A stretch of 64,000 nucleotides of DNA from a bacterium (lineage in GTDB: Bacteria > Pseudomonadota > Alphaproteobacteria > Rhodobacterales > Rhodobacteraceae): assembly GCA_016124195.1 (NCBI GenBank), contig WGOE01000004.1:248001-312000 (forward strand), read 5' to 3'. A program made the position numbers and the translations under genes. Of this stretch, positions 1 through 64,000 are shown piece after piece. Under the pieces are notes generated by a model that saw nothing but the letters and a program-made list of their open reading frames with translations, had not been told where the DNA came from and did no database searches. Positions within the stretch are counted from its first letter, which is position 1. The number at the start of each line of letters is the position of its first letter.

Positions 1-630
1 GCGGGGCTCGCCACCGTCATCGCCGATCAGTTGCGCGCGGCGCTGGCCCGGGGGGCGGCCACGCTGTCGGTGCCCGGCGGCACCACGCCGGGCCCGGTCT
101 TTGACCTTCTGGCCCAGGAGCCCCTCGATTGGGCGCGGGTCGCCGTGCTCTTGAACGACGAACGCTGGGTGGGCGAGGACAGCCCGCGTTCCAACACCCG
201 GCTTCTGCGTGAACGCCTCATGCAGGGGCCGGCGGCTGCGGCCCATCTCGTGCCGCTTTACGCCGAGGCACCGCAGCCCGAGGACCGGTTGCAAGAATTG
301 GCCCAGGGCATCGCCCCGCACCTGCCGATCAGCGTTCTTCTTCTGGGCATGGGGGCGGACATGCACACGGCCTCGCTCTTTCCCGGCGCCGACAAGCTGG
401 CCGCGGCCCTGTCGCCCGAAGCGCCGGTCCTGATGGCCCTGCGCGCCCAGGCCGCGGGCGGGCCGCGCATCACCCTGTCGGCCCGCGTTCTGCAGGCAGC
501 GCGCCACATCCATATCCTGATCACCGGACCCGAAAAGCGCGCGGCCCTGGACCGCGCCCTGACCCTGACCCCGACCGAGGCCCCCATCCGGGCGGTCCTT
601 GATCAATCCACCGTGCACTGGGCGGAGTAA
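1..630 (+). CDS. pgl: 6-phosphogluconolactonase, 5' end cut by the window
   Basis: Hydrolyses 6-phosphogluconolactone to 6-phosphogluconate in the cytoplasmic oxidative pentose phosphate / Entner-Doudoroff route. The frame is open from base 1, so the true start lies upstream; 209 residues are visible and the family usually has about 220-240. Visible family motifs are LSVPGGTTP near the start, LLNDERW, and the signature LLLGMGADMHTASLFPG around residue 112. The stop is three bases before the start of pgi, so the two are one transcript. In relatives zwf commonly precedes pgl; that gene would be just outside the window. Confidence 0.93.
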   Translation, partial: AGLATVIADQLRAALARGAATLSVPGGTTPGPVFDLLAQEPLDWARVAVLLNDERWVGEDSPRSNTRLLRERLMQGPAAAAHLVPLYAEAPQPEDRLQELAQGIAPHLPISVLLLGMGADMHTASLFPGADKLAAALSPEAPVLMALRAQAAGGPRITLSARVLQAARHIHILITGPEKRAALDRALTLTPTEAPIRAVLDQSTVHWAE

Positions 631-633
631 GCC

Positions 634-2241
634 ATGACAAAACCTGACAAATTCGCAAGCCTCAAGGCCCATTTCGCCACCGTGGCCGACCGCAGGATCC
701 TCAGCCTTTTCGGCCAGGGCCGGGCGCAGAATTTCTCGGCCATGGCCGGAGAGATGCTGTTCGACTTTTCCAAGACCAATATCGACGAGACAGCGCTTGG
801 CCTTCTCTTGGCGCTGGCCGAGAACTCCGGCGTGGCGGCCAAGCGTGCCGCGATGTTTGCGGGTGAAAAGATCAACGAGACCGAGGGCCGCGCCGTCCTG
901 CACACCGCGCTGCGCGCCGGTCCAGAGGCGGTAATCAAGGTCGACGGCGCCGATGTGATGCCCGAGGTGCGCGCCACCCGCGCCCGGATGGCGGCCTTTG
1001 CCCGCGACGTGCGCTCTGGCGCCTTTGCGGGGCAGGGCGGCAAGATCACCGATGTCATCAACATCGGTATCGGCGGATCGGACCTCGGGCCGGCCATGGC
1101 CACGATCGCCCTGTCGCCCTATGCCGATGGCCCGCGGCTGCATTATGTCTCCAACGTCGACGGCGCCCATATCGCCGACACGGTCAAGGGCCTGAACCCG
1201 GCCACGACTCTGGTGATCGTGGCCTCCAAGACCTTCACCACGATCGAGACGATGACCAACGCCAACACGGCCAGAACCTGGATGGCAAAGGCGGTGGCCA
1301 ATCCGGCCGCCCAGTTCTGCGCCGTCTCGACCGCGGCGGAAAAGACCGCCGCCTATGGCATCGACCCCGCCCGCGTTTTCGGCTTTGAGGATTGGGTCGG
1401 CGGGCGCTATTCGCTCTGGGGCCCGATCGGTCTCGGCCTCATGCTGTCCATCGGTCCCGAGGCGTTCGAGGATTTCCTCGCCGGTGGCCGGGCCATGGAC
1501 CAGCACTTCCTGTCCGAGCCTTTCGCAAGGAACCTGCCGGTGCTCTTGGCGCTGGTCGGGATCTGGCACAACCAGATCTGCGGCCATGCCACCCGCGCCG
1601 TGCTGCCCTATGACCAGCGCCTGTCGCGCCTGCCCGCCTATCTGCAACAACTCGAGATGGAATCGAACGGCAAGCGCGTCTCGATGGACGGTGCCGATCT
1701 GCCCTGTCCTTCGGGCCCGGTGGTCTGGGGCGAACCTGGCACCAATGGCCAACACGCCTTCTATCAGCTGATCCATCAGGGCACCCGGGTGGTCCCTTGC
1801 GAGTTTCTGGTGGCAAAAGAGGGACATGAGCCCGACCTCGCGCACCAGCACCTCCTGCTCGTCTCCAACTGCCTGGCCCAGTCCGAGGCGCTCTTGCGTG
1901 GCCGCAGTCTCGAAGAGGCCACCGCGATCATGGCGCGCAAGGGCCTCACCGGGGCCGAGCTTGACCGCCAGGCCCGCCACCGCGTCTTCCCGGGCAACCG
2001 GCCGTCGACGACCCTGGCCTATCCCAAGCTCACGCCCTTCACGCTGGGTCAGATCATCGCGCTTTATGAACACCGGGTCTTTGTCGAAGGCGTGATCCTC
2101 GGCATCAATTCCTATGATCAATGGGGGGTCGAGCTTGGCAAGGAACTCGCCCTCGCCCTGCAACCCATCCTCGAAGGCCGCGAAAGCGCGGCCGGCAAGG
2201 ACGGCTCTACCGCGGCCCTGGTGGCCTTCCTGCGGCCTTAA
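634..2241 (+). CDS. pgi: glucose-6-phosphate isomerase
   Basis: Interconverts glucose 6-phosphate and fructose 6-phosphate in the cytoplasm. The 535-residue product has both family signatures: [15 protein letters not shown] (sugar-phosphate binding region) and, near the C-terminus, [14 protein letters not shown], whose Lys is the usual active-site residue. [17 protein letters not shown] is also typical. The ATG follows the pgl stop by three bases, so it is translated from the pgl message. The stop is followed at once by a block of hairpin repeats that probably ends the transcript. Confidence 0.97.
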
Positions 2242-2243
2242 AC

Positions 2244-2440
2244 CATTTCATCTGTTCAAAAATATCCCACGGGGGTGCGGGGGTGTGAAACCCCCGCTCT
2301 TTGCCACGGGTGCGGGGGTGTGAAACCCCCGCTCTTTGCCACGGGTGCGGGGGTGTGAAACCCCCGCTCTTTGCCAAGGGTGCGGGGGTGTGAACTCTCC
2401 GCTCTTTGCCACGGGTGCGCGGGTGTGAAACCCCCGCTGC
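2244..2440. repeat. family A repeat with a 35-bp tandem hairpin array
   Basis: A TTTCATCTGTTCAAAAATAT tail at 2246 leads into about five tandem units beginning at 2268, 2305, 2340, 2375 and 2410. The first is 37 bp, the next three are 35 bp and the last is cut short. Each unit holds a hairpin with a CGGGGG arm, a short TGTGAAA loop and a CCCCCG arm; unit 4 has point changes that spoil its C-run arm. The array lies between the convergent ends of pgi and the RidA gene, where it could end transcription from both sides. There are no unique spacers, so it is not CRISPR. Confidence 0.85.
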
Positions 2441-2554
2441 CACGCAGATCCGGATCACCACGCCAATCGCCGAACCCGAAGGCTGGGGGGCCCGGGGGGA
2501 GGCGCGCCTCCTCCCGGCTCTTGTTTCACCCGGCCCAAGCCAGACGCCACGACC

Positions 2555-2908
2555 TTACTTCAGCGCCGCCGTGACGATCACCTCGACCTTGTAGTCGGGT
2601 GTCGCAAGCTTGGCCTCGCCGGTGGCGCGGGCGGGCGTGTGGCCGGCCGGCACCCAGCTGTCCCAGACCGCGTTCATCTCGCCAAAGGTCGCAATGTCGG
2701 CCAGCCAGATCTGTGTCGACAGGATGCGCGTCTTGTCGGTCCCGGCCGCTGCCAGAATCCGGTCGACCTCGGCCAGACAGGTGCGCGTCTGATCCGCCAC
2801 GCTGTCGCCGGGCTTGCCGACCTGGCCCGCAACCCAGACGATTCCATTGTAGCAGACGGCCTCGGACATGCGCGCGCCGACGCCGATCCGCTTGATATCG
2901 TTGTTCAT
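2555..2908 (-). CDS. RidA / YjgF family protein
   Basis: Small cytoplasmic protein of the Rid family, whose best known members deaminate reactive enamine/imine intermediates from PLP enzymes. The chosen ATG gives 117 residues and is preceded by GGGGAGACC; the open frame runs further upstream without a better start. The C-terminal half has the family pattern HTPARAT ... KLATPDYKVEVIVTA, including the Arg that binds the substrate carboxylate in RidA and the later Glu. The exact subfamily, and so the activity, cannot be told from this. It is a single gene, convergent with pgi. Confidence 0.85.
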   Translation of the reverse strand: MNNDIKRIGVGARMSEAVCYNGIVWVAGQVGKPGDSVADQTRTCLAEVDRILAAAGTDKTRILSTQIWLADIATFGEMNAVWDSWVPAGHTPARATGEAKLATPDYKVEVIVTAALK

Positions 2909-3025
2909 GATGGTCTCCCCATTTCGGATGGCGCTTGCTAGCGCATTGACCGGCCCGAGTGAAGGGCGCCAACCCCAGATAGCGGGACCGGCCAAGGAAT
3001 GTCACGGATCACGCCTGCTGGGGAT

Positions 3026-3099
3026 TGGAGCGGGTGAAGGGAATCGAACCCTCGTATTCAGCTTGGGAAGCTGCTGCTCTGCCATTGAGCTACACCCGC
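3026..3099 (-). tRNA. tRNA-Gly (anticodon CCC)
   Basis: The reverse complement folds as a cloverleaf. The acceptor stem is GCGGGTG/CACCCGC, the D-arm AGCTCAATGGCAGAGC, the T-arm GAGGGTTCGATTCCCTT, and the 3' end TCCA, so CCA is encoded. The anticodon loop is TTCCCAA, giving CCC, which reads GGG glycine codons. The first pair of the anticodon stem is a G-A mismatch, tolerated in several Gly tRNAs. Confidence 0.95.
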
Positions 3100-3277
3100 A
3101 ACGCCAGCCTAGCTACTGGACCACAGCCCGCCCGTCAAGCGGTCAAGCATCCGCGTCACGGTGCGTGAACCCCGGGCCGAGGGTCTTGTGCTGCCCTGCA
3201 GGTCGGCGTCGCGCTGCCCCGTCTTGTGGCAAAGCCGCGAAGGCCACCCGCCCCTTCCGGCGCATTACCCCATGCCA

Positions 3278-3305
3278 AAGGCCTCCGGAGCAATCCGGAG
3301 GCCTT
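3278..3305 (-). terminator. hairpin after the first fasciclin gene
   Basis: Perfect 12-bp inverted repeat AAGGCCTCCGGA / TCCGGAGGCCTT with a four-base loop, 70 bases beyond the stop of the minus-strand fasciclin gene at 3376. On that strand only a short T stretch follows (TT then TGG), so it is a plausible but not textbook intrinsic terminator. Confidence 0.65.
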
Positions 3306-3375
3306 GTTGTCGGCGGGTCCTGGGGGCGTTGGGCCCGCCGTCAATCGGCTGCCGCTTTCAGGGCAGCGTTACGCC

Positions 3376-3927
3376 TCACATCTTGGGCAACAGGACCGCA
3401 TCGACCACATGGATGACGCCATTGGACTGTTTGACATCGGCGATGGTCACGGTGGCGGTGCCTCCGGCCTCGTCGGTCAACATGATCTTGCCGTCCTTCT
3501 CGGTGGCGGTCAGCACGCAACCGCCGACGGTCTTGATCTCGGCCTTGCCGCCGCCCTTCTTGATCATGCCCTCCACATCGGCGGCCATCGCATCGGCGGC
3601 CACCACATGGCAGGTCAGGATCTTGACCAGCGTCGCCTTGTTTTCGGGCTTCAGGAGTGTATCCACCGTGCCCGCCGGCAGCTTGGCGAAGGCCTCATTG
3701 GTGGGAGCAAAGACGGTGAAGGGGCCTTTGCCCTCCAGGGTGTCGACCAGGCCAGCCGCCTTCACGGCTGCGACCAGCGTGGTGTGGTCCTTGGAGTTCA
3801 CCGCGTTTTCGACGATGTTCTTGGTTTCCAGCATGGGCGCGCCGCCCACCATCGGGTTTTCCGCAAAGGCCGCACCAGCGGTCATGGCGGCCAAGGACAC
3901 GGCGAGCGTCAGAGCGAGTTTCTTCAT
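3376..3927 (-). CDS. secreted fasciclin (FAS1) domain protein, copy 1
   Basis: Protein of 183 residues with a Sec signal peptide (MKKLALTLAVSLAAMTAGAA, cleaved near AFA-EN) and one FAS1 domain, an extracytoplasmic fold used in adhesion or surface binding. The FAS1 box FTVFAPTNEAFAKLP is clear, and the domain ends in the typical NGVIHVVDAVLLP. Two Cys (LTCHV and VGGCV) could form a disulfide. AAGGAAAAACG precedes the ATG. It is a paralog of the gene at 4167, nearly identical in the first half of the domain and diverged after residue 115. It lies downstream of an ECF sigma / anti-sigma pair that may control it (inference). Confidence 0.9.
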   Translation of the reverse strand: MKKLALTLAVSLAAMTAGAAFAENPMVGGAPMLETKNIVENAVNSKDHTTLVAAVKAAGLVDTLEGKGPFTVFAPTNEAFAKLPAGTVDTLLKPENKATLVKILTCHVVAADAMAADVEGMIKKGGGKAEIKTVGGCVLTATEKDGKIMLTDEAGGTATVTIADVKQSNGVIHVVDAVLLPKM

Positions 3928-4074
3928 CGTTTTTCCTTCAGGTCTTTCCGATGCGGGTCCATTCCCGCCTCGCCTGGTAAGAACGCAGGGGCCCGCATTA
4001 AAGTTTCAGCCCCGGGGCAATCTCACGGTTTCGTGATCCTGCCTGCGCGGCTCGAGGCCCGCCTCAGGCACAAA

Positions 4075-4100
4075 GGGCCCCCGGATCGCTCCGGAGGCCC
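4075..4100 (-). terminator. hairpin after the second fasciclin gene
   Basis: An 11-bp inverted repeat (GGGCCTCCGGA / TCCGGGGGCCC on the minus strand, one mismatch, four-base loop) followed by TTTGTG, 67 bases past the stop of the fasciclin gene at 4167. Its stem resembles the hairpin at 3278, so the terminator seems to have been duplicated with the gene. Confidence 0.65.
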
Positions 4101-4166
4101 AGACCCTGACGTCACTGATCACGCAGGAGAATCGTCACATCCGCCAGGGCCATGCCCGGGCTCAGC

Positions 4167-4718
4167 TTACATCTTGGGCAAAAGCACGGTATCGACGACG
4201 TGGATCACGCCGTTCGATTGCTGCACATCGGCGATTGTGACATGAGCGACGTCGCCCTGTTCATCGGTGATCATGATCTTCTTGCCCTTCATCGTGGCAG
4301 TCAGCATGCAGCCGCCCACGGTCTGGATCATGTGCTTGCCGCCATCGGCCTTGATCATGGCGCGCACCGTCTTGGCCATCGCATCGGCCGCCACCACATG
4401 GCAGGTCAGGATCTTGACGAGCGTGGCCTTGTTTTCGGGTTTCAGCAGGTTTTCAACCGTGCCCGCGGGCAGCTTGGCAAACGCCTCGTTGGTCGGTGCG
4501 AAGACGGTGAAGGGACCCTTGCCTTCCAGGGTATCGACCAGACCGGCTGCCTTGACGGCCGCGACGAGCGTGGTGTGATCCTTGGAATTCACGGCGTTTT
4601 CGATGATGTTCTTGGTCGCCAGCATCGGCGCCCCACCGACCATGGGGTTGGCGGCATAGGCGGTGGCGGCGGCGAAGGTGGCGACGGAAAGGGCAAGGGT
4701 CAGCGCGATTTTCTTCAT
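4167..4718 (-). CDS. secreted fasciclin (FAS1) domain protein, copy 2
   Basis: 183 residues, signal peptide MKKIALTLALSVATFAAATA followed by one FAS1 domain with FTVFAPTNEAFAKLP and the C-terminal NGVIHVVDTVLLPKM. I chose the ATG at 4718 because it begins the signal peptide and is preceded by GGGGAGACC; the open frame extends 92 codons further upstream, but that part has no domain and crosses a repeat. The first ~95 mature residues match copy 1 almost exactly, while many third codon positions differ, so the protein is under selection and the duplication is not recent. It is probably exported to the periplasm or surface. Confidence 0.9.
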   Translation of the reverse strand: MKKIALTLALSVATFAAATAYAANPMVGGAPMLATKNIIENAVNSKDHTTLVAAVKAAGLVDTLEGKGPFTVFAPTNEAFAKLPAGTVENLLKPENKATLVKILTCHVVAADAMAKTVRAMIKADGGKHMIQTVGGCMLTATMKGKKIMITDEQGDVAHVTIADVQQSNGVIHVVDTVLLPKM

Positions 4719-4838
4719 GTTGGTCTCCCCAAAGGCGGTCTGGACCGGGGTCATTCCCGTGTCTCTGCACAAGGAACGGCGGCCACGGCCGGGAAGTTTC
4801 AGACTTCGTCGCTTTTCCTCAAAATAATTATGTGCCTG

Positions 4839-4894
4839 ATTTGCTCTTTGTCCCACTACTCCACAGGAGGTCTGGAGGGTGTGAAACCCTCCAG
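4839..4894. repeat. family A repeat, variant copy
   Basis: Begins with TTGCTCTTTGTCCCACTACT, then a GGAGGGTGTGAAACCCTCC hairpin (6-bp arms, GTGTGAA loop region). It matches the copy at 42335 in both parts. It lies between the anti-sigma factor gene and fasciclin copy 2, and could separate their transcripts. Confidence 0.7.
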
Positions 4895-4994
4895 CGCCGC
4901 AGCCCGCGCGCCCTGGGGCATAGGGCACGTATAGGAGGTGTGCCGGACAGACCGGTACGGCTCGGCCGCACGTCCGGCGCAGCACGCGCAGCAC

Positions 4995-5669
4995 TCAGGC
5001 CTTGACGAGCGCGCCTTTGGCGACGATGGGGCCGGTGGGCTTGCCGGTCGGCGATCCGCCCGGAGGCTCCAGCGTCACGGCCAGGACCGCACCGGCCGCA
5101 GCACCCGGCAGTGAAATCGTCTCGCCTCCGGCCGGGATCACGCCCAGCGAGACCGGCGGGTCATTGCCCGCGATGATCCAGAGTTCATGGGAATGGGCGG
5201 CATCGGGCACTTCGCCCGCGACACGGGTGATGGTCAGCCGGCCCGAGGTGATGACGGCGGCATATTGCAGCGCGCCCTTGTCGAGGTTGAGCGTCGCGGT
5301 CAATTCGGGCTTGGGCGGGGTCAGCGCCAGATAGGCCACCAGTGCGACCGAGGCCACGGCCACCCCGCTCCACAGCCGCAGATCGGCCCACCAGCTGCGC
5401 AGGCCATTGGCGGGCCGGGCCGCCTGCGGGAACAGCCGCGCCTCGATCCGCGGCATCAGATCCGGCGCCGGCTCTGGCGCGAAAGCGCCATTGAGGTCGG
5501 ACAGACGGTCCTCCCAGCCCGCCACGCGGTCGGCAAAGGCCGTATCGGCCTTCAGCCGCGCCTCGACCGCGGTGCGTTCGGGAAGGTCCAGCACGCCCAG
5601 CACATATTCGGCGGCCAGAAGGTCGTCTTCGTCCTCGGGGTGTTCGGAAGTGAGATTGTGCGGGGTCAT
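4995..5669 (-). CDS. RskA-like anti-sigma factor
   Basis: Inner-membrane anti-sigma factor of 224 residues. The N-terminal part (DLLAAEYVLGVLD) is the cytoplasmic sigma-binding helix region; a single membrane segment follows around residues 103-118 (GVAVASVALVAYLAL); then a periplasmic RskA-type domain with HELWIIAGNDPPVSLG. I chose the ATG at 5669 because it overlaps the stop of the sigma gene as ATGA, which indicates coupled translation; another ATG four codons upstream is possible. It should hold the sigma factor inactive until an envelope signal arrives (family knowledge). Confidence 0.88.
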   Translation of the reverse strand: MTPHNLTSEHPEDEDDLLAAEYVLGVLDLPERTAVEARLKADTAFADRVAGWEDRLSDLNGAFAPEPAPDLMPRIEARLFPQAARPANGLRSWWADLRLWSGVAVASVALVAYLALTPPKPELTATLNLDKGALQYAAVITSGRLTITRVAGEVPDAAHSHELWIIAGNDPPVSLGVIPAGGETISLPGAAAGAVLAVTLEPPGGSPTGKPTGPIVAKGALVKA

Positions 5670-6223
5670 GTGTCCATGCACTCCCGCAGCTTGAGAAGGC
5701 TGCGCCTGAGCCAGGTGCGCATCGTGTTCAGGGGCACATCAAAGCGGGCGGCGAGGTCAATGTAGGATTGCCCGTCCAGATAGGCGCCGCGCAGCGCCTG
5801 GGCACGGTCGGGCTCCAGCGTGTCGAAACATTCGTTGATCCGGCGCGCCTCGCCCTGCGCCATCAGGCGGGTTTCGGCGCGCGGGGCGGGGTCGGCCGCC
5901 TGTTCCATCGCCAGATCGTCCGACACATGGTTGGGACGCGCCCGCAGCCGGTCGATGGCATGGTTGCGCGACAGGGCGATCAGCCAGGTCATGCCACGGC
6001 CCTTGGAGGCGTCGAACCGCCCCGCCCTGAGCCAGACCCTGGTGAAAACTTCCTGCAACGCATCCTCCGCTTCGGCCCTTGTGCCAAGCATACGGATCAG
6101 GACACCCATAAGTTTCGCACCCGCCTCAGAGTATAATTGCCGGAAGGCCGCGCGGTCCTGCGCGGCAACGGATTGAAGCAGATCGGCAATCGGATCGTCG
6201 GTCATGCGGGCACTATCAGTCAT
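5666..6223 (-). CDS. ECF-type RNA polymerase sigma factor
   Basis: Sigma-70 region 2 (LYSEAGAKLMGVLIRMLG ... AEDALQEVFTRVW ... GMTWLIALSRNHAIDRLR) and region 4 (YLDGQSYIDLAARFDVPLNT then RTWLRRSLLKLR) with no region 3, the layout of extracytoplasmic-function sigma factors. The start at 6223 gives 185 residues; a second ATG at 6205 is equally possible and neither has a strong ribosome site. It overlaps the anti-sigma gene by four bases. The target genes are unknown; the fasciclin genes on the same strand are candidates. Confidence 0.9.
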   Translation of the reverse strand: MTDSARMTDDPIADLLQSVAAQDRAAFRQLYSEAGAKLMGVLIRMLGTRAEAEDALQEVFTRVWLRAGRFDASKGRGMTWLIALSRNHAIDRLRARPNHVSDDLAMEQAADPAPRAETRLMAQGEARRINECFDTLEPDRAQALRGAYLDGQSYIDLAARFDVPLNTMRTWLRRSLLKLRECMDT

Positions 6224-6352
6224 AATCTTGCGATTAGGAAGCGGTCTCGCGAAACGGGAGCACCTTTTCGCGCCTGCGATCCGCGGGCCCGGCACAGGAT
6301 TCAGCACAGGCTTCGGCACAGCCGGCCGGACCGGCCCGCCGACAGCAGCGCT

Positions 6353-8515
6353 TCAGCGCCGCCGCCGCCGTCCACCCTCGGCGCCCGAACCGGCGGTGTT
6401 GAAGCTGACCTCGGGCAGGGGGTCCAGATGCGGGAACTGGTCCACCGCGTTCGGGATGGCCGAGGCATTGACGAAATGCTCCTGAAAGCGCGGCTCGATG
6501 GCGGTTTCGACCTTGTGAATGTCATGCACCACCGTCTCGATCGTGTCGCGCGCGGTACGGCTGCACAGGGCGATCCGCGCCCCGGTGCCTGCGGCATTGC
6601 CGGCCGAGAAGACCTTGTCCAGCGGCGCGTCCGGGATCATCCCGAGGATCATCGCGTGCTTGGGCGAGATATGGGCTCCGAAGGCTCCGGCCAGCACCAC
6701 CCGGTCCACCGTCTCAACGCCCATCTCGTCCATCAGCAGTTTGGCCCCCGCGTAGAGCGCGGCTTTGGCAAGCTGGATGGCGCGGATGTCGCCCTGGGTC
6801 ACAAGGATGCGCGGCCCGCCTTCGGCGCTGGCGTCGTGCAGCAGATAGGAATGGGTGCGCCCCTCGGCGATGCAGCGGCCGCTGCCGGTCTGCTCGGGCC
6901 CGCCGATCAGGCCGCCCTGATCCAGAAGGCCGGCCATACGCATCTCGGCCACGGCCTCGATGATGCCCGACCCGCAGATGCCGGTGACCCCGCTGGCGGC
7001 GGTGGCTTCGGCAAAGCCCGGATCGGTCGACCAAAGCTCGGTTCCGATCACCTTGAAGCGCGGCTCCTTGGTGGCAGGGTCGATCTCGACCCGCTCGATG
7101 GCGCCCGGCGCCGCGCGCTGGCCCGACGAGATCTGCGCGCCCTCGAAGGCCGGGCCGGTGGGCGAGGAACAGGCCAACACCCGCGTCTCATTGCCCAAGA
7201 GAAGCTCGGCATTGGTGCCGACATCGACGATCAGCACCATGTCCTTGGATTTGTTGGGCTCTTCGGCCAGGGCCACGGCCGCGCAATCGGCCCCGACATG
7301 GCCGGCCACGCAAGGAAGCACATAGACCCGCGCAGCCCCGTTCACCGTGCCCAGGTCCAGATCGCGCGCATCGAAGGACAAGGAGCCCGAGGTGGCCAGC
7401 GCGAAGGGCGCCTGACCCAGCTCCACCGGGTCGATGCCCAGCAGAAGATGGTGCATCACCGGGTTGCAGACAAAGACCAGTTCATAGATCGACTTGGGGT
7501 CCACCTTGGCCTCGGTCGAGATCGACTGGATCAGCCCGTTCATCGCCGTGCGCACCGCCGCCGTCATTTCGCGGTCGCCGCCGGGGTTCATCATCGCATA
7601 GGACACCCGGCTCATCAGGTCTTCGCCAAAGCGGATCTGCGGGTTCATCACCCCGGCCGAGGCAAGAACCTTGCCGTTGCTCAGATCGCACAGATGCGCC
7701 GCGATGGTGGTCGAGCCAAGGTCGACGGCGAGGCCCAGCAGCTTGCCTTCGAAATAGCCGGGCCAGATGTCAAGGATGCGGTGGCGCGCATCGTGGTTGC
7801 CCTTGTGCAGCGCCACGGTGACCTTCCACTGGCCCTTGCGCAGCGCAGGCTGCAGGCGGCGCAGCAGAGAGAGTTCCGCCGCCAGCCCCTCGACCCCCCA
7901 TTGCGCCTTGAGCGCGCGTTCCAGCCGTTCGAAATCGCCGGTGGGTTCGTGCATGTCGGGTTCGTCCACCTCGACATAGTAAAGCCGGGTGGCCGGGTCC
8001 ATCTGCATGACCCGCTCTGTCGCGGATTTGCGGATGACCTGCTTGTGGACCTGGGATTCGGGCGGCACATCGACGATCACATCGCCCATGACCTTGGCCT
8101 GACAGCCCAGGCGCCGGCCGTCCAGCATGCCGCGAATCCGCTTGTAGCGGGCCTCGACCTCGTTCCATTCCGACAGGGCGTCGGCGGCGACGGTGACGCC
8201 GTGTTTGGGAAACTCTCCATAGCCCGGGGTTATCTGGCATTTCGAACAGATGCCGCGTCCGCCGCAGACGGAATCGAGATCGACGCCAAGCTGGCGGGCG
8301 GCGGTCAGCACCGGCGTGCCCAGCGCAAAGCGGCCGCGCTTGCCCGAGGGGGTGAAGATCACCAGCGCATCCCCTGCGGCGTGGGATGCCGGACTTGCCG
8401 CTGCCTGCGGGGCGGGTGCGGACTCGGCGGACTGCCAGGCGGCCTGATCGGCGGCGTCACGGGTGGCATCGTGGGCGGCTTCTTGGGCTGCGTCATGAGC
8501 TGGGGCGGGGGTCAT
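6353..8515 (-). CDS. ferredoxin-ASKHA protein, corrinoid-protein reactivase type (RACo/RamA-like)
   Basis: 720 residues. An Ala/Pro-rich tail (1-48) precedes a [2Fe-2S] ferredoxin domain with Cys84, Cys90, Cys93 and Cys138 (CGGRGICSKC then GCQ). After a linker comes an ASKHA ATPase-like domain (DUF4445) with AVDLGSTTIAAHL, LIVDVGTNAELLLG, SPTGPAFEGAQISSGQRA and VLAGAFGAHI. Characterised relatives use ATP and an electron to return oxidised Co(II) corrinoid proteins to Co(I). The start has GGAG eight bases before it. The gene is single, not next to a corrinoid protein; the MttB-type methyltransferase at 48390 makes a functional link plausible but unproven. The C-terminus ends in five Arg. Confidence 0.85.
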   Translation of the reverse strand: MTPAPAHDAAQEAAHDATRDAADQAAWQSAESAPAPQAAASPASHAAGDALVIFTPSGKRGRFALGTPVLTAARQLGVDLDSVCGGRGICSKCQITPGYGEFPKHGVTVAADALSEWNEVEARYKRIRGMLDGRRLGCQAKVMGDVIVDVPPESQVHKQVIRKSATERVMQMDPATRLYYVEVDEPDMHEPTGDFERLERALKAQWGVEGLAAELSLLRRLQPALRKGQWKVTVALHKGNHDARHRILDIWPGYFEGKLLGLAVDLGSTTIAAHLCDLSNGKVLASAGVMNPQIRFGEDLMSRVSYAMMNPGGDREMTAAVRTAMNGLIQSISTEAKVDPKSIYELVFVCNPVMHHLLLGIDPVELGQAPFALATSGSLSFDARDLDLGTVNGAARVYVLPCVAGHVGADCAAVALAEEPNKSKDMVLIVDVGTNAELLLGNETRVLACSSPTGPAFEGAQISSGQRAAPGAIERVEIDPATKEPRFKVIGTELWSTDPGFAEATAASGVTGICGSGIIEAVAEMRMAGLLDQGGLIGGPEQTGSGRCIAEGRTHSYLLHDASAEGGPRILVTQGDIRAIQLAKAALYAGAKLLMDEMGVETVDRVVLAGAFGAHISPKHAMILGMIPDAPLDKVFSAGNAAGTGARIALCSRTARDTIETVVHDIHKVETAIEPRFQEHFVNASAIPNAVDQFPHLDPLPEVSFNTAGSGAEGGRRRRR

Positions 8516-8668
8516 GGTCGTCTCCTGCAGGCTTGAAGGCTTTTTAGGCCGGATGCCGGCAGGAGCAAGGGCTGAATGCGGCAGGCAAGGGTCAGGCTGC
8601 GGCATGAGGGCGCAGAGTGAACCGGCCCAGGTGCCGCCGGCCCGGCTGGCGGCCTCATTCGGGAGTAT

Positions 8669-9304
8669 TCAGACCGGGTGACTGGAAAGAGAGGGGTGCA
8701 GGACAGGCCGATAGCCCGCCCGCAAGACCGCGACGCTGGGGCGCGGGGTCAGTACAAGGACCTCGCCTTCCGGGCGCGGGACCGGCGCCAGGTAACCCGC
8801 GGGCGTGAAGGGAAACGCGTGGGCGCCGTGCAGCAGGTGCGGGGTGACAGGCTGGCCCGATGCCGCGGCGTGCAGGATGAAGGTGGCGTCGGGCAGGGTT
8901 GTGGCCTCGGCCGCGTGGCCGCGGGGCTGGCGTGCCTCGGTCAGGCGGGCGGCGTGTAGGGTGGCGTCGATCTCGGTCGCCTTGAGGCCGGGAAGGTCGG
9001 CGCGGGTCCAGGCGGCGCGAAAGGCGCTGTAGGCGGAGCGGCGGCAGGTCGCACAGGGGCGGTGCCCGGCCGACAGGGCCACGGCCTCGTCCAGAAAGAA
9101 CAGCTCGGTCCATGTGCCGGGCGTCATCGGGATGCGGCGCGTGTCCTTCCAGTGCAGGGCGCAGCAGATCCAAGCCTTCGAGGCCCAGCGCCGCCGCAAG
9201 GTCCGCGTTCCATCATGCAGGATGCCGCGGTTGCCGGTGAAAAGCCCGCGCGCCGGGTCCGCCACGATGGCCTGATCGGGCAGGACGCGGTTCTGCAGCG
9301 GCAT
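8669..9304 (-). CDS. conserved-looking protein of unknown function with HxxCxxC motif
   Basis: 211 residues that I do not recognise as a named family. The ATG shares one base with the stop of the upstream decarboxylase gene (TGATG), so it is translated by coupling. No signal peptide or membrane helix is visible. A GHRPCATCRR stretch near residue 80 looks like a metal or nucleic-acid binding knuckle. WASKAWICCALHWK (residues 40-53) and WTELFFLDEAVALSAGHRPC are other regular parts. The tail is rich in Pro, Val and Arg. Codon use is like its neighbours. Confidence 0.7.
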   Translation of the reverse strand: MPLQNRVLPDQAIVADPARGLFTGNRGILHDGTRTLRRRWASKAWICCALHWKDTRRIPMTPGTWTELFFLDEAVALSAGHRPCATCRRSAYSAFRAAWTRADLPGLKATEIDATLHAARLTEARQPRGHAAEATTLPDATFILHAAASGQPVTPHLLHGAHAFPFTPAGYLAPVPRPEGEVLVLTPRPSVAVLRAGYRPVLHPSLSSHPV

Positions 9305-10683
9305 CAGATCAGGTCCTTCACCACCTCGGCCACGCTCATCACATCATCGCGCGTGCAGTCGAACTGGCCGACCTGGACACGGATCACATAGGCGCCCTGA
9401 TGCCGGGTCTGCGTGAGGTAAACCCGGCCGTCGTCGTTGATGCGGCTCAGCAGCGCCTCGGTCGCGGCATCGTCCTCAAGGGCAAAGGTGAACAGCGACA
9501 GTGCGGGCCCGGTCACGATCCGCACACCCGGGATCTGGGCGAGCGCCGCGGCAAGCTCCCGCGACCAGGTGACATGATTGCGGATCCGGGCGCGCAGGCC
9601 TTCAAGCCCGTAGGCGCGCAGGGTGAACCAGAGTTTCAGCGCGCGGAACCTTCGGCCAAGCGGCACGGTCCATTCGTTGAAATTCACCACTTCTTCGCGG
9701 CCCGCCGTTTGCAGATAGGTCGGGCGCAGGCCCAGCGTGCGGATCTGCGGCGCGGGATTGGCGAGGAACTGGACCGAGCAGTCGAACTGCGCGCCCAGCC
9801 ATTTGTGCGGGTTGAAGACAATGGACTCCGCGCCTTCGACCCCGGCCCAGAGGTCGCGGAACTCGGGGCAGATCATCGCCGACCCCGCCCAGGCCGCATC
9901 GACATGGACAGGCAGCCCATGCGCCCGCGCCACCGCGATGCAATCTGCGATCCGGTCGAAGGCGCCGACCGAGGTGCCCCCGGCGCACAGCACCACCCCC
10001 GCCGGCAAGTAGCCCGCGGCGCGGTCGGCCGCGATGGCCCCCGCCAGCGCGCCCGGCTTCATCGACAGGGTCATATCCGTCGGCACCTTGACCAGATTTT
10101 CCTGCCCGATCCCCGCAACCCGAACCGCCTTGTCGACCGAGGAATGCGTCTCGGCACTCGCATAGATGCGAAGGCGGGGCTGACCCGACAGGCCGTCGCG
10201 GTTGCCGGCCCAGTCAAGTGCGGCCTCACGCATGGTCAGGACCGCCGACAGGGTGGCCGTGGTGGCGCTGTCGTGGATCGTGCCGGTAAAGCCCGCGGGC
10301 AGGCCCAAGGCCTGACGCAGCCAGTCCACCATGACCTGTTCCACCTCGGTCACGGCGGGCGAGGTCTGCCAGATCATGCCCTGCGCCGCGATGGCATTGG
10401 CCAGTTGTTCGGCCAGCATCGAGGCGGGTGCTGCATTGGCCGGGAAATAGGCGAAGAAGCGCGGGTGCTGCCAATGGGTCAGGCCGGGCGGCACGATGCG
10501 GTCGAAATCGGCGAAGATCGCCTCGATCGGCTCGGCGGCCTCGGGCGGGGCAGGCGGCAACTGGCGGGAGATGGCGCCGGGTATCAGGGGCGCGCGCACC
10601 GGCTTGTCGCGCAAGGTGGCATGGTAGCCATGCGCCCAGTCCGCGGCCCTTTTGGACCAGTCGCGCAGATCGTCGTGGTTCAT
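9304..10683 (-). CDS. PLP-dependent aromatic-L-amino-acid decarboxylase family
   Basis: Group II decarboxylase of 459 residues; relatives turn DOPA, tyrosine, tryptophan or phenylalanine into amines. Family marks are the N-terminal THWQHPRFFAYFPAN, His180 (AETHSSVDKA) that stacks on the cofactor, Asp262 (HVDAAWAGS), and the PLP lysine Lys294 in FNPHKWLGAQFDC. The chosen ATG has GGAAGG in front; the frame extends 29 codons upstream without a ribosome site. It forms a two-gene unit with the unknown gene at 8669. The amino acid it uses cannot be read from the sequence. Confidence 0.9.
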   Translation of the reverse strand: MNHDDLRDWSKRAADWAHGYHATLRDKPVRAPLIPGAISRQLPPAPPEAAEPIEAIFADFDRIVPPGLTHWQHPRFFAYFPANAAPASMLAEQLANAIAAQGMIWQTSPAVTEVEQVMVDWLRQALGLPAGFTGTIHDSATTATLSAVLTMREAALDWAGNRDGLSGQPRLRIYASAETHSSVDKAVRVAGIGQENLVKVPTDMTLSMKPGALAGAIAADRAAGYLPAGVVLCAGGTSVGAFDRIADCIAVARAHGLPVHVDAAWAGSAMICPEFRDLWAGVEGAESIVFNPHKWLGAQFDCSVQFLANPAPQIRTLGLRPTYLQTAGREEVVNFNEWTVPLGRRFRALKLWFTLRAYGLEGLRARIRNHVTWSRELAAALAQIPGVRIVTGPALSLFTFALEDDAATEALLSRINDDGRVYLTQTRHQGAYVIRVQVGQFDCTRDDVMSVAEVVKDLI

Positions 10684-11009
10684 GAAGTCCTTCCTTGCCG
10701 GGGTGCCGCTGTGGCCGCAGCCTGTCGCGCGGATCAAGGCAGAGCGGCGCCGGCTTGGCAAGGGGGCCAAACCGGCAGGCTCGGCAGAGGGCGTCGGCAG
10801 ACAGCCACTGATCTAGAGCCGGTTGGCCCCCTCCGTGGCAAGGAAAGCCGGGCCGGTTTTGAGCCAGATGGGCGCGCCGCACGGGCCCGCCGTCAGGATG
10901 GGCCTGCGGTTCAAGCGGATCTGGAAACAATCCCTCGCCGCTGCGCGGGTCTTGCCGAAGTTGCGCCACAATCCAGTGTCATGTCGGGGCGAAACATCCG
11001 GAGCTTGCC
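10684..11009. other. intergenic stretch without a supported gene
   Basis: 326 bases between divergent genes. The minus strand holds a 73-codon open frame (10813-11034) with no ribosome site, which overlaps the start of the next gene; I do not call it. The space presumably carries the promoters of the decarboxylase and lipoprotein genes, but I see no convincing hexamer pair. Confidence 0.5.
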
Positions 11010-11639
11010 ATGTCGCCGATCCTGAGCCTGTCACGCCGTCTATTCCTGTTCTCGGCCCCCGCAGCCTTTCTGGCCGCCTGCGCCCAGACCTATGCCACGG
11101 CCTTTCCCGCCCCGCTGTCCGAAAAGACCACGCGCGGCTGGCATGTGACGGCGGTCCGGGTCGATGTGCCGCAGACGCTGACCGTATCCGAGGCGCATTC
11201 GCTGGTGCCCGAGGCCGATATCGTCTGGCGCGAGGATGATCCGGCGGGTGACCGGCATCAGCAGGTGGCGCTGATCCTGCAGAATGCGGTCGGGGCGGCG
11301 GTGCGCGGGCTCAAGGGCCGGCGGGCGGTGGAACTGCGCCTGCGCGTGACCCGCTTCCATGCCCTGAGCTTTGAGGCCGAGACCACGCTTGCCGATGCCG
11401 GCGTACACAACATCCAGTTCGACATCGCGGTCGTCGATGCAAGGTCGGGCGAGGTTCTGGCCGGGCCGACCCATATCCTCGCCGATCTGCCGGCCTGGTC
11501 GGGTGCGAAGATGCGCGAGATGCGCGCCCGGGGCGAGACGCAGAAATCCCAGATCAGCGCCCATGTCACGGCTACGATTCAGGCCTGGCTGGGCATCGGC
11601 CCCGACAACCGCGCGAGCTTTGTGCGGCTGGGCGACTGA
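11010..11639 (+). CDS. Tat-type lipoprotein, DUF6778-like
   Basis: 209 residues. The N-terminus has a twin-arginine pattern (SRRLFLF, residues 8-14) and a lipobox FLAAC with Cys24, so the protein is probably exported and lipid anchored. The rest shows no enzyme motif; it is an alpha/beta-looking domain (WHVTAVRVDVPQTLTVSE ... LRLRVTRFHALSFEAETTL). It resembles the DUF6778 proteins common in Rhodobacterales as I remember them. GGAG lies 6 bases before the ATG. A GC-rich hairpin follows the stop. Confidence 0.75.
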   Translation: MSPILSLSRRLFLFSAPAAFLAACAQTYATAFPAPLSEKTTRGWHVTAVRVDVPQTLTVSEAHSLVPEADIVWREDDPAGDRHQQVALILQNAVGAAVRGLKGRRAVELRLRVTRFHALSFEAETTLADAGVHNIQFDIAVVDARSGEVLAGPTHILADLPAWSGAKMREMRARGETQKSQISAHVTATIQAWLGIGPDNRASFVRLGD

Positions 11640-11656
11640 ACCCGCGGCATGCCAGA

Positions 11657-11681
11657 CGCCCCGCCGCAAAGTCGCGGGGCG
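11657..11681 (+). terminator. GC-rich hairpin after the lipoprotein gene
   Basis: CGCCCCGC / GCGGGGCG, 8 bp with a nine-base loop, 18 bases past the stop. There is no T run close behind, so termination is inferred from position only. Confidence 0.45.
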
Positions 11682-11698
11682 GGGCCCGCACTTTCCGC

Positions 11699-11727
11699 TT
11701 GGTTTGGCTTGCGTCTTTCGCTAGAAG
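11699..11727 (+). promoter_or_regulatory. possible promoter for the cysS leader and cysS
   Basis: TTGGTT (11699-11704), a 17-base spacer and TAGAAG (11722-11727). Each hexamer is a partial match to the sigma-70 consensus. The small leader frame starts eight bases after it, so its message would have almost no 5' leader. Confidence 0.4.
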
Positions 11728-11734
11728 GCGGCGC

Positions 11735-11779
11735 ATGACGGACAAAAGCATCATCGAGGCGTGCTGCATTACCGGCTGA
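11735..11779 (+). CDS. possible Cys-Cys leader peptide ahead of cysS
   Basis: A 14-codon frame encoding [14 protein letters not shown], with AAGG six bases before the ATG, ending 85 bases before the cysS start. Two consecutive TGC cysteine codons sit five codons from the end. Short frames with tandem Cys codons are used as cysteine-sensing attenuators in other bacteria, and the downstream gene here is cysteinyl-tRNA synthetase. Between the frame and cysS there is a short inverted repeat (TTTCGT ... ACGAAA at 11799-11820) but no clear terminator. The peptide could be chance; the case rests on position, ribosome site and codon content. Confidence 0.4.
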
Positions 11780-11864
11780 CTGTGTCAGGCGGGCCCGTCC
11801 TTTCGTATCTTGTCAACGAAACCGGCTCCGCCTCATGGGCGATCTTGGGCGTTGGGAGAGAATG

Positions 11865-13259
11865 ATGGCGACGATCCGTCTGTATAACACGGCCACGCGG
11901 GCGAAAGAAGATTTCACCCCGATCGACGCCGGCAATGTGCGGATGTATGTCTGCGGCCCGACGGTCTATGACCGCGCCCATCTGGGCAATGCGCGACCCG
12001 TGGTGGTGTTCGACGTGCTCTATCGGCTGCTGCGCCATGTCTATGGCGCCGAACACGTCACCTACGTGCGCAACTTCACCGATGTGGATGACAAGATCAA
12101 CGCGACCGCGCAGGCGCGCAAGGCGGCCGGCGATCCACGCGATCTGGAGGCGCTGATCCGCGAGCGGACCGAAGAGACGATCGGCTGGTATCACGCCGAC
12201 ATGGATGCCCTGGGCGCGCTGCGCCCGACGATCGAGCCGCGCGCCACCGATTACATCGGCCAGATGATCACGATGATCGCGGGGCTGATCGGCTCGGGTC
12301 ATGCCTATGAAAAGGACGGCCATGTCCTTTTCCGGGTGCGGTCCTATTCCGCCTATGGTGCGCTGTCGGGGCGGTCGGTCGATGACATGATCGCCGGGGC
12401 GCGGGTCGAGGTGGCGCCCTTCAAGGAAGATCCGATGGACTTCGTGTTGTGGAAGCCGTCGGACGCCGATCTGCCGGGCTGGGACAGCCCCTGGGGGCGC
12501 GGTCGGCCGGGGTGGCACATCGAATGCTCGGCCATGAGCCACGAGCTGCTGGGCGCGGCCTTCGACATCCACGGCGGCGGGCTGGATCTGCAATTCCCGC
12601 ACCACGAGAACGAGATCGCCCAAAGCCGCTGCGCCCATCCCGGGGCGGATTTCGCCCATGTCTGGATGCACAACGAGATGTTGCAGGTCGAGGGCAAGAA
12701 GATGTCCAAGAGCCTCGGCAACTTCTTCACCGTGCGCGACCTGCTGGAACAGGGCGTGCCGGGCGAGGTGATCCGGCTGGTCTTTCTGGGCACGCATTAT
12801 GGCAAGCCGATGGACTGGACGGCGGAGAAGGCCGCGCAGGCCGAGGCGACGTTGCGCAAGTGGCGGGGTCTCGTCGCGGGCATCGAGCCCGCGGCAAGCC
12901 CGCTGCCGGGGGTGGTTTCTGCGCTGTCGGATGATCTGAACACGGCCGGGGCGCTGGCGGAACTGCATGGGGCGGCGGGGCGCGGCGATTTCGCGGGTCT
13001 TCTGGCCTCGGCGCGGATGATGGGGCTTTTGGCCGAGGAGATGGGCGGATGGGTTGCGCCGGCGGTCGATCTGTCTGCGCACGCCGGGCGCCTGGCCAAC
13101 CTGCGGGCAGAGGCGCTGAAGCAGAAGGATTTTTCGGCGGTGGATGCGATGAAGGCGGCTTTGGCGGCGGCGGGGGTCGAGGTGCGGATGAGCAAGGCCG
13201 GGGTGGAACTGCTGCCGGGGGCGGGCTTTGACGCGGCAAAGCTGGAGGCGTTGAAATGA
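11865..13259 (+). CDS. cysS: cysteinyl-tRNA synthetase
   Basis: Class I tRNA synthetase of 464 residues that charges tRNA-Cys. It has the Zn-site Cys in VCGPTVYD, the HIGH-type motif HLGN, the second Zn region IECSAMS ... [11 protein letters not shown], and the KMSKS loop (KKMSKSLGN). Two ATG codons lie in tandem at 11862 and 11865; I prefer the second, six bases after GGGAG. A frame with two Cys codons lies upstream and may regulate it. The C-terminus is the usual anticodon-binding helical part. Confidence 0.96.
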
Positions 13260-13291
13260 CCGTACTTTCGATGAAAGATCCAGGAGCGGTC

Positions 13292-13310
13292 GATTTTTCT
13301 GCGAAAAATC
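13292..13310. repeat. family C hairpin (CTGCG loop), single copy
   Basis: GATTTTTCTGCGAAAAATC: a perfect 7-bp stem around the loop CTGCG, between cysS and cimA. It has the same loop and stem length as the hairpins at 53507 and 43755, with a different stem sequence. Confidence 0.75.
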
Positions 13311-13362
13311 CGAGGCGGCGTCAGGCTTGTGCGGATGCGCGCAAGCGTGAAGGGAGGGCGGC

Positions 13363-14994
13363 ATGAAAGAACGCCTATACCTCTTCGACACCACCCTGCG
13401 CGATGGGCAGCAGACGCAGGGCGTGCATTTCTCTACGGCAGAGAAGCGCCAGATCGCGGTGGCGCTGGATGCTCTGGGGGTCGATTACATCGAAGGGGGT
13501 TGGCCCGGGGCCAATCCGACCGACAGCGAGTTCTTTGCGGCGCCGCCGAAGACCCGGGCCACCATGACGGCCTTCGGCATGACCAAGCGGGTTGGACGCT
13601 CGGCGGGAAATGACGATGTGCTGGCCGCCGTGCTGAACGCTCAGACGCCGGCGGTCTGCCTCGTGGGCAAGACCCATGACTTTCATGTCACCACGGCCCT
13701 TGGGGTCTCGCTGGAGGAAAACCGCCAGGCCATTGCCGACAGCTTCGCGCATGTCGTGGCGCAGGGCCGCGAGGCGCTGTTTGATGCCGAGCATTTCTTT
13801 GACGGCTACAAGGCCAATCCGGACTATGCGCTGTCCTGCCTGCGGGCGGCGCTGGATGCGGGGGCGCGCTGGCTTGTCCTTTGCGACACCAATGGCGGCA
13901 CCTTGCCCTTCGAAGTCCTGCGCATCGTGGCCGAGGTGATCGGCGCCGGCATCCCGGGCGACCGGCTTGGCATCCATTGCCATGACGACACCGGCAATGC
14001 GGTTGCCAATTCGCTCGCCGCGGTCGAGGCCGGGGTGCGCCAGATCCAGGGCACGCTGAACGGCCTGGGCGAGCGGTGCGGCAATGCGAACCTCACCACG
14101 CTGATCCCGACGCTGCTGTTGAAAGAGCCCTTTGCCAGCCGGTTCGAAACCGGTGTCAGCCTTGCCGCGCTGAAAGGCTTGTTGCGCGACAGCCGGATGC
14201 TGGATGACATCCTCAACCGCGTGCCCTTGCGCCAGGCGCCCTATGTCGGCGCCTCGGCCTTTGCGCACAAGGCGGGGCTGCATGCCTCGGCCATCCTGAA
14301 GAACCCTTCGACCTACGAACATGTCGATCCCGAGGTCGTGGGCAATGCCCGCGTCATCCCGATGAGCAATCAGGCCGGCCAGTCCAACCTGCGTGCCCGG
14401 CTCGACGCCATCGGGATCAGCCTCGCCGCCGGCGACCCGCGGCTGTCGCGCATCCTGGACGCGGTCAAGGATCGCGAGGATCAGGGCTATGCTTATGACG
14501 GGGCGCAGGCCTCGTTCGAGCTTCTGGCACGGCGCGAACTGGGGCTGTGCCCGACCTTCTTCGAGGTGATGCGGTATCGGGTGACGGTCGAGCGGCGCAG
14601 GTCTTCCTCCGGGCGGATCGCGACCCTGTCCGAGGCGGTGGTCGTCGTGAAGGTCGGCGAGCAGATGATGATGTCGGTCAGCGACAGCGCGGACGAGACG
14701 GGGCAGGACCACGGGCCGGTCAATGCCCTGTCCAAGGCGCTGGCCAAGGACCTTGGCCCCTATCAGGCGGTGATCGACGACCTGCACCTTGTCGATTTCA
14801 AGGTGCGCATCACGCAAGGCGGCACCGAGGCCGTGACGCGGGTCATCATCGACAGCGAGGATTCCAGCGGGGCGCGCTGGTCGACGGTGGGTGTGTCGGC
14901 CAATATCGTGGACGCGAGTTTCGAGGCGCTTCTGGATGCGATTACATGGAAGCTGGTGCGCGATGTCGGCACGGGCGAGGGGCAGGGCGGGTGA
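13363..14994 (+). CDS. cimA: (R)-citramalate synthase
   Basis: Condenses acetyl-CoA with pyruvate to citramalate, the first step of the threonine-independent route to isoleucine. The 543-residue protein has the TIM-barrel start LFDTTLRDGQQTQGVHFS, the metal-binding HCHDDTGNAVANS, and GLGERCGNANLTTLIPTL, which together mark the CimA branch of the isopropylmalate synthase family. The C-terminal ~150 residues form the regulatory domain where isoleucine usually acts. AAGGGAGGGCGGC precedes the ATG. It is separated from cysS by a 103-base gap with a hairpin repeat, so a shared message is possible. Confidence 0.93.
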   Translation: MKERLYLFDTTLRDGQQTQGVHFSTAEKRQIAVALDALGVDYIEGGWPGANPTDSEFFAAPPKTRATMTAFGMTKRVGRSAGNDDVLAAVLNAQTPAVCLVGKTHDFHVTTALGVSLEENRQAIADSFAHVVAQGREALFDAEHFFDGYKANPDYALSCLRAALDAGARWLVLCDTNGGTLPFEVLRIVAEVIGAGIPGDRLGIHCHDDTGNAVANSLAAVEAGVRQIQGTLNGLGERCGNANLTTLIPTLLLKEPFASRFETGVSLAALKGLLRDSRMLDDILNRVPLRQAPYVGASAFAHKAGLHASAILKNPSTYEHVDPEVVGNARVIPMSNQAGQSNLRARLDAIGISLAAGDPRLSRILDAVKDREDQGYAYDGAQASFELLARRELGLCPTFFEVMRYRVTVERRRSSSGRIATLSEAVVVVKVGEQMMMSVSDSADETGQDHGPVNALSKALAKDLGPYQAVIDDLHLVDFKVRITQGGTEAVTRVIIDSEDSSGARWSTVGVSANIVDASFEALLDAITWKLVRDVGTGEGQGG

Positions 14995-15193
14995 GTTTCG
15001 TCTGGCGGCATCAGAGCAGCGCGGCGGATCCCGGGCGCGGAGTTTTGCGACCTGCGTCACGCACGCAAGGACAGGGCGCGCCCGCAGGCGGCCTGCAACC
15101 CGCGCCCCTTTCGGCCCGCAACCGATTGCAGGATCGGCCTCCGGCGCTTGAGCGAGGTCGCGACCTCCAGTCAGTTGGCGCTGGTGGCGCCCC

Positions 15194-15955
15194 ATGACGG
15201 TCGAGGCCTGTGCGGATCTGGTCCGGCGTGGCGACCCGGACCGCTTTGCCGCCGTGATGGCGGCGCCTCCTGCGGCGCGGCTCAGGCTCTGGCCGCTATA
15301 CGCCTTCAACCTCGAGGTGGCGCGCGCGCCCTGGGTCACCGAACAGCCGCTGATCGCCGAGATGCGCCTGCAATTCTGGCGCGACATGCTGGAGGCGCCC
15401 GCGCCGCGCGCCCATGAGGTGGCGGGGCCGACCCATGCGCTGCTGCGCGATACACCCGGTCTGGCGCCGCTGCTGGACCGGGTGATCGAGGCGCGGCGCC
15501 ATGACATCAGCCGTGAACCCTTTGCCAGCGAGGCGGGCTTCGAGGCCTATATCGAGGACACCGCCGCCACGCTGATGTGGGCCGCGGCACGGGTTCTGGG
15601 GGCGGATGCCAGGGCCGAGCCGGCCTTTCGTGCGCTTGGCTGGGCCATGGGCCTTGCCAGCTATCTGCGCGCAGTGCCGGCCCTTGCGGCGCGCAACCTG
15701 CAACCCCTGACCGACAGCGACCCCGCGGCCCTGCGCGCGCTGGCTGCCGAAGGGCTGCGCCGCCTGGCCCTGGCCCGCGCGGGCCGCGCCATGTTCGGCG
15801 CCGCGGCTCCTGCCGCCCTGGCGGGCTGGATGGCGGGCCCGCTGCTGGCGCAGGCCTTCGACAATCCGACACGCGTGGCCGAGGGCACGCTGGCGCTGTC
15901 GGAATTCCGCAAGCGCGGCGGGCTTCTCTGGATGGCCGCGACCGGCCGCTTCTGA
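15194..15955 (+). CDS. squalene/phytoene synthase family protein, NDUFAF6-like
   Basis: 253 residues, shorter than phytoene synthase. The fold signature is visible (LWPLYAFNLEVARAPWV, MRLQFWRDML, YIEDTAATLMWAAARVLG, LASYLRAVP), but the two Asp-rich DxxxD motifs needed for prenyl diphosphate catalysis are missing. The protein thus matches the NDUFAF6 group, linked in eukaryotes to complex I assembly, better than a carotenoid enzyme. No signal or membrane helix is seen. It stands alone between cimA and a GNAT gene on the other strand. Confidence 0.75.
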   Translation: MTVEACADLVRRGDPDRFAAVMAAPPAARLRLWPLYAFNLEVARAPWVTEQPLIAEMRLQFWRDMLEAPAPRAHEVAGPTHALLRDTPGLAPLLDRVIEARRHDISREPFASEAGFEAYIEDTAATLMWAAARVLGADARAEPAFRALGWAMGLASYLRAVPALAARNLQPLTDSDPAALRALAAEGLRRLALARAGRAMFGAAAPAALAGWMAGPLLAQAFDNPTRVAEGTLALSEFRKRGGLLWMAATGRF

Positions 15956-16013
15956 GCGGGACAGGTCCGGGGTTGTACAAAGCTCTGATGCGGGTTTGCC
16001 GTTGGTGGCGGCG

Positions 16014-16043
16014 CAAGGGGAGTATTTGTACCTGGATGAATGG
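16014..16043. repeat. family A tail, degenerate
   Basis: AAGGGGAGTATTTGTACCTG followed by GATGAATGG. It matches the tail of the copy at 19819 (GGTATTTTTGCCTGGATGAA) but lacks the G/C hairpin. It lies between convergent genes. Confidence 0.45.
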
Positions 16044-16075
16044 AAAGGGCGGCGCCCATCCCGACCGGGGGCGCG

Positions 16076-16540
16076 CTAGTCCAATCGTCGGGTGAAACGA
16101 ACCGCGGTGTTGGGCATCTGCGCATAGCCGAGCGATTGGTAACAGGCCTGCGCCGCGTAGTTCCCGGGATGGGTGCCGATGATCACATAGCCGCACCCCA
16201 AGCCGCGGGCCAGGTCTTCGCAGGCCCGGACCAACGCCGAGCCTATGCCCCGCCCGCGCAACGCCTCGGCCACAAAAAGGTGATGCAGGTCCAAGCCCCG
16301 CTCGCCATAGCCAAGCCGCGCCAGCGGCAGCGCCGCGGCATAGCCCGCAAGCTGGCCATCCGCCTCGGCAACCAACACCTGAAACCACGGCGCCGCCCCG
16401 AGAACATCGCGGGCGAGGCTCTCTGCCGTCAGGCGGGGCACATCCTCATGGTGCCGGGTCAGGGCCTCGACCATCGTCAGCAGCACCGCAAGATCCTGCG
16501 GCGCCACCTTTCGGACCGTCACCCCTGCAACGCCAGACAT
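16076..16540 (-). CDS. GNAT family N-acetyltransferase
   Basis: Single-domain acetyl-CoA dependent acetyltransferase of 154 residues. The pyrophosphate-binding loop of motif A is RGRGIGSALVRACEDLAR, preceded by the beta strand LDLHHLFVAEAL; the C-terminal ACYQSLGYAQMPN is motif B. The ATG at 16540 follows GGAGAACGGC; the frame extends 32 codons further but without support. The substrate is unknown, and the neighbours (pgk, an NDUFAF6-like gene) give no hint. Confidence 0.87.
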   Translation of the reverse strand: MSGVAGVTVRKVAPQDLAVLLTMVEALTRHHEDVPRLTAESLARDVLGAAPWFQVLVAEADGQLAGYAAALPLARLGYGERGLDLHHLFVAEALRGRGIGSALVRACEDLARGLGCGYVIIGTHPGNYAAQACYQSLGYAQMPNTAVRFTRRLD

Positions 16541-16660
16541 GCCGTTCTCCTTGCCAAGGCCGCGCCGGATGGCCGGCCGCATCGGCGCCCCCCCGGCAGA
16601 AAAGCCGCGGGTCCCCCCCCCGTCACCCGAGTGCACCCGCGCCCGCAGCGCCTTTGCCCG

Positions 16661-17851
16661 TCACCCCATCAAGGCCGCAACGCCGGGCAGTTCCTTGCCC
16701 TCCATCCATTCGAGGAAGGCGCCCCCGGCCGTGGAGATGAAGGTGAAATCGCCCGCAACCCCGGCGTGATGCAGGGCCGCGACCGTATCGCCGCCGCCCG
16801 CCACCGAGATCAGCTTGCCCGCGCGCGTCAGGGTGGCGGCCGCCCGCGCCGCCGCCGTGGTGGCCGCATCGAAGGGCGCGATCTCGAAGGCGCCGAGCGG
16901 GCCGTTCCAGATCAGGGTCTTGCAGCCCTCGAACACCTTGGTCACGGCCGCGACCGTCTTGGGGCCGGCATCCAGGATCATCTGGTCGGCCGGGCAGGCG
17001 GCCGCCGCCATGACCTTGCTGGCCGCCCCTGCCTTGAACTCGCCCGCCACCACCACATCGACCGGCAGATGGATCGTGCAGCCCGCCGCCTTGGCCTTGG
17101 CCAGAATCTCCAGCGCGGTCGGGGCCATGTCGCGTTCGGCCAGCGATTTGCCGACCTCGATGCCCTGCGCCACGAGGAAGGTGTTGGCCATGCCGCCGCC
17201 GATCACCAGATGATCGACCTTGGCGACCAGATTGCCCAGAAGCTCCAGCTTGGTCGAAACCTTGGCCCCGCCCACCACGGCCACCACCGGGCGGTCTGGC
17301 GTGCCAAGCGCGGCGTCCAGCGCCTTCAGTTCCGCCTCCATCAGCCGCCCCGCTGCCGCCGGCAACAGCCGGGCCAGCGCCTCGGTCGAGGCATGGGCGC
17401 GGTGGGCGGCCGAGAAGGCGTCATTCACATAGATGTCGCCCAGGGCAGCCAGATCCGCCGCAAAGGCCGCATCGTTCTTTTCCTCGCCGAGATGAAAGCG
17501 GGTGTTTTCCAACAGCACCACATCGCCCGGATCGGCCGCCGCAATCGCCGCCTCGGCCATGGGGCCCACGCAATCGGCGCCGAACACCACCTTGCGCCCG
17601 AGCGAGACCTCGACAGCGGTGCGGATGCGGCCGAGGCTCATTTCGGGGACCACCTTGCCCTTGGGGCGGTCGAAATGGGCCAGAAGCACGACCTGGCCGC
17701 CACGAGCGATGATGTCCTCGACGGTCGGGCGGATCTTGTCGATGCGCGTCGTGTCGGTGACGACATCGCCCTCCATCGGCACGTTGATGTCGACGCGGGT
17801 CAGGACGACCTTGCCCGCCAGCGCCACGTCGTCAATCGTCTTCCAGGCCAT
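16661..17851 (-). CDS. pgk: phosphoglycerate kinase
   Basis: Transfers phosphate from 1,3-bisphosphoglycerate to ADP in glycolysis, and runs in reverse in gluconeogenesis or the Calvin cycle. 396 residues, with RVDINVPM near the N-terminus, HFDRPKGK for the usual HLGRPKG, a [13 protein letters not shown] strand, NGPLGAFE, and the nucleotide loop [14 protein letters not shown] lies before the chosen ATG at 17851; the frame runs 16 codons further upstream. It is a single gene with its own start region. Confidence 0.96.
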
Positions 17852-18019
17852 GCTTGCCTCCTGATCTGATTTGCCCCTCTTTCCGCGCATTGCGCTCAAA
17901 GGTCAACTGTCAGCCCTTGGACTTCCCGTCCGAATCCGGATAGTTTCCGCGCCGTACCCAAGGTCGGGGCGCGGCCTGCCTCGGCCGAGCCCGACACCAG
18001 CCGAACAAAGGACTGACCC

Positions 18020-18529
18020 ATGCCTGAAATCACCGATCCCGAGAACACGCTGATCATCACCCTCAAGGGCGGCGATGTGGTGGTGGCCCTGTTGCCCGAC
18101 GTGGCGCCCAAGCATGTCGAGCGGATGAAGTTGCTGGCCCGGGAAGGCGCCTATGACAATGTCTGCTTTCACCGCGTGATCGAGGGCTTCATGGCCCAGA
18201 CCGGCGATGTGGAAAACGGCAACATGGAAAAGGACTTCAACCTGCGCCGGGCCGGCACGGGCGGGTCCTCCTATCCGGACGTTCCGGCCGAATTCTCGAA
18301 CCTGCCGCATGACCGTGGCACGATCGGTGCGGCGCGCTCGTCGAACCCCAATTCGGCCAACAGCCAGTTCTTCATCAACTTCACCGACAACCATTTCCTC
18401 AACCGGCAATACACGGTCTATGGCCGGGTGATCTCGGGGATGGAACATGTCGATGCCATCACGCGGGGCGAGCCGCCGGCAAAGCCCGACCGGATGATCA
18501 GCGTGAAGGTGGCCGCCGATGTTGCGTAA
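18020..18529 (+). CDS. peptidyl-prolyl cis-trans isomerase, cyclophilin type (cytoplasmic)
   Basis: 169 residues without a signal peptide. It has the cyclophilin core FHRVIEGFMAQTGD, the catalytic Arg included, and ANSQFFINFTDNHFLN. It speeds proline isomerisation during folding. The next gene starts 11 bases before this one ends, and encodes a secreted cyclophilin, so one transcript makes a matched cytoplasmic and periplasmic pair. Confidence 0.93.
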   Translation: MPEITDPENTLIITLKGGDVVVALLPDVAPKHVERMKLLAREGAYDNVCFHRVIEGFMAQTGDVENGNMEKDFNLRRAGTGGSSYPDVPAEFSNLPHDRGTIGAARSSNPNSANSQFFINFTDNHFLNRQYTVYGRVISGMEHVDAITRGEPPAKPDRMISVKVAADVA

Positions 18530-19088
18530 CCTTCTGGCCGCCGCCGCCCTGATCGCCCTGTCGACCCCGGTTTTTGCCGAGGGCGATGGTCCGGGTCCGA
18601 ATCTGGTGATCGAGGTGGCCGGCAAGGCCAATGGCGAGATCGTCATCGACCTCAACCCCGATATCGCGCCCAAGGCCGTGGCGCAGATCGTGGCGCTGGC
18701 CAAGTCTGGCGCCTATGACAACGTGGTGTTCCACCGCGTGATCGAAGGTTTCATGGCGCAGACCGGCGATGTGAAATACGGCAAGAAGGGTGGCGACACC
18801 TCGATGGCGGGCATGGGCGGATCGGACATGCCCGATCTTCCGTCCGAATTTTCGGCGGTGCCCTTTGACCGGGGCATTGTGGGCATGGCCCGCTCGCAGG
18901 ACCCGAACTCGGCCAACAGCCAGTTCTTCATCATGTTCGCGCCCGGCGATTTCCTGAACGGCCAATATACGGTCGTGGGCAAGGTGATCAAAGGCATGGA
19001 TGTGGTCGACCAGATCAAGCGTGGCGATGGCGCCAATGGCGAGGTCACCGATCCCGATGTGATGACCAAGGTCACCGTCCAGGAATAA
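18519..19088 (+). CDS. peptidyl-prolyl cis-trans isomerase, cyclophilin type (exported)
   Basis: 189 residues. The N-terminus MLRNLLAAAALIALSTPVFA is a Sec signal peptide cleaved before EGDG, so it works in the periplasm. The core FHRVIEGFMAQTGDVKYGKK and ANSQFFIMFAPGDFLNGQYT are cyclophilin motifs. The ATG lies inside the end of the preceding cyclophilin gene. The two proteins are clearly paralogous. Confidence 0.93.
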   Translation: MLRNLLAAAALIALSTPVFAEGDGPGPNLVIEVAGKANGEIVIDLNPDIAPKAVAQIVALAKSGAYDNVVFHRVIEGFMAQTGDVKYGKKGGDTSMAGMGGSDMPDLPSEFSAVPFDRGIVGMARSQDPNSANSQFFIMFAPGDFLNGQYTVVGKVIKGMDVVDQIKRGDGANGEVTDPDVMTKVTVQE

Positions 19089-19188
19089 CGCTCCGACCCG
19101 GCGGCATGATGGCTGCCGGGTCGGCCTAGACCGTCCGGGCCGTGCCGTCACGTCAATTCGGCACTTCGGAGCCCTTCCCGGTGGGTTG

Positions 19189-19596
19189 TCACTTCTGCAT
19201 CGACTCGAGATAAAGCGCCAGCGACATCACCTTGCCGCGCGCCACGATGATGGGGCCATAGGTGTCGAGGCTTTCGGAACCGACCGCGCTGAAGGTGGCG
19301 CCAAAGACCGGCATCGGGTTGCCATGGGCGCGCAGTCCGGTGCGGCCGTCGATGATGTGGATCACCTTCAGAATCGGAAAGTCCCCATCGTTCTTCTGCT
19401 TAGGGAGGGTCAGGTTCGTGGCCGGGATCTTCATCAGGTCGGCCATGTCGCCGTCGCCCTGGCCAGTTGCGCCGTGGCAGACCGAACAGGTCTGGTCGCA
19501 GAGTTGCTTGCCGATCACCTCGTCCTGCGCCGGCACCCTGGCGGCGCCGGGGAAGGTTGCGGCCAGGATGGCGAGGCTCAAATGGATATTGCGCAT
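19189..19596 (-). CDS. small c-type cytochrome
   Basis: 135 residues with an N-terminal signal peptide (RNIHLSLAILAATFPGAA) and one haem site CSVCH. The Met axial ligand is probably in the C-terminal half (MPVFGATFS or MSLALYLESM). The start at 19596 follows GGAGAGGGC. It is a periplasmic single-haem electron carrier; its partner is not shown by the neighbours. Confidence 0.85.
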   Translation of the reverse strand: MRNIHLSLAILAATFPGAARVPAQDEVIGKQLCDQTCSVCHGATGQGDGDMADLMKIPATNLTLPKQKNDGDFPILKVIHIIDGRTGLRAHGNPMPVFGATFSAVGSESLDTYGPIIVARGKVMSLALYLESMQK

Positions 19597-19818
19597 CGGG
19601 TGCCCTCTCCCCCTGCGGTTGGGACTGCCCTTGATCCTGGGCGTCACCGGAACGGGCGGCGTTGACTGCCGTCAATCGGCTGAAACTGAGCCTGCGTAGT
19701 CGGCGAACGCAAGGTTCGCCCTGCAGACCGAGCCCCGGATCATCTGCGTGTTGCCGGCCGAGGTCGGTACGACGCCTGGCGCCGGCCTGGCCGGTTGGCT
19801 TGGTACCCTTGTCAAGCG

Positions 19819-19872
19819 GCCGGGGGTTTCACACCCCCGGACCCCCGTGGAGGTATTTTTGCCTGGATGAAA
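19819..19872. repeat. family A repeat, reverse orientation
   Basis: CGGGGGTTTCACACCCCCG hairpin, then ACCCCCGTGGAGGTATTTTT and GCCTGGATGAA. It lies 13 bases beyond the tyrS stop and about 220 bases upstream of the cytochrome gene, so it could end the tyrS message. Confidence 0.8.
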
Positions 19873-19884
19873 CGGCAGGGCGGG

Positions 19885-21135
19885 TCAGCCCAGGATCACC
19901 AGCGCGTGGCGTTTCTTGCCTGCGGTCAGTTTCAGCGGTTCGGCCAATTCGCCCGCGCCGATGCGCAGGCCGGCATCCAGAACCGGATCGTCGTTCATCC
20001 GCGCGCCGCCTTCGGTGATCAGGCGCTTGGCATCCTTGCCGGTGGCGGCAAGGCCCGCGCGCACGAAAAGCTGCGCTATGGTGATGCCTTGGGCAAGTTC
20101 GGCCGGGCTGAGGGTCAGGGTCGGCAGATCGTCGCCCACGCCACCCTTTTCAAAGACCTCGCGGGCGGTGGCCTCGGCCGCGGCCGCCGCTTCGGCCCCG
20201 TGCAGCAGGGTCGTCACGGCATTGGCCAGGGCGATCTTGCCAAGGTTGATCTCTGCCCCTTGCAGCGCGCCAAGGCGGTCGCAGTCTTCGATCGGCAGGT
20301 CGGTGTAAAGCTTGAGGAAGCGGCCCACGTCGGCGTCGGTCGTGTTGCGCCAGAACTGCCAGAATTCGTAGGGGCTGAGCAGGTCGGCATTGAGCCAGAC
20401 CGCGCCATTCTGCGACTTGCCCATCTTCTTGCCGTCCGATGTTGTCAGCAAGGGCGAAGTGAGGCCATAGACCTCGTGATCGACCACGCGACGGGTCAGA
20501 TCCACGCCATTCACGATATTGCCCCACTGATCCGATCCGCCCATCTGCAAGACGCAGCCATAACGGCGGTTCAGTTCCAGGAAGTCATAGGCCTGCAGGA
20601 TCATGTAGTTGAATTCGAGGAAGGACAGCGACTGCTCGCGGTCCAGCCGGGATTTGACCGACTCGAAGCTGAGCATCCGGTTGACCGAGAAATGCTTGCC
20701 GATGTCGCGCAGGAAGCCGATGTAGTTCAGCCCGTCGAGCCATTCGGCATTGTTGACCATGATGGCATCATGGACGCCCTCGCCAAAGGTCACATAGGGT
20801 GAGAAGGCGCGCTTGATGCCCGCGATGTTGGCATCGATCTGCGCATCGGTCAGCAGGGGCCGCTCGTCGGCGCGGAACGAGGGGTCGCCGATCTTGGTCG
20901 TCCCGCCGCCCATCAGCACGATCGGCTTGCCGCCGCATTTCTGCAGCCAGCGCAGCATCATGATCTGGATCAGGCTGCCCACGTGCAGGCTTGTCGCCGT
21001 GGCGTCAAAGCCGATGTAGCCCGGCACAACCCCCGTCAGGAACGCCTCGTCAAGCGCCTGATAATCGGTGCAGTCGGCCAGAAAGCCGCGCTCGATCATC
21101 ACGCGCATGAAGTCGGATTTCGGATGGTAGGTCAT
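19885..21135 (-). CDS. tyrS: tyrosyl-tRNA synthetase
   Basis: Class I synthetase of 416 residues that charges tRNA-Tyr. The HIGH-type motif is HVGSL, the KMSKS-type motif is KKMGKS, and the tyrosine pocket contains [16 protein letters not shown] and [11 protein letters not shown]. The C-terminal ~70 residues form the S4 RNA-binding domain ([19 protein letters not shown]). The start at 21135 has GAGG nine bases before it; an ATG five codons upstream is possible. The open frame continues far upstream across anmK on the other strand, which is a shadow. Confidence 0.96.
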
Positions 21136-21180
21136 GGCTGCCTCGTGCATTAAGGTATTGGGTCTATAGCGGGGGCGCAG

Positions 21181-22278
21181 GTGAAGGGAAAGATGCAAGC
21201 TCCGGTCTGGGTGCTGGGAACGATGTCGGGCACCTCGCTGGACGGGGTCGATGCGGCCATGGTCCTGACCGATGGCGAAACGGTGGTGGAGTTCGGCCCG
21301 CACGACTACCGCCCCTATACGGCGGCCGAACGTGAAAGGGTCCGCGCGGCCTTTGGCCGTTGGCCCGGCGAGGCGGGCGTGGCCGAGGCCGCGGAGGTGG
21401 TGGAGAACGCCCATCTCGAACTGATCTCGCGCTTTTCCAATGTGGCGCTGGTTGGCTTTCATGGCCAGACCCTGGCGCATGACCCGGGCGGGCGGGGCAC
21501 GCATCAGGCGGGTGACGGCGCGCTTTTGGCGCAGGCGCTGGGTCTGCCGGTGGTCTGGGATTTCCGCAGCGCGGATGTCGAGATGGGCGGGCAGGGTGCG
21601 CCGCTGGTGCCCTTCTTTCACCACGCGCTGGGGCGGATGATCGGGGCGGATGCGCCCCTGGCCATCCTGAACCTTGGCGGCGTCGGCAATCTGACCTGGA
21701 TCGACCCGCGGCGCACGCCACCCGAGGCGCCCGGCGCGCTGGTGGCCTTTGATACGGGCCCCGCCAATGCGCCGCTCAACGACCTGATGTTGGCGCGCCG
21801 GGGCCTCGCGCAGGATGCGGGCGGGGCGCTGGCGCTGGCGGGCAGCCCTGATGCCACGGTGGTCGAGGCCTTTCTGACCCATCCCTATTTCTTCCGCATG
21901 CCGCCCAAGTCGCTGGACCGCAACGCCTTTGCGGGCCTTCTGGACAGCGTGGCCCATCTGGGCGACGCCGATGCGCTGGCCACACTCACCCACTGCGCCG
22001 CCGCCGCCGTGGCCAGGGGGGCCGAGCATTTCCCGAGCGCCGTGGCGCAGCTTCTGGTCGCGGGCGGCGGCCGGCACAACCTGGCCCTGATGCAGGCGCT
22101 GTCCCGGCATTTCCCCGAAGTCGCCCCGGTCGAGACGGTGGGCCTGGACGGCGACATGCTCGAGGCGCAGGCCTTTGCCTATCTTGCCGCACGGGTGAAG
22201 GCCGGCCTGCCCACCTCATGCCCCACGACCACCGGCGTTCCGGCGGCGGTCGGCGGCGGCAAGATCAGCCACCCCTGA
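21181..22278 (+). CDS. anmK: anhydro-N-acetylmuramic acid kinase
   Basis: Phosphorylates and opens 1,6-anhydro-MurNAc in cytoplasmic murein recycling. The 365-residue protein has the family start [17 protein letters not shown], the central [14 protein letters not shown] and the C-terminal [14 protein letters not shown]. The start is uncertain: a GTG at 21181 with GGGGGCG upstream, or an ATG at 21193 after GGGAAAG. It is divergent from tyrS with 45 bases between them, so the promoters overlap. Confidence 0.94.
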
Positions 22279-22283
22279 CGGCC

Positions 22284-22339
22284 TCATTCAGGCAGAAATA
22301 CCGCGCAGAGGGACCCGGGAGACGTGAAGTCCCCCGGCG
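22284..22339. repeat. family A repeat, degenerate
   Basis: TCATTCAGGCAGAAATACC followed by a decayed G-run / CCCCCGG pair (ACCCGGGAGACGTGAAGTCC then CCCGG). It lies just after the anmK stop in the intergenic gap before mtlK. Confidence 0.5.
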
Positions 22340-22443
22340 TTCCTGGAACAGGGCCGGAGGTGACGTCCCGTTACGCTTGAACACCATGGTGGGACGTGCA
22401 GCCCCTGGCACCGGCAGCTTGGGCGCGATGCCCCAGGCCGTTC

Positions 22444-23877
22444 TCAGACCTTGTCGATATAGCGCCGCATCGCCGCATCGGCGCCATGCGACCAGACAAA
22501 GTTCAGCGCCTCGGCAAAACGCGCGACAAAGCCCGCGTTCTGCGCCAGATCGCCATAGACCGGCGCCATCGCGAGCCAGGCCGCGGGGTTGGCCTTCGCG
22601 GCCTTGGCCGTGGCCTGCAACAAGTCCCAGTTCGGATCGTTGGGCTCGATCGCATCGCCCGCCTCGGTGGTGCCAAAGCAGTAGCGGCACCACATGGCGG
22701 ACAGCAGCGTCAGGCCCTCAGCCTTGCCCCCCGCAGCCAGCACATCGCGGATCGAGGGCACGATGAACTTGGGCTGCCGGTTCGACCCGTCAAGGCAAAG
22801 GCGCCGCTCGGTATCGGCGACCTCGGGGTTGGAAAACCGCGCGATGATCGTGGTCTTGTAGTCGGTCAGGTCCTGGCCCGGCACCGGTGGCACGATGGGC
22901 AGGATCTCGCGCGTCTCGACCGCATCCAGAAAGCCGCGGATCACGGGATCGGCCATCGCTTCATGCACGAAATGGATGCCTTTGAGCCCGCCCGGATAGG
23001 CGATGATCGCATGACCGCCGTTCAGGATGCGGATCTTCATCGCCTCGAAGGCGTGCACATGGGGGGTGAAGGTCACGCCGACCTTTTCCAGCGCGGGCCG
23101 GCCTGAGGGGAAGTTGTCTTCGAGCACCCATTGCCGGAAGGGCTCGCAGGTTACTGGCACCGGGTCGGCGCCAAGGCCGAATTCGGCGGCCATCGCGCGC
23201 TCGCGCGGGCCGGTGGCGGGGGTGATGCGATCCACCATGCCGTTGGGGAAGGCGACATGGGCCGCGATCCAGTCGGCCAGGCCCGGGTCCGACAGGCGCG
23301 CCGTGCCCACCACGGCAGCCTTGGCCACATGGCCATTGCCCGGCAGGTTGTCGCAGGACATCACGGTGAAGGGCGCGATTCCGGCCGCGCGCCGCGCCTT
23401 CAGTGCCGCCACGATGGCGCCAAAGGCGGTGGCGGGCTTGCCCGGATTGGCGCCATCGGCCACGATCTCGGGCGACGCCGGGTCAAAGGCGCCGGTGGAA
23501 TCGACGAAGTAGCCGCCCTCGGTCACGGTCAGCGAGACGATGCGGATCTCGGGCCGCGTCATCGCCGCGATCAGGCTGGCGTTGTCGGGCTCCACGGGAA
23601 GAAAGTCGATCATCGCTCCGATGCGCCGCGCCGATTTGCCCGAAGGGTCCAGCTCGATCACGGTCGAGAGGCAATCCTGCGCCTTGAGCGCGTCGCGCAT
23701 CCTGGCATCGGGCGCGCGCACACCGGCGCCGACGATGGCCCAGTCATGGCTTTCGCCCAAGGCGAAGAGGTCGTCGAGATAGACCGCCATATGGGCCCGG
23801 TGAAAGTTGCCAAGGCCGATATGCACGATGCCGGGGGTCAGGGACTTGCGGTCATAAGCGGGAAGTGAAGCTTTCAT
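22444..23877 (-). CDS. mtlK: mannitol/polyol 2-dehydrogenase
   Basis: NAD-dependent long-chain polyol dehydrogenase (mannitol to fructose) of 477 residues. The Rossmann start is GIVHIGLGNFHRAH and the catalytic Lys-x4-Asn-x2-His motif is KIRILNGGH. It is the last gene of the minus-strand polyol operon; its ATG is two bases after the smoS stop. In R. sphaeroides the same position is held by mtlK. The frame continues 13 codons upstream into smoS without support. Substrates of relatives include mannitol, arabinitol and sorbitol. Confidence 0.92.
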   Translation of the reverse strand: MKASLPAYDRKSLTPGIVHIGLGNFHRAHMAVYLDDLFALGESHDWAIVGAGVRAPDARMRDALKAQDCLSTVIELDPSGKSARRIGAMIDFLPVEPDNASLIAAMTRPEIRIVSLTVTEGGYFVDSTGAFDPASPEIVADGANPGKPATAFGAIVAALKARRAAGIAPFTVMSCDNLPGNGHVAKAAVVGTARLSDPGLADWIAAHVAFPNGMVDRITPATGPRERAMAAEFGLGADPVPVTCEPFRQWVLEDNFPSGRPALEKVGVTFTPHVHAFEAMKIRILNGGHAIIAYPGGLKGIHFVHEAMADPVIRGFLDAVETREILPIVPPVPGQDLTDYKTTIIARFSNPEVADTERRLCLDGSNRQPKFIVPSIRDVLAAGGKAEGLTLLSAMWCRYCFGTTEAGDAIEPNDPNWDLLQATAKAAKANPAAWLAMAPVYGDLAQNAGFVARFAEALNFVWSHGADAAMRRYIDKV

Positions 23878-23879
23878 GG

Positions 23880-24646
23880 TCAGGCCATCCAGTTGCCGCC
23901 GTCCACGCCGAAGCACTGGGCGACGATGTAATCGGACTCCGGCGTGGCGAGGAAGATCGCCATGCCGATCAGGTCTTGCGCGGTGCCCATGCGGCCATAG
24001 GGCACGGCCGCGCCCACTTCGCGTTTCTTCTGCCCGGGCACCTTGTTTTCATGGCGGGCAAAGAAGGCGTCCACCCCGTCCCAATGTTCGCCGTCCACCA
24101 CGCCGGGCGCTATGGCGTTGACATTGATCCGGTGCTTGATGAGGTCGAGACCGGCGCTTTGCGTCAGGCTGATCACGGCGGCCTTGGTGGCGCAATAGAC
24201 CGCCACCAGCCCCTCGCCGCGCCGGCCGGCTTGGCTGGCCATGTTGATGATCCGCCCGCCTTGGCCGCGCGCGATCATGTGGCGTGCGGCGGCCTGCAGG
24301 CAGAACAGCGTGCCCGCCACATTGACGCTGAACAATCGTTCGTAATCGGCCCGGGTGATTTCGACGATGGGCGCCGCTGAAAAAAGGGCGGCGTTGTTGA
24401 TCAGGATGTCGAGCTTCCCCATCCGGGCGATTGCCGAGGCAAAGCCCGCCTCGATGCTGTCCTGCCGCGTCACATCCATCTGCACGGCCAGGGCCTGCGG
24501 CCCAAGGCTTTCGGCGGCGCGGGCCACGGCCTCGGCATTGATGTCGGCCAGCGCCACCGTGGCGCCCTCGGCGATATAGGCGCGGGCAAATTCCAGCCCG
24601 ATGCCACGGGCTGCGCCGGTGATCAGAGCGGTCTTGCCGTGCAGCC

Positions 24647-24650
<4 letters not shown>
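23880..24650 (-). CDS. smoS: sorbitol dehydrogenase, SDR type
   Basis: Short-chain dehydrogenase of 256 residues. The cofactor motif is TGAARGIG (11-18), the structural motif NNAA, and the catalytic Ser139, Tyr152 and Lys156. Stretches such as [20 protein letters not shown] and the C-terminus VDGGNWMA match the R. sphaeroides SmoS protein as I remember it, an NAD enzyme oxidising sorbitol and galactitol. It overlaps smoK by four bases (ATGA) and is followed at two bases by mtlK. Confidence 0.93.
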
Positions 24651-25645
<995 letters not shown>

Positions 25646-25652
25646 GGTCCCC

Positions 25653-26483
25653 TCACTTCACCGCGCCGAAGGTCAGGCCGCGGACGAGTTGTTTCTGGCT
25701 GAACCAGCCAAGGATCAGAATTGGTGCGATGGCCATGGTCGAGGCCGCCGAAAGCTTTGCGTAGAACAGCCCCTCGGGCGAAGAGTAGCTGGCGATGAAC
25801 TGGGTCAGGGGGGCCGCGTCATGCGTGGTCAGTTGCAGCGTCCAGAAGGCCTCGTTCCAGGCGAGGATGACGTTCAACAGCATGGTCGAGGCGATGCCCG
25901 GCACCGCCATGGGCGTCAGCACATAAAGGATCTCTGACCGCAGGGAGGCGCCGTCCATCCGGGCCGCTTCAAGGATTTCGCCCGGGATTTCCTTGAAATA
26001 GGTGTAAAGCATCCAGACCACGATGGGCAGGTTGATCAGCGTCATCACCGCGACAAGGCCGGTGCGGGTGTCCAGAAGCCCGATGTTCTTGAACCCCAGG
26101 TACATGGGGATCAGCACCCCAACCGCCGGCATCATCTTGGTGGACAGCATCCACATCAGCAGGTCCTTGGTCCGCCGCCCCGGCACGAAGGCCATGGCCC
26201 AGGCCGCCGGGATCGCGATGATGAGCGCGAGGATCGTCGATCCGACCGAGATGACCACCGAATTGAAGAAGTGCAGCGAATAGTTCGACCGGGTCTGCAC
26301 CTCGGCGTAACTGGCGAAACTCCAGGGCGACATCAGCATCTCGAGCGGGTTCTTGATGGCGTCGCCCTCGGCGTGAAAGCTCATCAGGATCGTCCACAGG
26401 ATCGGGAAGAAGATCAGAAGCCCGATCCCCCAGGCGATGACGGTGACGACGGCCTTGCGGGTGTTGGTGACTTTGCGTGCCAT
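25653..26483 (-). CDS. smoG: polyol ABC transporter permease
   Basis: Inner-membrane permease of 276 residues with about six hydrophobic segments (for example [20 protein letters not shown] and [20 protein letters not shown]). The cytoplasmic EAA loop that docks on the ATPase is [19 protein letters not shown]. It is the MalG-type partner of SmoF, seven bases after its stop. Confidence 0.92.
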
Positions 26484-26490
26484 GTTCCCC

Positions 26491-27363
26491 TCATGCGTCC
26501 AGGTTCTTGCCGATCATGCGCATCACGAAGAAGGCCACGATGTTGGCGAGGATCACCGCGACGATGCCGCCCGCCGAGCCTCCGCCCACGTCATAGTTCA
26601 ACAGGGACTGCACATAGACCAGATAGGTTATGGTGGTGGATGCCGTGCCCGGACCGCCATTGGTGGTGACGAAGATCTCGGCGAAGACCGACAGAAGAAA
26701 GATGGTCTGGATCAGGATCACCACCGTGATGGCCCGCGTCAGATGCGGCACGGTCAGGTAGATGAACCGCGACAGCCACGAGGCGCCGTCCATCTCTGCC
26801 GCCTCCTGCTGTTCGCTGTCCAGGCTTTGCAGCGAGGTCAGAAGGATCAGCGTCGCAAAGGGCAGCCATTGCCAGGCCACGATGACGATGATCGACAAGA
26901 GCGGAGACTGGCTCAGGAAATCATAGGGTTGCAGCCCAAGACCCTTGGCGATGTGGGCGAACATGCCGTTCACGGGGTTCATGAACATGTTCTTCCAGAC
27001 CAGCGCCGAGACGGTGGGCATCACGAAGAAGGGCGCGATCACGAAGACCCGCACGATGCCTTGGCCCCAGAAGGGCATGTCCATCAGCAGGGCCAGCAGG
27101 ATGCCGCCCACGACCGTGATCAGCAGCACGCCCACCACGATGGCGATGGTGTTCCACAGGGCCTGCACGAAGGCCTGGTCGGTCACGAAGTAGAAGTAAT
27201 TCGAAAACCCCGCCCAACCGGTCTGCATCGGATTCAAGAGGTTGTAGTTGATGAAGCTGAAGTAAAGCGTCGTGACCAGGGGCACGATCATCCACAGGAA
27301 CAACAGGACAACCGAGGGCGCCACCATGAGCCGGGCAGCAAAGCGCGAATGCTGGGTCGCCAT
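26491..27363 (-). CDS. smoF: polyol ABC transporter permease
   Basis: MalF-type permease of 290 residues with six predicted membrane helices (first VAPSVVLLFLWMIVPLVTTL) and the EAA loop QEAAEMDGASWLSRFIYLTV. I chose the ATG at 27363 with GGAG six bases upstream; the frame extends 13 codons more. It is separated from smoE by a hairpin-bearing gap of 164 bases, so the permeases are probably made at a lower level than the binding protein. Confidence 0.92.
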   Translation of the reverse strand: MATQHSRFAARLMVAPSVVLLFLWMIVPLVTTLYFSFINYNLLNPMQTGWAGFSNYFYFVTDQAFVQALWNTIAIVVGVLLITVVGGILLALLMDMPFWGQGIVRVFVIAPFFVMPTVSALVWKNMFMNPVNGMFAHIAKGLGLQPYDFLSQSPLLSIIVIVAWQWLPFATLILLTSLQSLDSEQQEAAEMDGASWLSRFIYLTVPHLTRAITVVILIQTIFLLSVFAEIFVTTNGGPGTASTTITYLVYVQSLLNYDVGGGSAGGIVAVILANIVAFFVMRMIGKNLDA

Positions 27364-27483
27364 GACAGACTCCAAAGCGCGAAATTTCGGGGGGAAGGGC
27401 AAAGCCGTGGAAAAGCCGGGGCCTGCAACCGGACAGACATGCCGGACCGGCGGCAGGCGGGTCGACAGCAGGAGGTAATGGGA

Positions 27484-27514
27484 ACGGGGCCGCCCTTGGG
27501 AAACGCGGCCCCGT
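27484..27514 (-). terminator. intra-operon hairpin between smoE and smoF
   Basis: Perfect 10-bp inverted repeat ACGGGGCCGC / GCGGCCCCGT with an 11-base loop, 14 bases past the smoE stop. No T run follows. Such a structure after a binding-protein gene usually protects the upstream message and lets only part of transcription or message reach the permease genes. Confidence 0.7.
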
Positions 27515-27527
27515 CCGTCAGGTCAGA

Positions 27528-28841
27528 TCACTTGATGTATCCGGCCTTGGTCATCGCCTTGGTCACCAGCTCTTGCGAGTTCTTCAGGGCGTCGGCGGCC
27601 GAGGTGGTTCCGGCGAGTGCTGCCGAGAACTGCTGCCCGGTCTCGGTGGCAAAGCCCTGGAATTCCGGGATGGCCACGAACTGCACGCCGGTATAGGGCA
27701 CCGGGTCAACCGTCGGATGGGTCGGGTCGGCCGAGTTGATGCTGTCCAGCGTCATCTTGGCAAACGGGACCTTGGCATATTCCGGGTTCTCGTAAAGCGA
27801 CTTGCGCGTGCCCGGAGGCACGTTGGCCCAGCCCTCCTTGGAGGCGACCAGCGCCAGATAGTCGGGGTTGGTTGCCCAGTCGATGAAGGTCTTGGCCGCT
27901 TCAACCTTGGCCGAACCGGCCGGGATCGCCAGCGACCAGGCCCAGAGCCAGTTGCCGCGCTTGCCGAGGCCATTGTCGGGGGCGAGCGCAAAGCCCACCT
28001 TGTCAGCCACGGTCGAATCCTTGCCCGTCACGAACGAGGCCGCAACGGTCGCGTCGATCCACATGCCGCAATGGCCTTGCTGGAACAGCGCGAGGTTCTC
28101 GTTGAAGCCGTTGTTGGAGGCGCCCGGAGGGCCATCGGCCTTCATCAGGTCAAGATAGAAGTTGATCGTGTCGGCCCAGGGCTTCTGGTCGAACTGGGGA
28201 TGCCATTTCATGTCGAACCACTTGGCGCCGAACGAATTCGACATGGCCGTCAGGAAGGCCATGTTCTCGCCCCAGCCCGCCTTGCCGCGCAGGCAGATGC
28301 CGTAGATCTCATGGGCCTTGTCGGTCATCGCGTCCGCGGCCTTCTTGATGTCGGCCCAGGTCGGCGCGTCGGGCATTTTCAGCCCGGCCTTGTCCATCAG
28401 ATCCTTGCGGTACATGACCATCGAGCTTTCGCCGTAGAAGGGCGAGGCATAAAGGTGGCCGTCGACCGTCAGGCCGCCGGCGATGGCGGGCAGAAGGTCG
28501 TCCTTCTTGTAGTCAGCCGGAAGGTCGTCCAGCGACACCAGCCAGCCCTGCTTGCCCCAGATCGGAACTTCATAGGTGCCGATGGTCAGGACGTCGAACT
28601 GGCCGCCCTTGGTGGCGATGTCGGTCGTGACCTTCTGGCGCAGGACGTTTTCTTCCAGCGTCACCCAATTGACGTGGATGTCAGGGTGCTTGGCATAGAA
28701 ATCATCCATCAGCCCCTGCATGCGGATCATGTCGCCGTTGTTCACGGTTGCAACAGTAATCTCGGTTGTAGCGGCTGCCGCCATACCCGCGAAGGTAAGC
28801 GCAGCCGTCGCGCCAAACAGCGCGCGCAGCGTCATATGCAT
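27528..28841 (-). CDS. smoE: polyol ABC transporter periplasmic binding protein
   Basis: Extracellular solute-binding protein of 437 residues with a signal peptide (LRALFGATAALTFAGMAAAA, mature start near TTEITVATV). It has the family layout ITVATVNNGDMIRMQGLMDD ... TIGTYEVPIWGKQGWL. GGGAGGAT lies six bases before the ATG. It is the first gene of the operon smoE-F-G-K-S-mtlK and takes hexitols such as sorbitol or mannitol to the permease. Confidence 0.93.
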   Translation of the reverse strand: MHMTLRALFGATAALTFAGMAAAATTEITVATVNNGDMIRMQGLMDDFYAKHPDIHVNWVTLEENVLRQKVTTDIATKGGQFDVLTIGTYEVPIWGKQGWLVSLDDLPADYKKDDLLPAIAGGLTVDGHLYASPFYGESSMVMYRKDLMDKAGLKMPDAPTWADIKKAADAMTDKAHEIYGICLRGKAGWGENMAFLTAMSNSFGAKWFDMKWHPQFDQKPWADTINFYLDLMKADGPPGASNNGFNENLALFQQGHCGMWIDATVAASFVTGKDSTVADKVGFALAPDNGLGKRGNWLWAWSLAIPAGSAKVEAAKTFIDWATNPDYLALVASKEGWANVPPGTRKSLYENPEYAKVPFAKMTLDSINSADPTHPTVDPVPYTGVQFVAIPEFQGFATETGQQFSAALAGTTSAADALKNSQELVTKAMTKAGYIK

Positions 28842-28864
28842 CGGTATCCTCCCAGATCAGCGAT

Positions 28865-28918
28865 TGAGCATTTCATCGCTTGATGGGCAATTACTCACAA
28901 GAAGGTGCGTTGCGTCAA
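28865..28918 (-). promoter_or_regulatory. candidate smo operon promoter and operator
   Basis: On the minus strand TTGACG (28913-28918) and TAATTG (28888-28893) could be -35 and -10, though the 19-base spacing is long. Overlapping the -10 is an imperfect inverted repeat with ends TGAGCATTTCATC and GATGGGCAATTACTCA (28865-28897). It is a likely binding site for the sugar-binding regulator encoded at 28956. Confidence 0.5.
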
Positions 28919-28955
28919 GCCCCTTCTTCCGCTGCATCCGCAAAGGCAACAGGGC

Positions 28956-29924
28956 TCAGTCGGCGGCCAGAATGGCTGTGGCCGTGGCTTCGTCGGTGAT
29001 CAGGCCGTTGATGATGCGGCCGACAAGGGCGCCACGGATGGCGCGCACCTTGCCCGGCCCGGCCGAGACGCCGATCACCGGCTTGGCCCGGCCGGGCTCG
29101 ACCCGGACGGCGCCCACAAGCCCGTCGCGGTCCGAAACGATATAGCGGCCCGCGTCGTCGAAGACCCAGCTCGCGATCTCGCCGGCAGCACCTTTGCGTT
29201 GAAATTCCGCCATTTCCGCCCGGGTGACGAAACCGTCCAGCACAAGGGGCGCATCGTCCGTCATCTGTCCGATGCCAACGAATGTGACATCCGCCCGCGC
29301 CACCAGATCCACCACCGCCTGCACCGGCCGCAGGTGATAGTAGAAGGCGCGCTCTTCGAAGGTGTCCGAGATGACGGGGACCGGCATCGGGAAATAGGGC
29401 GCCATCAACTTTTCTGCGACGCGGCGAATCACGTCATAGAGCGTGGCCGATCCATCCGGCGCGATGTTGCCGATCAACGAGACGATTCGGTGGTGCTTGG
29501 CCTCGGTCGGGTTGAACTGTTCGGCCATGGCGCGCAGCGCCCGCCCCGTGCCGAAGGCGATGATCTGGGGCTCGCTCATCCGCAGGAACCGCTCCAATTC
29601 GGCGGCGGCACTTGGGGCGATGGTGCGGGCAGCATCGTCGGCCGCGCCCAGCGAAGGCGCCACCCGGCAGCGCAAGAGCTTGAACCTTTCGGTCAGCCGC
29701 GCCTCCAGATCGACACAAAGGCCTATCCGGTGGTTGAGGCGGACCTGAATGAGCCCTTCGGTCACCGCCCGGCTGACCAGCCGCTGCGCCCTTTGCCGCG
29801 AGATGCCCAGTTCGGTGGCGATCTGGTCCTGGGTCATGCCGCCGAGGTAATAAAGCCAGGCCGCGCGGGCGGCTTCGTCATGAAGCGAAGGTTCAGGTTC
29901 GATACGGGTGACAGGTCGGGCCAT
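28956..29924 (-). CDS. SorC/DeoR-type sugar-binding transcriptional regulator
   Basis: 322 residues: an N-terminal helix-turn-helix (MTQDQIATELGISRQRAQRL) and a C-terminal sugar-phosphate-binding domain (FGTGRALRAMAEQF, VSLIGNIAPDG, TFVGIGQMTDDAPL, VRAIRGALVGRIINGLITDE). Its ATG shares one base with the stop of the HAD phosphatase gene. It lies directly upstream of the polyol operon on the same strand and is its likely regulator. The inverted repeat before smoE is a candidate site. Confidence 0.9.
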   Translation of the reverse strand: MARPVTRIEPEPSLHDEAARAAWLYYLGGMTQDQIATELGISRQRAQRLVSRAVTEGLIQVRLNHRIGLCVDLEARLTERFKLLRCRVAPSLGAADDAARTIAPSAAAELERFLRMSEPQIIAFGTGRALRAMAEQFNPTEAKHHRIVSLIGNIAPDGSATLYDVIRRVAEKLMAPYFPMPVPVISDTFEERAFYYHLRPVQAVVDLVARADVTFVGIGQMTDDAPLVLDGFVTRAEMAEFQRKGAAGEIASWVFDDAGRYIVSDRDGLVGAVRVEPGRAKPVIGVSAGPGKVRAIRGALVGRIINGLITDEATATAILAAD

Positions 29925-30592
29925 CAGGGCCTCCGCGGCAGGGCAGGGTGAAGATCGAAAAACCGGGCGAAATCGTCGAAGCTCTGCGCGGCGCGGGCGT
30001 CCTCGGGTGCTTCCAGCGTCTTGCCGGCCAGATGACTGCCGCCGGTGAACCGCCAGACCACCATGCCCGCCGCAAGGCCGGCCCGCACGCCGTTGAGTGA
30101 ATCCTCGATCACCAGACAGCGCGCCGGCGCCACGCCGCGCGTCAAAGCCACATGCAGGAACAGATCGGGCGCAGGCTTGCCGCGCGCGACTAGGCTTGCC
30201 GTGTAAAGCCCGTCGCCCACCAGCCCGTCCAGCCCCGCGATCTGCAGGGACCGCGCGGCCCGCTTGGGGCTGGACGAGGTCGCCACGCACCAGGGCAGCG
30301 CCAGATCGTGCAGGACCTGCGTGACGCCCGGCATCACGCGCAGGCCGGTCTCGAAGGCGGCCATCAGGCGGCTGCGGTACTGATCCTCGAACTCGGGCGG
30401 CAGATCCAGGCCGAACTCGCGCCGGATCTGCGCCATCACGGTGGGATAGCTGCGCCCCAGAAAATGCCGGCCGACATAGTCCAGATCGATGGACACACCC
30501 ATACCGGCCAGTTCTTCCACCAGCATCCGGGCCGAGATGATCTCGGAATCAATCAGCACGCCGTCGCAATCGAATATGACCAGATCGAACAT
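29924..30592 (-). CDS. HAD-superfamily sugar phosphatase or phosphomutase
   Basis: 222 residues. HAD motif I is FDCDGVLIDSE, motif II lies in VATSSSPKR, motif III at GKPAPDLF and motif IV at VIEDSLNGVRAG. This is the beta-phosphoglucomutase / sugar-phosphate phosphatase subgroup. GGAGG stands before the ATG. It is co-transcribed with the sugar-binding regulator and so is probably tied to polyol or hexose phosphate metabolism. Confidence 0.88.
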   Translation of the reverse strand: MFDLVIFDCDGVLIDSEIISARMLVEELAGMGVSIDLDYVGRHFLGRSYPTVMAQIRREFGLDLPPEFEDQYRSRLMAAFETGLRVMPGVTQVLHDLALPWCVATSSSPKRAARSLQIAGLDGLVGDGLYTASLVARGKPAPDLFLHVALTRGVAPARCLVIEDSLNGVRAGLAAGMVVWRFTGGSHLAGKTLEAPEDARAAQSFDDFARFFDLHPALPRRP

Positions 30593-30754
30593 GAAGTCCT
30601 CCGACCACGGGTTTCTCCTCAAACAGGGGCTTTTGTCCAGCCCGCTTGCGTGGCAAGCCTGTGGCGTTACGTGTCAGGGCGGATCCGGACTGGTGCCGCC
30701 CGCCCCAAAGGCCCCCGCCAGCCCCGGGCGGCCCAGGAAACCCCGGAGACGCCC

Positions 30755-31711
30755 ATGCTGTCCATCTTTCGCAACGAAGCCGGCAAGCTCGTGCCTTCGC
30801 CCGTCGAAGGCGCGCTCTGGCTTGATCTGTGCAAGCCCACGCCCGAGGAAATGGCCAGCGCCGCCGGCCTCGTGCCCGAAGTGCCGAGCCTGGCCGATCT
30901 GGAAGAGATCGAGATTTCCTCCCGGCTATATCGCGAAGACGGTTTTGATTACATGACCGTGCTGGTGCCCGGCCTGTCGCGCGAAGATGGCGTGACGCCG
31001 ATCACCGGCCCGGTGGCTTTCATCCTGGGCAAGGGCCGGCTGATGACGGTGCGCTATCATTCGACACGGCCCTTCGAGACCTATGCGCCGCGGGCCGAAA
31101 AGGTGGGCCTGGGCTGCGGCGGGCCGGACCGGGTGTTTCTGGGCCTGTGCGACGAGATCATCGGCCGCATCGCCGACCTGATGGAGGGGGCGGGGCGCGA
31201 ATTGGACAAGATCACCAAGGCGATCTTTTCGACCGAGGGTCTGGGACCGGAGGCTTCGGTCCTGCAGATGGCGCTGGAAACCTCGGGTCGGCAAAGCGAT
31301 CTGGTCGGTAACTGCCGCCTCTCCCTGCTGACGCTGGAACGCGCGCTGGGGTTCTTCCGCATCGGGCTGGAAGACAAGGGCGCGGTCGAGCCGCTCAAGG
31401 CCACGATCATCGGCCTGACCAAGGATATCCAGTCGCTGGAGGTGCATGGCGATTATCTGTCCTCCCGTGTCGCGCAGGCGACAGACGCGACCCTGGGCAT
31501 GATCAACCTTGCGCAGAACACGACGGTGCGGATCGTTTCGGTGGTGGCCGTGCTGTTCCTGCCGCCCACGCTGATCGCCTCGGTCTATGGCATGAACTTC
31601 CGCGTGATGCCGGAGCTGGGCTTCACCTATGGCTATCCGATGGCGATCGGGCTGATGGTGGGGTCGGCCGTGCTGACATGGCGCGTGTTCAAGTGGAAGA
31701 AATGGCTGTAA
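30755..31711 (+). CDS. corA: CorA-family magnesium/cobalt transporter
   Basis: 318 residues. A large cytoplasmic N-terminal domain is followed by two C-terminal membrane helices (IVSVVAVLFLPPTLIASVYG and MAIGLMVGSAVLTW) with the pore motif GMN in YGMNF. The C-terminus is basic (FKWKKWL), as in CorA. GGAG lies six bases before the ATG. It takes up Mg2+ and can also pass Co2+ or Ni2+. The enolase-superfamily gene follows 14 bases later, but a functional link is not apparent. Confidence 0.92.
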   Translation: MLSIFRNEAGKLVPSPVEGALWLDLCKPTPEEMASAAGLVPEVPSLADLEEIEISSRLYREDGFDYMTVLVPGLSREDGVTPITGPVAFILGKGRLMTVRYHSTRPFETYAPRAEKVGLGCGGPDRVFLGLCDEIIGRIADLMEGAGRELDKITKAIFSTEGLGPEASVLQMALETSGRQSDLVGNCRLSLLTLERALGFFRIGLEDKGAVEPLKATIIGLTKDIQSLEVHGDYLSSRVAQATDATLGMINLAQNTTVRIVSVVAVLFLPPTLIASVYGMNFRVMPELGFTYGYPMAIGLMVGSAVLTWRVFKWKKWL

Positions 31712-31725
31712 GGGACTGAGATAGC

Positions 31726-32826
31726 ATGAAGATCACCAAGCTCGAGACCATGGGCAATCCCTTCGTGACCTTCACGCGGGTGACGACCGAAGACGGCGCG
31801 CAAGGCTGGGGCCAGTTGTCCACCTACAATGCCGACATCACGGCGCAGGTCTTTCACCGTCAGGTCGCGCCCCATGCGCTTGGCACCCATATCGAGGATA
31901 TGGAGGACACGCTGCGCCTGATCGCCGAACGCGAGCACAAGTTTCCCGGCAGCTATCTGCGCCGCGCCCAGACCGGGCTCGACACCGCCGTCTGGGACTG
32001 GCGCGGCAAAGAGGCAGGCCAGCCCGTGGTCAGCCTTCTGGGCGGCAGGCCCGGCAAATTGCGCGCCTATGCCAGTTCGATGAAGCGCGACATCACGCCC
32101 GAGGACGAGGCGAAAAGGTTCCTCAAACTGCGCGACGAGAAGGGTTTCACCGCTTTCAAATGGCGGGTCGGGGCCGAATGCGGGCGAGGGCGCGACGAAT
32201 GGCCGGGCCGCACAGAGGCGGTTATTCCCATTGTCTCCAAGGCCTTGGGCGACGATATTGACAAACTGGTTGATGGCAATTCCTGCTATGGACCGCAAGC
32301 GGCCATCGCAGTCGGCCAGATCCTGCAAGACAATGGCATCGGCCATTTCGAGGAACCCTGCCCCTATTGGGAGGTGGGTCAGACGGCAGAGGTCCGCGCC
32401 GCCCTGACGCTGGACGTGGCCGGGGGAGAGCAGGACTGCGAATTCACCGCCTGGCAGTTGGCCATCGAACATCAGGCGGTCGATATCCTGCAGCCCGATG
32501 TGATGTACCTTGGCGGGATCTCGCGCACTCTGGAGGTGTGCCGGATGGGCCTGAAGGCCGGCCTGCCCATCACGCCGCATGCCGCCAACCTCTCGCTGGT
32601 CACGATGTGCACCATGCATCTGTTGAAGGCGATCCCCAACCCCGGCAAATACCTTGAGTTTTCCATCGAGGGCCTGGACTATTATCCGTGGCAGGACGGA
32701 CTTTTTCTGGGCGACCCCTACCGGATCGAGAACGGCCATGCCATCGTACCAGACAGCCCCGGTTGGGGCGTCGAGATCGACCCCGCGTTTCTGGCGAAAG
32801 CCACCTGGCAGGAAAGCACGCTATGA
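31726..32826 (+). CDS. mandelate racemase / muconate lactonizing enzyme family protein
   Basis: Enolase-superfamily enzyme of 366 residues, which abstracts a proton next to a carboxylate. Metal ligands appear as Asp183 (KLVDGN), Glu209 or Glu210 (HFEEP) and Glu235 (AGGEQD). The base Lys145 sits in FKWRVG and His285 (ITPHAAN) is at the end of the barrel. These suit an acid-sugar dehydratase or racemase, but the substrate is unknown. It overlaps the SDR gene by ATGA, so the two act in one pathway. Confidence 0.85.
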   Translation: MKITKLETMGNPFVTFTRVTTEDGAQGWGQLSTYNADITAQVFHRQVAPHALGTHIEDMEDTLRLIAEREHKFPGSYLRRAQTGLDTAVWDWRGKEAGQPVVSLLGGRPGKLRAYASSMKRDITPEDEAKRFLKLRDEKGFTAFKWRVGAECGRGRDEWPGRTEAVIPIVSKALGDDIDKLVDGNSCYGPQAAIAVGQILQDNGIGHFEEPCPYWEVGQTAEVRAALTLDVAGGEQDCEFTAWQLAIEHQAVDILQPDVMYLGGISRTLEVCRMGLKAGLPITPHAANLSLVTMCTMHLLKAIPNPGKYLEFSIEGLDYYPWQDGLFLGDPYRIENGHAIVPDSPGWGVEIDPAFLAKATWQESTL

Positions 32827-33560
32827 CCCAAACCATCCTCATCACCGGCGCAGGCTCGGGCATCGGGCGCGAGACGGCGAGGGCCTTCCTGCGCGAAGGC
32901 TGGAATGTCGGACTGATCGGCCGCGGTGCCGAGGCGCTGCGCGAGACCGCCGATGGCGCCCCGAACGCGCTGGTTCTGCCCTGTGACGTCACGCATCCCG
33001 CGCAGGTGGAGGCGGCCTTCACCGGGGCCGTGGCCACCTTCGGCCGGATCGACGCCTTGTTCAACAATGCCGGCATCTCGGCCAAGGCGGCGCCGATCGA
33101 CGAGATCGCGATCGAAGATTGGCTGGCCGTGTGCAATATCAACATCACCGGCATGTTCCTCTGCGCTCGCGCGGCCTTCGGCCAGATGCGGCGCCAGGAT
33201 CCGCAGGGCGGGCGAATCATCAACAACGGTTCGATTTCGGCGCATGTGCCTAGGCCGGGATCGGTGCCCTACACGATGTCGAAACATGCGGTGACGGGTT
33301 TGACGCGCACTCTGGGTCTGGACGGGCGGGCCTTCAACATCGCCTGCGGCCAGATCGACATCGGCAATGCGCTGACCCAGATGGCGGCACGCTTCCAGAC
33401 CGGCGTTCCGCAGGCCGATGGCTCGATCAAGGTCGAGCCGGTGATGGATGTGGCCCATGTGGCCGAGGCCGTACTGAACATGGCAAGGCTGCCGCTGGAT
33501 GTGAACGTGCCGTTCCTGACCATCATGGCGCGCGACATGCCCTTCATCGGGCGCGGATAG
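32823..33560 (+). CDS. short-chain dehydrogenase/reductase
   Basis: 245 residues. The nucleotide loop is TGAGSGIG, the structural motif NNAG, and the catalytic centre is NNGSISAH ... PYTMSKHAV (Tyr-x3-Lys). The ATG overlaps the stop of the enolase-superfamily gene by four bases. The pair would oxidise or reduce a sugar acid or related hydroxy acid (inference). The C-terminal tail is shorter than in smoS. Confidence 0.88.
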   Translation: MTQTILITGAGSGIGRETARAFLREGWNVGLIGRGAEALRETADGAPNALVLPCDVTHPAQVEAAFTGAVATFGRIDALFNNAGISAKAAPIDEIAIEDWLAVCNINITGMFLCARAAFGQMRRQDPQGGRIINNGSISAHVPRPGSVPYTMSKHAVTGLTRTLGLDGRAFNIACGQIDIGNALTQMAARFQTGVPQADGSIKVEPVMDVAHVAEAVLNMARLPLDVNVPFLTIMARDMPFIGRG

Positions 33561-33581
33561 GGCAGGTCGGTCGCGCGGGTC

Positions 33582-33695
33582 CTACCGTTTGGGGCGGCGG
33601 GTGCGCAGCAAATCGACGGCGGCGTGCAAGACAAGGTAGAAGGTCAGAGTGCCTGTCACCAGCAGGGTCATGGTCATCGTGGTCGTAACGGTCAT
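33582..33695 (-). CDS. 37-residue single-helix membrane protein
   Basis: Thr-rich start MTVTTTMTMT, one hydrophobic stretch LLVTGTLTFYLVLHAAVDLL and a basic end RTRRPKR, the pattern of a small inner-membrane protein with its tail in the cytoplasm. AGGAGGAG eight bases before the ATG is one of the best ribosome sites in the window and decides this start over an upstream in-frame ATG. TACAAT about 50 bases upstream could be a -10 element. It is convergent with the SDR gene. I do not recognise a family. Confidence 0.6.
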   Translation of the reverse strand: MTVTTTMTMTLLVTGTLTFYLVLHAAVDLLRTRRPKR

Positions 33696-33979
33696 GATAT
33701 CTCCTCCTATGATAAATGGATCAAGGGATTGCGGCGATTGTATGGCGCAGGGAAACAATCTGAAGTTGTGTGGCACACAGCACAGGGCGCCTGACCCTCA
33801 GGCTGCGCCGAAAAGCTTAAAACAGGGTAAAGTCCCTTGGCTCCGCTGCGCCCCCCGGCCCGCCCTTCGGACAGGATCGCGGGCGTCACGGCGCCGTCTC
33901 AAATCTGCGCTAAAGGCTTGCGGGCAACGGTCGGGCCTGCCACCTTGCCGTGCAACCCACCCTGATTTGCAGATGAGCC

Positions 33980-34936
33980 ATGACCCTGACCCTTCCCGCC
34001 TTCACCGCGCCCGGCCGCTTCTGGCGCGGCAACCTGCACACCCATTCGACCCGGTCCGACGGGGTCCTTCCGCCGGAAGAGGTCTGCCGCCGCTACCGGG
34101 CCGAGGGCTATGATTTCCTGGCCCTGACCGACCATTTCGTCGGCCACTACGGCTATCCGATCGTCGATACGACGGGCGAGCGGCGCAACGATTTCACCAC
34201 GATCCTGGGGGCAGAGCTGCACTCGGGGGCGATGGCGAATGGTGAGCTGTGGCACATTCTGGCCGTGGGCCTGCCCATGGATTTCGCGCCGTCCAATTCG
34301 CCCTCCTTCCTGCCTTTGGCGGGCCAGGAAAGCGGACCGGAGATTGCCGCACGTGCGGTTGCGGCCGGCGCCTTCGTGGCGATCGCCCATCCGCAATGGT
34401 CGGGGCTGACGATCGAGGATGCCCGCTCGATCCGCGCGGCCCATGCGGTCGAGATCTACAACCACGGCTGCGCCACCGGCTGTGACCGGCCCGACGGCTT
34501 CATGATCGCCGACCAGCTTCTGACCGAAGGCCGCGCCCTGACACTGATCGCCACGGATGACGCGCATTTTTCCGAACCCGACCATTTCGGCGGTTGGGTC
34601 ATGGTCAAGGCCGAAGAGAACACGCCCGAGGCCCTGCTGGCCGCGCTGAAGGCTGGCGCCTTTTATTCCAGCCAGGGCCCCGAGCTGCGCGATGTGCGCG
34701 TCGAGGATGACAAGCTGGTGGTCGAATGTTCGGCCGTCTCGTCGGTGGTCGCCATCGGCTGGGGTACCGGGGCCAAGGCGGTGCATGGAAATTCGCTGAC
34801 CCGGGCCGAGGTTCCGATGACCCGGTTGAACAATTCGCCCTGGGTGCGCGCCGCGGTGATCGACGCGGCCGGCAAGCGCGCCTGGTCCAATCCGATCTGG
34901 ACCGGCGCCAGCGAAAAGAACCCGCGCGTGGCCTGA
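33980..34936 (+). CDS. CehA/McbA-type PHP-domain metallohydrolase
   Basis: 318 residues with the PHP phosphoesterase motifs NLHTHSTRSDGV, LALTDH, GAELHS, IAHPQWSG and ATDDAHF, which bind the metals. The CehA group includes carbaryl esterase, but most members have no known substrate. No signal peptide is seen. It stands alone on the plus strand and is followed by a family B repeat. Confidence 0.85.
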   Translation: MTLTLPAFTAPGRFWRGNLHTHSTRSDGVLPPEEVCRRYRAEGYDFLALTDHFVGHYGYPIVDTTGERRNDFTTILGAELHSGAMANGELWHILAVGLPMDFAPSNSPSFLPLAGQESGPEIAARAVAAGAFVAIAHPQWSGLTIEDARSIRAAHAVEIYNHGCATGCDRPDGFMIADQLLTEGRALTLIATDDAHFSEPDHFGGWVMVKAEENTPEALLAALKAGAFYSSQGPELRDVRVEDDKLVVECSAVSSVVAIGWGTGAKAVHGNSLTRAEVPMTRLNNSPWVRAAVIDAAGKRAWSNPIWTGASEKNPRVA

Positions 34937-34949
34937 CCTGGCACCCCAA

Positions 34950-35025
34950 GATGGGCAAATTGCCCATCCTACCTTGGTCAAGGGGCGCGCCTCATGCAAA
35001 GGGTAGGATGGGCAATCTGCCCATC
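34950..35025. repeat. family B repeat: two GATGGGCA palindromes
   Basis: GATGGGCAAATTGCCCATC (34950-34968) and GATGGGCAATCTGCCCATC (35007-35025), arranged as inverted copies with flanking CCTACC / GGTAGG, 38 bases apart. The whole region can fold as two hairpins or one long one. It lies between the convergent ends of the PHP gene and the flavin reductase. A second copy with the same plan is at 55741. Confidence 0.85.
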
Positions 35026-35678
35026 TTACGCCTTGCCCTCCAGTCCCTTGGCCGCAGCTTCCGATGCACCGGGAATACGCATTTCGAACACTTCGGTGAC
35101 CGAGGTATAGTCATAATATCCCAACCGCGCGAGCGGGCGGATCGCCGGGATGTCCAGCTTGCCATCGGCCCGGATCACCTCGTCCCGGACATGGATCTGC
35201 GTCACTTCGCCGAAGACCACATCGACCCAGCCGTGGTTGGAGTTGCCGCGCAGCCGCGTCGTCTGCAGGTAGCGGCATTCGAAATGGGCCGGGCTTTCGG
35301 CGACCCGCGGGCCTGGCGCCTCGATGCAGGGGGCTTTCGTCACGCCGGCCTTGTCAAACTCGTCCACCCCTCGGGCCATTCCATGGACGAGATATTGACA
35401 GCCTCGCGCAGCGCATAAGTCGCCATGTTCCAGACGAACCAGCCGGTTTCCTCGGCATTCACGACCGAATGCTTGCATCGCCCGTCTGAATAGGGGTTGG
35501 CCGCAAACATCACCATCGGCGGATCGAAGGACAGGTTCTGCCACTGGCTGTAGGGCGCCAGATTGCTGCGCCCCCTGCCATCCACCGTCGAGATCCAGCC
35601 GATCGGTCGCGGCACGGTGCAGGATTTGAAGGGGGAATAGGGCAAGGGGCAGGCTTCCCGACCCGGAGCGTAGTGCAT
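35026..35678 (-). pseudogene. flavin reductase family protein, frameshifted
   Basis: The N-terminal part (from ATG 35678: MHYAPGREACPLPYSPFKSC, then PRPIGWIST, ANPYSDG) lies in one frame. The C-terminal part (VDEFDKAGVTKAPCIEAPGP, RVAESPAHFECR, FGEVTQIHV, RPLARLGYYDY) lies in another. Together they make one FMN-binding flavin reductase of about 215 residues. The break falls in a run of four C at 35367-35370; one more C would join MEWPEG to VDEF. Either a sequencing error or a recent loss of function explains it. No other damage is seen. Confidence 0.85.
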
Positions 35679-35755
35679 GATTGCGACCTTTCGTCAAAGA
35701 CATATGCGGCGATCCTCAACCTGCCGCAGGGCAGGGCGCGCGGCAAGGGGCCGGT

Positions 35756-36436
35756 TCAGAATACGGTGGACAGCCGATAGCCCGGCGCATGGACCAGCCG
35801 CACCCAGGTGATCGGCTGATCCGGCGCCCAGGTGCAGCGTTCGGTGACAAAGACCGCCGTCCCCTCGGTCAGGCCAAGCGCCTCGGCCTCGGCGCCGCTG
35901 GCTGGTTCGGCGGAAAAGGCGATGTCGCCGGTGGTAAAGGCGACATGCGCCACCAGCCATTCGTTGGCGCTGATCTCGGCGAAATCGGGCATCGGGTCGG
36001 GCAGGACCTTGCGGTTGAGCCAGCGATCCTCGACCACAAAGGGCCGGCCGGAGGCCAGATGCAGCGTGCGCAGATGCACCATCTGCACCGAATCCATGCC
36101 CAGACGTGCCGAAACCGACAGGGGCGGCCGGGTGATTTCCAGCCGCAGCAGGCGCAGACCATAGGCCTCGCCCCGCGCCTCGACCTCGGCCCGGATCACC
36201 GGGATATCCAGCGTGGCCTTGCGCACCGGCATGGCGGCCACCCTCGTCCCGGCCTTGCGCCGCCGCTCCAGCACGCCGGTCCGGGCGAGTTCGGACAGCG
36301 CCCGGTTCACCGTGGCCCGCGCCACGCCGAATTCCTGCGCCAGCGCCTCTTCGCCCGGGATCAGGGCGCCGGGCGGCCAGGCGCGCGCGCGGATCCGCGC
36401 CATGACCTCGGCCCTGATATCCTCCCAGCCGGCCAT
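35756..36436 (-). CDS. hutC: GntR-family histidine utilisation repressor
   Basis: 226 residues: N-terminal winged helix (GEEALAQEFGVARATVNRAL) and C-terminal UTRA ligand domain (VVEDRWLNRKVLP, CTWAPDQPITWVRLVHAPGY). In Hut systems the inducer is urocanate. The ATG shares one base with the hutF stop, so it is translated with hutF and controls its own operon. Two matching palindromes in the hutF-hutI gap are its likely sites. Confidence 0.9.
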   Translation of the reverse strand: MAGWEDIRAEVMARIRARAWPPGALIPGEEALAQEFGVARATVNRALSELARTGVLERRRKAGTRVAAMPVRKATLDIPVIRAEVEARGEAYGLRLLRLEITRPPLSVSARLGMDSVQMVHLRTLHLASGRPFVVEDRWLNRKVLPDPMPDFAEISANEWLVAHVAFTTGDIAFSAEPASGAEAEALGLTEGTAVFVTERCTWAPDQPITWVRLVHAPGYRLSTVF

Positions 36437-37785
36437 CACATCGCCTCTGCCAGACGTGCCATCACGGCGGCAAAGCGGCGGCGCACGGGCAGGCGCGCCA
36501 CATGCTGGCCGTCCCGGACAATGTGGCGCCCGGCCGACCACAGGTGCCGGACCAGCCGGTCATCGCCGGCAAAGGCGAAACTGTCGAGCAACCGATCGCC
36601 GTTTCGCCCGGCCAGATCCGGCCCCGAAATGTCAAGCGCCACCAGATCGGCCCATTTGCCGACCGCGATCGCGCCGGTATCGCGCCCCGCCGCCTGGGCG
36701 CCGCCCTGGACCATGCCATCGAAGATCACCCGCCCGACCGAGCGGTCAGCGGTGGCCAAGACCGCGCGGGCCTTCGTGCCAAGCCGTTGAGAATATTCCA
36801 GGATCCTGATCTCTTCGGACAGCGAGATCCGCACGTTGCTGTCCGACCCGATGCCAAAGCGCCCGCCCGCCGCCAGATAGCGCGCGCCGTCAAAGATGCC
36901 GTCGCCGAGGTTCGCCTCGGTGATCGGGCAAAGACCGGCCACAGCCTGCGAGGCGGCAAGGGCCAGCGTCTCTTGCGGCGTCATCTGCGTGGCATGGATC
37001 AGGCACCAGCGTTGATCGACCGGGACATGCGACAAGAGCCAATCCACCGGCCTCTGCCGGGTATGAGCCAAAAGCTCATCCACTTCAGCCACTTGCTCGG
37101 CGACATGAATGTGAAGCGGCCCCTGCGGGCGCAAGGTTGCGGCCCGGGCAAGGCTTTCTGGCGACACCGCGCGCAGCGAATGCGGCGCAAGTCCCAGGGT
37201 GGCATCTGCGGGCAAGGCCGCCAGATGGGTCTCGGCAGCCTCGACCAGACGGGCAAAGCCGTTCATGTCATTGCCGAAGCGCAACTGCCCGCCGGCGAGG
37301 GCGCGCCCGTCGCACCCGCCGCGCTCGTAAAGCACCGGGAGCAGCGTCAGCCCCAGTCCTGTGGTCGCGGCGGCCTGCACGATCCGCGCCGACATCTCGG
37401 CCGGATCAGCGTAGGTCTTTCCGCCAAGTCCATGATGCAGATAGTGAAATTCGGCCACGGCGGCATAGCCGGCCTCGGCCATTTCGACCATGACCTGAGC
37501 CGCGATGGCCTCGACATCCTCGGGCGTAAGGCGTTCCAGAAAGCGGTACATCAGGTTGCGCCAGGTCCAGAAACTGTCCTGACCGGCGGTGCGATATTCG
37601 GTCAGCCCTGCCATGGCGCGCTGAAAGCTGTGCGAATGCAGGTTGACCGGCGCCGGCAGCAGACAACCGACAGAGGTCCCCGTGCCCCCTCGCGTCACCG
37701 CGGCGATCCGCCCTTCGGCGATTTCAACCGTCACATCCCGCGCCCAGCCATCCGGCAATAGGGCATGATCGGCGTGCAGGCGCAT
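36436..37785 (-). CDS. hutF: formimidoylglutamate deiminase
   Basis: Amidohydrolase of 449 residues that releases ammonia from N-formimino-L-glutamate to give N-formyl-L-glutamate. The metal site starts with NLHSHSFQRAMAG (His-x-His), then HIHVAEQ and CLIHATQM, and FGIGSDSN carries the late Asp. AAGGAG precedes the ATG at 37785. It runs divergently from hutI. The next enzyme of this route, HutG, is not in the window. Confidence 0.93.
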   Translation of the reverse strand: MRLHADHALLPDGWARDVTVEIAEGRIAAVTRGGTGTSVGCLLPAPVNLHSHSFQRAMAGLTEYRTAGQDSFWTWRNLMYRFLERLTPEDVEAIAAQVMVEMAEAGYAAVAEFHYLHHGLGGKTYADPAEMSARIVQAAATTGLGLTLLPVLYERGGCDGRALAGGQLRFGNDMNGFARLVEAAETHLAALPADATLGLAPHSLRAVSPESLARAATLRPQGPLHIHVAEQVAEVDELLAHTRQRPVDWLLSHVPVDQRWCLIHATQMTPQETLALAASQAVAGLCPITEANLGDGIFDGARYLAAGGRFGIGSDSNVRISLSEEIRILEYSQRLGTKARAVLATADRSVGRVIFDGMVQGGAQAAGRDTGAIAVGKWADLVALDISGPDLAGRNGDRLLDSFAFAGDDRLVRHLWSAGRHIVRDGQHVARLPVRRRFAAVMARLAEAM

Positions 37786-37794
37786 GGCAACTCC

Positions 37795-37841
37795 TTGACA
37801 GGTGTATATGTGCAGACATAATAGGCATATACGCAGACATA
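37795..37841. promoter_or_regulatory. divergent hut promoter with two HutC-like operators
   Basis: TATGTGCAGACATA (37807-37820) and TATACGCAGACATA (37828-37841) lie exactly 21 bases apart. Rightwards, TTGACA (37795-37800), 16 bases and CATAAT make a strong promoter for hutI, with the first site in its spacer and -10. Leftwards, TTGCCT, 18 bases and TATTAT can serve hutF. A dimeric GntR-type repressor bound here would block both. Confidence 0.75.
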
Positions 37842-37852
37842 AGGCAAGACCG

Positions 37853-39052
37853 ATGCCGATTCTCCTTCGCAACGCGACACTGGCCACCATGGCGCAGGGC
37901 TATGGCCTGATCCGGAATGCCGCCCTGGTGACCGAAGGCGACAGGATCGCCTTTGCCGGACCCGAGGCGGACCTGCCGCAGGTCTATGCCGGTCTGCCCG
38001 CGCGGGACATGGACGGCGCCCTCGTCACGCCGGCGCTGATCGACTGCCACACGCACATTGTCTTTGGCGGCGACCGTGCCAAGGAATTCGAGATGCGGCT
38101 GAACGGCGCCAGCTATGAAGAGGTGGCGCGGGCCGGGGGCGGCATCCTGTCGACCGTGCGCGCCACCCGCGCCGCCTCGAACTCCGCACTTCTGGCCCAG
38201 GCGCTGGCCCGCGCCGACCAGATCATCGCTGGCGGCGCCGCTGTGATCGAGGTCAAGTCGGGCTACGGCCTGACCGTCGCGGACGAGTTGAAGATGCTTC
38301 GTGTCGCCCGGCGGATCGGGGTCGAACGCGGCGTACGGGTCAAGGTCACCCATCTTGCCGCCCATGCCATTCCACCGGAATATGTAGGCCGGGCAGGGGC
38401 TTACATCGACGAAATCGCCATCCCCTCTCTGCGCCTCGCCGTGGCCGAAGGGCTGGTCGATGCGGTGGACGCCTTTTGCGAGGGCATCGCCTTTCAACCG
38501 GCCGAGGTCGAGCGGCTGTTTCTGGCCGCCCGCGACCTTGGCATCCCGGTCAAGCTGCATGCCGAACAATTGTCTGACCTGAAGGGCGCGGTCCTCGCCG
38601 CCCGCTACATGGCGCTTTCGGCGGATCACCTGGAATATCTGGGGCCCGACGGGGTCGCGGCGCTGGCGCAGTCGGGCAGTGTCGCGGTCATCCTGCCCGG
38701 CGCCTTCTATACCTTGCGCGAACGTCAGATGCCGCCGATTGCGGACTTGCGCGCGGCGGGCGTGCCGATGGCCGTGGCGACCGATTGCAACCCCGGTTCC
38801 TCGCCCATGACCTCGTTGACGCTGGCGATGAACATGGCCTGCACCTTCTTCCGCCTGACCCCGCTGGAGGCGTTGCAGGGCACCACGATCCACGCCGCCC
38901 GTGCCTTGGGGATGGACGATTGCGGCGTGATCGCCGCGGGCAAGCGGGCAGATCTTTGCGTGTGGGACGCCCGGCATCCCGCTGAACTTTCATACAGAAT
39001 TGCCGCGACGCCCCTGCGTGCGCGCATCTTTGGAGGCCATCTTGACGCCTGA
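37853..39052 (+). CDS. hutI: imidazolonepropionase
   Basis: Opens imidazolone-5-propionate to formiminoglutamate. 399 residues, amidohydrolase fold: metal His pair in [36 protein letters not shown] and the late Asp in [10 protein letters not shown]. The ATG at 37853 is twelve bases after the second operator palindrome and has only a weak ribosome site (AAGGCAAG). It is followed by hutH with an 11-base overlap. Confidence 0.95.
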
Positions 39053-40595
39053 GACCCCGATCCCCGCGGAAGTGCTGATCCCCGGGAAAACCACGCTTTC
39101 CCAGTTGGAGCGGCTCTACCGCGCCGAGGCGCCGGCCGTCCTGCACGGCTCTGCCCGCGCCGGGGTCGACTGGGCCGCGGCCCGCATTGCCGAGGCAGCA
39201 GCCGGCACCGTCGCGGTTTATGGCGTGAACACGGGTTTCGGCAAATTGGCCAGCCTGAAGATCGCCCCGCAAGATACGGCAACCCTTCAAAGAAACCTGA
39301 TCCTGTCGCATTGCTGCGGCGTGGGCGACCCGATGCCGCGGCCCGTGGTGCGGCTGATGATGGCGCTGAAACTTCTGTCGCTCGGGCGTGGGGCCTCGGG
39401 GGTGCGCTGGGAGGTCGTGGCGCTCATCGAGGGTATGCTGGCCCAAGGCGTCACCCCGGTGATCCCGGCGCAGGGTTCGGTCGGGGCCAGCGGTGACCTC
39501 GCACCCCTGGCGCATATGGCGGCCGTGATGATTGGCGCGGCCGAGGCCGAACATGAGGGCATCGTGAAGACAGGCGCGCAAGCGCTTGCCGACGCAGGAC
39601 TTTCACCCGTTGTCCTTGGCCCCAAGGAAGGCCTCGCCCTGATCAACGGCACGCAGTTTTCCACGGCCTATGCCCTTGTGGGCCTGTTCGGCGCCTGGCG
39701 TGCAGCGCAGAACGCGCTCGTCACCTCGGCCCTGTCGACCGATGCGATCATGGGCTCGACCGCGCCGCTGGAACCGCAGATCCATGACCTGCGCGGCCAT
39801 CCCGGCCAGATTGAGGCGGCGGCCAGCCTGCGCGCCCTGCTGGACGGGTCCGAGATCCGCGAAAGCCACCGCGAGGGCGACACCCGCGTTCAGGACCCCT
39901 ATTGCATTCGCTGCCAGCCTCAGGTCACCGGCGCCGCGATGGACATCCTGCGCCAGGCGGCCCGCACGCTGGAGATCGAGGCCAATGCCGCCACCGACAA
40001 CCCGCTGGTCCTCGCCAATGGCCAGATCGTATCCGGTGGCAACTTTCACGCGGAACCCGTTGGTTTTGCAGCCGATATGATCGCCATGGCCGTCAGCGAG
40101 ATCGGTGCCATTGCCCAGCGGCGCGTGGCGCTGATGGTCGATCCGGTTCTCAGCTTCGATCTGCCGGCCTTTCTGACGCCGCGCCCGGGCCTCAACTCAG
40201 GCCTCATGATCGCCGAGGTGACAACCGCCGCCTTGATGAGCGAAAACAAGCATCTGGCCCATCCGACTGTGATCGACAGCACGCCGACCTCCGCCAACCA
40301 GGAGGATCACGTCTCGATGGCGGCCCATGGCGCACGCCGCCTTGGCCGGATGATCGACAACCTCAACGTCATCCTCGGGGTCGAGGCGATCACTGCCGCG
40401 CAGGGGATCGAGTTCCGGGCGCCCTTGCAGACCTCTGCCCCCCTGAGCCGCGTCGTGGCCCGCCTGCGCCGGGACGTGGCGCAACTGGACGACGATCGCT
40501 ACATGGCCCCCGATCTGGCCATGGCCGCCCGCTTGGTGGCCTCCGGCGCCCTGACCGAGGCCGCCGCACTCTCCCTGCCATTCATCTGTTCGTAA
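39042..40595 (+). CDS. hutH: histidine ammonia-lyase
   Basis: Removes ammonia from histidine to give urocanate. 517 residues with the Ala-Ser-Gly that self-cyclises to the MIO group in [15 protein letters not shown], and [20 protein letters not shown] chose a TTG start at 39042 because GGAGG sits five bases ahead inside the end of hutI; no ATG fits the family length. The last four codons and the TAA (PFICS end) lie inside a family A repeat, so the native C-terminus may have been replaced. Confidence 0.94.
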
Positions 40596-40633
40596 ATATC
40601 CCACGGGGGTCCGGGGGTGTGAAGCCCCCGGCC
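40581..40633. repeat. family A repeat overlapping the hutH stop
   Basis: TTCATCTGTTCGTAAATATC followed by CCACGGGGGTCCGGGGGTGT and GAAGCCCCCGGCC, with a CGGGGGTGTGAAGCCCCCG hairpin. The TAA of hutH is at bases 13-15 of the element. It separates hutH from hutU by 58 bases. Confidence 0.85.
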
Positions 40634-40653
40634 GCCTGCCAAGAGGAGCCGCC

Positions 40654-42333
40654 ATGACCCGCCACAACACCCGCGACATCTTTCCCGCCACCGGCACCGA
40701 ACTCAGCGCCAAATCCTGGCTGACCGAGGCGCCCCTGCGCATGCTGATGAACAACCTCCACCCTGATGTTGCTGAAAACCCTCATGAATTGGTGGTCTAC
40801 GGCGGCATAGGCCGCGCCGCCCGCACCTGGGAGGATTTCGACCGCATCTGCGCCGCCCTGCGCGACCTCGAGGCCGACGAGACGCTGCTGATCCAGTCGG
40901 GCAAGCCGGTGGCCATCGTCCGGACCCATGCCGATGCCCCGCGCGTCCTGATCGCCAATTCCAACCTCGTGCCGCATTGGGCCACCTGGCAGCATTTCAA
41001 CGAGCTGGACCGGAAGGGCCTGATGATGTACGGTCAGATGACGGCCGGTTCCTGGATTTACATTGGAACTCAAGGTATTGTGCAAGGAACCTATGAAACC
41101 TTCGCCGAAGCGGGCCGCCAGCATTACGACGGCAACCTCAAGGGCCGCTGGATCCTGACCGGCGGTCTGGGCGGCATGGGCGGCGCCCAGCCCCTCGCGG
41201 CGGTCTTCGCCGGCGCCTGCTGCCTTGCGGTCGAGGTCGACGAGACCCGCATCGATTTCCGCATCCGTACAAAATATCTCGATGCCAAGGCGAAGACGCT
41301 TGACGAAGCCCTTGAGATGATTGCCAAATGGACGGCCGCGGGCGAGGCGAAATCCGTGGGCCTCCTCGGCAATGCCGCCGAGGTTTTTCCCGAAATCTAC
41401 CGCCGCATGCAGGCCGGCGGGATGCGGCCCGACATCGTCACCGACCAGACCTCCGCCCATGACCCGCTGCATGGCTATTGCCCGGCCGGCTGGACCCCGG
41501 CCGAATGGCGCGCCCGGCAGGAGGCGGACCCCGAAGCGGTGCAGAAAGCCGCCCGCGCCTCGATGCGCGCCCATGTCGCGGCCATGGTCGATTTCTGGAA
41601 CGCCGGCGTGCCGACGCTCGACTATGGCAACAACATCCGCCAGGTGGCCCAGGACGAGGGGTTGGAGAACGCCTTCGCCTTCCCCGGCTTCGTCCCCGCC
41701 TATATCCGCCCGCTGTTCTGCAAGGGCATCGGTCCGTTCCGCTGGGTGGCCCTGTCGGGCGACCCGGAGGATATCGCCAAGACCGACGCAGCGATGAAGA
41801 AACTCTTCCCGGAAAACAAGCACCTGCACCGCTGGCTTGACATGGCGTCTGAACGGATCGCCTTCCAGGGCCTGCCCGCCCGTATCTGCTGGATCGGCCT
41901 TGGCGACCGGCACCGCGCGGGCCTGATGTTCAACGAGATGGTGGCGCGGGGCGAACTCAAGGCCCCGATCGTGATCGGCCGCGACCACCTCGACGCAGGT
42001 TCGGTCGCCAGCCCCAACCGCGAGACCGAGGCGATGAAAGACGGATCCGACGCCGTCTCGGATTGGCCGCTCCTCAACGCGCTGGTCAACACGGCTTCGG
42101 GCGCCACCTGGGTGAGCCTGCATCACGGCGGCGGTGTCGGCATGGGCTTCAGCCAGCACGCCGGCGTCGTCATCGTGGCCGACGGCACGCCCGAAGCCGC
42201 CAAGCGGCTGGAGCGCGTCCTGTGGAACGACCCGGCCTCCGGCGTCTGGCGCCACGCCGATGCGGGCTACGACAGCGCGATCCAGTGCGCGAGGGACCAT
42301 GGCCTCCGCCTGCCGGGCATCCTTGGCAACTGA
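40654..42333 (+). CDS. hutU: urocanate hydratase
   Basis: NAD-containing enzyme of 559 residues that hydrates urocanate to imidazolonepropionate. Motifs include the N-terminal [32 protein letters not shown] (NAD site), [12 protein letters not shown] and [25 protein letters not shown] precedes the ATG. It is the last gene of hutI-hutH-hutU, behind a repeat that may lower its expression. Confidence 0.96.
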
Positions 42334-42334
42334 C

Positions 42335-42410
42335 CCATTGCTCTTTGCGGCAATACTCCGCCGGAGGGTCTGGGGGAGGGTCTGGGAGGGTGTGAAACCC
42401 TCCCAGCCGG
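42335..42410. repeat. family A repeat, variant copy
   Basis: CCCATTGCTCTTTGCGGCAA followed by TACTCC, repeated GGAGGGTCTGGG units and a GGAGGGTGTGAAACCCTCC hairpin. It lies between the convergent ends of hutU and the LysR gene and probably ends both. It is close to the copy at 4839. Confidence 0.75.
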
Positions 42411-42423
42411 GTCCGCAGAGCGT

Positions 42424-43278
42424 CTAGATCCGCCCGGCCAACTCGCGCGCCACGATCCGCGTCAGCTTGCGGTGCAGCGGCGTGATGCGGTCGCGCAGGT
42501 GCAGCGCGGCATAGACCGGCTGGCGCAGCGCCGGCGCATCGGCGACCCGGCGGAACCGCGCCCCCGCCACCAGATCGGCCGCGGTCTTTTCCAGGACATA
42601 TCCCGCCCCGCCCGACGCCATCAGCAGCGAGACGACCGAGGCGCTTTGTCCGACCGAGACCGCGGCTCCGGCCAGTTCCGGCGTCAGCTGCCGGTGCATC
42701 TCTTGAAAAGCCGGCGAGAAATGGCCGAAGACAAAGCTTTCGACCCGCACCAGATCCATCCGGTCCGCCTCGGTCGAGATCATCGAATAGGTCACCTCGC
42801 CCACGCTTTCGAAATGGAGGTCCGGATGCGGCTTGGGCGAGAACATGACCGCGAAATCCAGCGTCCCGGTCAGCACATCCATGCACATCTGGTTGGAATA
42901 ATCCGGCTCGATGTAAAAGGCGGTGTCGGGCAGGGCGCGGCGAAAGCCTGCGACCCAGTCGCCGAGATAGAGCGCTGAAAGGTCGTTCTGGATGCCGATC
43001 CGCACCAGATGGGCCGCGCGTTGCGGCACGAGGATGCGGCGCTTGGCCTGGTTCCATTCATGGCGCAGCGCGCGGGCATGGGGTTCAAAGCGCTTGCCCT
43101 CGATCGTGGGTTCGGTCCCTGACCGGGACCGCACGAACAGGGGCGCTTCGACCGCCGTCTCCAGCGCCTGGATCCGGGCAGAGACGGTGGATTGGGTGAT
43201 CCGCAGACGCTCGGCCGTGCGGTGAAAGCTGCGCGTCTCGATCAGGTCGAGAAAGGTGTCGATAAGCTCGATCTGCAT
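42424..43278 (-). CDS. LysR-family transcriptional regulator
   Basis: 284 residues. The N-terminal winged helix has TRSFHRTAERLRITQSTVSA and RIQALETAVEAPLFVRS; the rest is the inducer-binding domain. It is transcribed away from the adjacent operon of N-demethylase genes, with 101 bases between the starts. That is the usual position of a LysR activator and its targets. A perfect ATC-N9-GAT palindrome lies in the gap. The inducer is presumably the operon's substrate. Confidence 0.9.
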   Translation of the reverse strand: MQIELIDTFLDLIETRSFHRTAERLRITQSTVSARIQALETAVEAPLFVRSRSGTEPTIEGKRFEPHARALRHEWNQAKRRILVPQRAAHLVRIGIQNDLSALYLGDWVAGFRRALPDTAFYIEPDYSNQMCMDVLTGTLDFAVMFSPKPHPDLHFESVGEVTYSMISTEADRMDLVRVESFVFGHFSPAFQEMHRQLTPELAGAAVSVGQSASVVSLLMASGGAGYVLEKTAADLVAGARFRRVADAPALRQPVYAALHLRDRITPLHRKLTRIVARELAGRI

Positions 43279-43286
43279 GGCGCCTC

Positions 43287-43305
43287 TGATCGGGTTTTCC
43301 GATCA
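43287..43305. promoter_or_regulatory. LysR-type operator
   Basis: TGATCGGGTTTTCCGATCA: perfect 7-bp arms, containing ATC-N9-GAT, a form of the T-N11-A box used by LysR regulators. It is nine bases from the LysR start and 75 from the operon start. Confidence 0.7.
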
Positions 43306-43379
43306 ATAGCGCGGCCAGAGGCGAATTGAAAGCGATGCGGCCTCGGCAGATACTCTGCGCGACTGCAAGGGAGTGCGAC

Positions 43380-45821
43380 ATGGCTGAATTTCCGACAACC
43401 GCCCGCGTTGTGATCATTGGCGGCGGTGCCGTTGGGGCCTCGTCGCTCTATCACCTGTGCAAGGCGGGCTGGACCGATTGCGTTCTTCTGGAAAAGAACG
43501 AGCTGACGGCGGGGTCGACCTGGCATGCGGCGGGCAATGTGCCGACGTTCTCTTCGTCCTGGTCGATCATGAACATGCAGCGCTATTCGGCGAGCCTTTA
43601 CCGCGGTCTTGGCGCCGAGGTCGATTACCCGATGAACTACCATGTCACGGGCTCGGTCCGGCTTGGCCACACGAAAGAGCGGCTGCAGGAGTTTCGCCGG
43701 GTGGTCGGCATGGGGCGCTATCAGGGCATGGACCTGGAGATCATGGCGCCCGACGATATTTCTGCGAAATATCCCTTCCTGGCCACGCATGACCTGACCG
43801 GGGCGCTCTATGACCCCTATGACGGCGACATCGACCCGGCCCAGCTGACCCAGGCGTTGGCCAAGGGTGCGCGGCAGATGGGGGCGCGGATCGAACGGTT
43901 CTGCCCCGCGACCGGCGTGCGGCGCGAGGGCGATGAATGGGTCGTCTCGACCCCCAAGGGCGAGATCCGCTGCGAGATCGTGGTCAATGCCGCCGGCTAC
44001 TACGCCCGCGAGGTCGGCAAGTGGTTCGGCCGCGACCTGCCGATGATGGTGATGAGCCACCAGTACATGCTGTTCGACACGATCCCGGAACTGGAAAGCT
44101 GGTCGAAAGAGGTCGGCCACAAGCTGCCCCTGCTGCGCGATGTGGACAGCAGCTATTACCTGCGGCAGGAAAAGAATGGCTTCAACCTCGGCCCCTATGA
44201 GAGCAACTGCCGGGCGCATTGGACAACACCCGACGATCCTTTCCCGCAGGATTTCAGCTTCCAGCTTTTCCCCGACGATCTGGAACGGCTGGAGTGGCAC
44301 ATCGGCGATGCCATGGCCCGCGTGCCCCTGCTGGAGAAGGCTGCGCTGACCAAGGTGATCAATGGCCCGATCCCCTATACGCCCGACGGCAACCCCCTGA
44401 TCGGGCCGATGCCCGGCGTGCCCAATGCCTTCGAGGCCTGCGTCTTTACCTTCGGCATCTGTCAGGCCGGCGGGGCGGGCAAGGTCCTGGCCGAATGGGT
44501 GACCGAGGGCGCCACCGAATGGGACATGTGGTCTTGCGATCCGCGCCGCTTCACCGGGTTCGAGGATCCGGACTATTGCGTGAAGAAGGGGATGGAGGTC
44601 TATGGCCACGAATATGCCATCCAGTTCCCGCACCACGCCTGGCCCGAAGGCCGCGACAAGAAGCTGAGCGCCGTTCATGGCCGGACTAAGGCGCTGGGTG
44701 CCGTCTATGCCCCCTATAACGGCTGGGAGCGCGCAGTCTGGTATGCCCGGCCGGGCGACGATGTCTCGGAGGCGGCACAACAGACCTGGGACCGGCAGGG
44801 CCCCTGGTTTGGCGCGGTCAAGGCCGAATGCGAGGCGGTGCGCGACGCGGCGGGCATCCTCGACCTTCCAGGCTTTTCGCGCTTCCTGATCAGCGGTGAG
44901 GGCACGGCCGATTGGCTGAGCCGGCAGATCACCGGCAAGCTGCCCTCGGTCGGGCGGCTGGGGCTGGCCTATTTCGCCGATGACAAGGGGCGCATCGTCA
45001 CCGAGATGTCAGTGGCGCGGCTGGGCGAGGACCAAGTCCTGCTGATCACCGCCGCCACCGCGCAAAGCCATGACAGGGAATGGCTGCGGCGGCATCTGGC
45101 GCCCGGGCTGAGCCTGACGGATGTAACCGACCGCTGGTCGTGCCAGATCCTGACCGGCCCGAAGAGCCGCGCCGTTCTGGCGGCGGTGTCGGACGCCGAT
45201 CTGGCCAAGGGCTGGCTGACCTTTCAGAAGGCGCGGATCGCGGGGGTGGAGGTCTATCTCTTCCGCGTCAGCTTTGCCGGCGAACTCGGTTGGGAGATCC
45301 ACACGCCGGTGGCCGAGACGGCGCGGGTCTGGGATGCGGTGATGGCGGCGGGGGCGCCCCTGGGGCTGAAACCCTTCGGTATGTTCGCGCTGAACGCCCT
45401 GCGCATCGAAAAGGGCTACCGGGCGTGGAAGGGCGATTTATCCACCGATTACACGGTCTTGCAGGGCGGTCTTGAGCGCTTTGTCGATTGGACCAAGCCC
45501 GAGTTCCGCGGCAGGGCGGCGCTTGAGGCGGAAAAGCAGCAGGGTGTGACCAAGCGGTTCTGCACCCTGGTCATCGAGGCCGGCGAGCAGGACCCGCACT
45601 ATATGTCGACGATCTGGGCCGGAGACGAGGTCGTGGGCGAGTTGACCTCGGGCTATTACGGCCACCGGGTGGGCGCCTGCATCGGGCTTGGCATGCTCAA
45701 GGCAGAGGTGAATGTGCCGGGGCGGGCGGTCGAGGTGGAAATCTTCGGGAAGCGCTATCCGGCGGTGGTGCAGGCGGATCAGCCGCTTTGGGACCCAAGG
45801 AACGAGCGCATCCGCGCGTGA
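43380..45821 (+). CDS. FAD/GcvT-type N-methyl amino acid dehydrogenase (dimethylglycine/sarcosine dehydrogenase family), copy 1
   Basis: 813 residues. The N-terminal FAD domain has VVIIGGGAVGASSLYHL and the GSTWHAAGN motif, whose His49 is at the place of the covalent flavin link in DMGDH. After a short linker come GcvT domains that bind tetrahydrofolate and take the methyl group as methylene-THF (SRFLISGEGTADWLSRQ, SFAGELGWEIHTP, FGMFALNALRIEKGYRAW). GGGAG precedes the ATG. It is the first gene of the operon facing the LysR gene. The natural substrate is unknown. Confidence 0.88.
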   Translation: MAEFPTTARVVIIGGGAVGASSLYHLCKAGWTDCVLLEKNELTAGSTWHAAGNVPTFSSSWSIMNMQRYSASLYRGLGAEVDYPMNYHVTGSVRLGHTKERLQEFRRVVGMGRYQGMDLEIMAPDDISAKYPFLATHDLTGALYDPYDGDIDPAQLTQALAKGARQMGARIERFCPATGVRREGDEWVVSTPKGEIRCEIVVNAAGYYAREVGKWFGRDLPMMVMSHQYMLFDTIPELESWSKEVGHKLPLLRDVDSSYYLRQEKNGFNLGPYESNCRAHWTTPDDPFPQDFSFQLFPDDLERLEWHIGDAMARVPLLEKAALTKVINGPIPYTPDGNPLIGPMPGVPNAFEACVFTFGICQAGGAGKVLAEWVTEGATEWDMWSCDPRRFTGFEDPDYCVKKGMEVYGHEYAIQFPHHAWPEGRDKKLSAVHGRTKALGAVYAPYNGWERAVWYARPGDDVSEAAQQTWDRQGPWFGAVKAECEAVRDAAGILDLPGFSRFLISGEGTADWLSRQITGKLPSVGRLGLAYFADDKGRIVTEMSVARLGEDQVLLITAATAQSHDREWLRRHLAPGLSLTDVTDRWSCQILTGPKSRAVLAAVSDADLAKGWLTFQKARIAGVEVYLFRVSFAGELGWEIHTPVAETARVWDAVMAAGAPLGLKPFGMFALNALRIEKGYRAWKGDLSTDYTVLQGGLERFVDWTKPEFRGRAALEAEKQQGVTKRFCTLVIEAGEQDPHYMSTIWAGDEVVGELTSGYYGHRVGACIGLGMLKAEVNVPGRAVEVEIFGKRYPAVVQADQPLWDPRNERIRA
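43755..43773. repeat. family C hairpin inside a coding region
   Basis: GATATTTCTGCGAAATATC: 7-bp stem around the loop CTGCG, the same plan as the intergenic hairpins at 13292 and 53507. It encodes DISAKY in the oxidoreductase with AT-rich codons (ATT, TCT, AAA, TAT) that are unusual here. Confidence 0.6.
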
Positions 45822-45832
45822 CGGGCGGAGGA

Positions 45833-45879
45833 CCGGGGGCCAGCCCCCGGACCCCCGGGATATTTTTGAACAGATGAAA
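45833..45879. repeat. family A repeat, reverse orientation, inside the operon
   Basis: CCGGGGGCCAGCCCCCGG hairpin, then ACCCCCGGGATATTTTTGAA and CAGATGAAA. It fills nearly the whole gap between the two oxidoreductase genes. The loop (CCA) differs from the GTGTGAA type. Confidence 0.8.
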
Positions 45880-45890
45880 AGGGTTGCGGG

Positions 45891-48326
45891 ATGGAAATTC
45901 CGGCACAGGCGCGGGCGGTGGTGATTGGCGGCGGGGTCTCGGGCTGTTCGGTGGCCTATCATCTGGCAAAGATGGGGTGGACGGATGTCGTTCTATTGGA
46001 GCGCAAGCAGCTGACGAGCGGGACGACCTGGCATGCGGCGGGGCTGATCGGGCAGTTGCGCGGCTCGGCCAACATGACGCGGCTGGCCAAGTATTCGGCC
46101 GATCTTTACGTGAAGCTGGAGGCCGAGACCGGGGTTGCCACGGGGATGCGGCAGGTGGGGTCGATTTCGGTCGCGTTGACTGCGGCGCGGCGCGAGGAAT
46201 TGCTGCGGCAAGCCACGGTGGCGCGGATTTTCGACGTGGATGTCACCGAGATTTCTGCAAGCGATGTCAAAGCGATGTATCCGCATCTTAATGTATCGGA
46301 CGTGGTGGGGGCGGTGCATCTGCCGCTCGACGGGCAATGCGATCCGGCCAATATCGCCATGGCGCTGGCCAAGGGCGCGCGGATGCGGGGCGCGCAGATC
46401 TTCGAACATACCAAGGTGGTGGGCGTCACCAAAGCCGAGGGCCGGGTGACGGGGGTCGATTACATCGATGCCGATGGCCAGCCGGGCCATATCGCCGCCG
46501 ATGTCGTGGTGAACTGCGGCGGCATGTGGGGGCGCGATCTGGCCGGGCAATCGGGCGTCACGCTGCCGCTGCATGCCTGCGAGCATTTCTACCTGATCAC
46601 CGAGCCGGTGCCGGGTCTCGGCCATCTGCCCGTTTTGCGGGTGCCCGATGAATGCGCCTATTACAAGTCTGATGCCGGCAAGATGATGATCGGCGCCTTC
46701 GAGCCCAAGGCCAAGCCCTGGGGCATGGATGGCATCCGTGAGGACTTCATGTTCGACACGTTGCCCGAGGATTGGGACCATTTCCAACCGATCCTTGAGG
46801 CCGCGATGGAGCGCATGCCGTTGTTCCAGACCGCGGGCATCCATACCTTCTTCAACGGGCCGGAGAGTTTCACCCCCGACGACCGCTATTACCTTGGCGA
46901 GGCGCCGGAACTGGGCGGCTATTGGGTGGCGGCTGGCTATAACTCGGTGGGCATTGCCGGGTCGGGCGGCGCGGGTATGGCGCTGGCGCATTGGATCGTC
47001 GAGGGCGAGGCGCCGTTTGATCTGTGGGAGGTCGATATCCGCCGGGCACAGCCCTTTCAGAAGAACCGCAAGTATTTGAAAGAGCGGGTTTCCGAGACCT
47101 TGGGCCTGCTTTACGCCGACCACTTTCCCTATCGGCAGATGGCGACCTCGCGCGGGGTGCGGCGCTCGCCCCTGCACGAACATCTGAAGGCGCGGGGCGC
47201 GGTCTTTGGCGAAGTGGCGGGCTGGGAGCGGGCGAACTGGTTCGCGAGGCCGGGACAAGAGCGCGAATATGCCTATTCCTGGGGCCGGCAGAACTGGTTC
47301 GACAATCAGCGCGCCGAGCATATGGCGGTCAGGACCGGGGTTGGCCTGTTCGACATGACCTCGTTCGGCAAGATCCGGATCGAGGGACGTGACGCTTGCG
47401 CCTTTCTGAACCGGCTATGCGGCAACGAGATGGATGTGCCTGCGGGCCGCATCGTCTATACCCAGATGCTGAACGCGCGGGGTGGCATCGAAAGCGATCT
47501 GACGGTGACGCGGCTGAGCGAGACGGCCTATCTGGCGGTCGTGCCCGGGGCGACCTTGCAGCGCGATCTGGCCTGGCTGCGCCGGCATCTGGGCGAGGCC
47601 TTTGTGGTCATCACCGATGTGACGGCGGCGGAATCGGTGCTGTGCGTCATGGGGCCGAAGGCGCGCGACCTGATGCAGAAAGTCTCGCCCAACGACTTCA
47701 GCAACGCGGCACATCCCTTTGGTACGGCGCGGGAAATCGAGATCGGCATGGGCCTCGCCCGGGCGCATCGGGTCACCTACGTGGGCGAACTGGGCTGGGA
47801 GCTTTACGTCAGCGCCGACCAGACCGCCCATGTCTTCGAGGCGCTGGAAGAGGCGGGGATGCTGACGCTCTGCGGGCTGCACACGCTGGACAGCTGCCGG
47901 ATCGAGAAGGCCTATCGCCACTTTGGCCATGACATCACCGACGAGGATCACGTGCTGGAGGCCGGGCTCGGCTTTGCCGTGCGCACGAAGAAGCCCGATT
48001 TCATCGGGCGCGATGCGGTCTTGCGCAAGCGGGATGCGGGGTTGAGCCGGCGCATGGTGCAGTTCCGCCTGGCCGACCCGGAGCCCTTGCTGTTTCACAA
48101 CGAGGCGATCGTGCGGGATGGCAAGATTGTCGGGCCAGTGACCTCGGGCAACTATGGGCATTTCCTCGGCGGGGCGATCGGGATGGGCTATGTGCCCTGC
48201 GAAGGCCAGTCGGAGGAAGAGGTGCTGGGCTCGACCTATGAGATCGAGGTGGCGGGCGTGCGCCACGCGGCGGTGGCGAGCCTTGCGCCGATGTATGACC
48301 CCAAGGCGGAACGTGTGCGGATCTAG
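45891..48326 (+). CDS. FAD/GcvT-type N-methyl amino acid dehydrogenase, copy 2
   Basis: 811 residues with the same plan as copy 1: FAD domain VVIGGGVSGCSVAYHLA, covalent-flavin His48 in GTTWHAAGL, then GcvT domains (VGLFDMTSFGKIRIEGRD, VTYVGELGWELYVS, LHTLDSCRIEKAYRHFGHD). The two proteins are related but clearly diverged, so they probably remove methyl groups from different intermediates. The ATG follows AAAAGGGTTGCGGG; an ATG 15 bases before it is out of frame. Confidence 0.88.
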   Translation: MEIPAQARAVVIGGGVSGCSVAYHLAKMGWTDVVLLERKQLTSGTTWHAAGLIGQLRGSANMTRLAKYSADLYVKLEAETGVATGMRQVGSISVALTAARREELLRQATVARIFDVDVTEISASDVKAMYPHLNVSDVVGAVHLPLDGQCDPANIAMALAKGARMRGAQIFEHTKVVGVTKAEGRVTGVDYIDADGQPGHIAADVVVNCGGMWGRDLAGQSGVTLPLHACEHFYLITEPVPGLGHLPVLRVPDECAYYKSDAGKMMIGAFEPKAKPWGMDGIREDFMFDTLPEDWDHFQPILEAAMERMPLFQTAGIHTFFNGPESFTPDDRYYLGEAPELGGYWVAAGYNSVGIAGSGGAGMALAHWIVEGEAPFDLWEVDIRRAQPFQKNRKYLKERVSETLGLLYADHFPYRQMATSRGVRRSPLHEHLKARGAVFGEVAGWERANWFARPGQEREYAYSWGRQNWFDNQRAEHMAVRTGVGLFDMTSFGKIRIEGRDACAFLNRLCGNEMDVPAGRIVYTQMLNARGGIESDLTVTRLSETAYLAVVPGATLQRDLAWLRRHLGEAFVVITDVTAAESVLCVMGPKARDLMQKVSPNDFSNAAHPFGTAREIEIGMGLARAHRVTYVGELGWELYVSADQTAHVFEALEEAGMLTLCGLHTLDSCRIEKAYRHFGHDITDEDHVLEAGLGFAVRTKKPDFIGRDAVLRKRDAGLSRRMVQFRLADPEPLLFHNEAIVRDGKIVGPVTSGNYGHFLGGAIGMGYVPCEGQSEEEVLGSTYEIEVAGVRHAAVASLAPMYDPKAERVRI

Positions 48327-48333
48327 GGCGAAG

Positions 48334-48380
48334 GCGGGGGCCAGCCCCCGCACCCCCGGGATATATATGAACAAATGAAA
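48334..48380. repeat. family A repeat, reverse orientation, inside the operon
   Basis: CGGGGGCCAGCCCCCG hairpin, then CACCCCCGGGATATATATGA and ACAAATGAAA. It ends with an ATG that is in frame with the next gene, 15 bases ahead of the start I prefer. Confidence 0.8.
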
Positions 48381-48389
48381 GGGTTTGCG

Positions 48390-49949
48390 ATGAGCGATCT
48401 TGGAGAAGTTTGCGAACCGGCGCGGGCCCGGAGCGGCCGGTCGGGTGGACGTTCGGCGCGGGTGGCCTTGCGGGCTGCCCCCTTGGCGGACGATGTGCGT
48501 CCGGTGCGGGGCGGGCTGCCGGGTGGCACCTACAAACCCCTGACCGAGGCGGGGATGGCCAAGATCCATGCTTCGGCCCTTGAGGCGCTGGAGGTGATCG
48601 GCCTGTCGAACGCTCCGGCCTCGGGGGTGGAGATCCTGACCGGGGCGGGCGCCATTCAGGGCGACGACGGCCGCATCCGCTTTCCGCGCGCGCTGGTCGA
48701 GGACATGCTGGCCGTGGCCGGGCGCAACATCACGCTGCATGCCCGCGATCCCAAGCTTGACCTGCATCTGTCGGGCACCAATGTGCATTTCGGCACGGCG
48801 GGGGCGGCGGTCCATATCGTCGATCCGATCACGCTCGACTATCGCGACTCGACGGCGCAGGACCTGTATGACGCGGCACGGCTGGTCGACAACCTGGACA
48901 ACATTCACTTCTACCAGCGCACCATGGTCTGCCGCGATGTGGTCGACAACATCGACATGGACCTCAACACGCTTTACGCCTGCCTTGCCGGTACGAAAAA
49001 GCATGTGGGCACCAGCTTTTTCGAGCCGGGCGCGGTGGCGCCGGCCTTTGACATCCTGCATCAGGTGGCGGGGGGCGAGGACAAGTGGCTCGAGCGGCCC
49101 TTTGTCAGCAATTCCAACTGTTTCGTCGTGCCTCCGATGAAATTCGCCGAGGAATCCTGCAGGGTTATGGAGGATTGCATCCGGCGCGGCATGCCGATGC
49201 TGCTGTTGTCGGCGGGGCAGGCCGGGGCGACAGCGCCGGCGCCGATTGCGCTGGCCATCGTGCAGGCCATGGCGGAGTGTCTGGCCGGGGTGGTCTATGT
49301 CAACGCCATCAAGAAGGGCGCGCCGGCGATCTTTGGCACCTGGCCCTTCGTCAGTGACCTGCGCACCGGCGCCATGTCGGGCGGCAGCGCGGAACAGGCC
49401 CTGCTGACGGCGGGCTGTGCGCAGATGCACCGCTTCTACGATCTGCCGGGGGGTGCCGCCTCTGGCATCAGCGACTCGAAGCTGCCCGACATGCAGGCCG
49501 GATGGGAACAGGGCATCACCAACACGCTGGCCGGGCTCGCCGGGCTCAACATGTGCTACGAGGCGGTGGGGATGCATGCCTCGCTCCTTGGGTTCTGTCT
49601 GGAAAGCCTGATCCTCGGCGACGACCTGCTGGGTCAGGCCATGCGCTGCGTGCGGGGGATCGAGGTGAACGAGGACACCACCAGCATCGATGCGATGAAG
49701 CAGGTCTGTCTGGGCGGGCCGGGGCATTATCTGGGCAGCGATCAGACGCTCAAGCTGATGCAGACCGAATATATCTATCCCAAGACCGCCAACCGGATGA
49801 GCCCGAAGGAATGGAACGAGGCCGGCAAGCCCTTGTTGCTTGACGGCGCCATTCGGCGCAAGAATGAGATTCTGTCCAGGGCAGGCTGCGTCGTCGATGC
49901 CGAGATCGATCGCGCCATCCGCGCCAAGTACAAAATCCACTTCAAGTGA
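48390..49949 (+). CDS. MttB-family (trimethylamine methyltransferase-like) methyltransferase, no pyrrolysine
   Basis: 519 residues of the MttB superfamily, in which a methyl group moves from a quaternary amine to a corrinoid protein. Recognisable parts are YKPLTEAGMAKIHASALEAL, the central barrel around GTSFFEPGAVAPAFDIL and the C-terminal GAIRRKNEILSRAGC. There is no in-frame TAG, so it belongs to the non-pyrrolysine branch that includes glycine betaine and carnitine methyltransferases. No corrinoid protein is adjacent. The start has AAAGGG before it; the repeat upstream offers an ATG that would add five residues. Confidence 0.85.
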   Translation: MSDLGEVCEPARARSGRSGGRSARVALRAAPLADDVRPVRGGLPGGTYKPLTEAGMAKIHASALEALEVIGLSNAPASGVEILTGAGAIQGDDGRIRFPRALVEDMLAVAGRNITLHARDPKLDLHLSGTNVHFGTAGAAVHIVDPITLDYRDSTAQDLYDAARLVDNLDNIHFYQRTMVCRDVVDNIDMDLNTLYACLAGTKKHVGTSFFEPGAVAPAFDILHQVAGGEDKWLERPFVSNSNCFVVPPMKFAEESCRVMEDCIRRGMPMLLLSAGQAGATAPAPIALAIVQAMAECLAGVVYVNAIKKGAPAIFGTWPFVSDLRTGAMSGGSAEQALLTAGCAQMHRFYDLPGGAASGISDSKLPDMQAGWEQGITNTLAGLAGLNMCYEAVGMHASLLGFCLESLILGDDLLGQAMRCVRGIEVNEDTTSIDAMKQVCLGGPGHYLGSDQTLKLMQTEYIYPKTANRMSPKEWNEAGKPLLLDGAIRRKNEILSRAGCVVDAEIDRAIRAKYKIHFK

Positions 49950-49956
49950 GGCCGCC

Positions 49957-51387
49957 ATGGTCCCGGCACATATGGAAAAATTCTACATTGCCGGGGCCTG
50001 GGCCGAACCGAATTCCGCCATGCGGATGGCGGTAGAGAACCCCGCCACCGAAGAGGTCGTGGCCAAGGTGGCCCTTGGCAATCTGGCCGATGCCGATGCC
50101 GCCGTCGCGGCCGCCCGGGCCGCCTTTGCCGATTGGTCGGCACGGCCCGTGGCCGACCGCATCGCCGTGCTCAAACGCATCCTTGAAGTCTATAACGACC
50201 AATACGAGGAATTCGCCCAGGTGATGAGCACCGAAATGGGCGCCCCGATCGAATGGGCGCGCTCGGCCCAGGCCTGGGCGGGCCAGGTGCATATCGAAAG
50301 CACGATCCGCGCGGCTGAGACGATGGCCTGGGAGCATATGCGCGGCACAACCCGCATCGTGCACGAAGGCATCGGTGTCTGCGCCCTGATCACGCCGTGG
50401 AACTGGCCGATGAACCAGATCGCCTGCAAGGTGGCTCCGGCGCTGGTGGCGGGCTGTACCATGGTGCTGAAACCGTCCGAGATCGCGCCCATGTCCGGGG
50501 TGCTCTTTGCCCATGTCTGCCATCACGCGGGGGTGCCGCCGGGGGTCTTCAACCTCGTCAACGGCACGGGGGCCGAGGTCGGTGCCCGGTTGGCCTCGCA
50601 TCCCGATGTGGACATGGTCTCTTTCACCGGGTCGACCCGCGCGGGCGTGCTGGTTGCCGCCGCCGCGGCCCCCACGGTCAAGCGGGTGGCGCAGGAACTG
50701 GGCGGCAAATCGCCCAACATCATTCTGGCCAGCGCCGATCTGGCCGAGGCAGTCAAGGCCGGGGTCGAGGCCTGTTTTGCCAACACCGGGCAAAGCTGCG
50801 ATGCGCCCACCCGCATGTTCGTGCCGCGTGACAGCCACGAGGCGGCGCTGAGCCATGCGGCCGCTGTGGCTGCGGCAGTGGTGGTGGGCGATCCGGCCGA
50901 CAGCGAAACCACGATGGGACCGCTGATCTCCAAGGCGCAGCACGACAAGGTCCAGCGCCTGATCCGGACCGCCATCGACGAGGGCGCGCGACTGGTCGCG
51001 GGTGGTCCGGGCCGGCCCGAGGGGCTCAACCACGGTTGGTACGTGCGCCCGACCGTCTTTGGCGCCGTCACACCCGACATGACCATCGCGCGCGAAGAGA
51101 TCTTCGGCCCCGTGCTGGCGATCCTGCCCTATGACAGCGTCGATCACGCGGTCGAGATGGCCAATGATACGCCCTATGGCCTGGCCGCCTATATCTCGGG
51201 CGCGCTGAACGAGGCGCGGCCCCTGGCTCGCCGGCTGCGTGCGGGGACGGTCAACCTGAACTATCCGGCCTGGGACACCTTTGCCCCGTTCGGTGGCTAC
51301 AAACAGTCCGGCAACGGGCGCGAATATGCCGATTGGGGCATCCATGATTTCTGCGAAGTGAAAGGCATCGTCGGGTGGGGAGAATGA
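49957..51387 (+). CDS. NAD-dependent aldehyde dehydrogenase
   Basis: 476 residues. Active-site Glu247 is in QELGGKSPN and Cys281 in NTGQSCDAPT; the NAD motif FTGSTRAG and the fold mark ITPWNWPMNQIACKVAPAL are present. It starts seven bases after the MttB-type gene stop and overlaps the next gene by ATGA. It probably oxidises an aldehyde made when the carbon skeleton is released by the demethylases (inference). Confidence 0.93.
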   Translation: MVPAHMEKFYIAGAWAEPNSAMRMAVENPATEEVVAKVALGNLADADAAVAAARAAFADWSARPVADRIAVLKRILEVYNDQYEEFAQVMSTEMGAPIEWARSAQAWAGQVHIESTIRAAETMAWEHMRGTTRIVHEGIGVCALITPWNWPMNQIACKVAPALVAGCTMVLKPSEIAPMSGVLFAHVCHHAGVPPGVFNLVNGTGAEVGARLASHPDVDMVSFTGSTRAGVLVAAAAAPTVKRVAQELGGKSPNIILASADLAEAVKAGVEACFANTGQSCDAPTRMFVPRDSHEAALSHAAAVAAAVVVGDPADSETTMGPLISKAQHDKVQRLIRTAIDEGARLVAGGPGRPEGLNHGWYVRPTVFGAVTPDMTIAREEIFGPVLAILPYDSVDHAVEMANDTPYGLAAYISGALNEARPLARRLRAGTVNLNYPAWDTFAPFGGYKQSGNGREYADWGIHDFCEVKGIVGWGE

Positions 51388-52283
51388 AATACGGATATAT
51401 CGGCCTCGGCAATCTGGGCGGCAATCTTGCGGCCAGCCTGATCCGGGCGGGGCATGAGGTGACGGTCTATGACCGCAACCCGGACCTGGGGGCGCGGCAT
51501 GCGGCGATGGGGGCCAGGGTCGCGGCTTCTCCGGCGGAACTGGCGGCCGAGGTGGACCATGTCTTCACCTGCCTGCCTTCGCCCGCGGTGACCGAGGTCG
51601 TGCTGTTCCAGATCCTGGAAAAGATGAAGCCCGGCGCGACCTGGATCGAGAATTCGACCCTGGGGCGCGAGGATGTGCTGCGGCTGGCGGGCCTGGCCCG
51701 GGGCAGCGGCGTGCGCATGCTGGAGGCTCCGGTGACGGGCGGCGTGCACCTTGCCGCGCGGGGCGAGATCACCGTTCTGGTTGGCGGCGAACAGGACCTC
51801 TTCGACCTGCACCGCACGGCCCTCGAGGCGATCGGCGGCAAGATTTTCCACATGGGGCCCCTGGGGTCTGCGGCTGTCATCAAGGTCATCACCAACATGC
51901 TGGCCTTCATCCATCTGGTGGCCGATGGCGAGGCGCTGATGCTGGCCAAGCGCGGCGGCCTTGACCTGAAGACCGCTTGGGAGGCGATCACGGCCTCGTC
52001 CGGCACCTCTTTCGTGCATGAAACCGAAGGCCAACTGATCCTGAACGGCAGCTATGACATTGCCTTCACGATGGATCTGGCGCTGAAGGACCTGGGCTTT
52101 GCCATGGGCTTCGGCCGCGAATATGGCGTGCCGCTCGACCTCGCAAGCCAGACCCTGCAGACCTTCATGAAGGGCAAGGCCGTCTATGGCGGGCAGGCGC
52201 AATCCACCCAGATCGTGAAGCTTCTGGAGGATGCCCTGAACACCGACCTGCGCGCCGAAGGCTTCCCCGCGCGGCTCGAGTGA
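51384..52283 (+). CDS. 3-hydroxyisobutyrate dehydrogenase family NAD(P) oxidoreductase
   Basis: 299 residues of the beta-hydroxyacid dehydrogenase family. Nucleotide loop YIGLGNLGGNLA (GxGxxG), the substrate motif APVTGGVHLAARGEITVLVG, and the catalytic Lys167 with Asn171 in VIKVITNML. The start overlaps the aldehyde dehydrogenase stop, so the two work in succession, for example hydroxy acid to semialdehyde to acid. Confidence 0.9.
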   Translation: MKYGYIGLGNLGGNLAASLIRAGHEVTVYDRNPDLGARHAAMGARVAASPAELAAEVDHVFTCLPSPAVTEVVLFQILEKMKPGATWIENSTLGREDVLRLAGLARGSGVRMLEAPVTGGVHLAARGEITVLVGGEQDLFDLHRTALEAIGGKIFHMGPLGSAAVIKVITNMLAFIHLVADGEALMLAKRGGLDLKTAWEAITASSGTSFVHETEGQLILNGSYDIAFTMDLALKDLGFAMGFGREYGVPLDLASQTLQTFMKGKAVYGGQAQSTQIVKLLEDALNTDLRAEGFPARLE

Positions 52284-52340
52284 TTTCATCTGTTTGCAAA
52301 TATCCCACAGGGGGTCCGGGGGGTGTGAAACCCCCCGGCC
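52284..52340. repeat. family A repeat after the dehydrogenase gene
   Basis: TTTCATCTGTTTGCAAATAT followed by CCCACAGGGGGTCCGGGGGG and TGTGAAACCCCCCGGCC, with a CGGGGGGTGTGAAACCCCCC hairpin. It begins at the base after the TGA. Confidence 0.85.
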
Positions 52341-52361
52341 ATTCAGAACAAGGCACCTCAA

Positions 52362-53474
52362 ATGACTGCTGACCGCCGCTTTGCCGACATGCTGCATCAC
52401 CGGGCCGAGCGTCTGGGACGCGGCGATCCGGTGGCACCGCCCCTGATCTCGGCCACCACCTTCCATCTGCCCGGGCTTGAGAATGCCGCCTACAAATACG
52501 GCCGGATGGCGATGCCGACCTGGGAAGAGGTCGAAGAGCAGCTGGCCATTCTGGAAGGCGCCACCGTGGTGGGCTTCCCCTCGGGCATGGCCGCGATCGC
52601 GGCGGCGCTGATGTGCACGCTATCGGCCGGTCAGACCGTGATCCTGCCGGCCGACGGCTATTATACGACGCGTCTTCTGGCCGACAGGTTCCTGGCGCCT
52701 CTGGGCGTCAAGATCAGACTGATCGACACGAAGGACGTGGATTCCGCCGACTTTACTGGGGCTTCCGTGGTGTTTCTCGAAACACCCTCGAACCCCGGCC
52801 TTGATTGCTGTGACATCTCTTTGGCCGCACGCAAGGCCCATGCGGCGGGTGCCAGGCTCATCGTGGACAACACGACGATGACGGCCCTCTTGCAGCGCCC
52901 GCTTGATCTGGGCGCCGATCTGGTGGTGGCGGCCGATACCAAGGCGCCGGCGGGGCACTCCGACGTGCTTTACGGCCATGTTTCGGGTCGCGATGCGGCG
53001 CTGATGGCCCGCATCGCCGAATGGCGCAAATTGTCGGGCGCGGTGCCGGGCGCCTTCGAGGCATGGCTCTTGCACCGCGGGCTGGAAACGCTGGAGGTGC
53101 GGCTGGCACGCATGTGCGCCTCGGCCGGGATCCTTGCGGAACGGCTCTCCTCCCACCCCCGCATCAAGGCGCTGCGCTATCCGGGCCTGCCCTCCGACCC
53201 CGCGCATGCCATCGCAAGGCGGCAGATGCAGGGCTTCGGGTTTCTCATGAGCTTCGAGCTTGAAAGCGAGGAAAAGGCAGAGGAATTCCTGACGCGCTCT
53301 GCCTATGTGACCCAGACCACCTCTTTTGGCGGCACCCATTCGGCGGGCGAACGGCGGGCGCGTTGGGGCGATGCGGTGGCCCCGGGCTTCATCCGATTTT
53401 CCGTCGGGGTCGAACCGGTGGAGCCCTTGTGGGATGCCATCGAACAGGCGCTGAAACCGCATGCCAAAGGATAA
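52362..53474 (+). CDS. cystathionine gamma-lyase family PLP enzyme
   Basis: Cys/Met-metabolism PLP enzyme of 370 residues. The PLP lysine is Lys194 in AADTKAPAGHSDVLYG, the aspartate that pairs with the ring is in LIVDNTTMT, and LETPSNPGLD and SFGGTHSAGERRAR are family marks. Members act on gamma- or beta-substituted amino acids such as cystathionine, homocysteine or methionine. Its place at the end of the N-demethylase cluster suggests a role there, for example in sulfur or methyl-acceptor balance, but the activity is open. Confidence 0.88.
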   Translation: MTADRRFADMLHHRAERLGRGDPVAPPLISATTFHLPGLENAAYKYGRMAMPTWEEVEEQLAILEGATVVGFPSGMAAIAAALMCTLSAGQTVILPADGYYTTRLLADRFLAPLGVKIRLIDTKDVDSADFTGASVVFLETPSNPGLDCCDISLAARKAHAAGARLIVDNTTMTALLQRPLDLGADLVVAADTKAPAGHSDVLYGHVSGRDAALMARIAEWRKLSGAVPGAFEAWLLHRGLETLEVRLARMCASAGILAERLSSHPRIKALRYPGLPSDPAHAIARRQMQGFGFLMSFELESEEKAEEFLTRSAYVTQTTSFGGTHSAGERRARWGDAVAPGFIRFSVGVEPVEPLWDAIEQALKPHAKG

Positions 53475-53480
53475 GGCACA

Positions 53481-53605
53481 GATTTTCTGCGAAAATTCTG
53501 CAGGACGAATCTTCTGCGAAGATTCGAGGTTGAGCGGCGGCGCTGAAGGCGGCGGGCCTTGATCTTTCGCAGAAAGATCGTCTGCGGCGTTTTCGCAGGA
53601 AACGC
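53481..53605. repeat. family C cluster: four hairpins with CTGCG or CGCAG loops
   Basis: Hairpins at 53481-53497 (TTTT/AAAA stem), 53507-53525 (GAATCTTCTGCGAAGATTC), 53561-53579 (GATCTTTCGCAGAAAGATC) and 53587-53605 (GCGTTT/AAACGC around TCGCAGG). The first two have CTGCG loops; the last two have the complement CGCAG, so the whole is an inverted arrangement about a spacer. It lies between the PLP enzyme gene and the NDUFA12 gene. Confidence 0.8.
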
Positions 53606-53728
53606 ATATGGGCCGCAAATGGCCGAAAGCAGCGACGCTTTTCCGCGTCCGGGCCGGGGCGTTCGATGCCGGCTCTGGACCTTTTCGCCCCGATCCGGCA
53701 TAGAACCCATGAACAACCGGAGGCCCCG

Positions 53729-54103
53729 ATGAACACCTTCCTGCGCCTTTTGACCTGGTGGAACAGCCAGACCCTTGGCACCCAGCTTTTCACCTCGCGC
53801 CGTGGGGTCAAGGTGGGCGATGATGCTCAGGGCAACATCTACTACCAGACCGCCGATGGCAAAAAGCGCTGGGTGATCTACAATGGCGAGATGGAGGCCT
53901 CGCGTGTCTCGCCCGATTGGCATGGCTGGCTGCATTTCACCTGGGACGAACCGCCGACCAAGTCTCCGCTGGCACACAAGCCCTGGGAAGAACCGCATCT
54001 GGAAAACCTGACCGGGACTGCCGCGGCCTATGCGCCGCCCGGCTCGATCCGGCGTGCCGCACCGGTGCCGCGCCGCGACTATGAGGCTTGGTCGCCGGAG
54101 TGA
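53729..54103 (+). CDS. NDUFA12-type accessory subunit of complex I
   Basis: 124 residues related to mitochondrial NDUFA12 / B17.2. Family features are the N-terminal [36 protein letters not shown], and [14 protein letters not shown], then a Pro-rich tail. It is found in alphaproteobacteria at the matrix-side arm of NADH:ubiquinone oxidoreductase. GGAGG lies before the ATG. It heads the unit with mlaD and the DUF2155 gene. Confidence 0.92.
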
Positions 54104-54213
54104 TCGGTACGAACGCGCGGACCCGAAGGGCCGGACCGTCCGGCCGACGGGTCTGACGAGACAGGGGCCGCGTCATCGTGGTGGCCCGCCCGAACAGAGG
54201 ATTTGACTGTCGC

Positions 54214-54681
54214 ATGTCGGAAAACAAGCTTGAGATCGTGGCCGGGGCGCTTGTCGTGGTGGCGGCGGTGGCTTTCGTGCTTTATGCCGGAAAGAGTGCC
54301 GGCATGGGGGCGGGCGGTGATACGTATCCCTTGCGCGCCTCGTTCCGGTCGATTGAAGGCGTGGCGCTGGGGTCGGATGTCAAGCTGGCCGGGGTCAAGG
54401 TCGGCACGATCACCGGGCTGACGCTCAACCCCACGACCTATATGGCCGATGCCGTGATCGCCATCGACAAGAAGATCAAGCTGCCCACCGACAGCGCCAT
54501 CCTGATTTCCTCCGAAGGGCTCTTGGGCGGCAATTATGTCGAGATCCAGCCAGGCGGCATGCCCGACAATCTGGCGCCTGGCGACGAGATCGAAGATACC
54601 CAAGGTGCGGTGTCGCTCGTCTCCCTCTTGATGAAATTCGTCGGATCCAAACCCGACCCCGCCGCAAAGCCCGCTCCGTGA
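54214..54681 (+). CDS. mlaD: outer membrane lipid asymmetry protein MlaD
   Basis: 155 residues: one N-terminal membrane helix (IVAGALVVVAAVAFVLYAG) and a periplasmic MCE domain (YPLRASFRSIEGVALGSDVK ... LLGGNYVEIQPGG). It forms the ring that carries phospholipids between the membranes with MlaFE, which are not in view. The start at 54214 is preceded by AGAGGA at a long distance; a GTG at 54178 is possible. It overlaps the DUF2155 gene by four bases. Confidence 0.9.
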   Translation: MSENKLEIVAGALVVVAAVAFVLYAGKSAGMGAGGDTYPLRASFRSIEGVALGSDVKLAGVKVGTITGLTLNPTTYMADAVIAIDKKIKLPTDSAILISSEGLLGGNYVEIQPGGMPDNLAPGDEIEDTQGAVSLVSLLMKFVGSKPDPAAKPAP

Positions 54682-55133
54682 GGCTGGGGGCTGGTTTGAT
54701 CAGGGCGTGGCTCGTCGTTGCGGCGCTGGCTCAGGCGTCCTTGGCGACGGCGGCCGATGTGGTCGAGGCAAAGGGCGGGGTGGTGCGGGTCCTCGACCGG
54801 CTGACCGATATCGTCACGGATTACGACCTGGCGCCGGGTCAGGTGCAGACCGAGGGCCGTCTCTCGGTGCGCCTCGACGAATGCCGCTACCCGTCCGATC
54901 AGCCCCTCGGCGAAGCCTATGCCCATCTGACCATCAGCGATGCCCAGCAGGTCGAGCCGATCTTCAAGGGCTGGATGATCGCATCGAGCCCCGGTCTGAA
55001 CGCGCTCGACCATCCGCGCTATGACGTCTGGGTGCTGCATTGCGACGTGCCGGCCAGCGCGCTGCCGCCGACCGATCAGACCGACGGTTCGGGCGCCGGC
55101 AGCACCAGTTCGGGTGCGGGTTCGGGCGGATAG
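54678..55133 (+). CDS. DUF2155 exported protein
   Basis: 151 residues from a GTG start that overlaps the mlaD stop (GTGA). The N-terminus has a signal peptide (AWLVVAALAQASLATAA). The DUF2155 body includes GGVVRVLDRLTDIVTDYDL, VRLDECRYPSD, EAYAHLTISD, FKGWMIASSPGLNALDHPRY and DVWVLHC. The tail is Ser/Gly-rich and is encoded over the end of aat on the other strand. Function is unknown. Confidence 0.85.
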   Translation: MRLGAGLIRAWLVVAALAQASLATAADVVEAKGGVVRVLDRLTDIVTDYDLAPGQVQTEGRLSVRLDECRYPSDQPLGEAYAHLTISDAQQVEPIFKGWMIASSPGLNALDHPRYDVWVLHCDVPASALPPTDQTDGSGAGSTSSGAGSGG

Positions 55134-55717
55134 CCGGACGGGGCGAAGCTGGCCTGATCCGCCAGCGCGCGGGCCAGTTCGGCGCGGTAGGTTGCACGGC
55201 TGACCTCGACCGCGCCGAGGCTTGCAAGGTGATCGGTCAGGAACTGGACGTCGAAAAGCCGAAAGCCGCCGGCACGCAGCCGGTGGACCAGATAGGTCAG
55301 CGCAGTCTTCGAGGCGTTGGTGGCGCGCGAGAACATGCTTTCGCCAAAGAACGCCGCCCCCAGCACCACGCCGTAGACGCCGCCGACCAGCCGGTCCTCG
55401 TGCCAGACCTCGAGGCTGTGGGCGTGGCCCTGACGGTGCAGGGCCTGATTGTTGGCAAAGATTTCGGCGTTGATCCAGGTTTCGCTGCGGTCGGCACAGC
55501 CGCGCAGCACATCGTCGAACGCCCTGTCGATCGTCACCCGGGGCCGCGTGCGCCGGATGTGGCGGGCCAGGCTGCGCGACACATGAAAGCCCGCCAGCGG
55601 AAAGACGGCGCGGCGCTGCGGGTCGATCCAGTGAATTTCGGAGGTTTCGCGGCCCTCTGCCATGGGAAAAACCCCGGCCGCGTAGCCGCGCAGCAACAGA
55701 TCGGGCGTCAGATGCAT
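55076..55717 (-). CDS. aat: leucyl/phenylalanyl-tRNA-protein transferase
   Basis: Adds Leu or Phe to N-terminal Arg or Lys of proteins marked for ClpAP. 213 residues with LLLRGYAAGVFPMAEG, IHWIDPQRRAVFPL, FHVSRSLARHIRR, WINAEIF and SLEVWHEDRLVGGVYGVVLG, as in the family. Its last 58 bases run opposite to the DUF2155 end, and the extra tail (YPPEPAPELVLPAPEPSV) is low complexity. Confidence 0.93.
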   Translation of the reverse strand: MHLTPDLLLRGYAAGVFPMAEGRETSEIHWIDPQRRAVFPLAGFHVSRSLARHIRRTRPRVTIDRAFDDVLRGCADRSETWINAEIFANNQALHRQGHAHSLEVWHEDRLVGGVYGVVLGAAFFGESMFSRATNASKTALTYLVHRLRAGGFRLFDVQFLTDHLASLGAVEVSRATYRAELARALADQASFAPSGYPPEPAPELVLPAPEPSV

Positions 55718-55740
55718 GGCACACCGCGCCAGACGGCCAG

Positions 55741-55807
55741 GATGGGCAGATTGCCCATCCTACCAACACCCACCGTTGCAAAAGGTAGGATGGGCAATCT
55801 GCCCATC
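55741..55807. repeat. family B repeat: two GATGGGCA palindromes
   Basis: GATGGGCAGATTGCCCATC (55741-55759) and GATGGGCAATCTGCCCATC (55789-55807), inverted to each other with CCTACC and GGTAGG inside, 29 bases apart. It has the same plan as 34950-35025. It lies between accC and aat on the minus strand. Confidence 0.85.
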
Positions 55808-55814
55808 TTCGGCC

Positions 55815-57206
55815 TCAGGCGCCGAACTGATGTTCCAGCCACTTTTCCAGCCAGTGAATGTTGTAGTCGCCGCTCTGGATGTCTGGCTCGGCCAGCAGCG
55901 CGTCAAAGAGCGGCATCGTGGTCTCGATCCCGTCGATGATCAACTCTCCCAGGGCGCGCCGGAGCCGGGCCAGCGCCTCGGGCCGGTCACGGCCATGCAC
56001 GATCAGCTTGCCGATCAGGCTGTCGTAATAGGGCGGGATCGAATAGCCGCCGTAAAGCGCGGAATCCATCCTGACCCCCAGCCCGCCCGGCGCGTGGAAC
56101 ACCTTGACCTTGCCGGGGCGCGGCGCGAAATCGGGCAGGCGTTCGGCGTTGATGCGCACCTCGATGGCATGGCCGTTGATCTCAAGCTCGTCTTGAGAAA
56201 ACGACATCGGCAGGCCGGCTGCCACGCGGATCTGTTCGCGCACAAGGTCGACGCCAAAGATGCCCTCTGTCACCGGATGTTCGACCTGCAGCCGCGTGTT
56301 CATTTCGATGAAGAAGAACTCGCCATCCTCATACAGAAATTCGATCGTGCCGGCGCCGATGTAATTGATCTTGGACATGGCATCGGCGCAGACCTTGCCG
56401 ATCCGGGCGCGCATCTCGGGCGTGATGCAGGGGCCGGGCGCCTCTTCAAAGACCTTCTGGTGACGGCGCTGCAAGGAACAATCGCGCTCGCCCAGATGGA
56501 CCGCCTTGCCCTTGCCGTCGCCAAAGACCTGGATCTCGATATGGCGCGGCTTTTGCAGATATTTCTCGATATAGACTTCATCGTTGCCGAAGGCGGCCTT
56601 GCTTTCAGCCCTTGCGGTGCGAAAGGCGATTTCCAGTTCTTCGGGGTTCTTGGCGACCTTCATGCCGCGCCCGCCGCCGCCGGCCGTGGCCTTGATGATC
56701 ACCGGAAAGCCGATCTTGGCCGCAACCCCGATCGCCGTTTCATAATCGGCCACCCCGCCGTCCGAGCCCGGCACCACCGGAATCCCCAAAGCCTTGGCGG
56801 TTTCCTTGGCGGTGATCTTGTCGCCCATGATGCGGATGTGTTCGGCATTGGGCCCGATGAAGGTGATGCCGTGATCCTCAAGCGCCTGAGCGAAACTGGC
56901 GTTTTCCGACAGGAAGCCATAGCCCGGATGCACCGCCTGCGCCCCGGTGATCTCGCAGGCCGATATGATCGCGGCCTTGGACAGGTAAGACAGCGTCGAC
57001 GAGGCCGGGCCGATGCAGACCGACTCGTCGGCCATGCGCACATGCATGGCATCCGAATCGGCCGTGGAATGGACGGCGACCGATTTGATCCCCATTTCCT
57101 GACAGGCGCGGATCACCCGCAGGGCGATCTCGCCACGGTTGGCGATCAGGATCTTGTCGAAGATCGGCAGCGGGGCGGGGGTCGGCTTGAGGCTGGGTTT
57201 GATCAA
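55815..57206 (-). CDS. accC: acetyl-CoA carboxylase, biotin carboxylase subunit
   Basis: Carboxylates biotin on AccB with ATP and bicarbonate, the first step of fatty acid synthesis. 463 residues, ATP-grasp fold: [47 protein letters not shown] and [17 protein letters not shown] use a TTG start (GAGGCAGGCATC ahead of it), as no ATG lies between the accB stop and the conserved region. The first 15 residues are Pro-rich and not part of the fold. It starts ten bases after accB. Confidence 0.95.
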
Positions 57207-57216
57207 GATGCCTGCC

Positions 57217-57711
57217 TCACTCGATGATCATCAAGGGCGCGCCATATTCGACCGCCTGGCCATCGGCTGCCAGAATGCGCCGCACCGTGCCGGCGCGCGG
57301 GGCGGGGATGTGGTTCATCGTCTTCATCGCCTCGATGATCAGGACGGTCTGGCCTTCGGCCACCGTGGCGCCGACCGAGACGAAGGGCGCGGCCCCCGGT
57401 TCGGCCGAAAGATAGACCGTGCCCACCATGGGCGAGGTCACGGCGCCGGGATGCTGGGCCGGGTCTTCGACCACGGCCGCGACGGGGGCCGCGGCGGCCT
57501 GCGCCACGGGGACGGCATGGACCTGCGGCGCCATCTGCATCACCGGGGCTGCCATCTGCACGACCGTGGCCTTCTTGACCACCTTGACGTCCAGGCTGTC
57601 ACGCTCGCCATATTCGCGCTTCACCGACAGTTCGGTCAGGTCGTTCTTGTTCAGCAGCTCTGCCAGGGCCGAGATGAAGGCCACGTCCGCATCGGGGGAA
57701 TTTTTGCTCAT
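57217..57711 (-). CDS. accB: acetyl-CoA carboxylase, biotin carboxyl carrier protein
   Basis: 164 residues: an N-terminal helical region ([20 protein letters not shown]), an Ala/Pro/Val linker (about 55-85) and the biotinyl domain, with the biotin Lys in EAMKTMN. The ATG at 57711 is preceded by GAGGATTGC. It forms an operon with accC. The preceding 49 codons of open frame have no function. Confidence 0.95.
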
Positions 57712-57958
57712 GCAATCCTCTGTTGGCGTCGTTGTTGGTGCGCCTCGGGGACGCGTGTTTTCCACCCCGGCGGGCCAACCGGGCGTTTGATAGGCCTTCA
57801 TATACGGCAGACCTGCCCAAAGGAAAAGCATCTGATCGCCGGGGCCCGAATTCTTCACTGCGGTAGAAATTTACCGTTTGATAAAAAAGACGACCTGTGC
57901 CAGCCTGATCGAAAGAAATCCGTCGCCAAAGACGGCACAATCAGCCGGGGAGGCTGCC

Positions 57959-59239
57959 ATGTCGAACCAGACCCTGATGCCGGGGATTGCCGCTCATCGC
58001 CTGCCCGCCGAGGTGGTGGCCGAGAATTTCGCCCATTACATGCCGGCCTATGACCGCCACGAGGCGCGGGTGGCGGCGGATCGCTGCTATTTCTGCCATG
58101 ATGCGCCCTGCATGACGGCCTGCCCGACCGCGATCGACATTCCGCTCTTCATCCGGCAGATCGCGACCGGCACGCCCGAGGCCGCGGCGCGCACCATCCT
58201 GTCGCAGAACATCCTGGGCGGCATGTGCGCCCGGGTCTGCCCGACCGAGACGCTGTGCGAAGAGGTCTGCGTGCGCGAAGTGGCCGAGGGAAAGCCCGTC
58301 GAGATCGGTCGCCTGCAACGCTATGCCACCGATACGCTGATGGAAAAGGGCGTGCATCCTTTCACCCGGGCCGCCGCAACCGGAAAGCGGGTCGCCGTGG
58401 TGGGGGCAGGGCCTGCGGGCCTCGCATGCGCCCATCGTCTGGCGCTGCACGGCCATGAGGTGACGGTCTTCGAACGCCGCCCCAAGGCCGGCGGGCTCAA
58501 CGAATTCGGCATCGCCGCCTATAAATCCACCGACGACTTTGCCGCGCGCGAGGTGGCCTGGCTCCTGCAGATCGGCGGCATCACGATCGAGACGGGGCGC
58601 GAGCTGGGCCGCGACTTCAGCCTCGCCAGCCTTGAGGCCGACCATGACGCGGTGTTTCTGGGCATCGGTCTGGCGGGGGTGAATGCGCTTGGGGTTCCGG
58701 GCGAGGATCTGGCCGGCGTCCGCAATGCGGTCGATTTCATCGCCGAGTTGCGGCAGGCGGCGGACAAGTCCGCGCTGCCCGTCGGCCGCGATGTCGTGGT
58801 GATCGGCGGCGGCATGACGGCGGTCGATGCGGCGGTGCAATCCAAACTGCTGGGCGCGCAGTCGGTGACGATGGTCTACCGGCGCGGCAAGGAGCATATG
58901 AGTGCCAGCCTTTACGAACAGGACCATGCGACGGCCTCTGGCGTGACGATCCTCTACGGTGCGGCGCCAGTGCGGATCATCGGGCAGGGCGCCGTGGAGG
59001 CGGTCGAATTCATCCGCGACGGCGAAAGCTTCACCCTCAGGGCCGATCAGGTCTTCAAGGCCATCGGCCAGACGCTTGTGGGCGAGCCCATTGCGCGGGA
59101 CGGCAAGAAACTGGTCCGGCGCGCCGGCAAGGTCTGGGCCGGCGGCGATTGTGCGGCGGGGGGCGAGGATCTGACCGTCACCGCCGTCGCCCAGGGCCGC
59201 GATGCGGCTGAGGAGATTCATGCTACGCTGATGGCCTGA
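57959..59239 (+). CDS. preT: NAD-dependent dihydropyrimidine dehydrogenase, PreT subunit
   Basis: 426 residues, GltD/DPD-A type. Two 4Fe-4S motifs lie near the N-terminus (Cys43, Cys46, Cys51, Cys55 in CYFCHDAPCMTACP; then CARVCPTETLCEEVC), followed by the FAD site VAVVGAGPAGLACAHRLA and the NADH site VVVIGGGMTAVDAAV. With PreA it reduces uracil and thymine to the dihydro forms. GGGGAGG precedes the ATG. A methyltransferase gene lies between it and preA. Confidence 0.93.
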   Translation: MSNQTLMPGIAAHRLPAEVVAENFAHYMPAYDRHEARVAADRCYFCHDAPCMTACPTAIDIPLFIRQIATGTPEAAARTILSQNILGGMCARVCPTETLCEEVCVREVAEGKPVEIGRLQRYATDTLMEKGVHPFTRAAATGKRVAVVGAGPAGLACAHRLALHGHEVTVFERRPKAGGLNEFGIAAYKSTDDFAAREVAWLLQIGGITIETGRELGRDFSLASLEADHDAVFLGIGLAGVNALGVPGEDLAGVRNAVDFIAELRQAADKSALPVGRDVVVIGGGMTAVDAAVQSKLLGAQSVTMVYRRGKEHMSASLYEQDHATASGVTILYGAAPVRIIGQGAVEAVEFIRDGESFTLRADQVFKAIGQTLVGEPIARDGKKLVRRAGKVWAGGDCAAGGEDLTVTAVAQGRDAAEEIHATLMA

Positions 59240-59265
59240 CTCACCGATCCGGAGGAATCGCGTCA

Positions 59266-60096
59266 ATGGAAAACGCAGAAGCAGAAGTCGTATCGCATTA
59301 TGCCGATCATGACGGGGTGTCGCTCTTTGACCGCATCTATGCGGCACTCGCCGCCCAAGGAGTGGCGGCGGCCGATGTGACGGCCGAACATCTCAAGGGC
59401 GTTGATGAGTTTCATATCGGGGGCGTCGATGCGACACTGGCGCTGCTGGACCAACTGGCCATCGCACCCGCGACGCGCGTGCTCGACATCGGCTCGGGCA
59501 TCGGCGGGCCGGCGCGCCTGATCGCCTCGCGCTATGGCGCGCAGGTCACCGGCGTGGATCTGACCCCGGATTTCGTTGAAACAGCGCGGCGGCTTTCGGC
59601 GGCAGTCGGCTCGCCCACCGAATTCATCGTGGGCAGCGCCTTCGATCTGCCTTTCGCGGATGCGACCTTCGACCTTGCGACCCTGCTGCATGTCGGCATG
59701 AACCTGCCCGACAAGCCGCGCCTCTTTGCCGAGGCGGCGCGGGTGCTGCGTCCGGGCGGAACCTTTGCCGTCTATGACGTGATGCTGTTCGGCAATCATC
59801 CCGATTTTCCAGTGCCGTGGTCCTCGGGTCCGGAGAGTTCGTTCCTGTCGGGCCCCTATACCTACCTCGACGCCGCCGCCGAGGCCGGCTTCACCCTGCG
59901 CGCCCGCCGCGACCGGGGCGACGTGGTGCGCGCCTTCTTCGTCGCCATGCAAGAGCGGATGGCCAAGGCCGGCCCCCCCGCCATCGGCTTGCCGCTGATC
60001 ATGGGGCCCACGGCGCCCGTGAAGGCCGCCAACATGATCAAGGCCGTGACCGCCGGCGACATCGCCCCGGTCGAAATGATATTTGACCGGCGCTGA
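59266..60096 (+). CDS. class I SAM-dependent methyltransferase
   Basis: 276 residues. SAM motif I is RVLDIGSGIGGPARLIA, then VTGVDLTPDFVETARRL (acidic residue for the ribose), SAFDLPFADATFD and VLRPGGTFAVYDVM. It resembles the UbiE/sterol-type small-molecule methyltransferases. It lies 26 bases after preT and 20 before preA, so it is made with the pyrimidine enzymes. Its substrate is unknown; no methylation step belongs to the reductive pyrimidine route. Confidence 0.87.
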   Translation: MENAEAEVVSHYADHDGVSLFDRIYAALAAQGVAAADVTAEHLKGVDEFHIGGVDATLALLDQLAIAPATRVLDIGSGIGGPARLIASRYGAQVTGVDLTPDFVETARRLSAAVGSPTEFIVGSAFDLPFADATFDLATLLHVGMNLPDKPRLFAEAARVLRPGGTFAVYDVMLFGNHPDFPVPWSSGPESSFLSGPYTYLDAAAEAGFTLRARRDRGDVVRAFFVAMQERMAKAGPPAIGLPLIMGPTAPVKAANMIKAVTAGDIAPVEMIFDRR

Positions 60097-60116
60097 TCCG
60101 CGCCAAGGAGACGCAT

Positions 60117-61415
60117 ATGGCTGACCTCACCTCGGACTTCATCGGCATCAGATCCCCCAATCCGTTCTGGCTCGCCTCGGCGCCGCCGACCGACAAGGCC
60201 TATAACGTCGAGCGCGCCTATCAGGCGGGCTGGGGCGGGGTGGTGTGGAAGACGCTCGGCTCGGATGGCCCGCCGGTCGTCAACGTGAACGGGCCGCGTT
60301 ACGGGGCGATCTGGGGGGCGGACCGGAGGCTTCTGGGGCTGAACAACATCGAACTGATCACCGACCGGCCGCTGCAGGTGAACCTGGACGAGATCAAGAT
60401 GGTCAAGCGCAAGTGGCGCGACCGGGCCCTGGTCATCAGCCTGATGGTGCCTTGTGACGAAGAGAGCTGGAAGGACATCCTGCACCGCATCGCGGATACC
60501 GAGGCCGACGGGGTGGAACTGAACTTCGGCTGCCCGCATGGCATGGCCGAACGCGGCATGGGCTCGGCCGTGGGGCAGGTGCCCGAATATATCGAGATGG
60601 TGACGCGCTGGGTCAAGAAACACTCGCGCATGCCCTGCATCGTGAAGCTGACGCCCAACGTGACCAATATCCTCGGGCCGGCCGGGGCTGCGAAAAAGGG
60701 CGGGGCCGATGCGGTCAGCCTGATCAACACGATCAACTCGATCACATCCGTAAACCTCGACAGTTTCAGCCCGGAACCGATGATCGACGGCAAGGGCACC
60801 CATGGCGGCTATTGCGGCCCGGCGGTCAAGCCGATCGCGATGAACATGGTGGCCGAGATCGCGCGCAACCGCGACACCGCGGGCCTGCCGATCAGCGGCA
60901 TCGGCGGTGTGACCACCTGGCGCGACGCGGCCGAATTCATGGCGCTTGGCGCGGGCAATGTGCAGGTCTGCACCGCGGCCATGACCTATGGCTTCAAGGT
61001 GGTGCAGGAAATGATCTCGGGCCTGTCGCAGTATCTGGACGAGAAGGGCATGGCGCTGTCCGACCTGATCGGCCGTGCCACGCCCAATGTGACCGATTGG
61101 CAGTACCTGAACCTCAACTACGTCACCAAGGCCAGGATCGACGCCGAGGCCTGCATCAAGTGCGGGCGCTGCTATGCCGCCTGCGAGGACACCTCTCACC
61201 AGGCCATCGCGATGAAGCCCGGCCGGGTGTTCGAGGTGATGGACGACGAGTGTGTGGCCTGCAACCTCTGCGTCGATGTCTGTCCGGTCGAAAACTGCAT
61301 CACCATGGTCGAACTGCCCAAGGGCGCTGTCGATCCGCGCACCGGCAAGACGGTGGGCGATTATGCCAACTGGACCACGCATCCCAACAACCCCTCGGTC
61401 GCGGCAGCCGAATAG
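60117..61415 (+). CDS. preA: NAD-dependent dihydropyrimidine dehydrogenase, PreA subunit
   Basis: 432 residues: an FMN-binding dihydroorotate-dehydrogenase-like barrel (NPFWLASAPPTDKAYNVERA, GVELNFGCPHG, SLINTINSI, GIGGVTTWRDAAEF) and a C-terminal ferredoxin domain with two 4Fe-4S motifs (CIKCGRCYAACEDTSHQAI and CVACNLCVDVCPVENC). CPHG contains the catalytic Cys region. It takes electrons from PreT. AAGGAGACGCAT precedes the ATG. Confidence 0.95.
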   Translation: MADLTSDFIGIRSPNPFWLASAPPTDKAYNVERAYQAGWGGVVWKTLGSDGPPVVNVNGPRYGAIWGADRRLLGLNNIELITDRPLQVNLDEIKMVKRKWRDRALVISLMVPCDEESWKDILHRIADTEADGVELNFGCPHGMAERGMGSAVGQVPEYIEMVTRWVKKHSRMPCIVKLTPNVTNILGPAGAAKKGGADAVSLINTINSITSVNLDSFSPEPMIDGKGTHGGYCGPAVKPIAMNMVAEIARNRDTAGLPISGIGGVTTWRDAAEFMALGAGNVQVCTAAMTYGFKVVQEMISGLSQYLDEKGMALSDLIGRATPNVTDWQYLNLNYVTKARIDAEACIKCGRCYAACEDTSHQAIAMKPGRVFEVMDDECVACNLCVDVCPVENCITMVELPKGAVDPRTGKTVGDYANWTTHPNNPSVAAAE

Positions 61416-61445
61416 CGCCCGCGGCCGAAGCGCGGGGGGCCCATC

Positions 61446-61769
61446 TTGCGCCGTCTTGACGTCACACGCTGGCCTGCCGTTCTGGTCTTTCTGGCCGCTG
61501 GCGGGCTCGCGGTCTTTTCGGCCTATGCCGCGATGAACCTGTTTGCCGAGGCGGTGGCCAACCTGCGCTTTCTGGGCCGGTTCGGCTATGAGGCGGTGCG
61601 GGTCGGGGCGTTGTGGCAGGTCGTGACGCTGACGCTGTGGAGCCTGCTGGCGCTGGCCGGCTTCATGGGTTTCAAGATCTGCGAGACCGAACTGATGCAG
61701 CGCTATCGCGCCTGGACCAGACCGCCGAACCGCCGCGCGGACCAAGGCAAGGACGGGACGGGCCGCTGA
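61446..61769 (+). CDS. small two-helix membrane protein of unknown function
   Basis: 107 residues from a TTG start; no ATG is available before the first helix. Two hydrophobic segments ([20 protein letters not shown] and [20 protein letters not shown]) surround a short loop, and the C-terminus is polar and basic. It lies 30 bases after preA on the same strand, so it is probably in the pyrimidine operon. I do not recognise a family. Confidence 0.6.
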
Positions 61770-61897
61770 GCCGCAGAAGGTTTTGCTCATCCGCGGAAAA
61801 TTCGGCCGCGGCCTCTCGAATCCCGGTGCAGGATGGCCATATGATAGCAGGGCGACACGGCGCGCCGGTGTGGCGCCGTCCCGGTTCGGAGATCACC

Positions 61898-62938
61898 TTG
61901 CATTATTCCATCCTTGACCTGGCCCCGGTGGCCGAAGGCCAGACCGCCCGCGACGCGCTGGCCAATACGCTCGACCTCGCCCGGCATGCCGAGGATTGGG
62001 GCTATCACCGCTATTGGCTGGCCGAACATCACAACATGCCGGGGATCGCCTCGGCGGCGACCGCGGTCGTGGTGGGCCATGTGGCCGGCGGTACCCGTCG
62101 CATCAGGGTCGGGTCGGGCGGGGTCATGCTGCCCAACCACGCGCCACTTGTGATCGCCGAACAGTTCGGCACCCTGGCCACGCTGTTTCCCGGCCGCATC
62201 GACCTTGGCCTTGGCCGCGCCCCCGGCACCGACATGGCCACTGCCCGTGCGCTGCGCCGCCATATGGAGGCTTCGTACGAATTCCCGCAGGATGTGCTGG
62301 AACTGATCCATTATCTCGATGCGCCCGAACCCCAGGCCCGCGTGCGCGCCTGCCCGGGCGAGGGCACGCAGGTGCCGGTCTGGATCCTCGGCTCCAGCCT
62401 TTACGGCGCGCAACTTGCGGCCTATCTGGGCCTGCCCTATGCCTTTGCCAGCCACTTTGCCCCCGCCCAGCTGGCCGAGGCGGCCGAGGTCTATCGCAGC
62501 GCCTTCCGGCCCTCGGTCTGGCGCGACCGGCCGCATTTCATGATGGCCGTGGGTCTCAGCGCCGCGGCCACCGATGCCGAGGCGCAGTATTTGCGCTCGT
62601 CCCAGATCCTCAGCTTTGCCAGGTTGCGCTCAGGCCAGCCCGGCCGCCTGCCGCCGCCCCAGGCCGACCTGTCCGAGATTGCGCCGCAGGTCCGCGCCGG
62701 GGTTGATCAGGCCTTGTCCTGCGCCGCGGTGGGATCGCCCCTCAGCGTGCGCGCGGCCCTGTCCCGCCTGATCGAGACCTATCGGCCCGATGAGGTCATG
62801 CTGACCGGCATGATGCACTCCCATGCCGCGCGTCTGACGTCGTTCCGCATCGGGGCCGAGGTGATGCGCGATCTGGGGGCCATGCCGTCAGAGGAGGCCT
62901 TGCCGGTTTCGGCAGAACCGGACCGCCGCATCGCCTGA
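61898..62938 (+). CDS. luciferase-like (LLM) flavin-dependent oxidoreductase
   Basis: 346 residues with the LLM start [57 protein letters not shown] and [16 protein letters not shown], as in the MsnO8-type FMN or F420 family. I chose a TTG start with GGAG seven bases upstream because it begins the conserved domain; an ATG at 61841 would add 19 residues. The role is unknown; such enzymes are often monooxygenases. Confidence 0.85.
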
Positions 62939-62963
62939 CCGCCTCCCAGCCTCGCTTGGCCCC

Positions 62964-63332
62964 TCAGGCTGAAACCAGCATCAGTTGCAGGCCCGGCCCG
63001 ACCGCGCGCAGTTCGCGTTCGACCAGTTCGGGGTTCGGCAGGGGCGGGGCAAGCACAAGGATCGTCCCCGAAAACCCCAGGAGCGCCAGCGCTTCGATCA
63101 TGATCAGGGCATCCTGCTCGGCTGAAATCAGCGGCATCAAAACGGCTGTCGGCCCGATTTCAGCCAGCAGCTCCGGCGTCAGGTCATCGAACGCGCGATG
63201 GGTGACCTGATGCAGGAGGATCGGCCCGTCCGGCGCGATCAGGCTGGCGCAATCGAGGGCCAGAAACCGCTCTGACCGGGCCTGCGGCAGGTCCGCCAGT
63301 TTGGGATGTGCTTTGAAAACGCGCGCTCGCAT
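62964..63332 (-). CDS. unknown protein, possibly a degenerate receiver-like fold
   Basis: 122 residues from the ATG at 63332. I recognise no family. The alternation FLALDCASLIAP, AVLMPLISAEQDALIMIEAL, GTILVLAPPLP and LQLMLVSA suggests an alpha/beta Rossmann-like or receiver-like domain. No DNA-binding or membrane part is visible. It is divergent from the phoR-like kinase with a 216-base AT-richer gap between them. Its end is 25 bases from the end of the LLM gene. Confidence 0.6.
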   Translation of the reverse strand: MRARVFKAHPKLADLPQARSERFLALDCASLIAPDGPILLHQVTHRAFDDLTPELLAEIGPTAVLMPLISAEQDALIMIEALALLGFSGTILVLAPPLPNPELVERELRAVGPGLQLMLVSA

Positions 63333-63548
63333 TTGCAACCCTGGATAGAGAATCAGGCATAATTCAACCTAAGGTAGCATAACTTCAACGCAGACTTCAC
63401 GCCGCCCCGCCGCCTCTTCATGGCCGCCCGCGACCGGGCCGGCGCCAATGACGTGGTGCTGTCACACAAACTGGGATACTGGCAGACTGATGAAATGCGA
63501 CTTCACTGCGCGACTGTGCAGGCGTGCGGCACGGAATGATGGGACGCC

Positions 63549-64000
63549 ATGGATGATGACCTGATGTCGGCCGTTCTGGCCGGATTGCCACTGCCGGCGG
63601 TGCTTCTGGGGCCGGACGACCGGATCCAGGCGGCCAACGGCCTGGCCCAGACCCTGCTCGGGGCGGGTCTGGTCGGGCGCCACCACGCCTTCGTGTTGCG
63701 CCAGCCCGAGGTCCTGTCGGCCATCAGCGCGGCCGCCACCTCGGGCCGCCTGGTCGAGGCGCGCCACGTCATCCCGGGTCCGAGCCACGAGGTCATCCAC
63801 CGCTTTACCGCCGCCCCGGTCGGGCAGGGCGTCCTGTGCACCTTTCAGGACATGTCAGACCGCGAGCAGATGGATGCGATGCGGCGCGATTTCGTGGCCA
63901 ATGTCAGCCACGAACTGCGCACGCCCCTCACGGCCGTTCTGGGCTTCATCGAAACGCTGCGCGGCAATGCGCGCGACGATGCGGTGGCGCGCGACCGCTT
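63549..64000 (+). CDS. phoR: PhoR-like sensor histidine kinase, 3' end beyond the window
   Basis: 150 residues are visible from the ATG at 63549 with no stop. A PAS-like sensor domain (residues 8-100) is followed by a HisKA dimerisation domain whose phosphorylated His121 is in DFVANVSHELRTPLTAVLGF. There is no membrane segment, so the kinase is cytoplasmic, as in other alphaproteobacterial PhoR proteins. In these bacteria pstSCAB-phoU-phoB follow; here they would be outside the window. PhoR is the best guess, but other NtrY/PAS kinases share these motifs. Confidence 0.75.
   Translation, partial: MDDDLMSAVLAGLPLPAVLLGPDDRIQAANGLAQTLLGAGLVGRHHAFVLRQPEVLSAISAAATSGRLVEARHVIPGPSHEVIHRFTAAPVGQGVLCTFQDMSDREQMDAMRRDFVANVSHELRTPLTAVLGFIETLRGNARDDAVARDR

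Follow-up and report, generated by a model that had tools for sequence, protein, structure and literature searches.

Analysis of a seven-gene cluster from a Rhodobacteraceae bacterium suggests that it is, on balance, a LysR-controlled operon for the conversion of glycine betaine (GBT), a common salt-protecting compound, to glycine; it most likely represents a known pathway in well-organised form, not a new pathway. The cluster occupies positions 42424–53474 of the window, the whole 64,000-nucleotide stretch of DNA analysed here. Pfam and NCBIfam searches of the translations recovered the seven genes at the coordinates and in the families assigned by an earlier sequence-only reading and, in agreement with it, found no Rieske protein, carnitine dehydrogenase or ABC protein among the seven cluster proteins. 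The features of the region are:

35756–42333, both strands: hut block, with hutC and hutF on the minus strand (Pfam) and hutI, hutH and hutU on the plus strand (translations read)
42424–43278, minus strand: LysR-family regulator, divergent from the operon (Pfam HTH_1 and LysR_substrate)
43287–43305, plus strand: dyad TGATCGG-GTTTT-CCGATCA, predicted LysR binding site (conserved ATCG-N7-CGAT)
43326–43354, plus strand: sigma70-type promoter TTGAAA-17-GATACT, 22 nt after the ATCG-N7-CGAT dyad
43380–45821, plus strand: dmgA, dimethylglycine dehydrogenase (DMGDH)-type FAD/THF demethylase, 813 aa (Pfam DAO, FAO_M, GCV_T and GCV_T_C)
45891–48326, plus strand: dmgB, DMGDH/sarcosine dehydrogenase (SarDH)-type FAD/THF demethylase, 811 aa (Pfam DAO, FAO_M, GCV_T and GCV_T_C)
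48375–49949, plus strand: mttB, non-pyrrolysine MttB-family corrinoid methyltransferase, 524 aa (PF06253, 347 bits)
49957–51387, plus strand: aldehyde dehydrogenase (ALDH), start codon inferred (Aldedh, 500 bits)
51375–52283, plus strand: HIBADH-family hydroxyacid dehydrogenase (NAD_binding_2 and NAD_binding_11)
52362–53474, plus strand: cystathionine gamma-lyase-like PLP enzyme (Cys_Met_Meta_PP; PRK07582, 511.6 bits against a cut-off of 440)

Successive plus-strand genes are separated by 69, 48 and 7 bp, an overlap and 78 bp, and the mttB frame runs uninterrupted for 524 codons, with neither an internal stop nor an in-frame TAG. In the proposed order of reactions, MttB, of the MtgB2 type, would take one methyl group off the quaternary amine GBT and pass it to a stand-alone MtgC encoded elsewhere, MtgD would hand the methyl from MtgC to tetrahydrofolate (THF), and DmgA and DmgB would oxidatively demethylate dimethylglycine and sarcosine, yielding methylene-THF and glycine; three demethylases would fit the three methyl groups of GBT. 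The sequence-only reading had proposed breakdown of an N-methylated compound by corrinoid and THF routes, which our analysis supports, and had found no described pathway to fit the set, a view that it does not support: the three core enzymes are likely orthologs of Ruegeria pomeroyi MtgB2, DMGDH and SarDH. That interpretation as a whole is partly supported.

The link between the window MttB and R. pomeroyi MtgB2 (SPO2134) comes from gene order in congeners, which were used because a contig search with the R. pomeroyi plasmid MttB returned 37 loci with DSS-3 not among them. Seven Ruegeria genomes encode a PF06253 protein (360–381 bits) 26.3–27.5 kb from mtgC; we fetched five of these, and in all five, as in one Leisingera, a window-type MttB (66–68% identity) lies at that mtgC-linked position. 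In R. pomeroyi, SPO2134 and mtgC (SPO2160) are 26 locus tags apart. The entry for SPO2133 is an outer membrane protein of 178 aa, and a protein of 176–192 aa, read as outer membrane type, adjoins mttB in three of the six Ruegeria and Leisingera loci. By this synteny, mttB is a likely ortholog of SPO2134. In the available part of Mausz et al. 2025 (PMC12478193), two MtgB candidates of R. pomeroyi respond to GBT with no decision made between them; SPO2134 reaches higher abundance on each of GBT, choline and carnitine, knock-outs are given for neither MtgB, and the increased dimethylglycine and sarcosine proteins carry no locus tags. The rise in SPO2134 abundance on GBT is no proof of its substrate.

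The other candidate type, MtgB1, is encoded in 224 of 248 sampled genomes, the host's included. The Ruegeria MtgB1-type protein matches 9yce at 420 bits, versus 177 bits for the window MttB. We take 9yce and 2qne, both glycine betaine methyltransferase structures, to be D. hafniense MtgB. Like the window MttB, they belong to the MttB superfamily and lack pyrrolysine; unlike the host's MtgB1-type paralog, which is of their kind, the window protein matches each at only 177 bits. In the tree, a split with 100/100 support separates it from the 9yce (MtgB1-type) subfamily, and we did not assign it to that subfamily. Because the window MttB is only ~27% identical to the host MtgB1-type protein, its substrate is a prediction. 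No plasmid protein was counted as an ortholog: 11 plasmid records were found, six hits are 43–49% identical to the window MttB, and the four that were placed in the tree group apart from the window clade.

Matches to the dimethylglycine dehydrogenase 5l46 scored 561 bits for DmgA and 445 bits for DmgB. In R. pomeroyi, SPO3400 is a predicted dimethylglycine dehydrogenase and SPO3396 a predicted sarcosine dehydrogenase (Lidbury et al. 2015, PMC4744692), and SPO3398, a homocysteine S-methyltransferase, lies between them by tag number. A homocysteine S-methyltransferase gene likewise separates dmgA and dmgB in seven of eight loci holding both. The window genes match Ruegeria orthologs (65–69%) that flank such a gene; unlike SPO3400 and SPO3396, they are adjacent, without a homocysteine S-methyltransferase gene or AraC-type regulator. 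We consider dmgA a likely ortholog of SPO3400 and dmgB of SPO3396; similarity and synteny predict their activity on dimethylglycine or sarcosine.

Candidate corrinoid partners are encoded elsewhere in the host genome. A stand-alone, MtgC-like 232-aa protein (B12-binding_2 and B12-binding) is encoded beside DUF1638 and ~1.3 kb from an S-methyltransferase gene of the MtgE type; NCBIfam MtgC is its best family, below cut-off (189 versus 370). Besides the likely FolP, the host has a second Pterin_bind protein (331-codon frame), preceded by a gene read as MetF, and this second protein is a candidate MtgD. The host resembles the R. pomeroyi MtgBCD(E) system (Mausz et al. 2025, PMC12478193) in its MttB-family enzyme matching MtgB2 by synteny and in its MtgC-like, DUF1638 and MtgE-type proteins. 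It differs in that the window mttB is clustered with a LysR gene and two later demethylases, whereas the R. pomeroyi mtg genes are, according to that paper, not colocated. An R. pomeroyi megaplasmid operon (L131) also combines LysR and MttB-family genes with two of the DMGDH type in a single run, but its MttB is 45% identical and it carries an aminotransferase and an Xsc-like TPP enzyme.

We assessed conservation across the family by sampling roughly one genome per genus, 248 in all. From an initial 142 genomes with an mttB match, G059, G119 and G160 (best E 8.1e-123, 4.8e-144 and 1.6e-134) were removed; the remaining 139 have mttB orthologs with E values no higher than 3.1e-210 and at least 63% identity. 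Of the 248, 151 have dmgA, 131 have both genes and 89 have neither; dmgA occurs in 131 of 139 genomes with mttB versus 20 of 109 without it. Within the fetched flanks of 80 of the 139 mttB-ortholog loci, to which the counts out of 80 refer, we found dmgA in 37, dmgB in 37 and lysR in 27. The gene order is conserved in relatives and is not a product of chance, and lysR-dmgA-dmgB-mttB is the conserved core. The remaining genes are lineage-specific additions to it (ALDH in 10 of 80 loci, HIBADH in 19, gamma-lyase in 5). The complete set of seven was present in three of the 80 loci (L037, L040 and L041), one of which, L041, carries an extra PEP-mutase-family gene, and in four further same-genus genomes (L235–L238), each with an extra Zn-alcohol-dehydrogenase-type gene. 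GBT alone leaves the three added enzymes unexplained. They may perhaps serve glycine/serine-derived C2–C3 or thiol metabolism; the best NCBIfam family of the ALDH is BADH, below cut-off (413 versus 669).

Other neighbours vary. In 3 of the 80 loci, genes named bhcR-A-B-C by reading translations lie no more than a few kb from mttB; bhc genes encode the beta-hydroxyaspartate cycle of glycine and glyoxylate assimilation, and we counted this proximity in favour of a GBT operon. The cysS, cimA, nrdJ and aminotransferase genes beside solo mttB (named by reading translations, the aminotransferase also by search) look like a Roseobacter-group chromosomal block, not pathway genes. In one mttB ortholog (L020/L060, genome G030), an in-frame TAG falls at codon 485 of 512 matched; this codon is close to the C-terminus, and we did not accept it as pyrrolysine.

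The regulatory region adds a new detail, a predicted dyad operator at a fixed distance from a promoter. ATCG-N7-CGAT occurs in 28 of 29 lysR–dmgA gaps, the remaining gap having one mismatch, and the dyad–promoter distance is 22 nt in 26 of 28 gaps measured. Of 81 genomes, 21 contain the exact dyad, each at a single site, versus 0 for a reversed control pattern, and 19 of these 21 sites fall between lysR and dmgA; in the host genus, 15 of 16 genomes have one exact site each. The promoter consensus scan is weak alone, with 3 promoter-like sites in the region versus 1.7 expected. The divergent LysR would bind the dyad upstream of the promoter and activate only this operon.

The adjoining hut block, probably outside the operon, raises another substrate. 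The operon might remove all three methyl groups of some other trimethylammonium amino acid; in the genus, hercynine (histidine betaine) is the best candidate, since the histidine produced could pass to the adjacent hut genes. Hut adjoins lysR in 5 of 80 mttB loci, and hut genes, in two orientations, occur in 11 of 14 loci of the genus and one near relative; the divergence of MttB from the known GBT methyltransferase, and the MtgB1-type protein already available to the host for GBT, also favour this view. However, in the other 75 loci the fetched flanks of the core carry no hut gene apart from a 33% hutH match in L074, the three rhizobial loci carry none either, and the two hut layouts are what a single block inverted within one clade would give. 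The part of the published account available links the likely R. pomeroyi orthologs to GBT growth, and the titles and abstract beginnings of the matches listed describe no bacterial pathway for hercynine demethylation. Since only the window's clade keeps hut next to lysR, we retained hercynine as a rival, and a rather unlikely one, not as the main reading.

It is also unlikely, in our view, that MtgB1 handles GBT elsewhere while the window MttB takes another N-methylated compound, one that is co-induced or also uses the DmgA and DmgB steps. The wide distribution of MtgB1 and its much closer match to the named glycine betaine methyltransferase speak for this, but about half of the 80 window-type loci have dmgA or dmgB in their flanks, mttB is co-inherited with dmgA, and the MtgB1 gene has no neighbouring dmg genes in the host and one Ruegeria, the two looked at. 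Following the sequence-only reading's suggestion of a sulfonium-like compound, the cluster could instead degrade a sulfonium or an N-methylated sulfur amino acid with gamma-lyase as the exit step, which is highly improbable: a gamma-lyase-like gene closes the cluster and occurs in 6 of 9 same-genus loci reaching mttB, but the core is conserved without it and its rarity across the family makes this the weak step of that reading. Betaine-lipid head groups (homoserine betaine and others), brought to mind by the ALDH, HIBADH and gamma-lyase, were set aside because the core persists where those genes are absent. More speculatively, and with little probability, the MttB superclade might comprise aerobic quaternary-amine demethylases for non-GBT substrates, each with DMGDH-type enzymes and a substrate-specific exit (for the window, for example, hercynine to hut; for the R. 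pomeroyi plasmid, something like trimethyltaurine via the aminotransferase and Xsc-like enzyme).

For the GBT operon that we favour, the conserved cluster ties the divergent MtgB candidate, MtgB2, to predicted dimethylglycine and sarcosine steps. It also supplies a regulator and a predicted operator, making the choice between the MtgB candidates directly testable, and it marks the MttB clade, present in 139 of the 248 genomes sampled, as a place to seek methylated-amine pathways.

The cluster at 42424–53474 is real and conserved, and is best read as one for glycine betaine (GBT) demethylation. All seven genes named in the sequence-only reading were confirmed in the window with the same families and coordinates: lysR, on the minus strand, diverges over a 101-bp gap from the tightly spaced plus-strand genes dmgA and dmgB (DMGDH-type FAD/GcvT demethylases), mttB (a non-pyrrolysine MttB-family methyltransferase), aldh, hibdh (a HIBADH-family dehydrogenase) and cgl (gamma-lyase-like). 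A survey across the family with roughly one genome per genus, 248 in all, gave mttB matches in 142 at E ≤ 1e-120, and an ortholog (identity ≥63%) was kept in 139 of the 248. For 80 of these 139 loci we retrieved the surrounding sequence, generally 16–18 kb and less at contig ends, and scored neighbouring genes as present at ≥45% identity; some loci are truncated by the end of a contig or of the retrieved segment, so the counts are lower bounds.

Genes found near mttB in the 80 fetched loci
dmgA: at least 37 of 80
dmgB: at least 37 of 80
lysR: at least 27 of 80
hibdh: at least 19 of 80
PEP-mutase-family gene: at least 16 of 80
aldh: at least 10 of 80
homocysteine S-methyltransferase gene: at least 9 of 80
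cgl: at least 5 of 80
bhc-type genes: at least 3 of 80

The search for the same gene order in relatives, proposed earlier as a check, showed that lysR–dmgA–dmgB–mttB recurs across family loci and on three Rhizobiaceae plasmids (L132, L133 and L138; in L132, dmgB matched as two tblastn pieces). The locus counts and the plasmids therefore define these four genes as the core, with aldh, hibdh and cgl as additions. In 14 loci drawn from the genus and a single near relative (L041 plus 13 others), several of them cut by contig ends, mttB was reached in nine, of which eight carried hibdh, five aldh and six cgl. The bhcR-A-B-C genes of the beta-hydroxyaspartate cycle, identified by reading, lie a few kilobases from the mttB ortholog in three loci (L052, L055 and L076). 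One ortholog (L020, 1218–2753, on contig C88 of genome G030) has a TAG in frame near the C-terminus, at position 485 of the 512 codons matched. The orientation of the hut block (35756–42333) beside lysR differs between species of the genus and related genera: it is found either way round, a pattern suggestive of inversion of the whole block. The window genes at 57878–62938 resemble those of reductive pyrimidine breakdown: one reads as PreT-like, and the others encode a methyltransferase, a luciferase-like monooxygenase and a protein combining dihydroorotate dehydrogenase and 4Fe-4S domains.

The GBT reading draws on Ruegeria pomeroyi, in which two PF06253 proteins, SPO2108 (MtgB1) and SPO2134 (MtgB2), are reported as raised on N-osmolytes, as are predicted dimethylglycine and sarcosine demethylation proteins, and in which growth on GBT is reported to require MtgC (SPO2160) and MtgD (SPO1863) (Mausz et al. 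2025, PMC12478193). A PF06253 protein scoring 360–381 bits lies 26.3–27.5 kb from mtgC in seven Ruegeria genomes, and its counterpart lies 276 kb away in one Leisingera genome; in all six of these eight loci that were fetched (five Ruegeria and the Leisingera), it is a window-type MttB with 66–68% identity. The Ruegeria position of the window-type MttB fits SPO2134, which is 26 locus tags from SPO2160. An outer membrane protein of 178 aa is the listed product of SPO2133 (PMC9938194), and a 176–192-aa protein read as outer-membrane-like adjoins mttB in three of the six loci. The MtgB1 candidate shares 78% identity with the host paralog L123. In genome G252 it is found 56 kb from mtgC, in agreement with the 52 tags separating SPO2108 from SPO2160; in the other seven genomes an MtgB1-like protein, judged by bit score only, is on a different contig or at a distance of more than 130 kb, and the positional match of MtgB1 to SPO2108 is weaker than that of MttB to SPO2134.

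The main evidence against GBT as the substrate is that the window MttB is far from the glycine betaine methyltransferase 9yce in bit score and from Ruegeria MtgB1 in the tree. Against 9yce it scored 177 bits compared with 420 for Ruegeria MtgB1, and against a second MttB-superfamily structure, 2qne, 177 compared with 422. Phylogenetic analysis of 34 MttB-family proteins, with a long-branch warning for own_L125, Rueg_L184a and Alis_L136, placed the window MttB in a clade of 21 (100/100) with the solo genes of Ruegeria and Leisingera and the genes of Sinorhizobium meliloti and Shinella. This clade is nested in a group of 28 that was split (100/100) from Ruegeria MtgB1, Rueg_L184a and the host's other four paralogs. 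Of the five MttB-family proteins of the host, the window MttB is 26–28% identical to those four.

The distribution of mttB is tied to the later demethylases. Orthologs of dmgA (E ≤ 1e-280) occur in 151 of 248 genomes; both genes were present in 131, mttB only in 8, dmgA only in 20 and neither in 89 (Fisher odds ratio 73, p = 1.6e-37, shared ancestry ignored). MtgB1-type proteins (E ≤ 1e-210) occur in 224 of 248 genomes, so their presence cannot track dmgA. Among 32 hand-picked genomes, 20 with mttB and 12 without, dmgA (≥62%) was found in 20/20 versus 1/12 (G025) and dmgB (≥65%) in 20/20 versus 3/12 (G012, G015 and G025). In 19 of the 20, mttB was separate from the dmg genes; in G243 it was together with them. 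SPO3400 and SPO3396 are described as dimethylglycine and sarcosine dehydrogenases, respectively (Lidbury et al. 2015, PMC4744692); SPO3398 carries the annotation homocysteine S-methyltransferase (PMC4809877). A homocysteine S-methyltransferase gene likewise lies between dmgA and dmgB in seven of eight fetched loci holding both (L198–L202 and L204–L206; not called in L204), matching the SPO3400–3398–3396 order. Several of the eight also have an AraC-type regulator between the two genes (the one tested, in L198, had GbdR as best NCBIfam family, below cut-off), and five have an ALDH, 53–55% identical to that of the window, beside the dmg genes. One of the eight, L206, comes from G025, which lacks mttB at E ≤ 1e-120.

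The lysR–dmgA gap of the window contains CTGATCGGGTTTTCCGATCAATAG. Of 29 lysR–dmgA gaps, that of the window and three rhizobial ones among them, 28 contain its ATCG-N7-CGAT dyad, and the other (L057) has it with one mismatch. A TTGAxx element follows at a spacing of 22 nt in 26 of the 28 gaps measured, and a loose −10 pattern 15–19 nt past it matched in 20 of 29; in the window, TTGAAA-17-GATACT lies downstream of the dyad. Promoter consensus scanning alone was no better than chance (3 sites in the region versus 1.7 expected). The exact pattern TRATCGNNNNNNNCGATYAATA, which overlooks genomes with a diverged site, occurred as a single site per genome in 21 of 81 genomes, including 15 of 16 in the genus, and its reversed control gave 0 matches in the 81. 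Nineteen of these 21 fall in the lysR–dmgA gap; of the two exceptions, one (L209) has none of the cluster genes and the other (L229) only a lysR relative. Judged from these sites, LysR appears dedicated to a single target, which it would bind and activate. The lysR relative in L229 (contig C52 of G026; 51% identity) has the same dyad, lies near SDR- and alcohol dehydrogenase-like genes, and has no adjoining dmgA.

Elsewhere in the host, a DUF1638 gene neighbours the gene of a 232-aa two-domain B12-binding protein, with an S-methyltransferase gene about 1.3 kb from the latter; a second pterin-binding protein adjoins a gene read as MetF. The B12-binding, DUF1638, S-methyltransferase and second pterin-binding proteins are of the kinds with which an MtgB enzyme would be expected to work. 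Host locus L127 (contig C10, ~57–74 kb) is a second methylated-amine cluster, with two Rieske oxygenases weakly similar to GbcA, a DMGDH-type gene with 45% identity to dmgB, and further genes for a kinase-like protein, a BetI-like TetR and ABC-transporter components. On the R. pomeroyi DSS-3 megaplasmid (NC_006569.1), a single run (L131, 7953–18249) comprises LysR, an MttB-family protein 45% identical to the window MttB, a class III aminotransferase, a pair of DMGDH-type genes and a TPP enzyme that comes closest, below cut-off, to the sulfoacetaldehyde acetyltransferase family of NCBIfam. The run could act on trimethyltaurine or a similar compound; none of the matches listed in a literature search concerned bacterial breakdown of trimethyltaurine-like compounds.

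In the proposed pathway, the first methyl group would pass from MttB through MtgC and MtgD to THF, and the second and third would be removed by DmgA and DmgB as methylene-THF, in an order borrowed from the R. pomeroyi names, to leave glycine after three demethylations. Among NCBIfam families the window ALDH scores best against BADH, under the cut-off of that family. The sequence-only reading held that this gene set matched no described pathway; one of this kind was in fact described in 2025 (PMC12478193), and among the papers listed in searches limited to PMC no title or abstract describes the cluster itself. What is new is the one-cluster form of the GBT demethylation genes, a likely operator, and the link of the divergent MtgB2 clade to the later demethylases.
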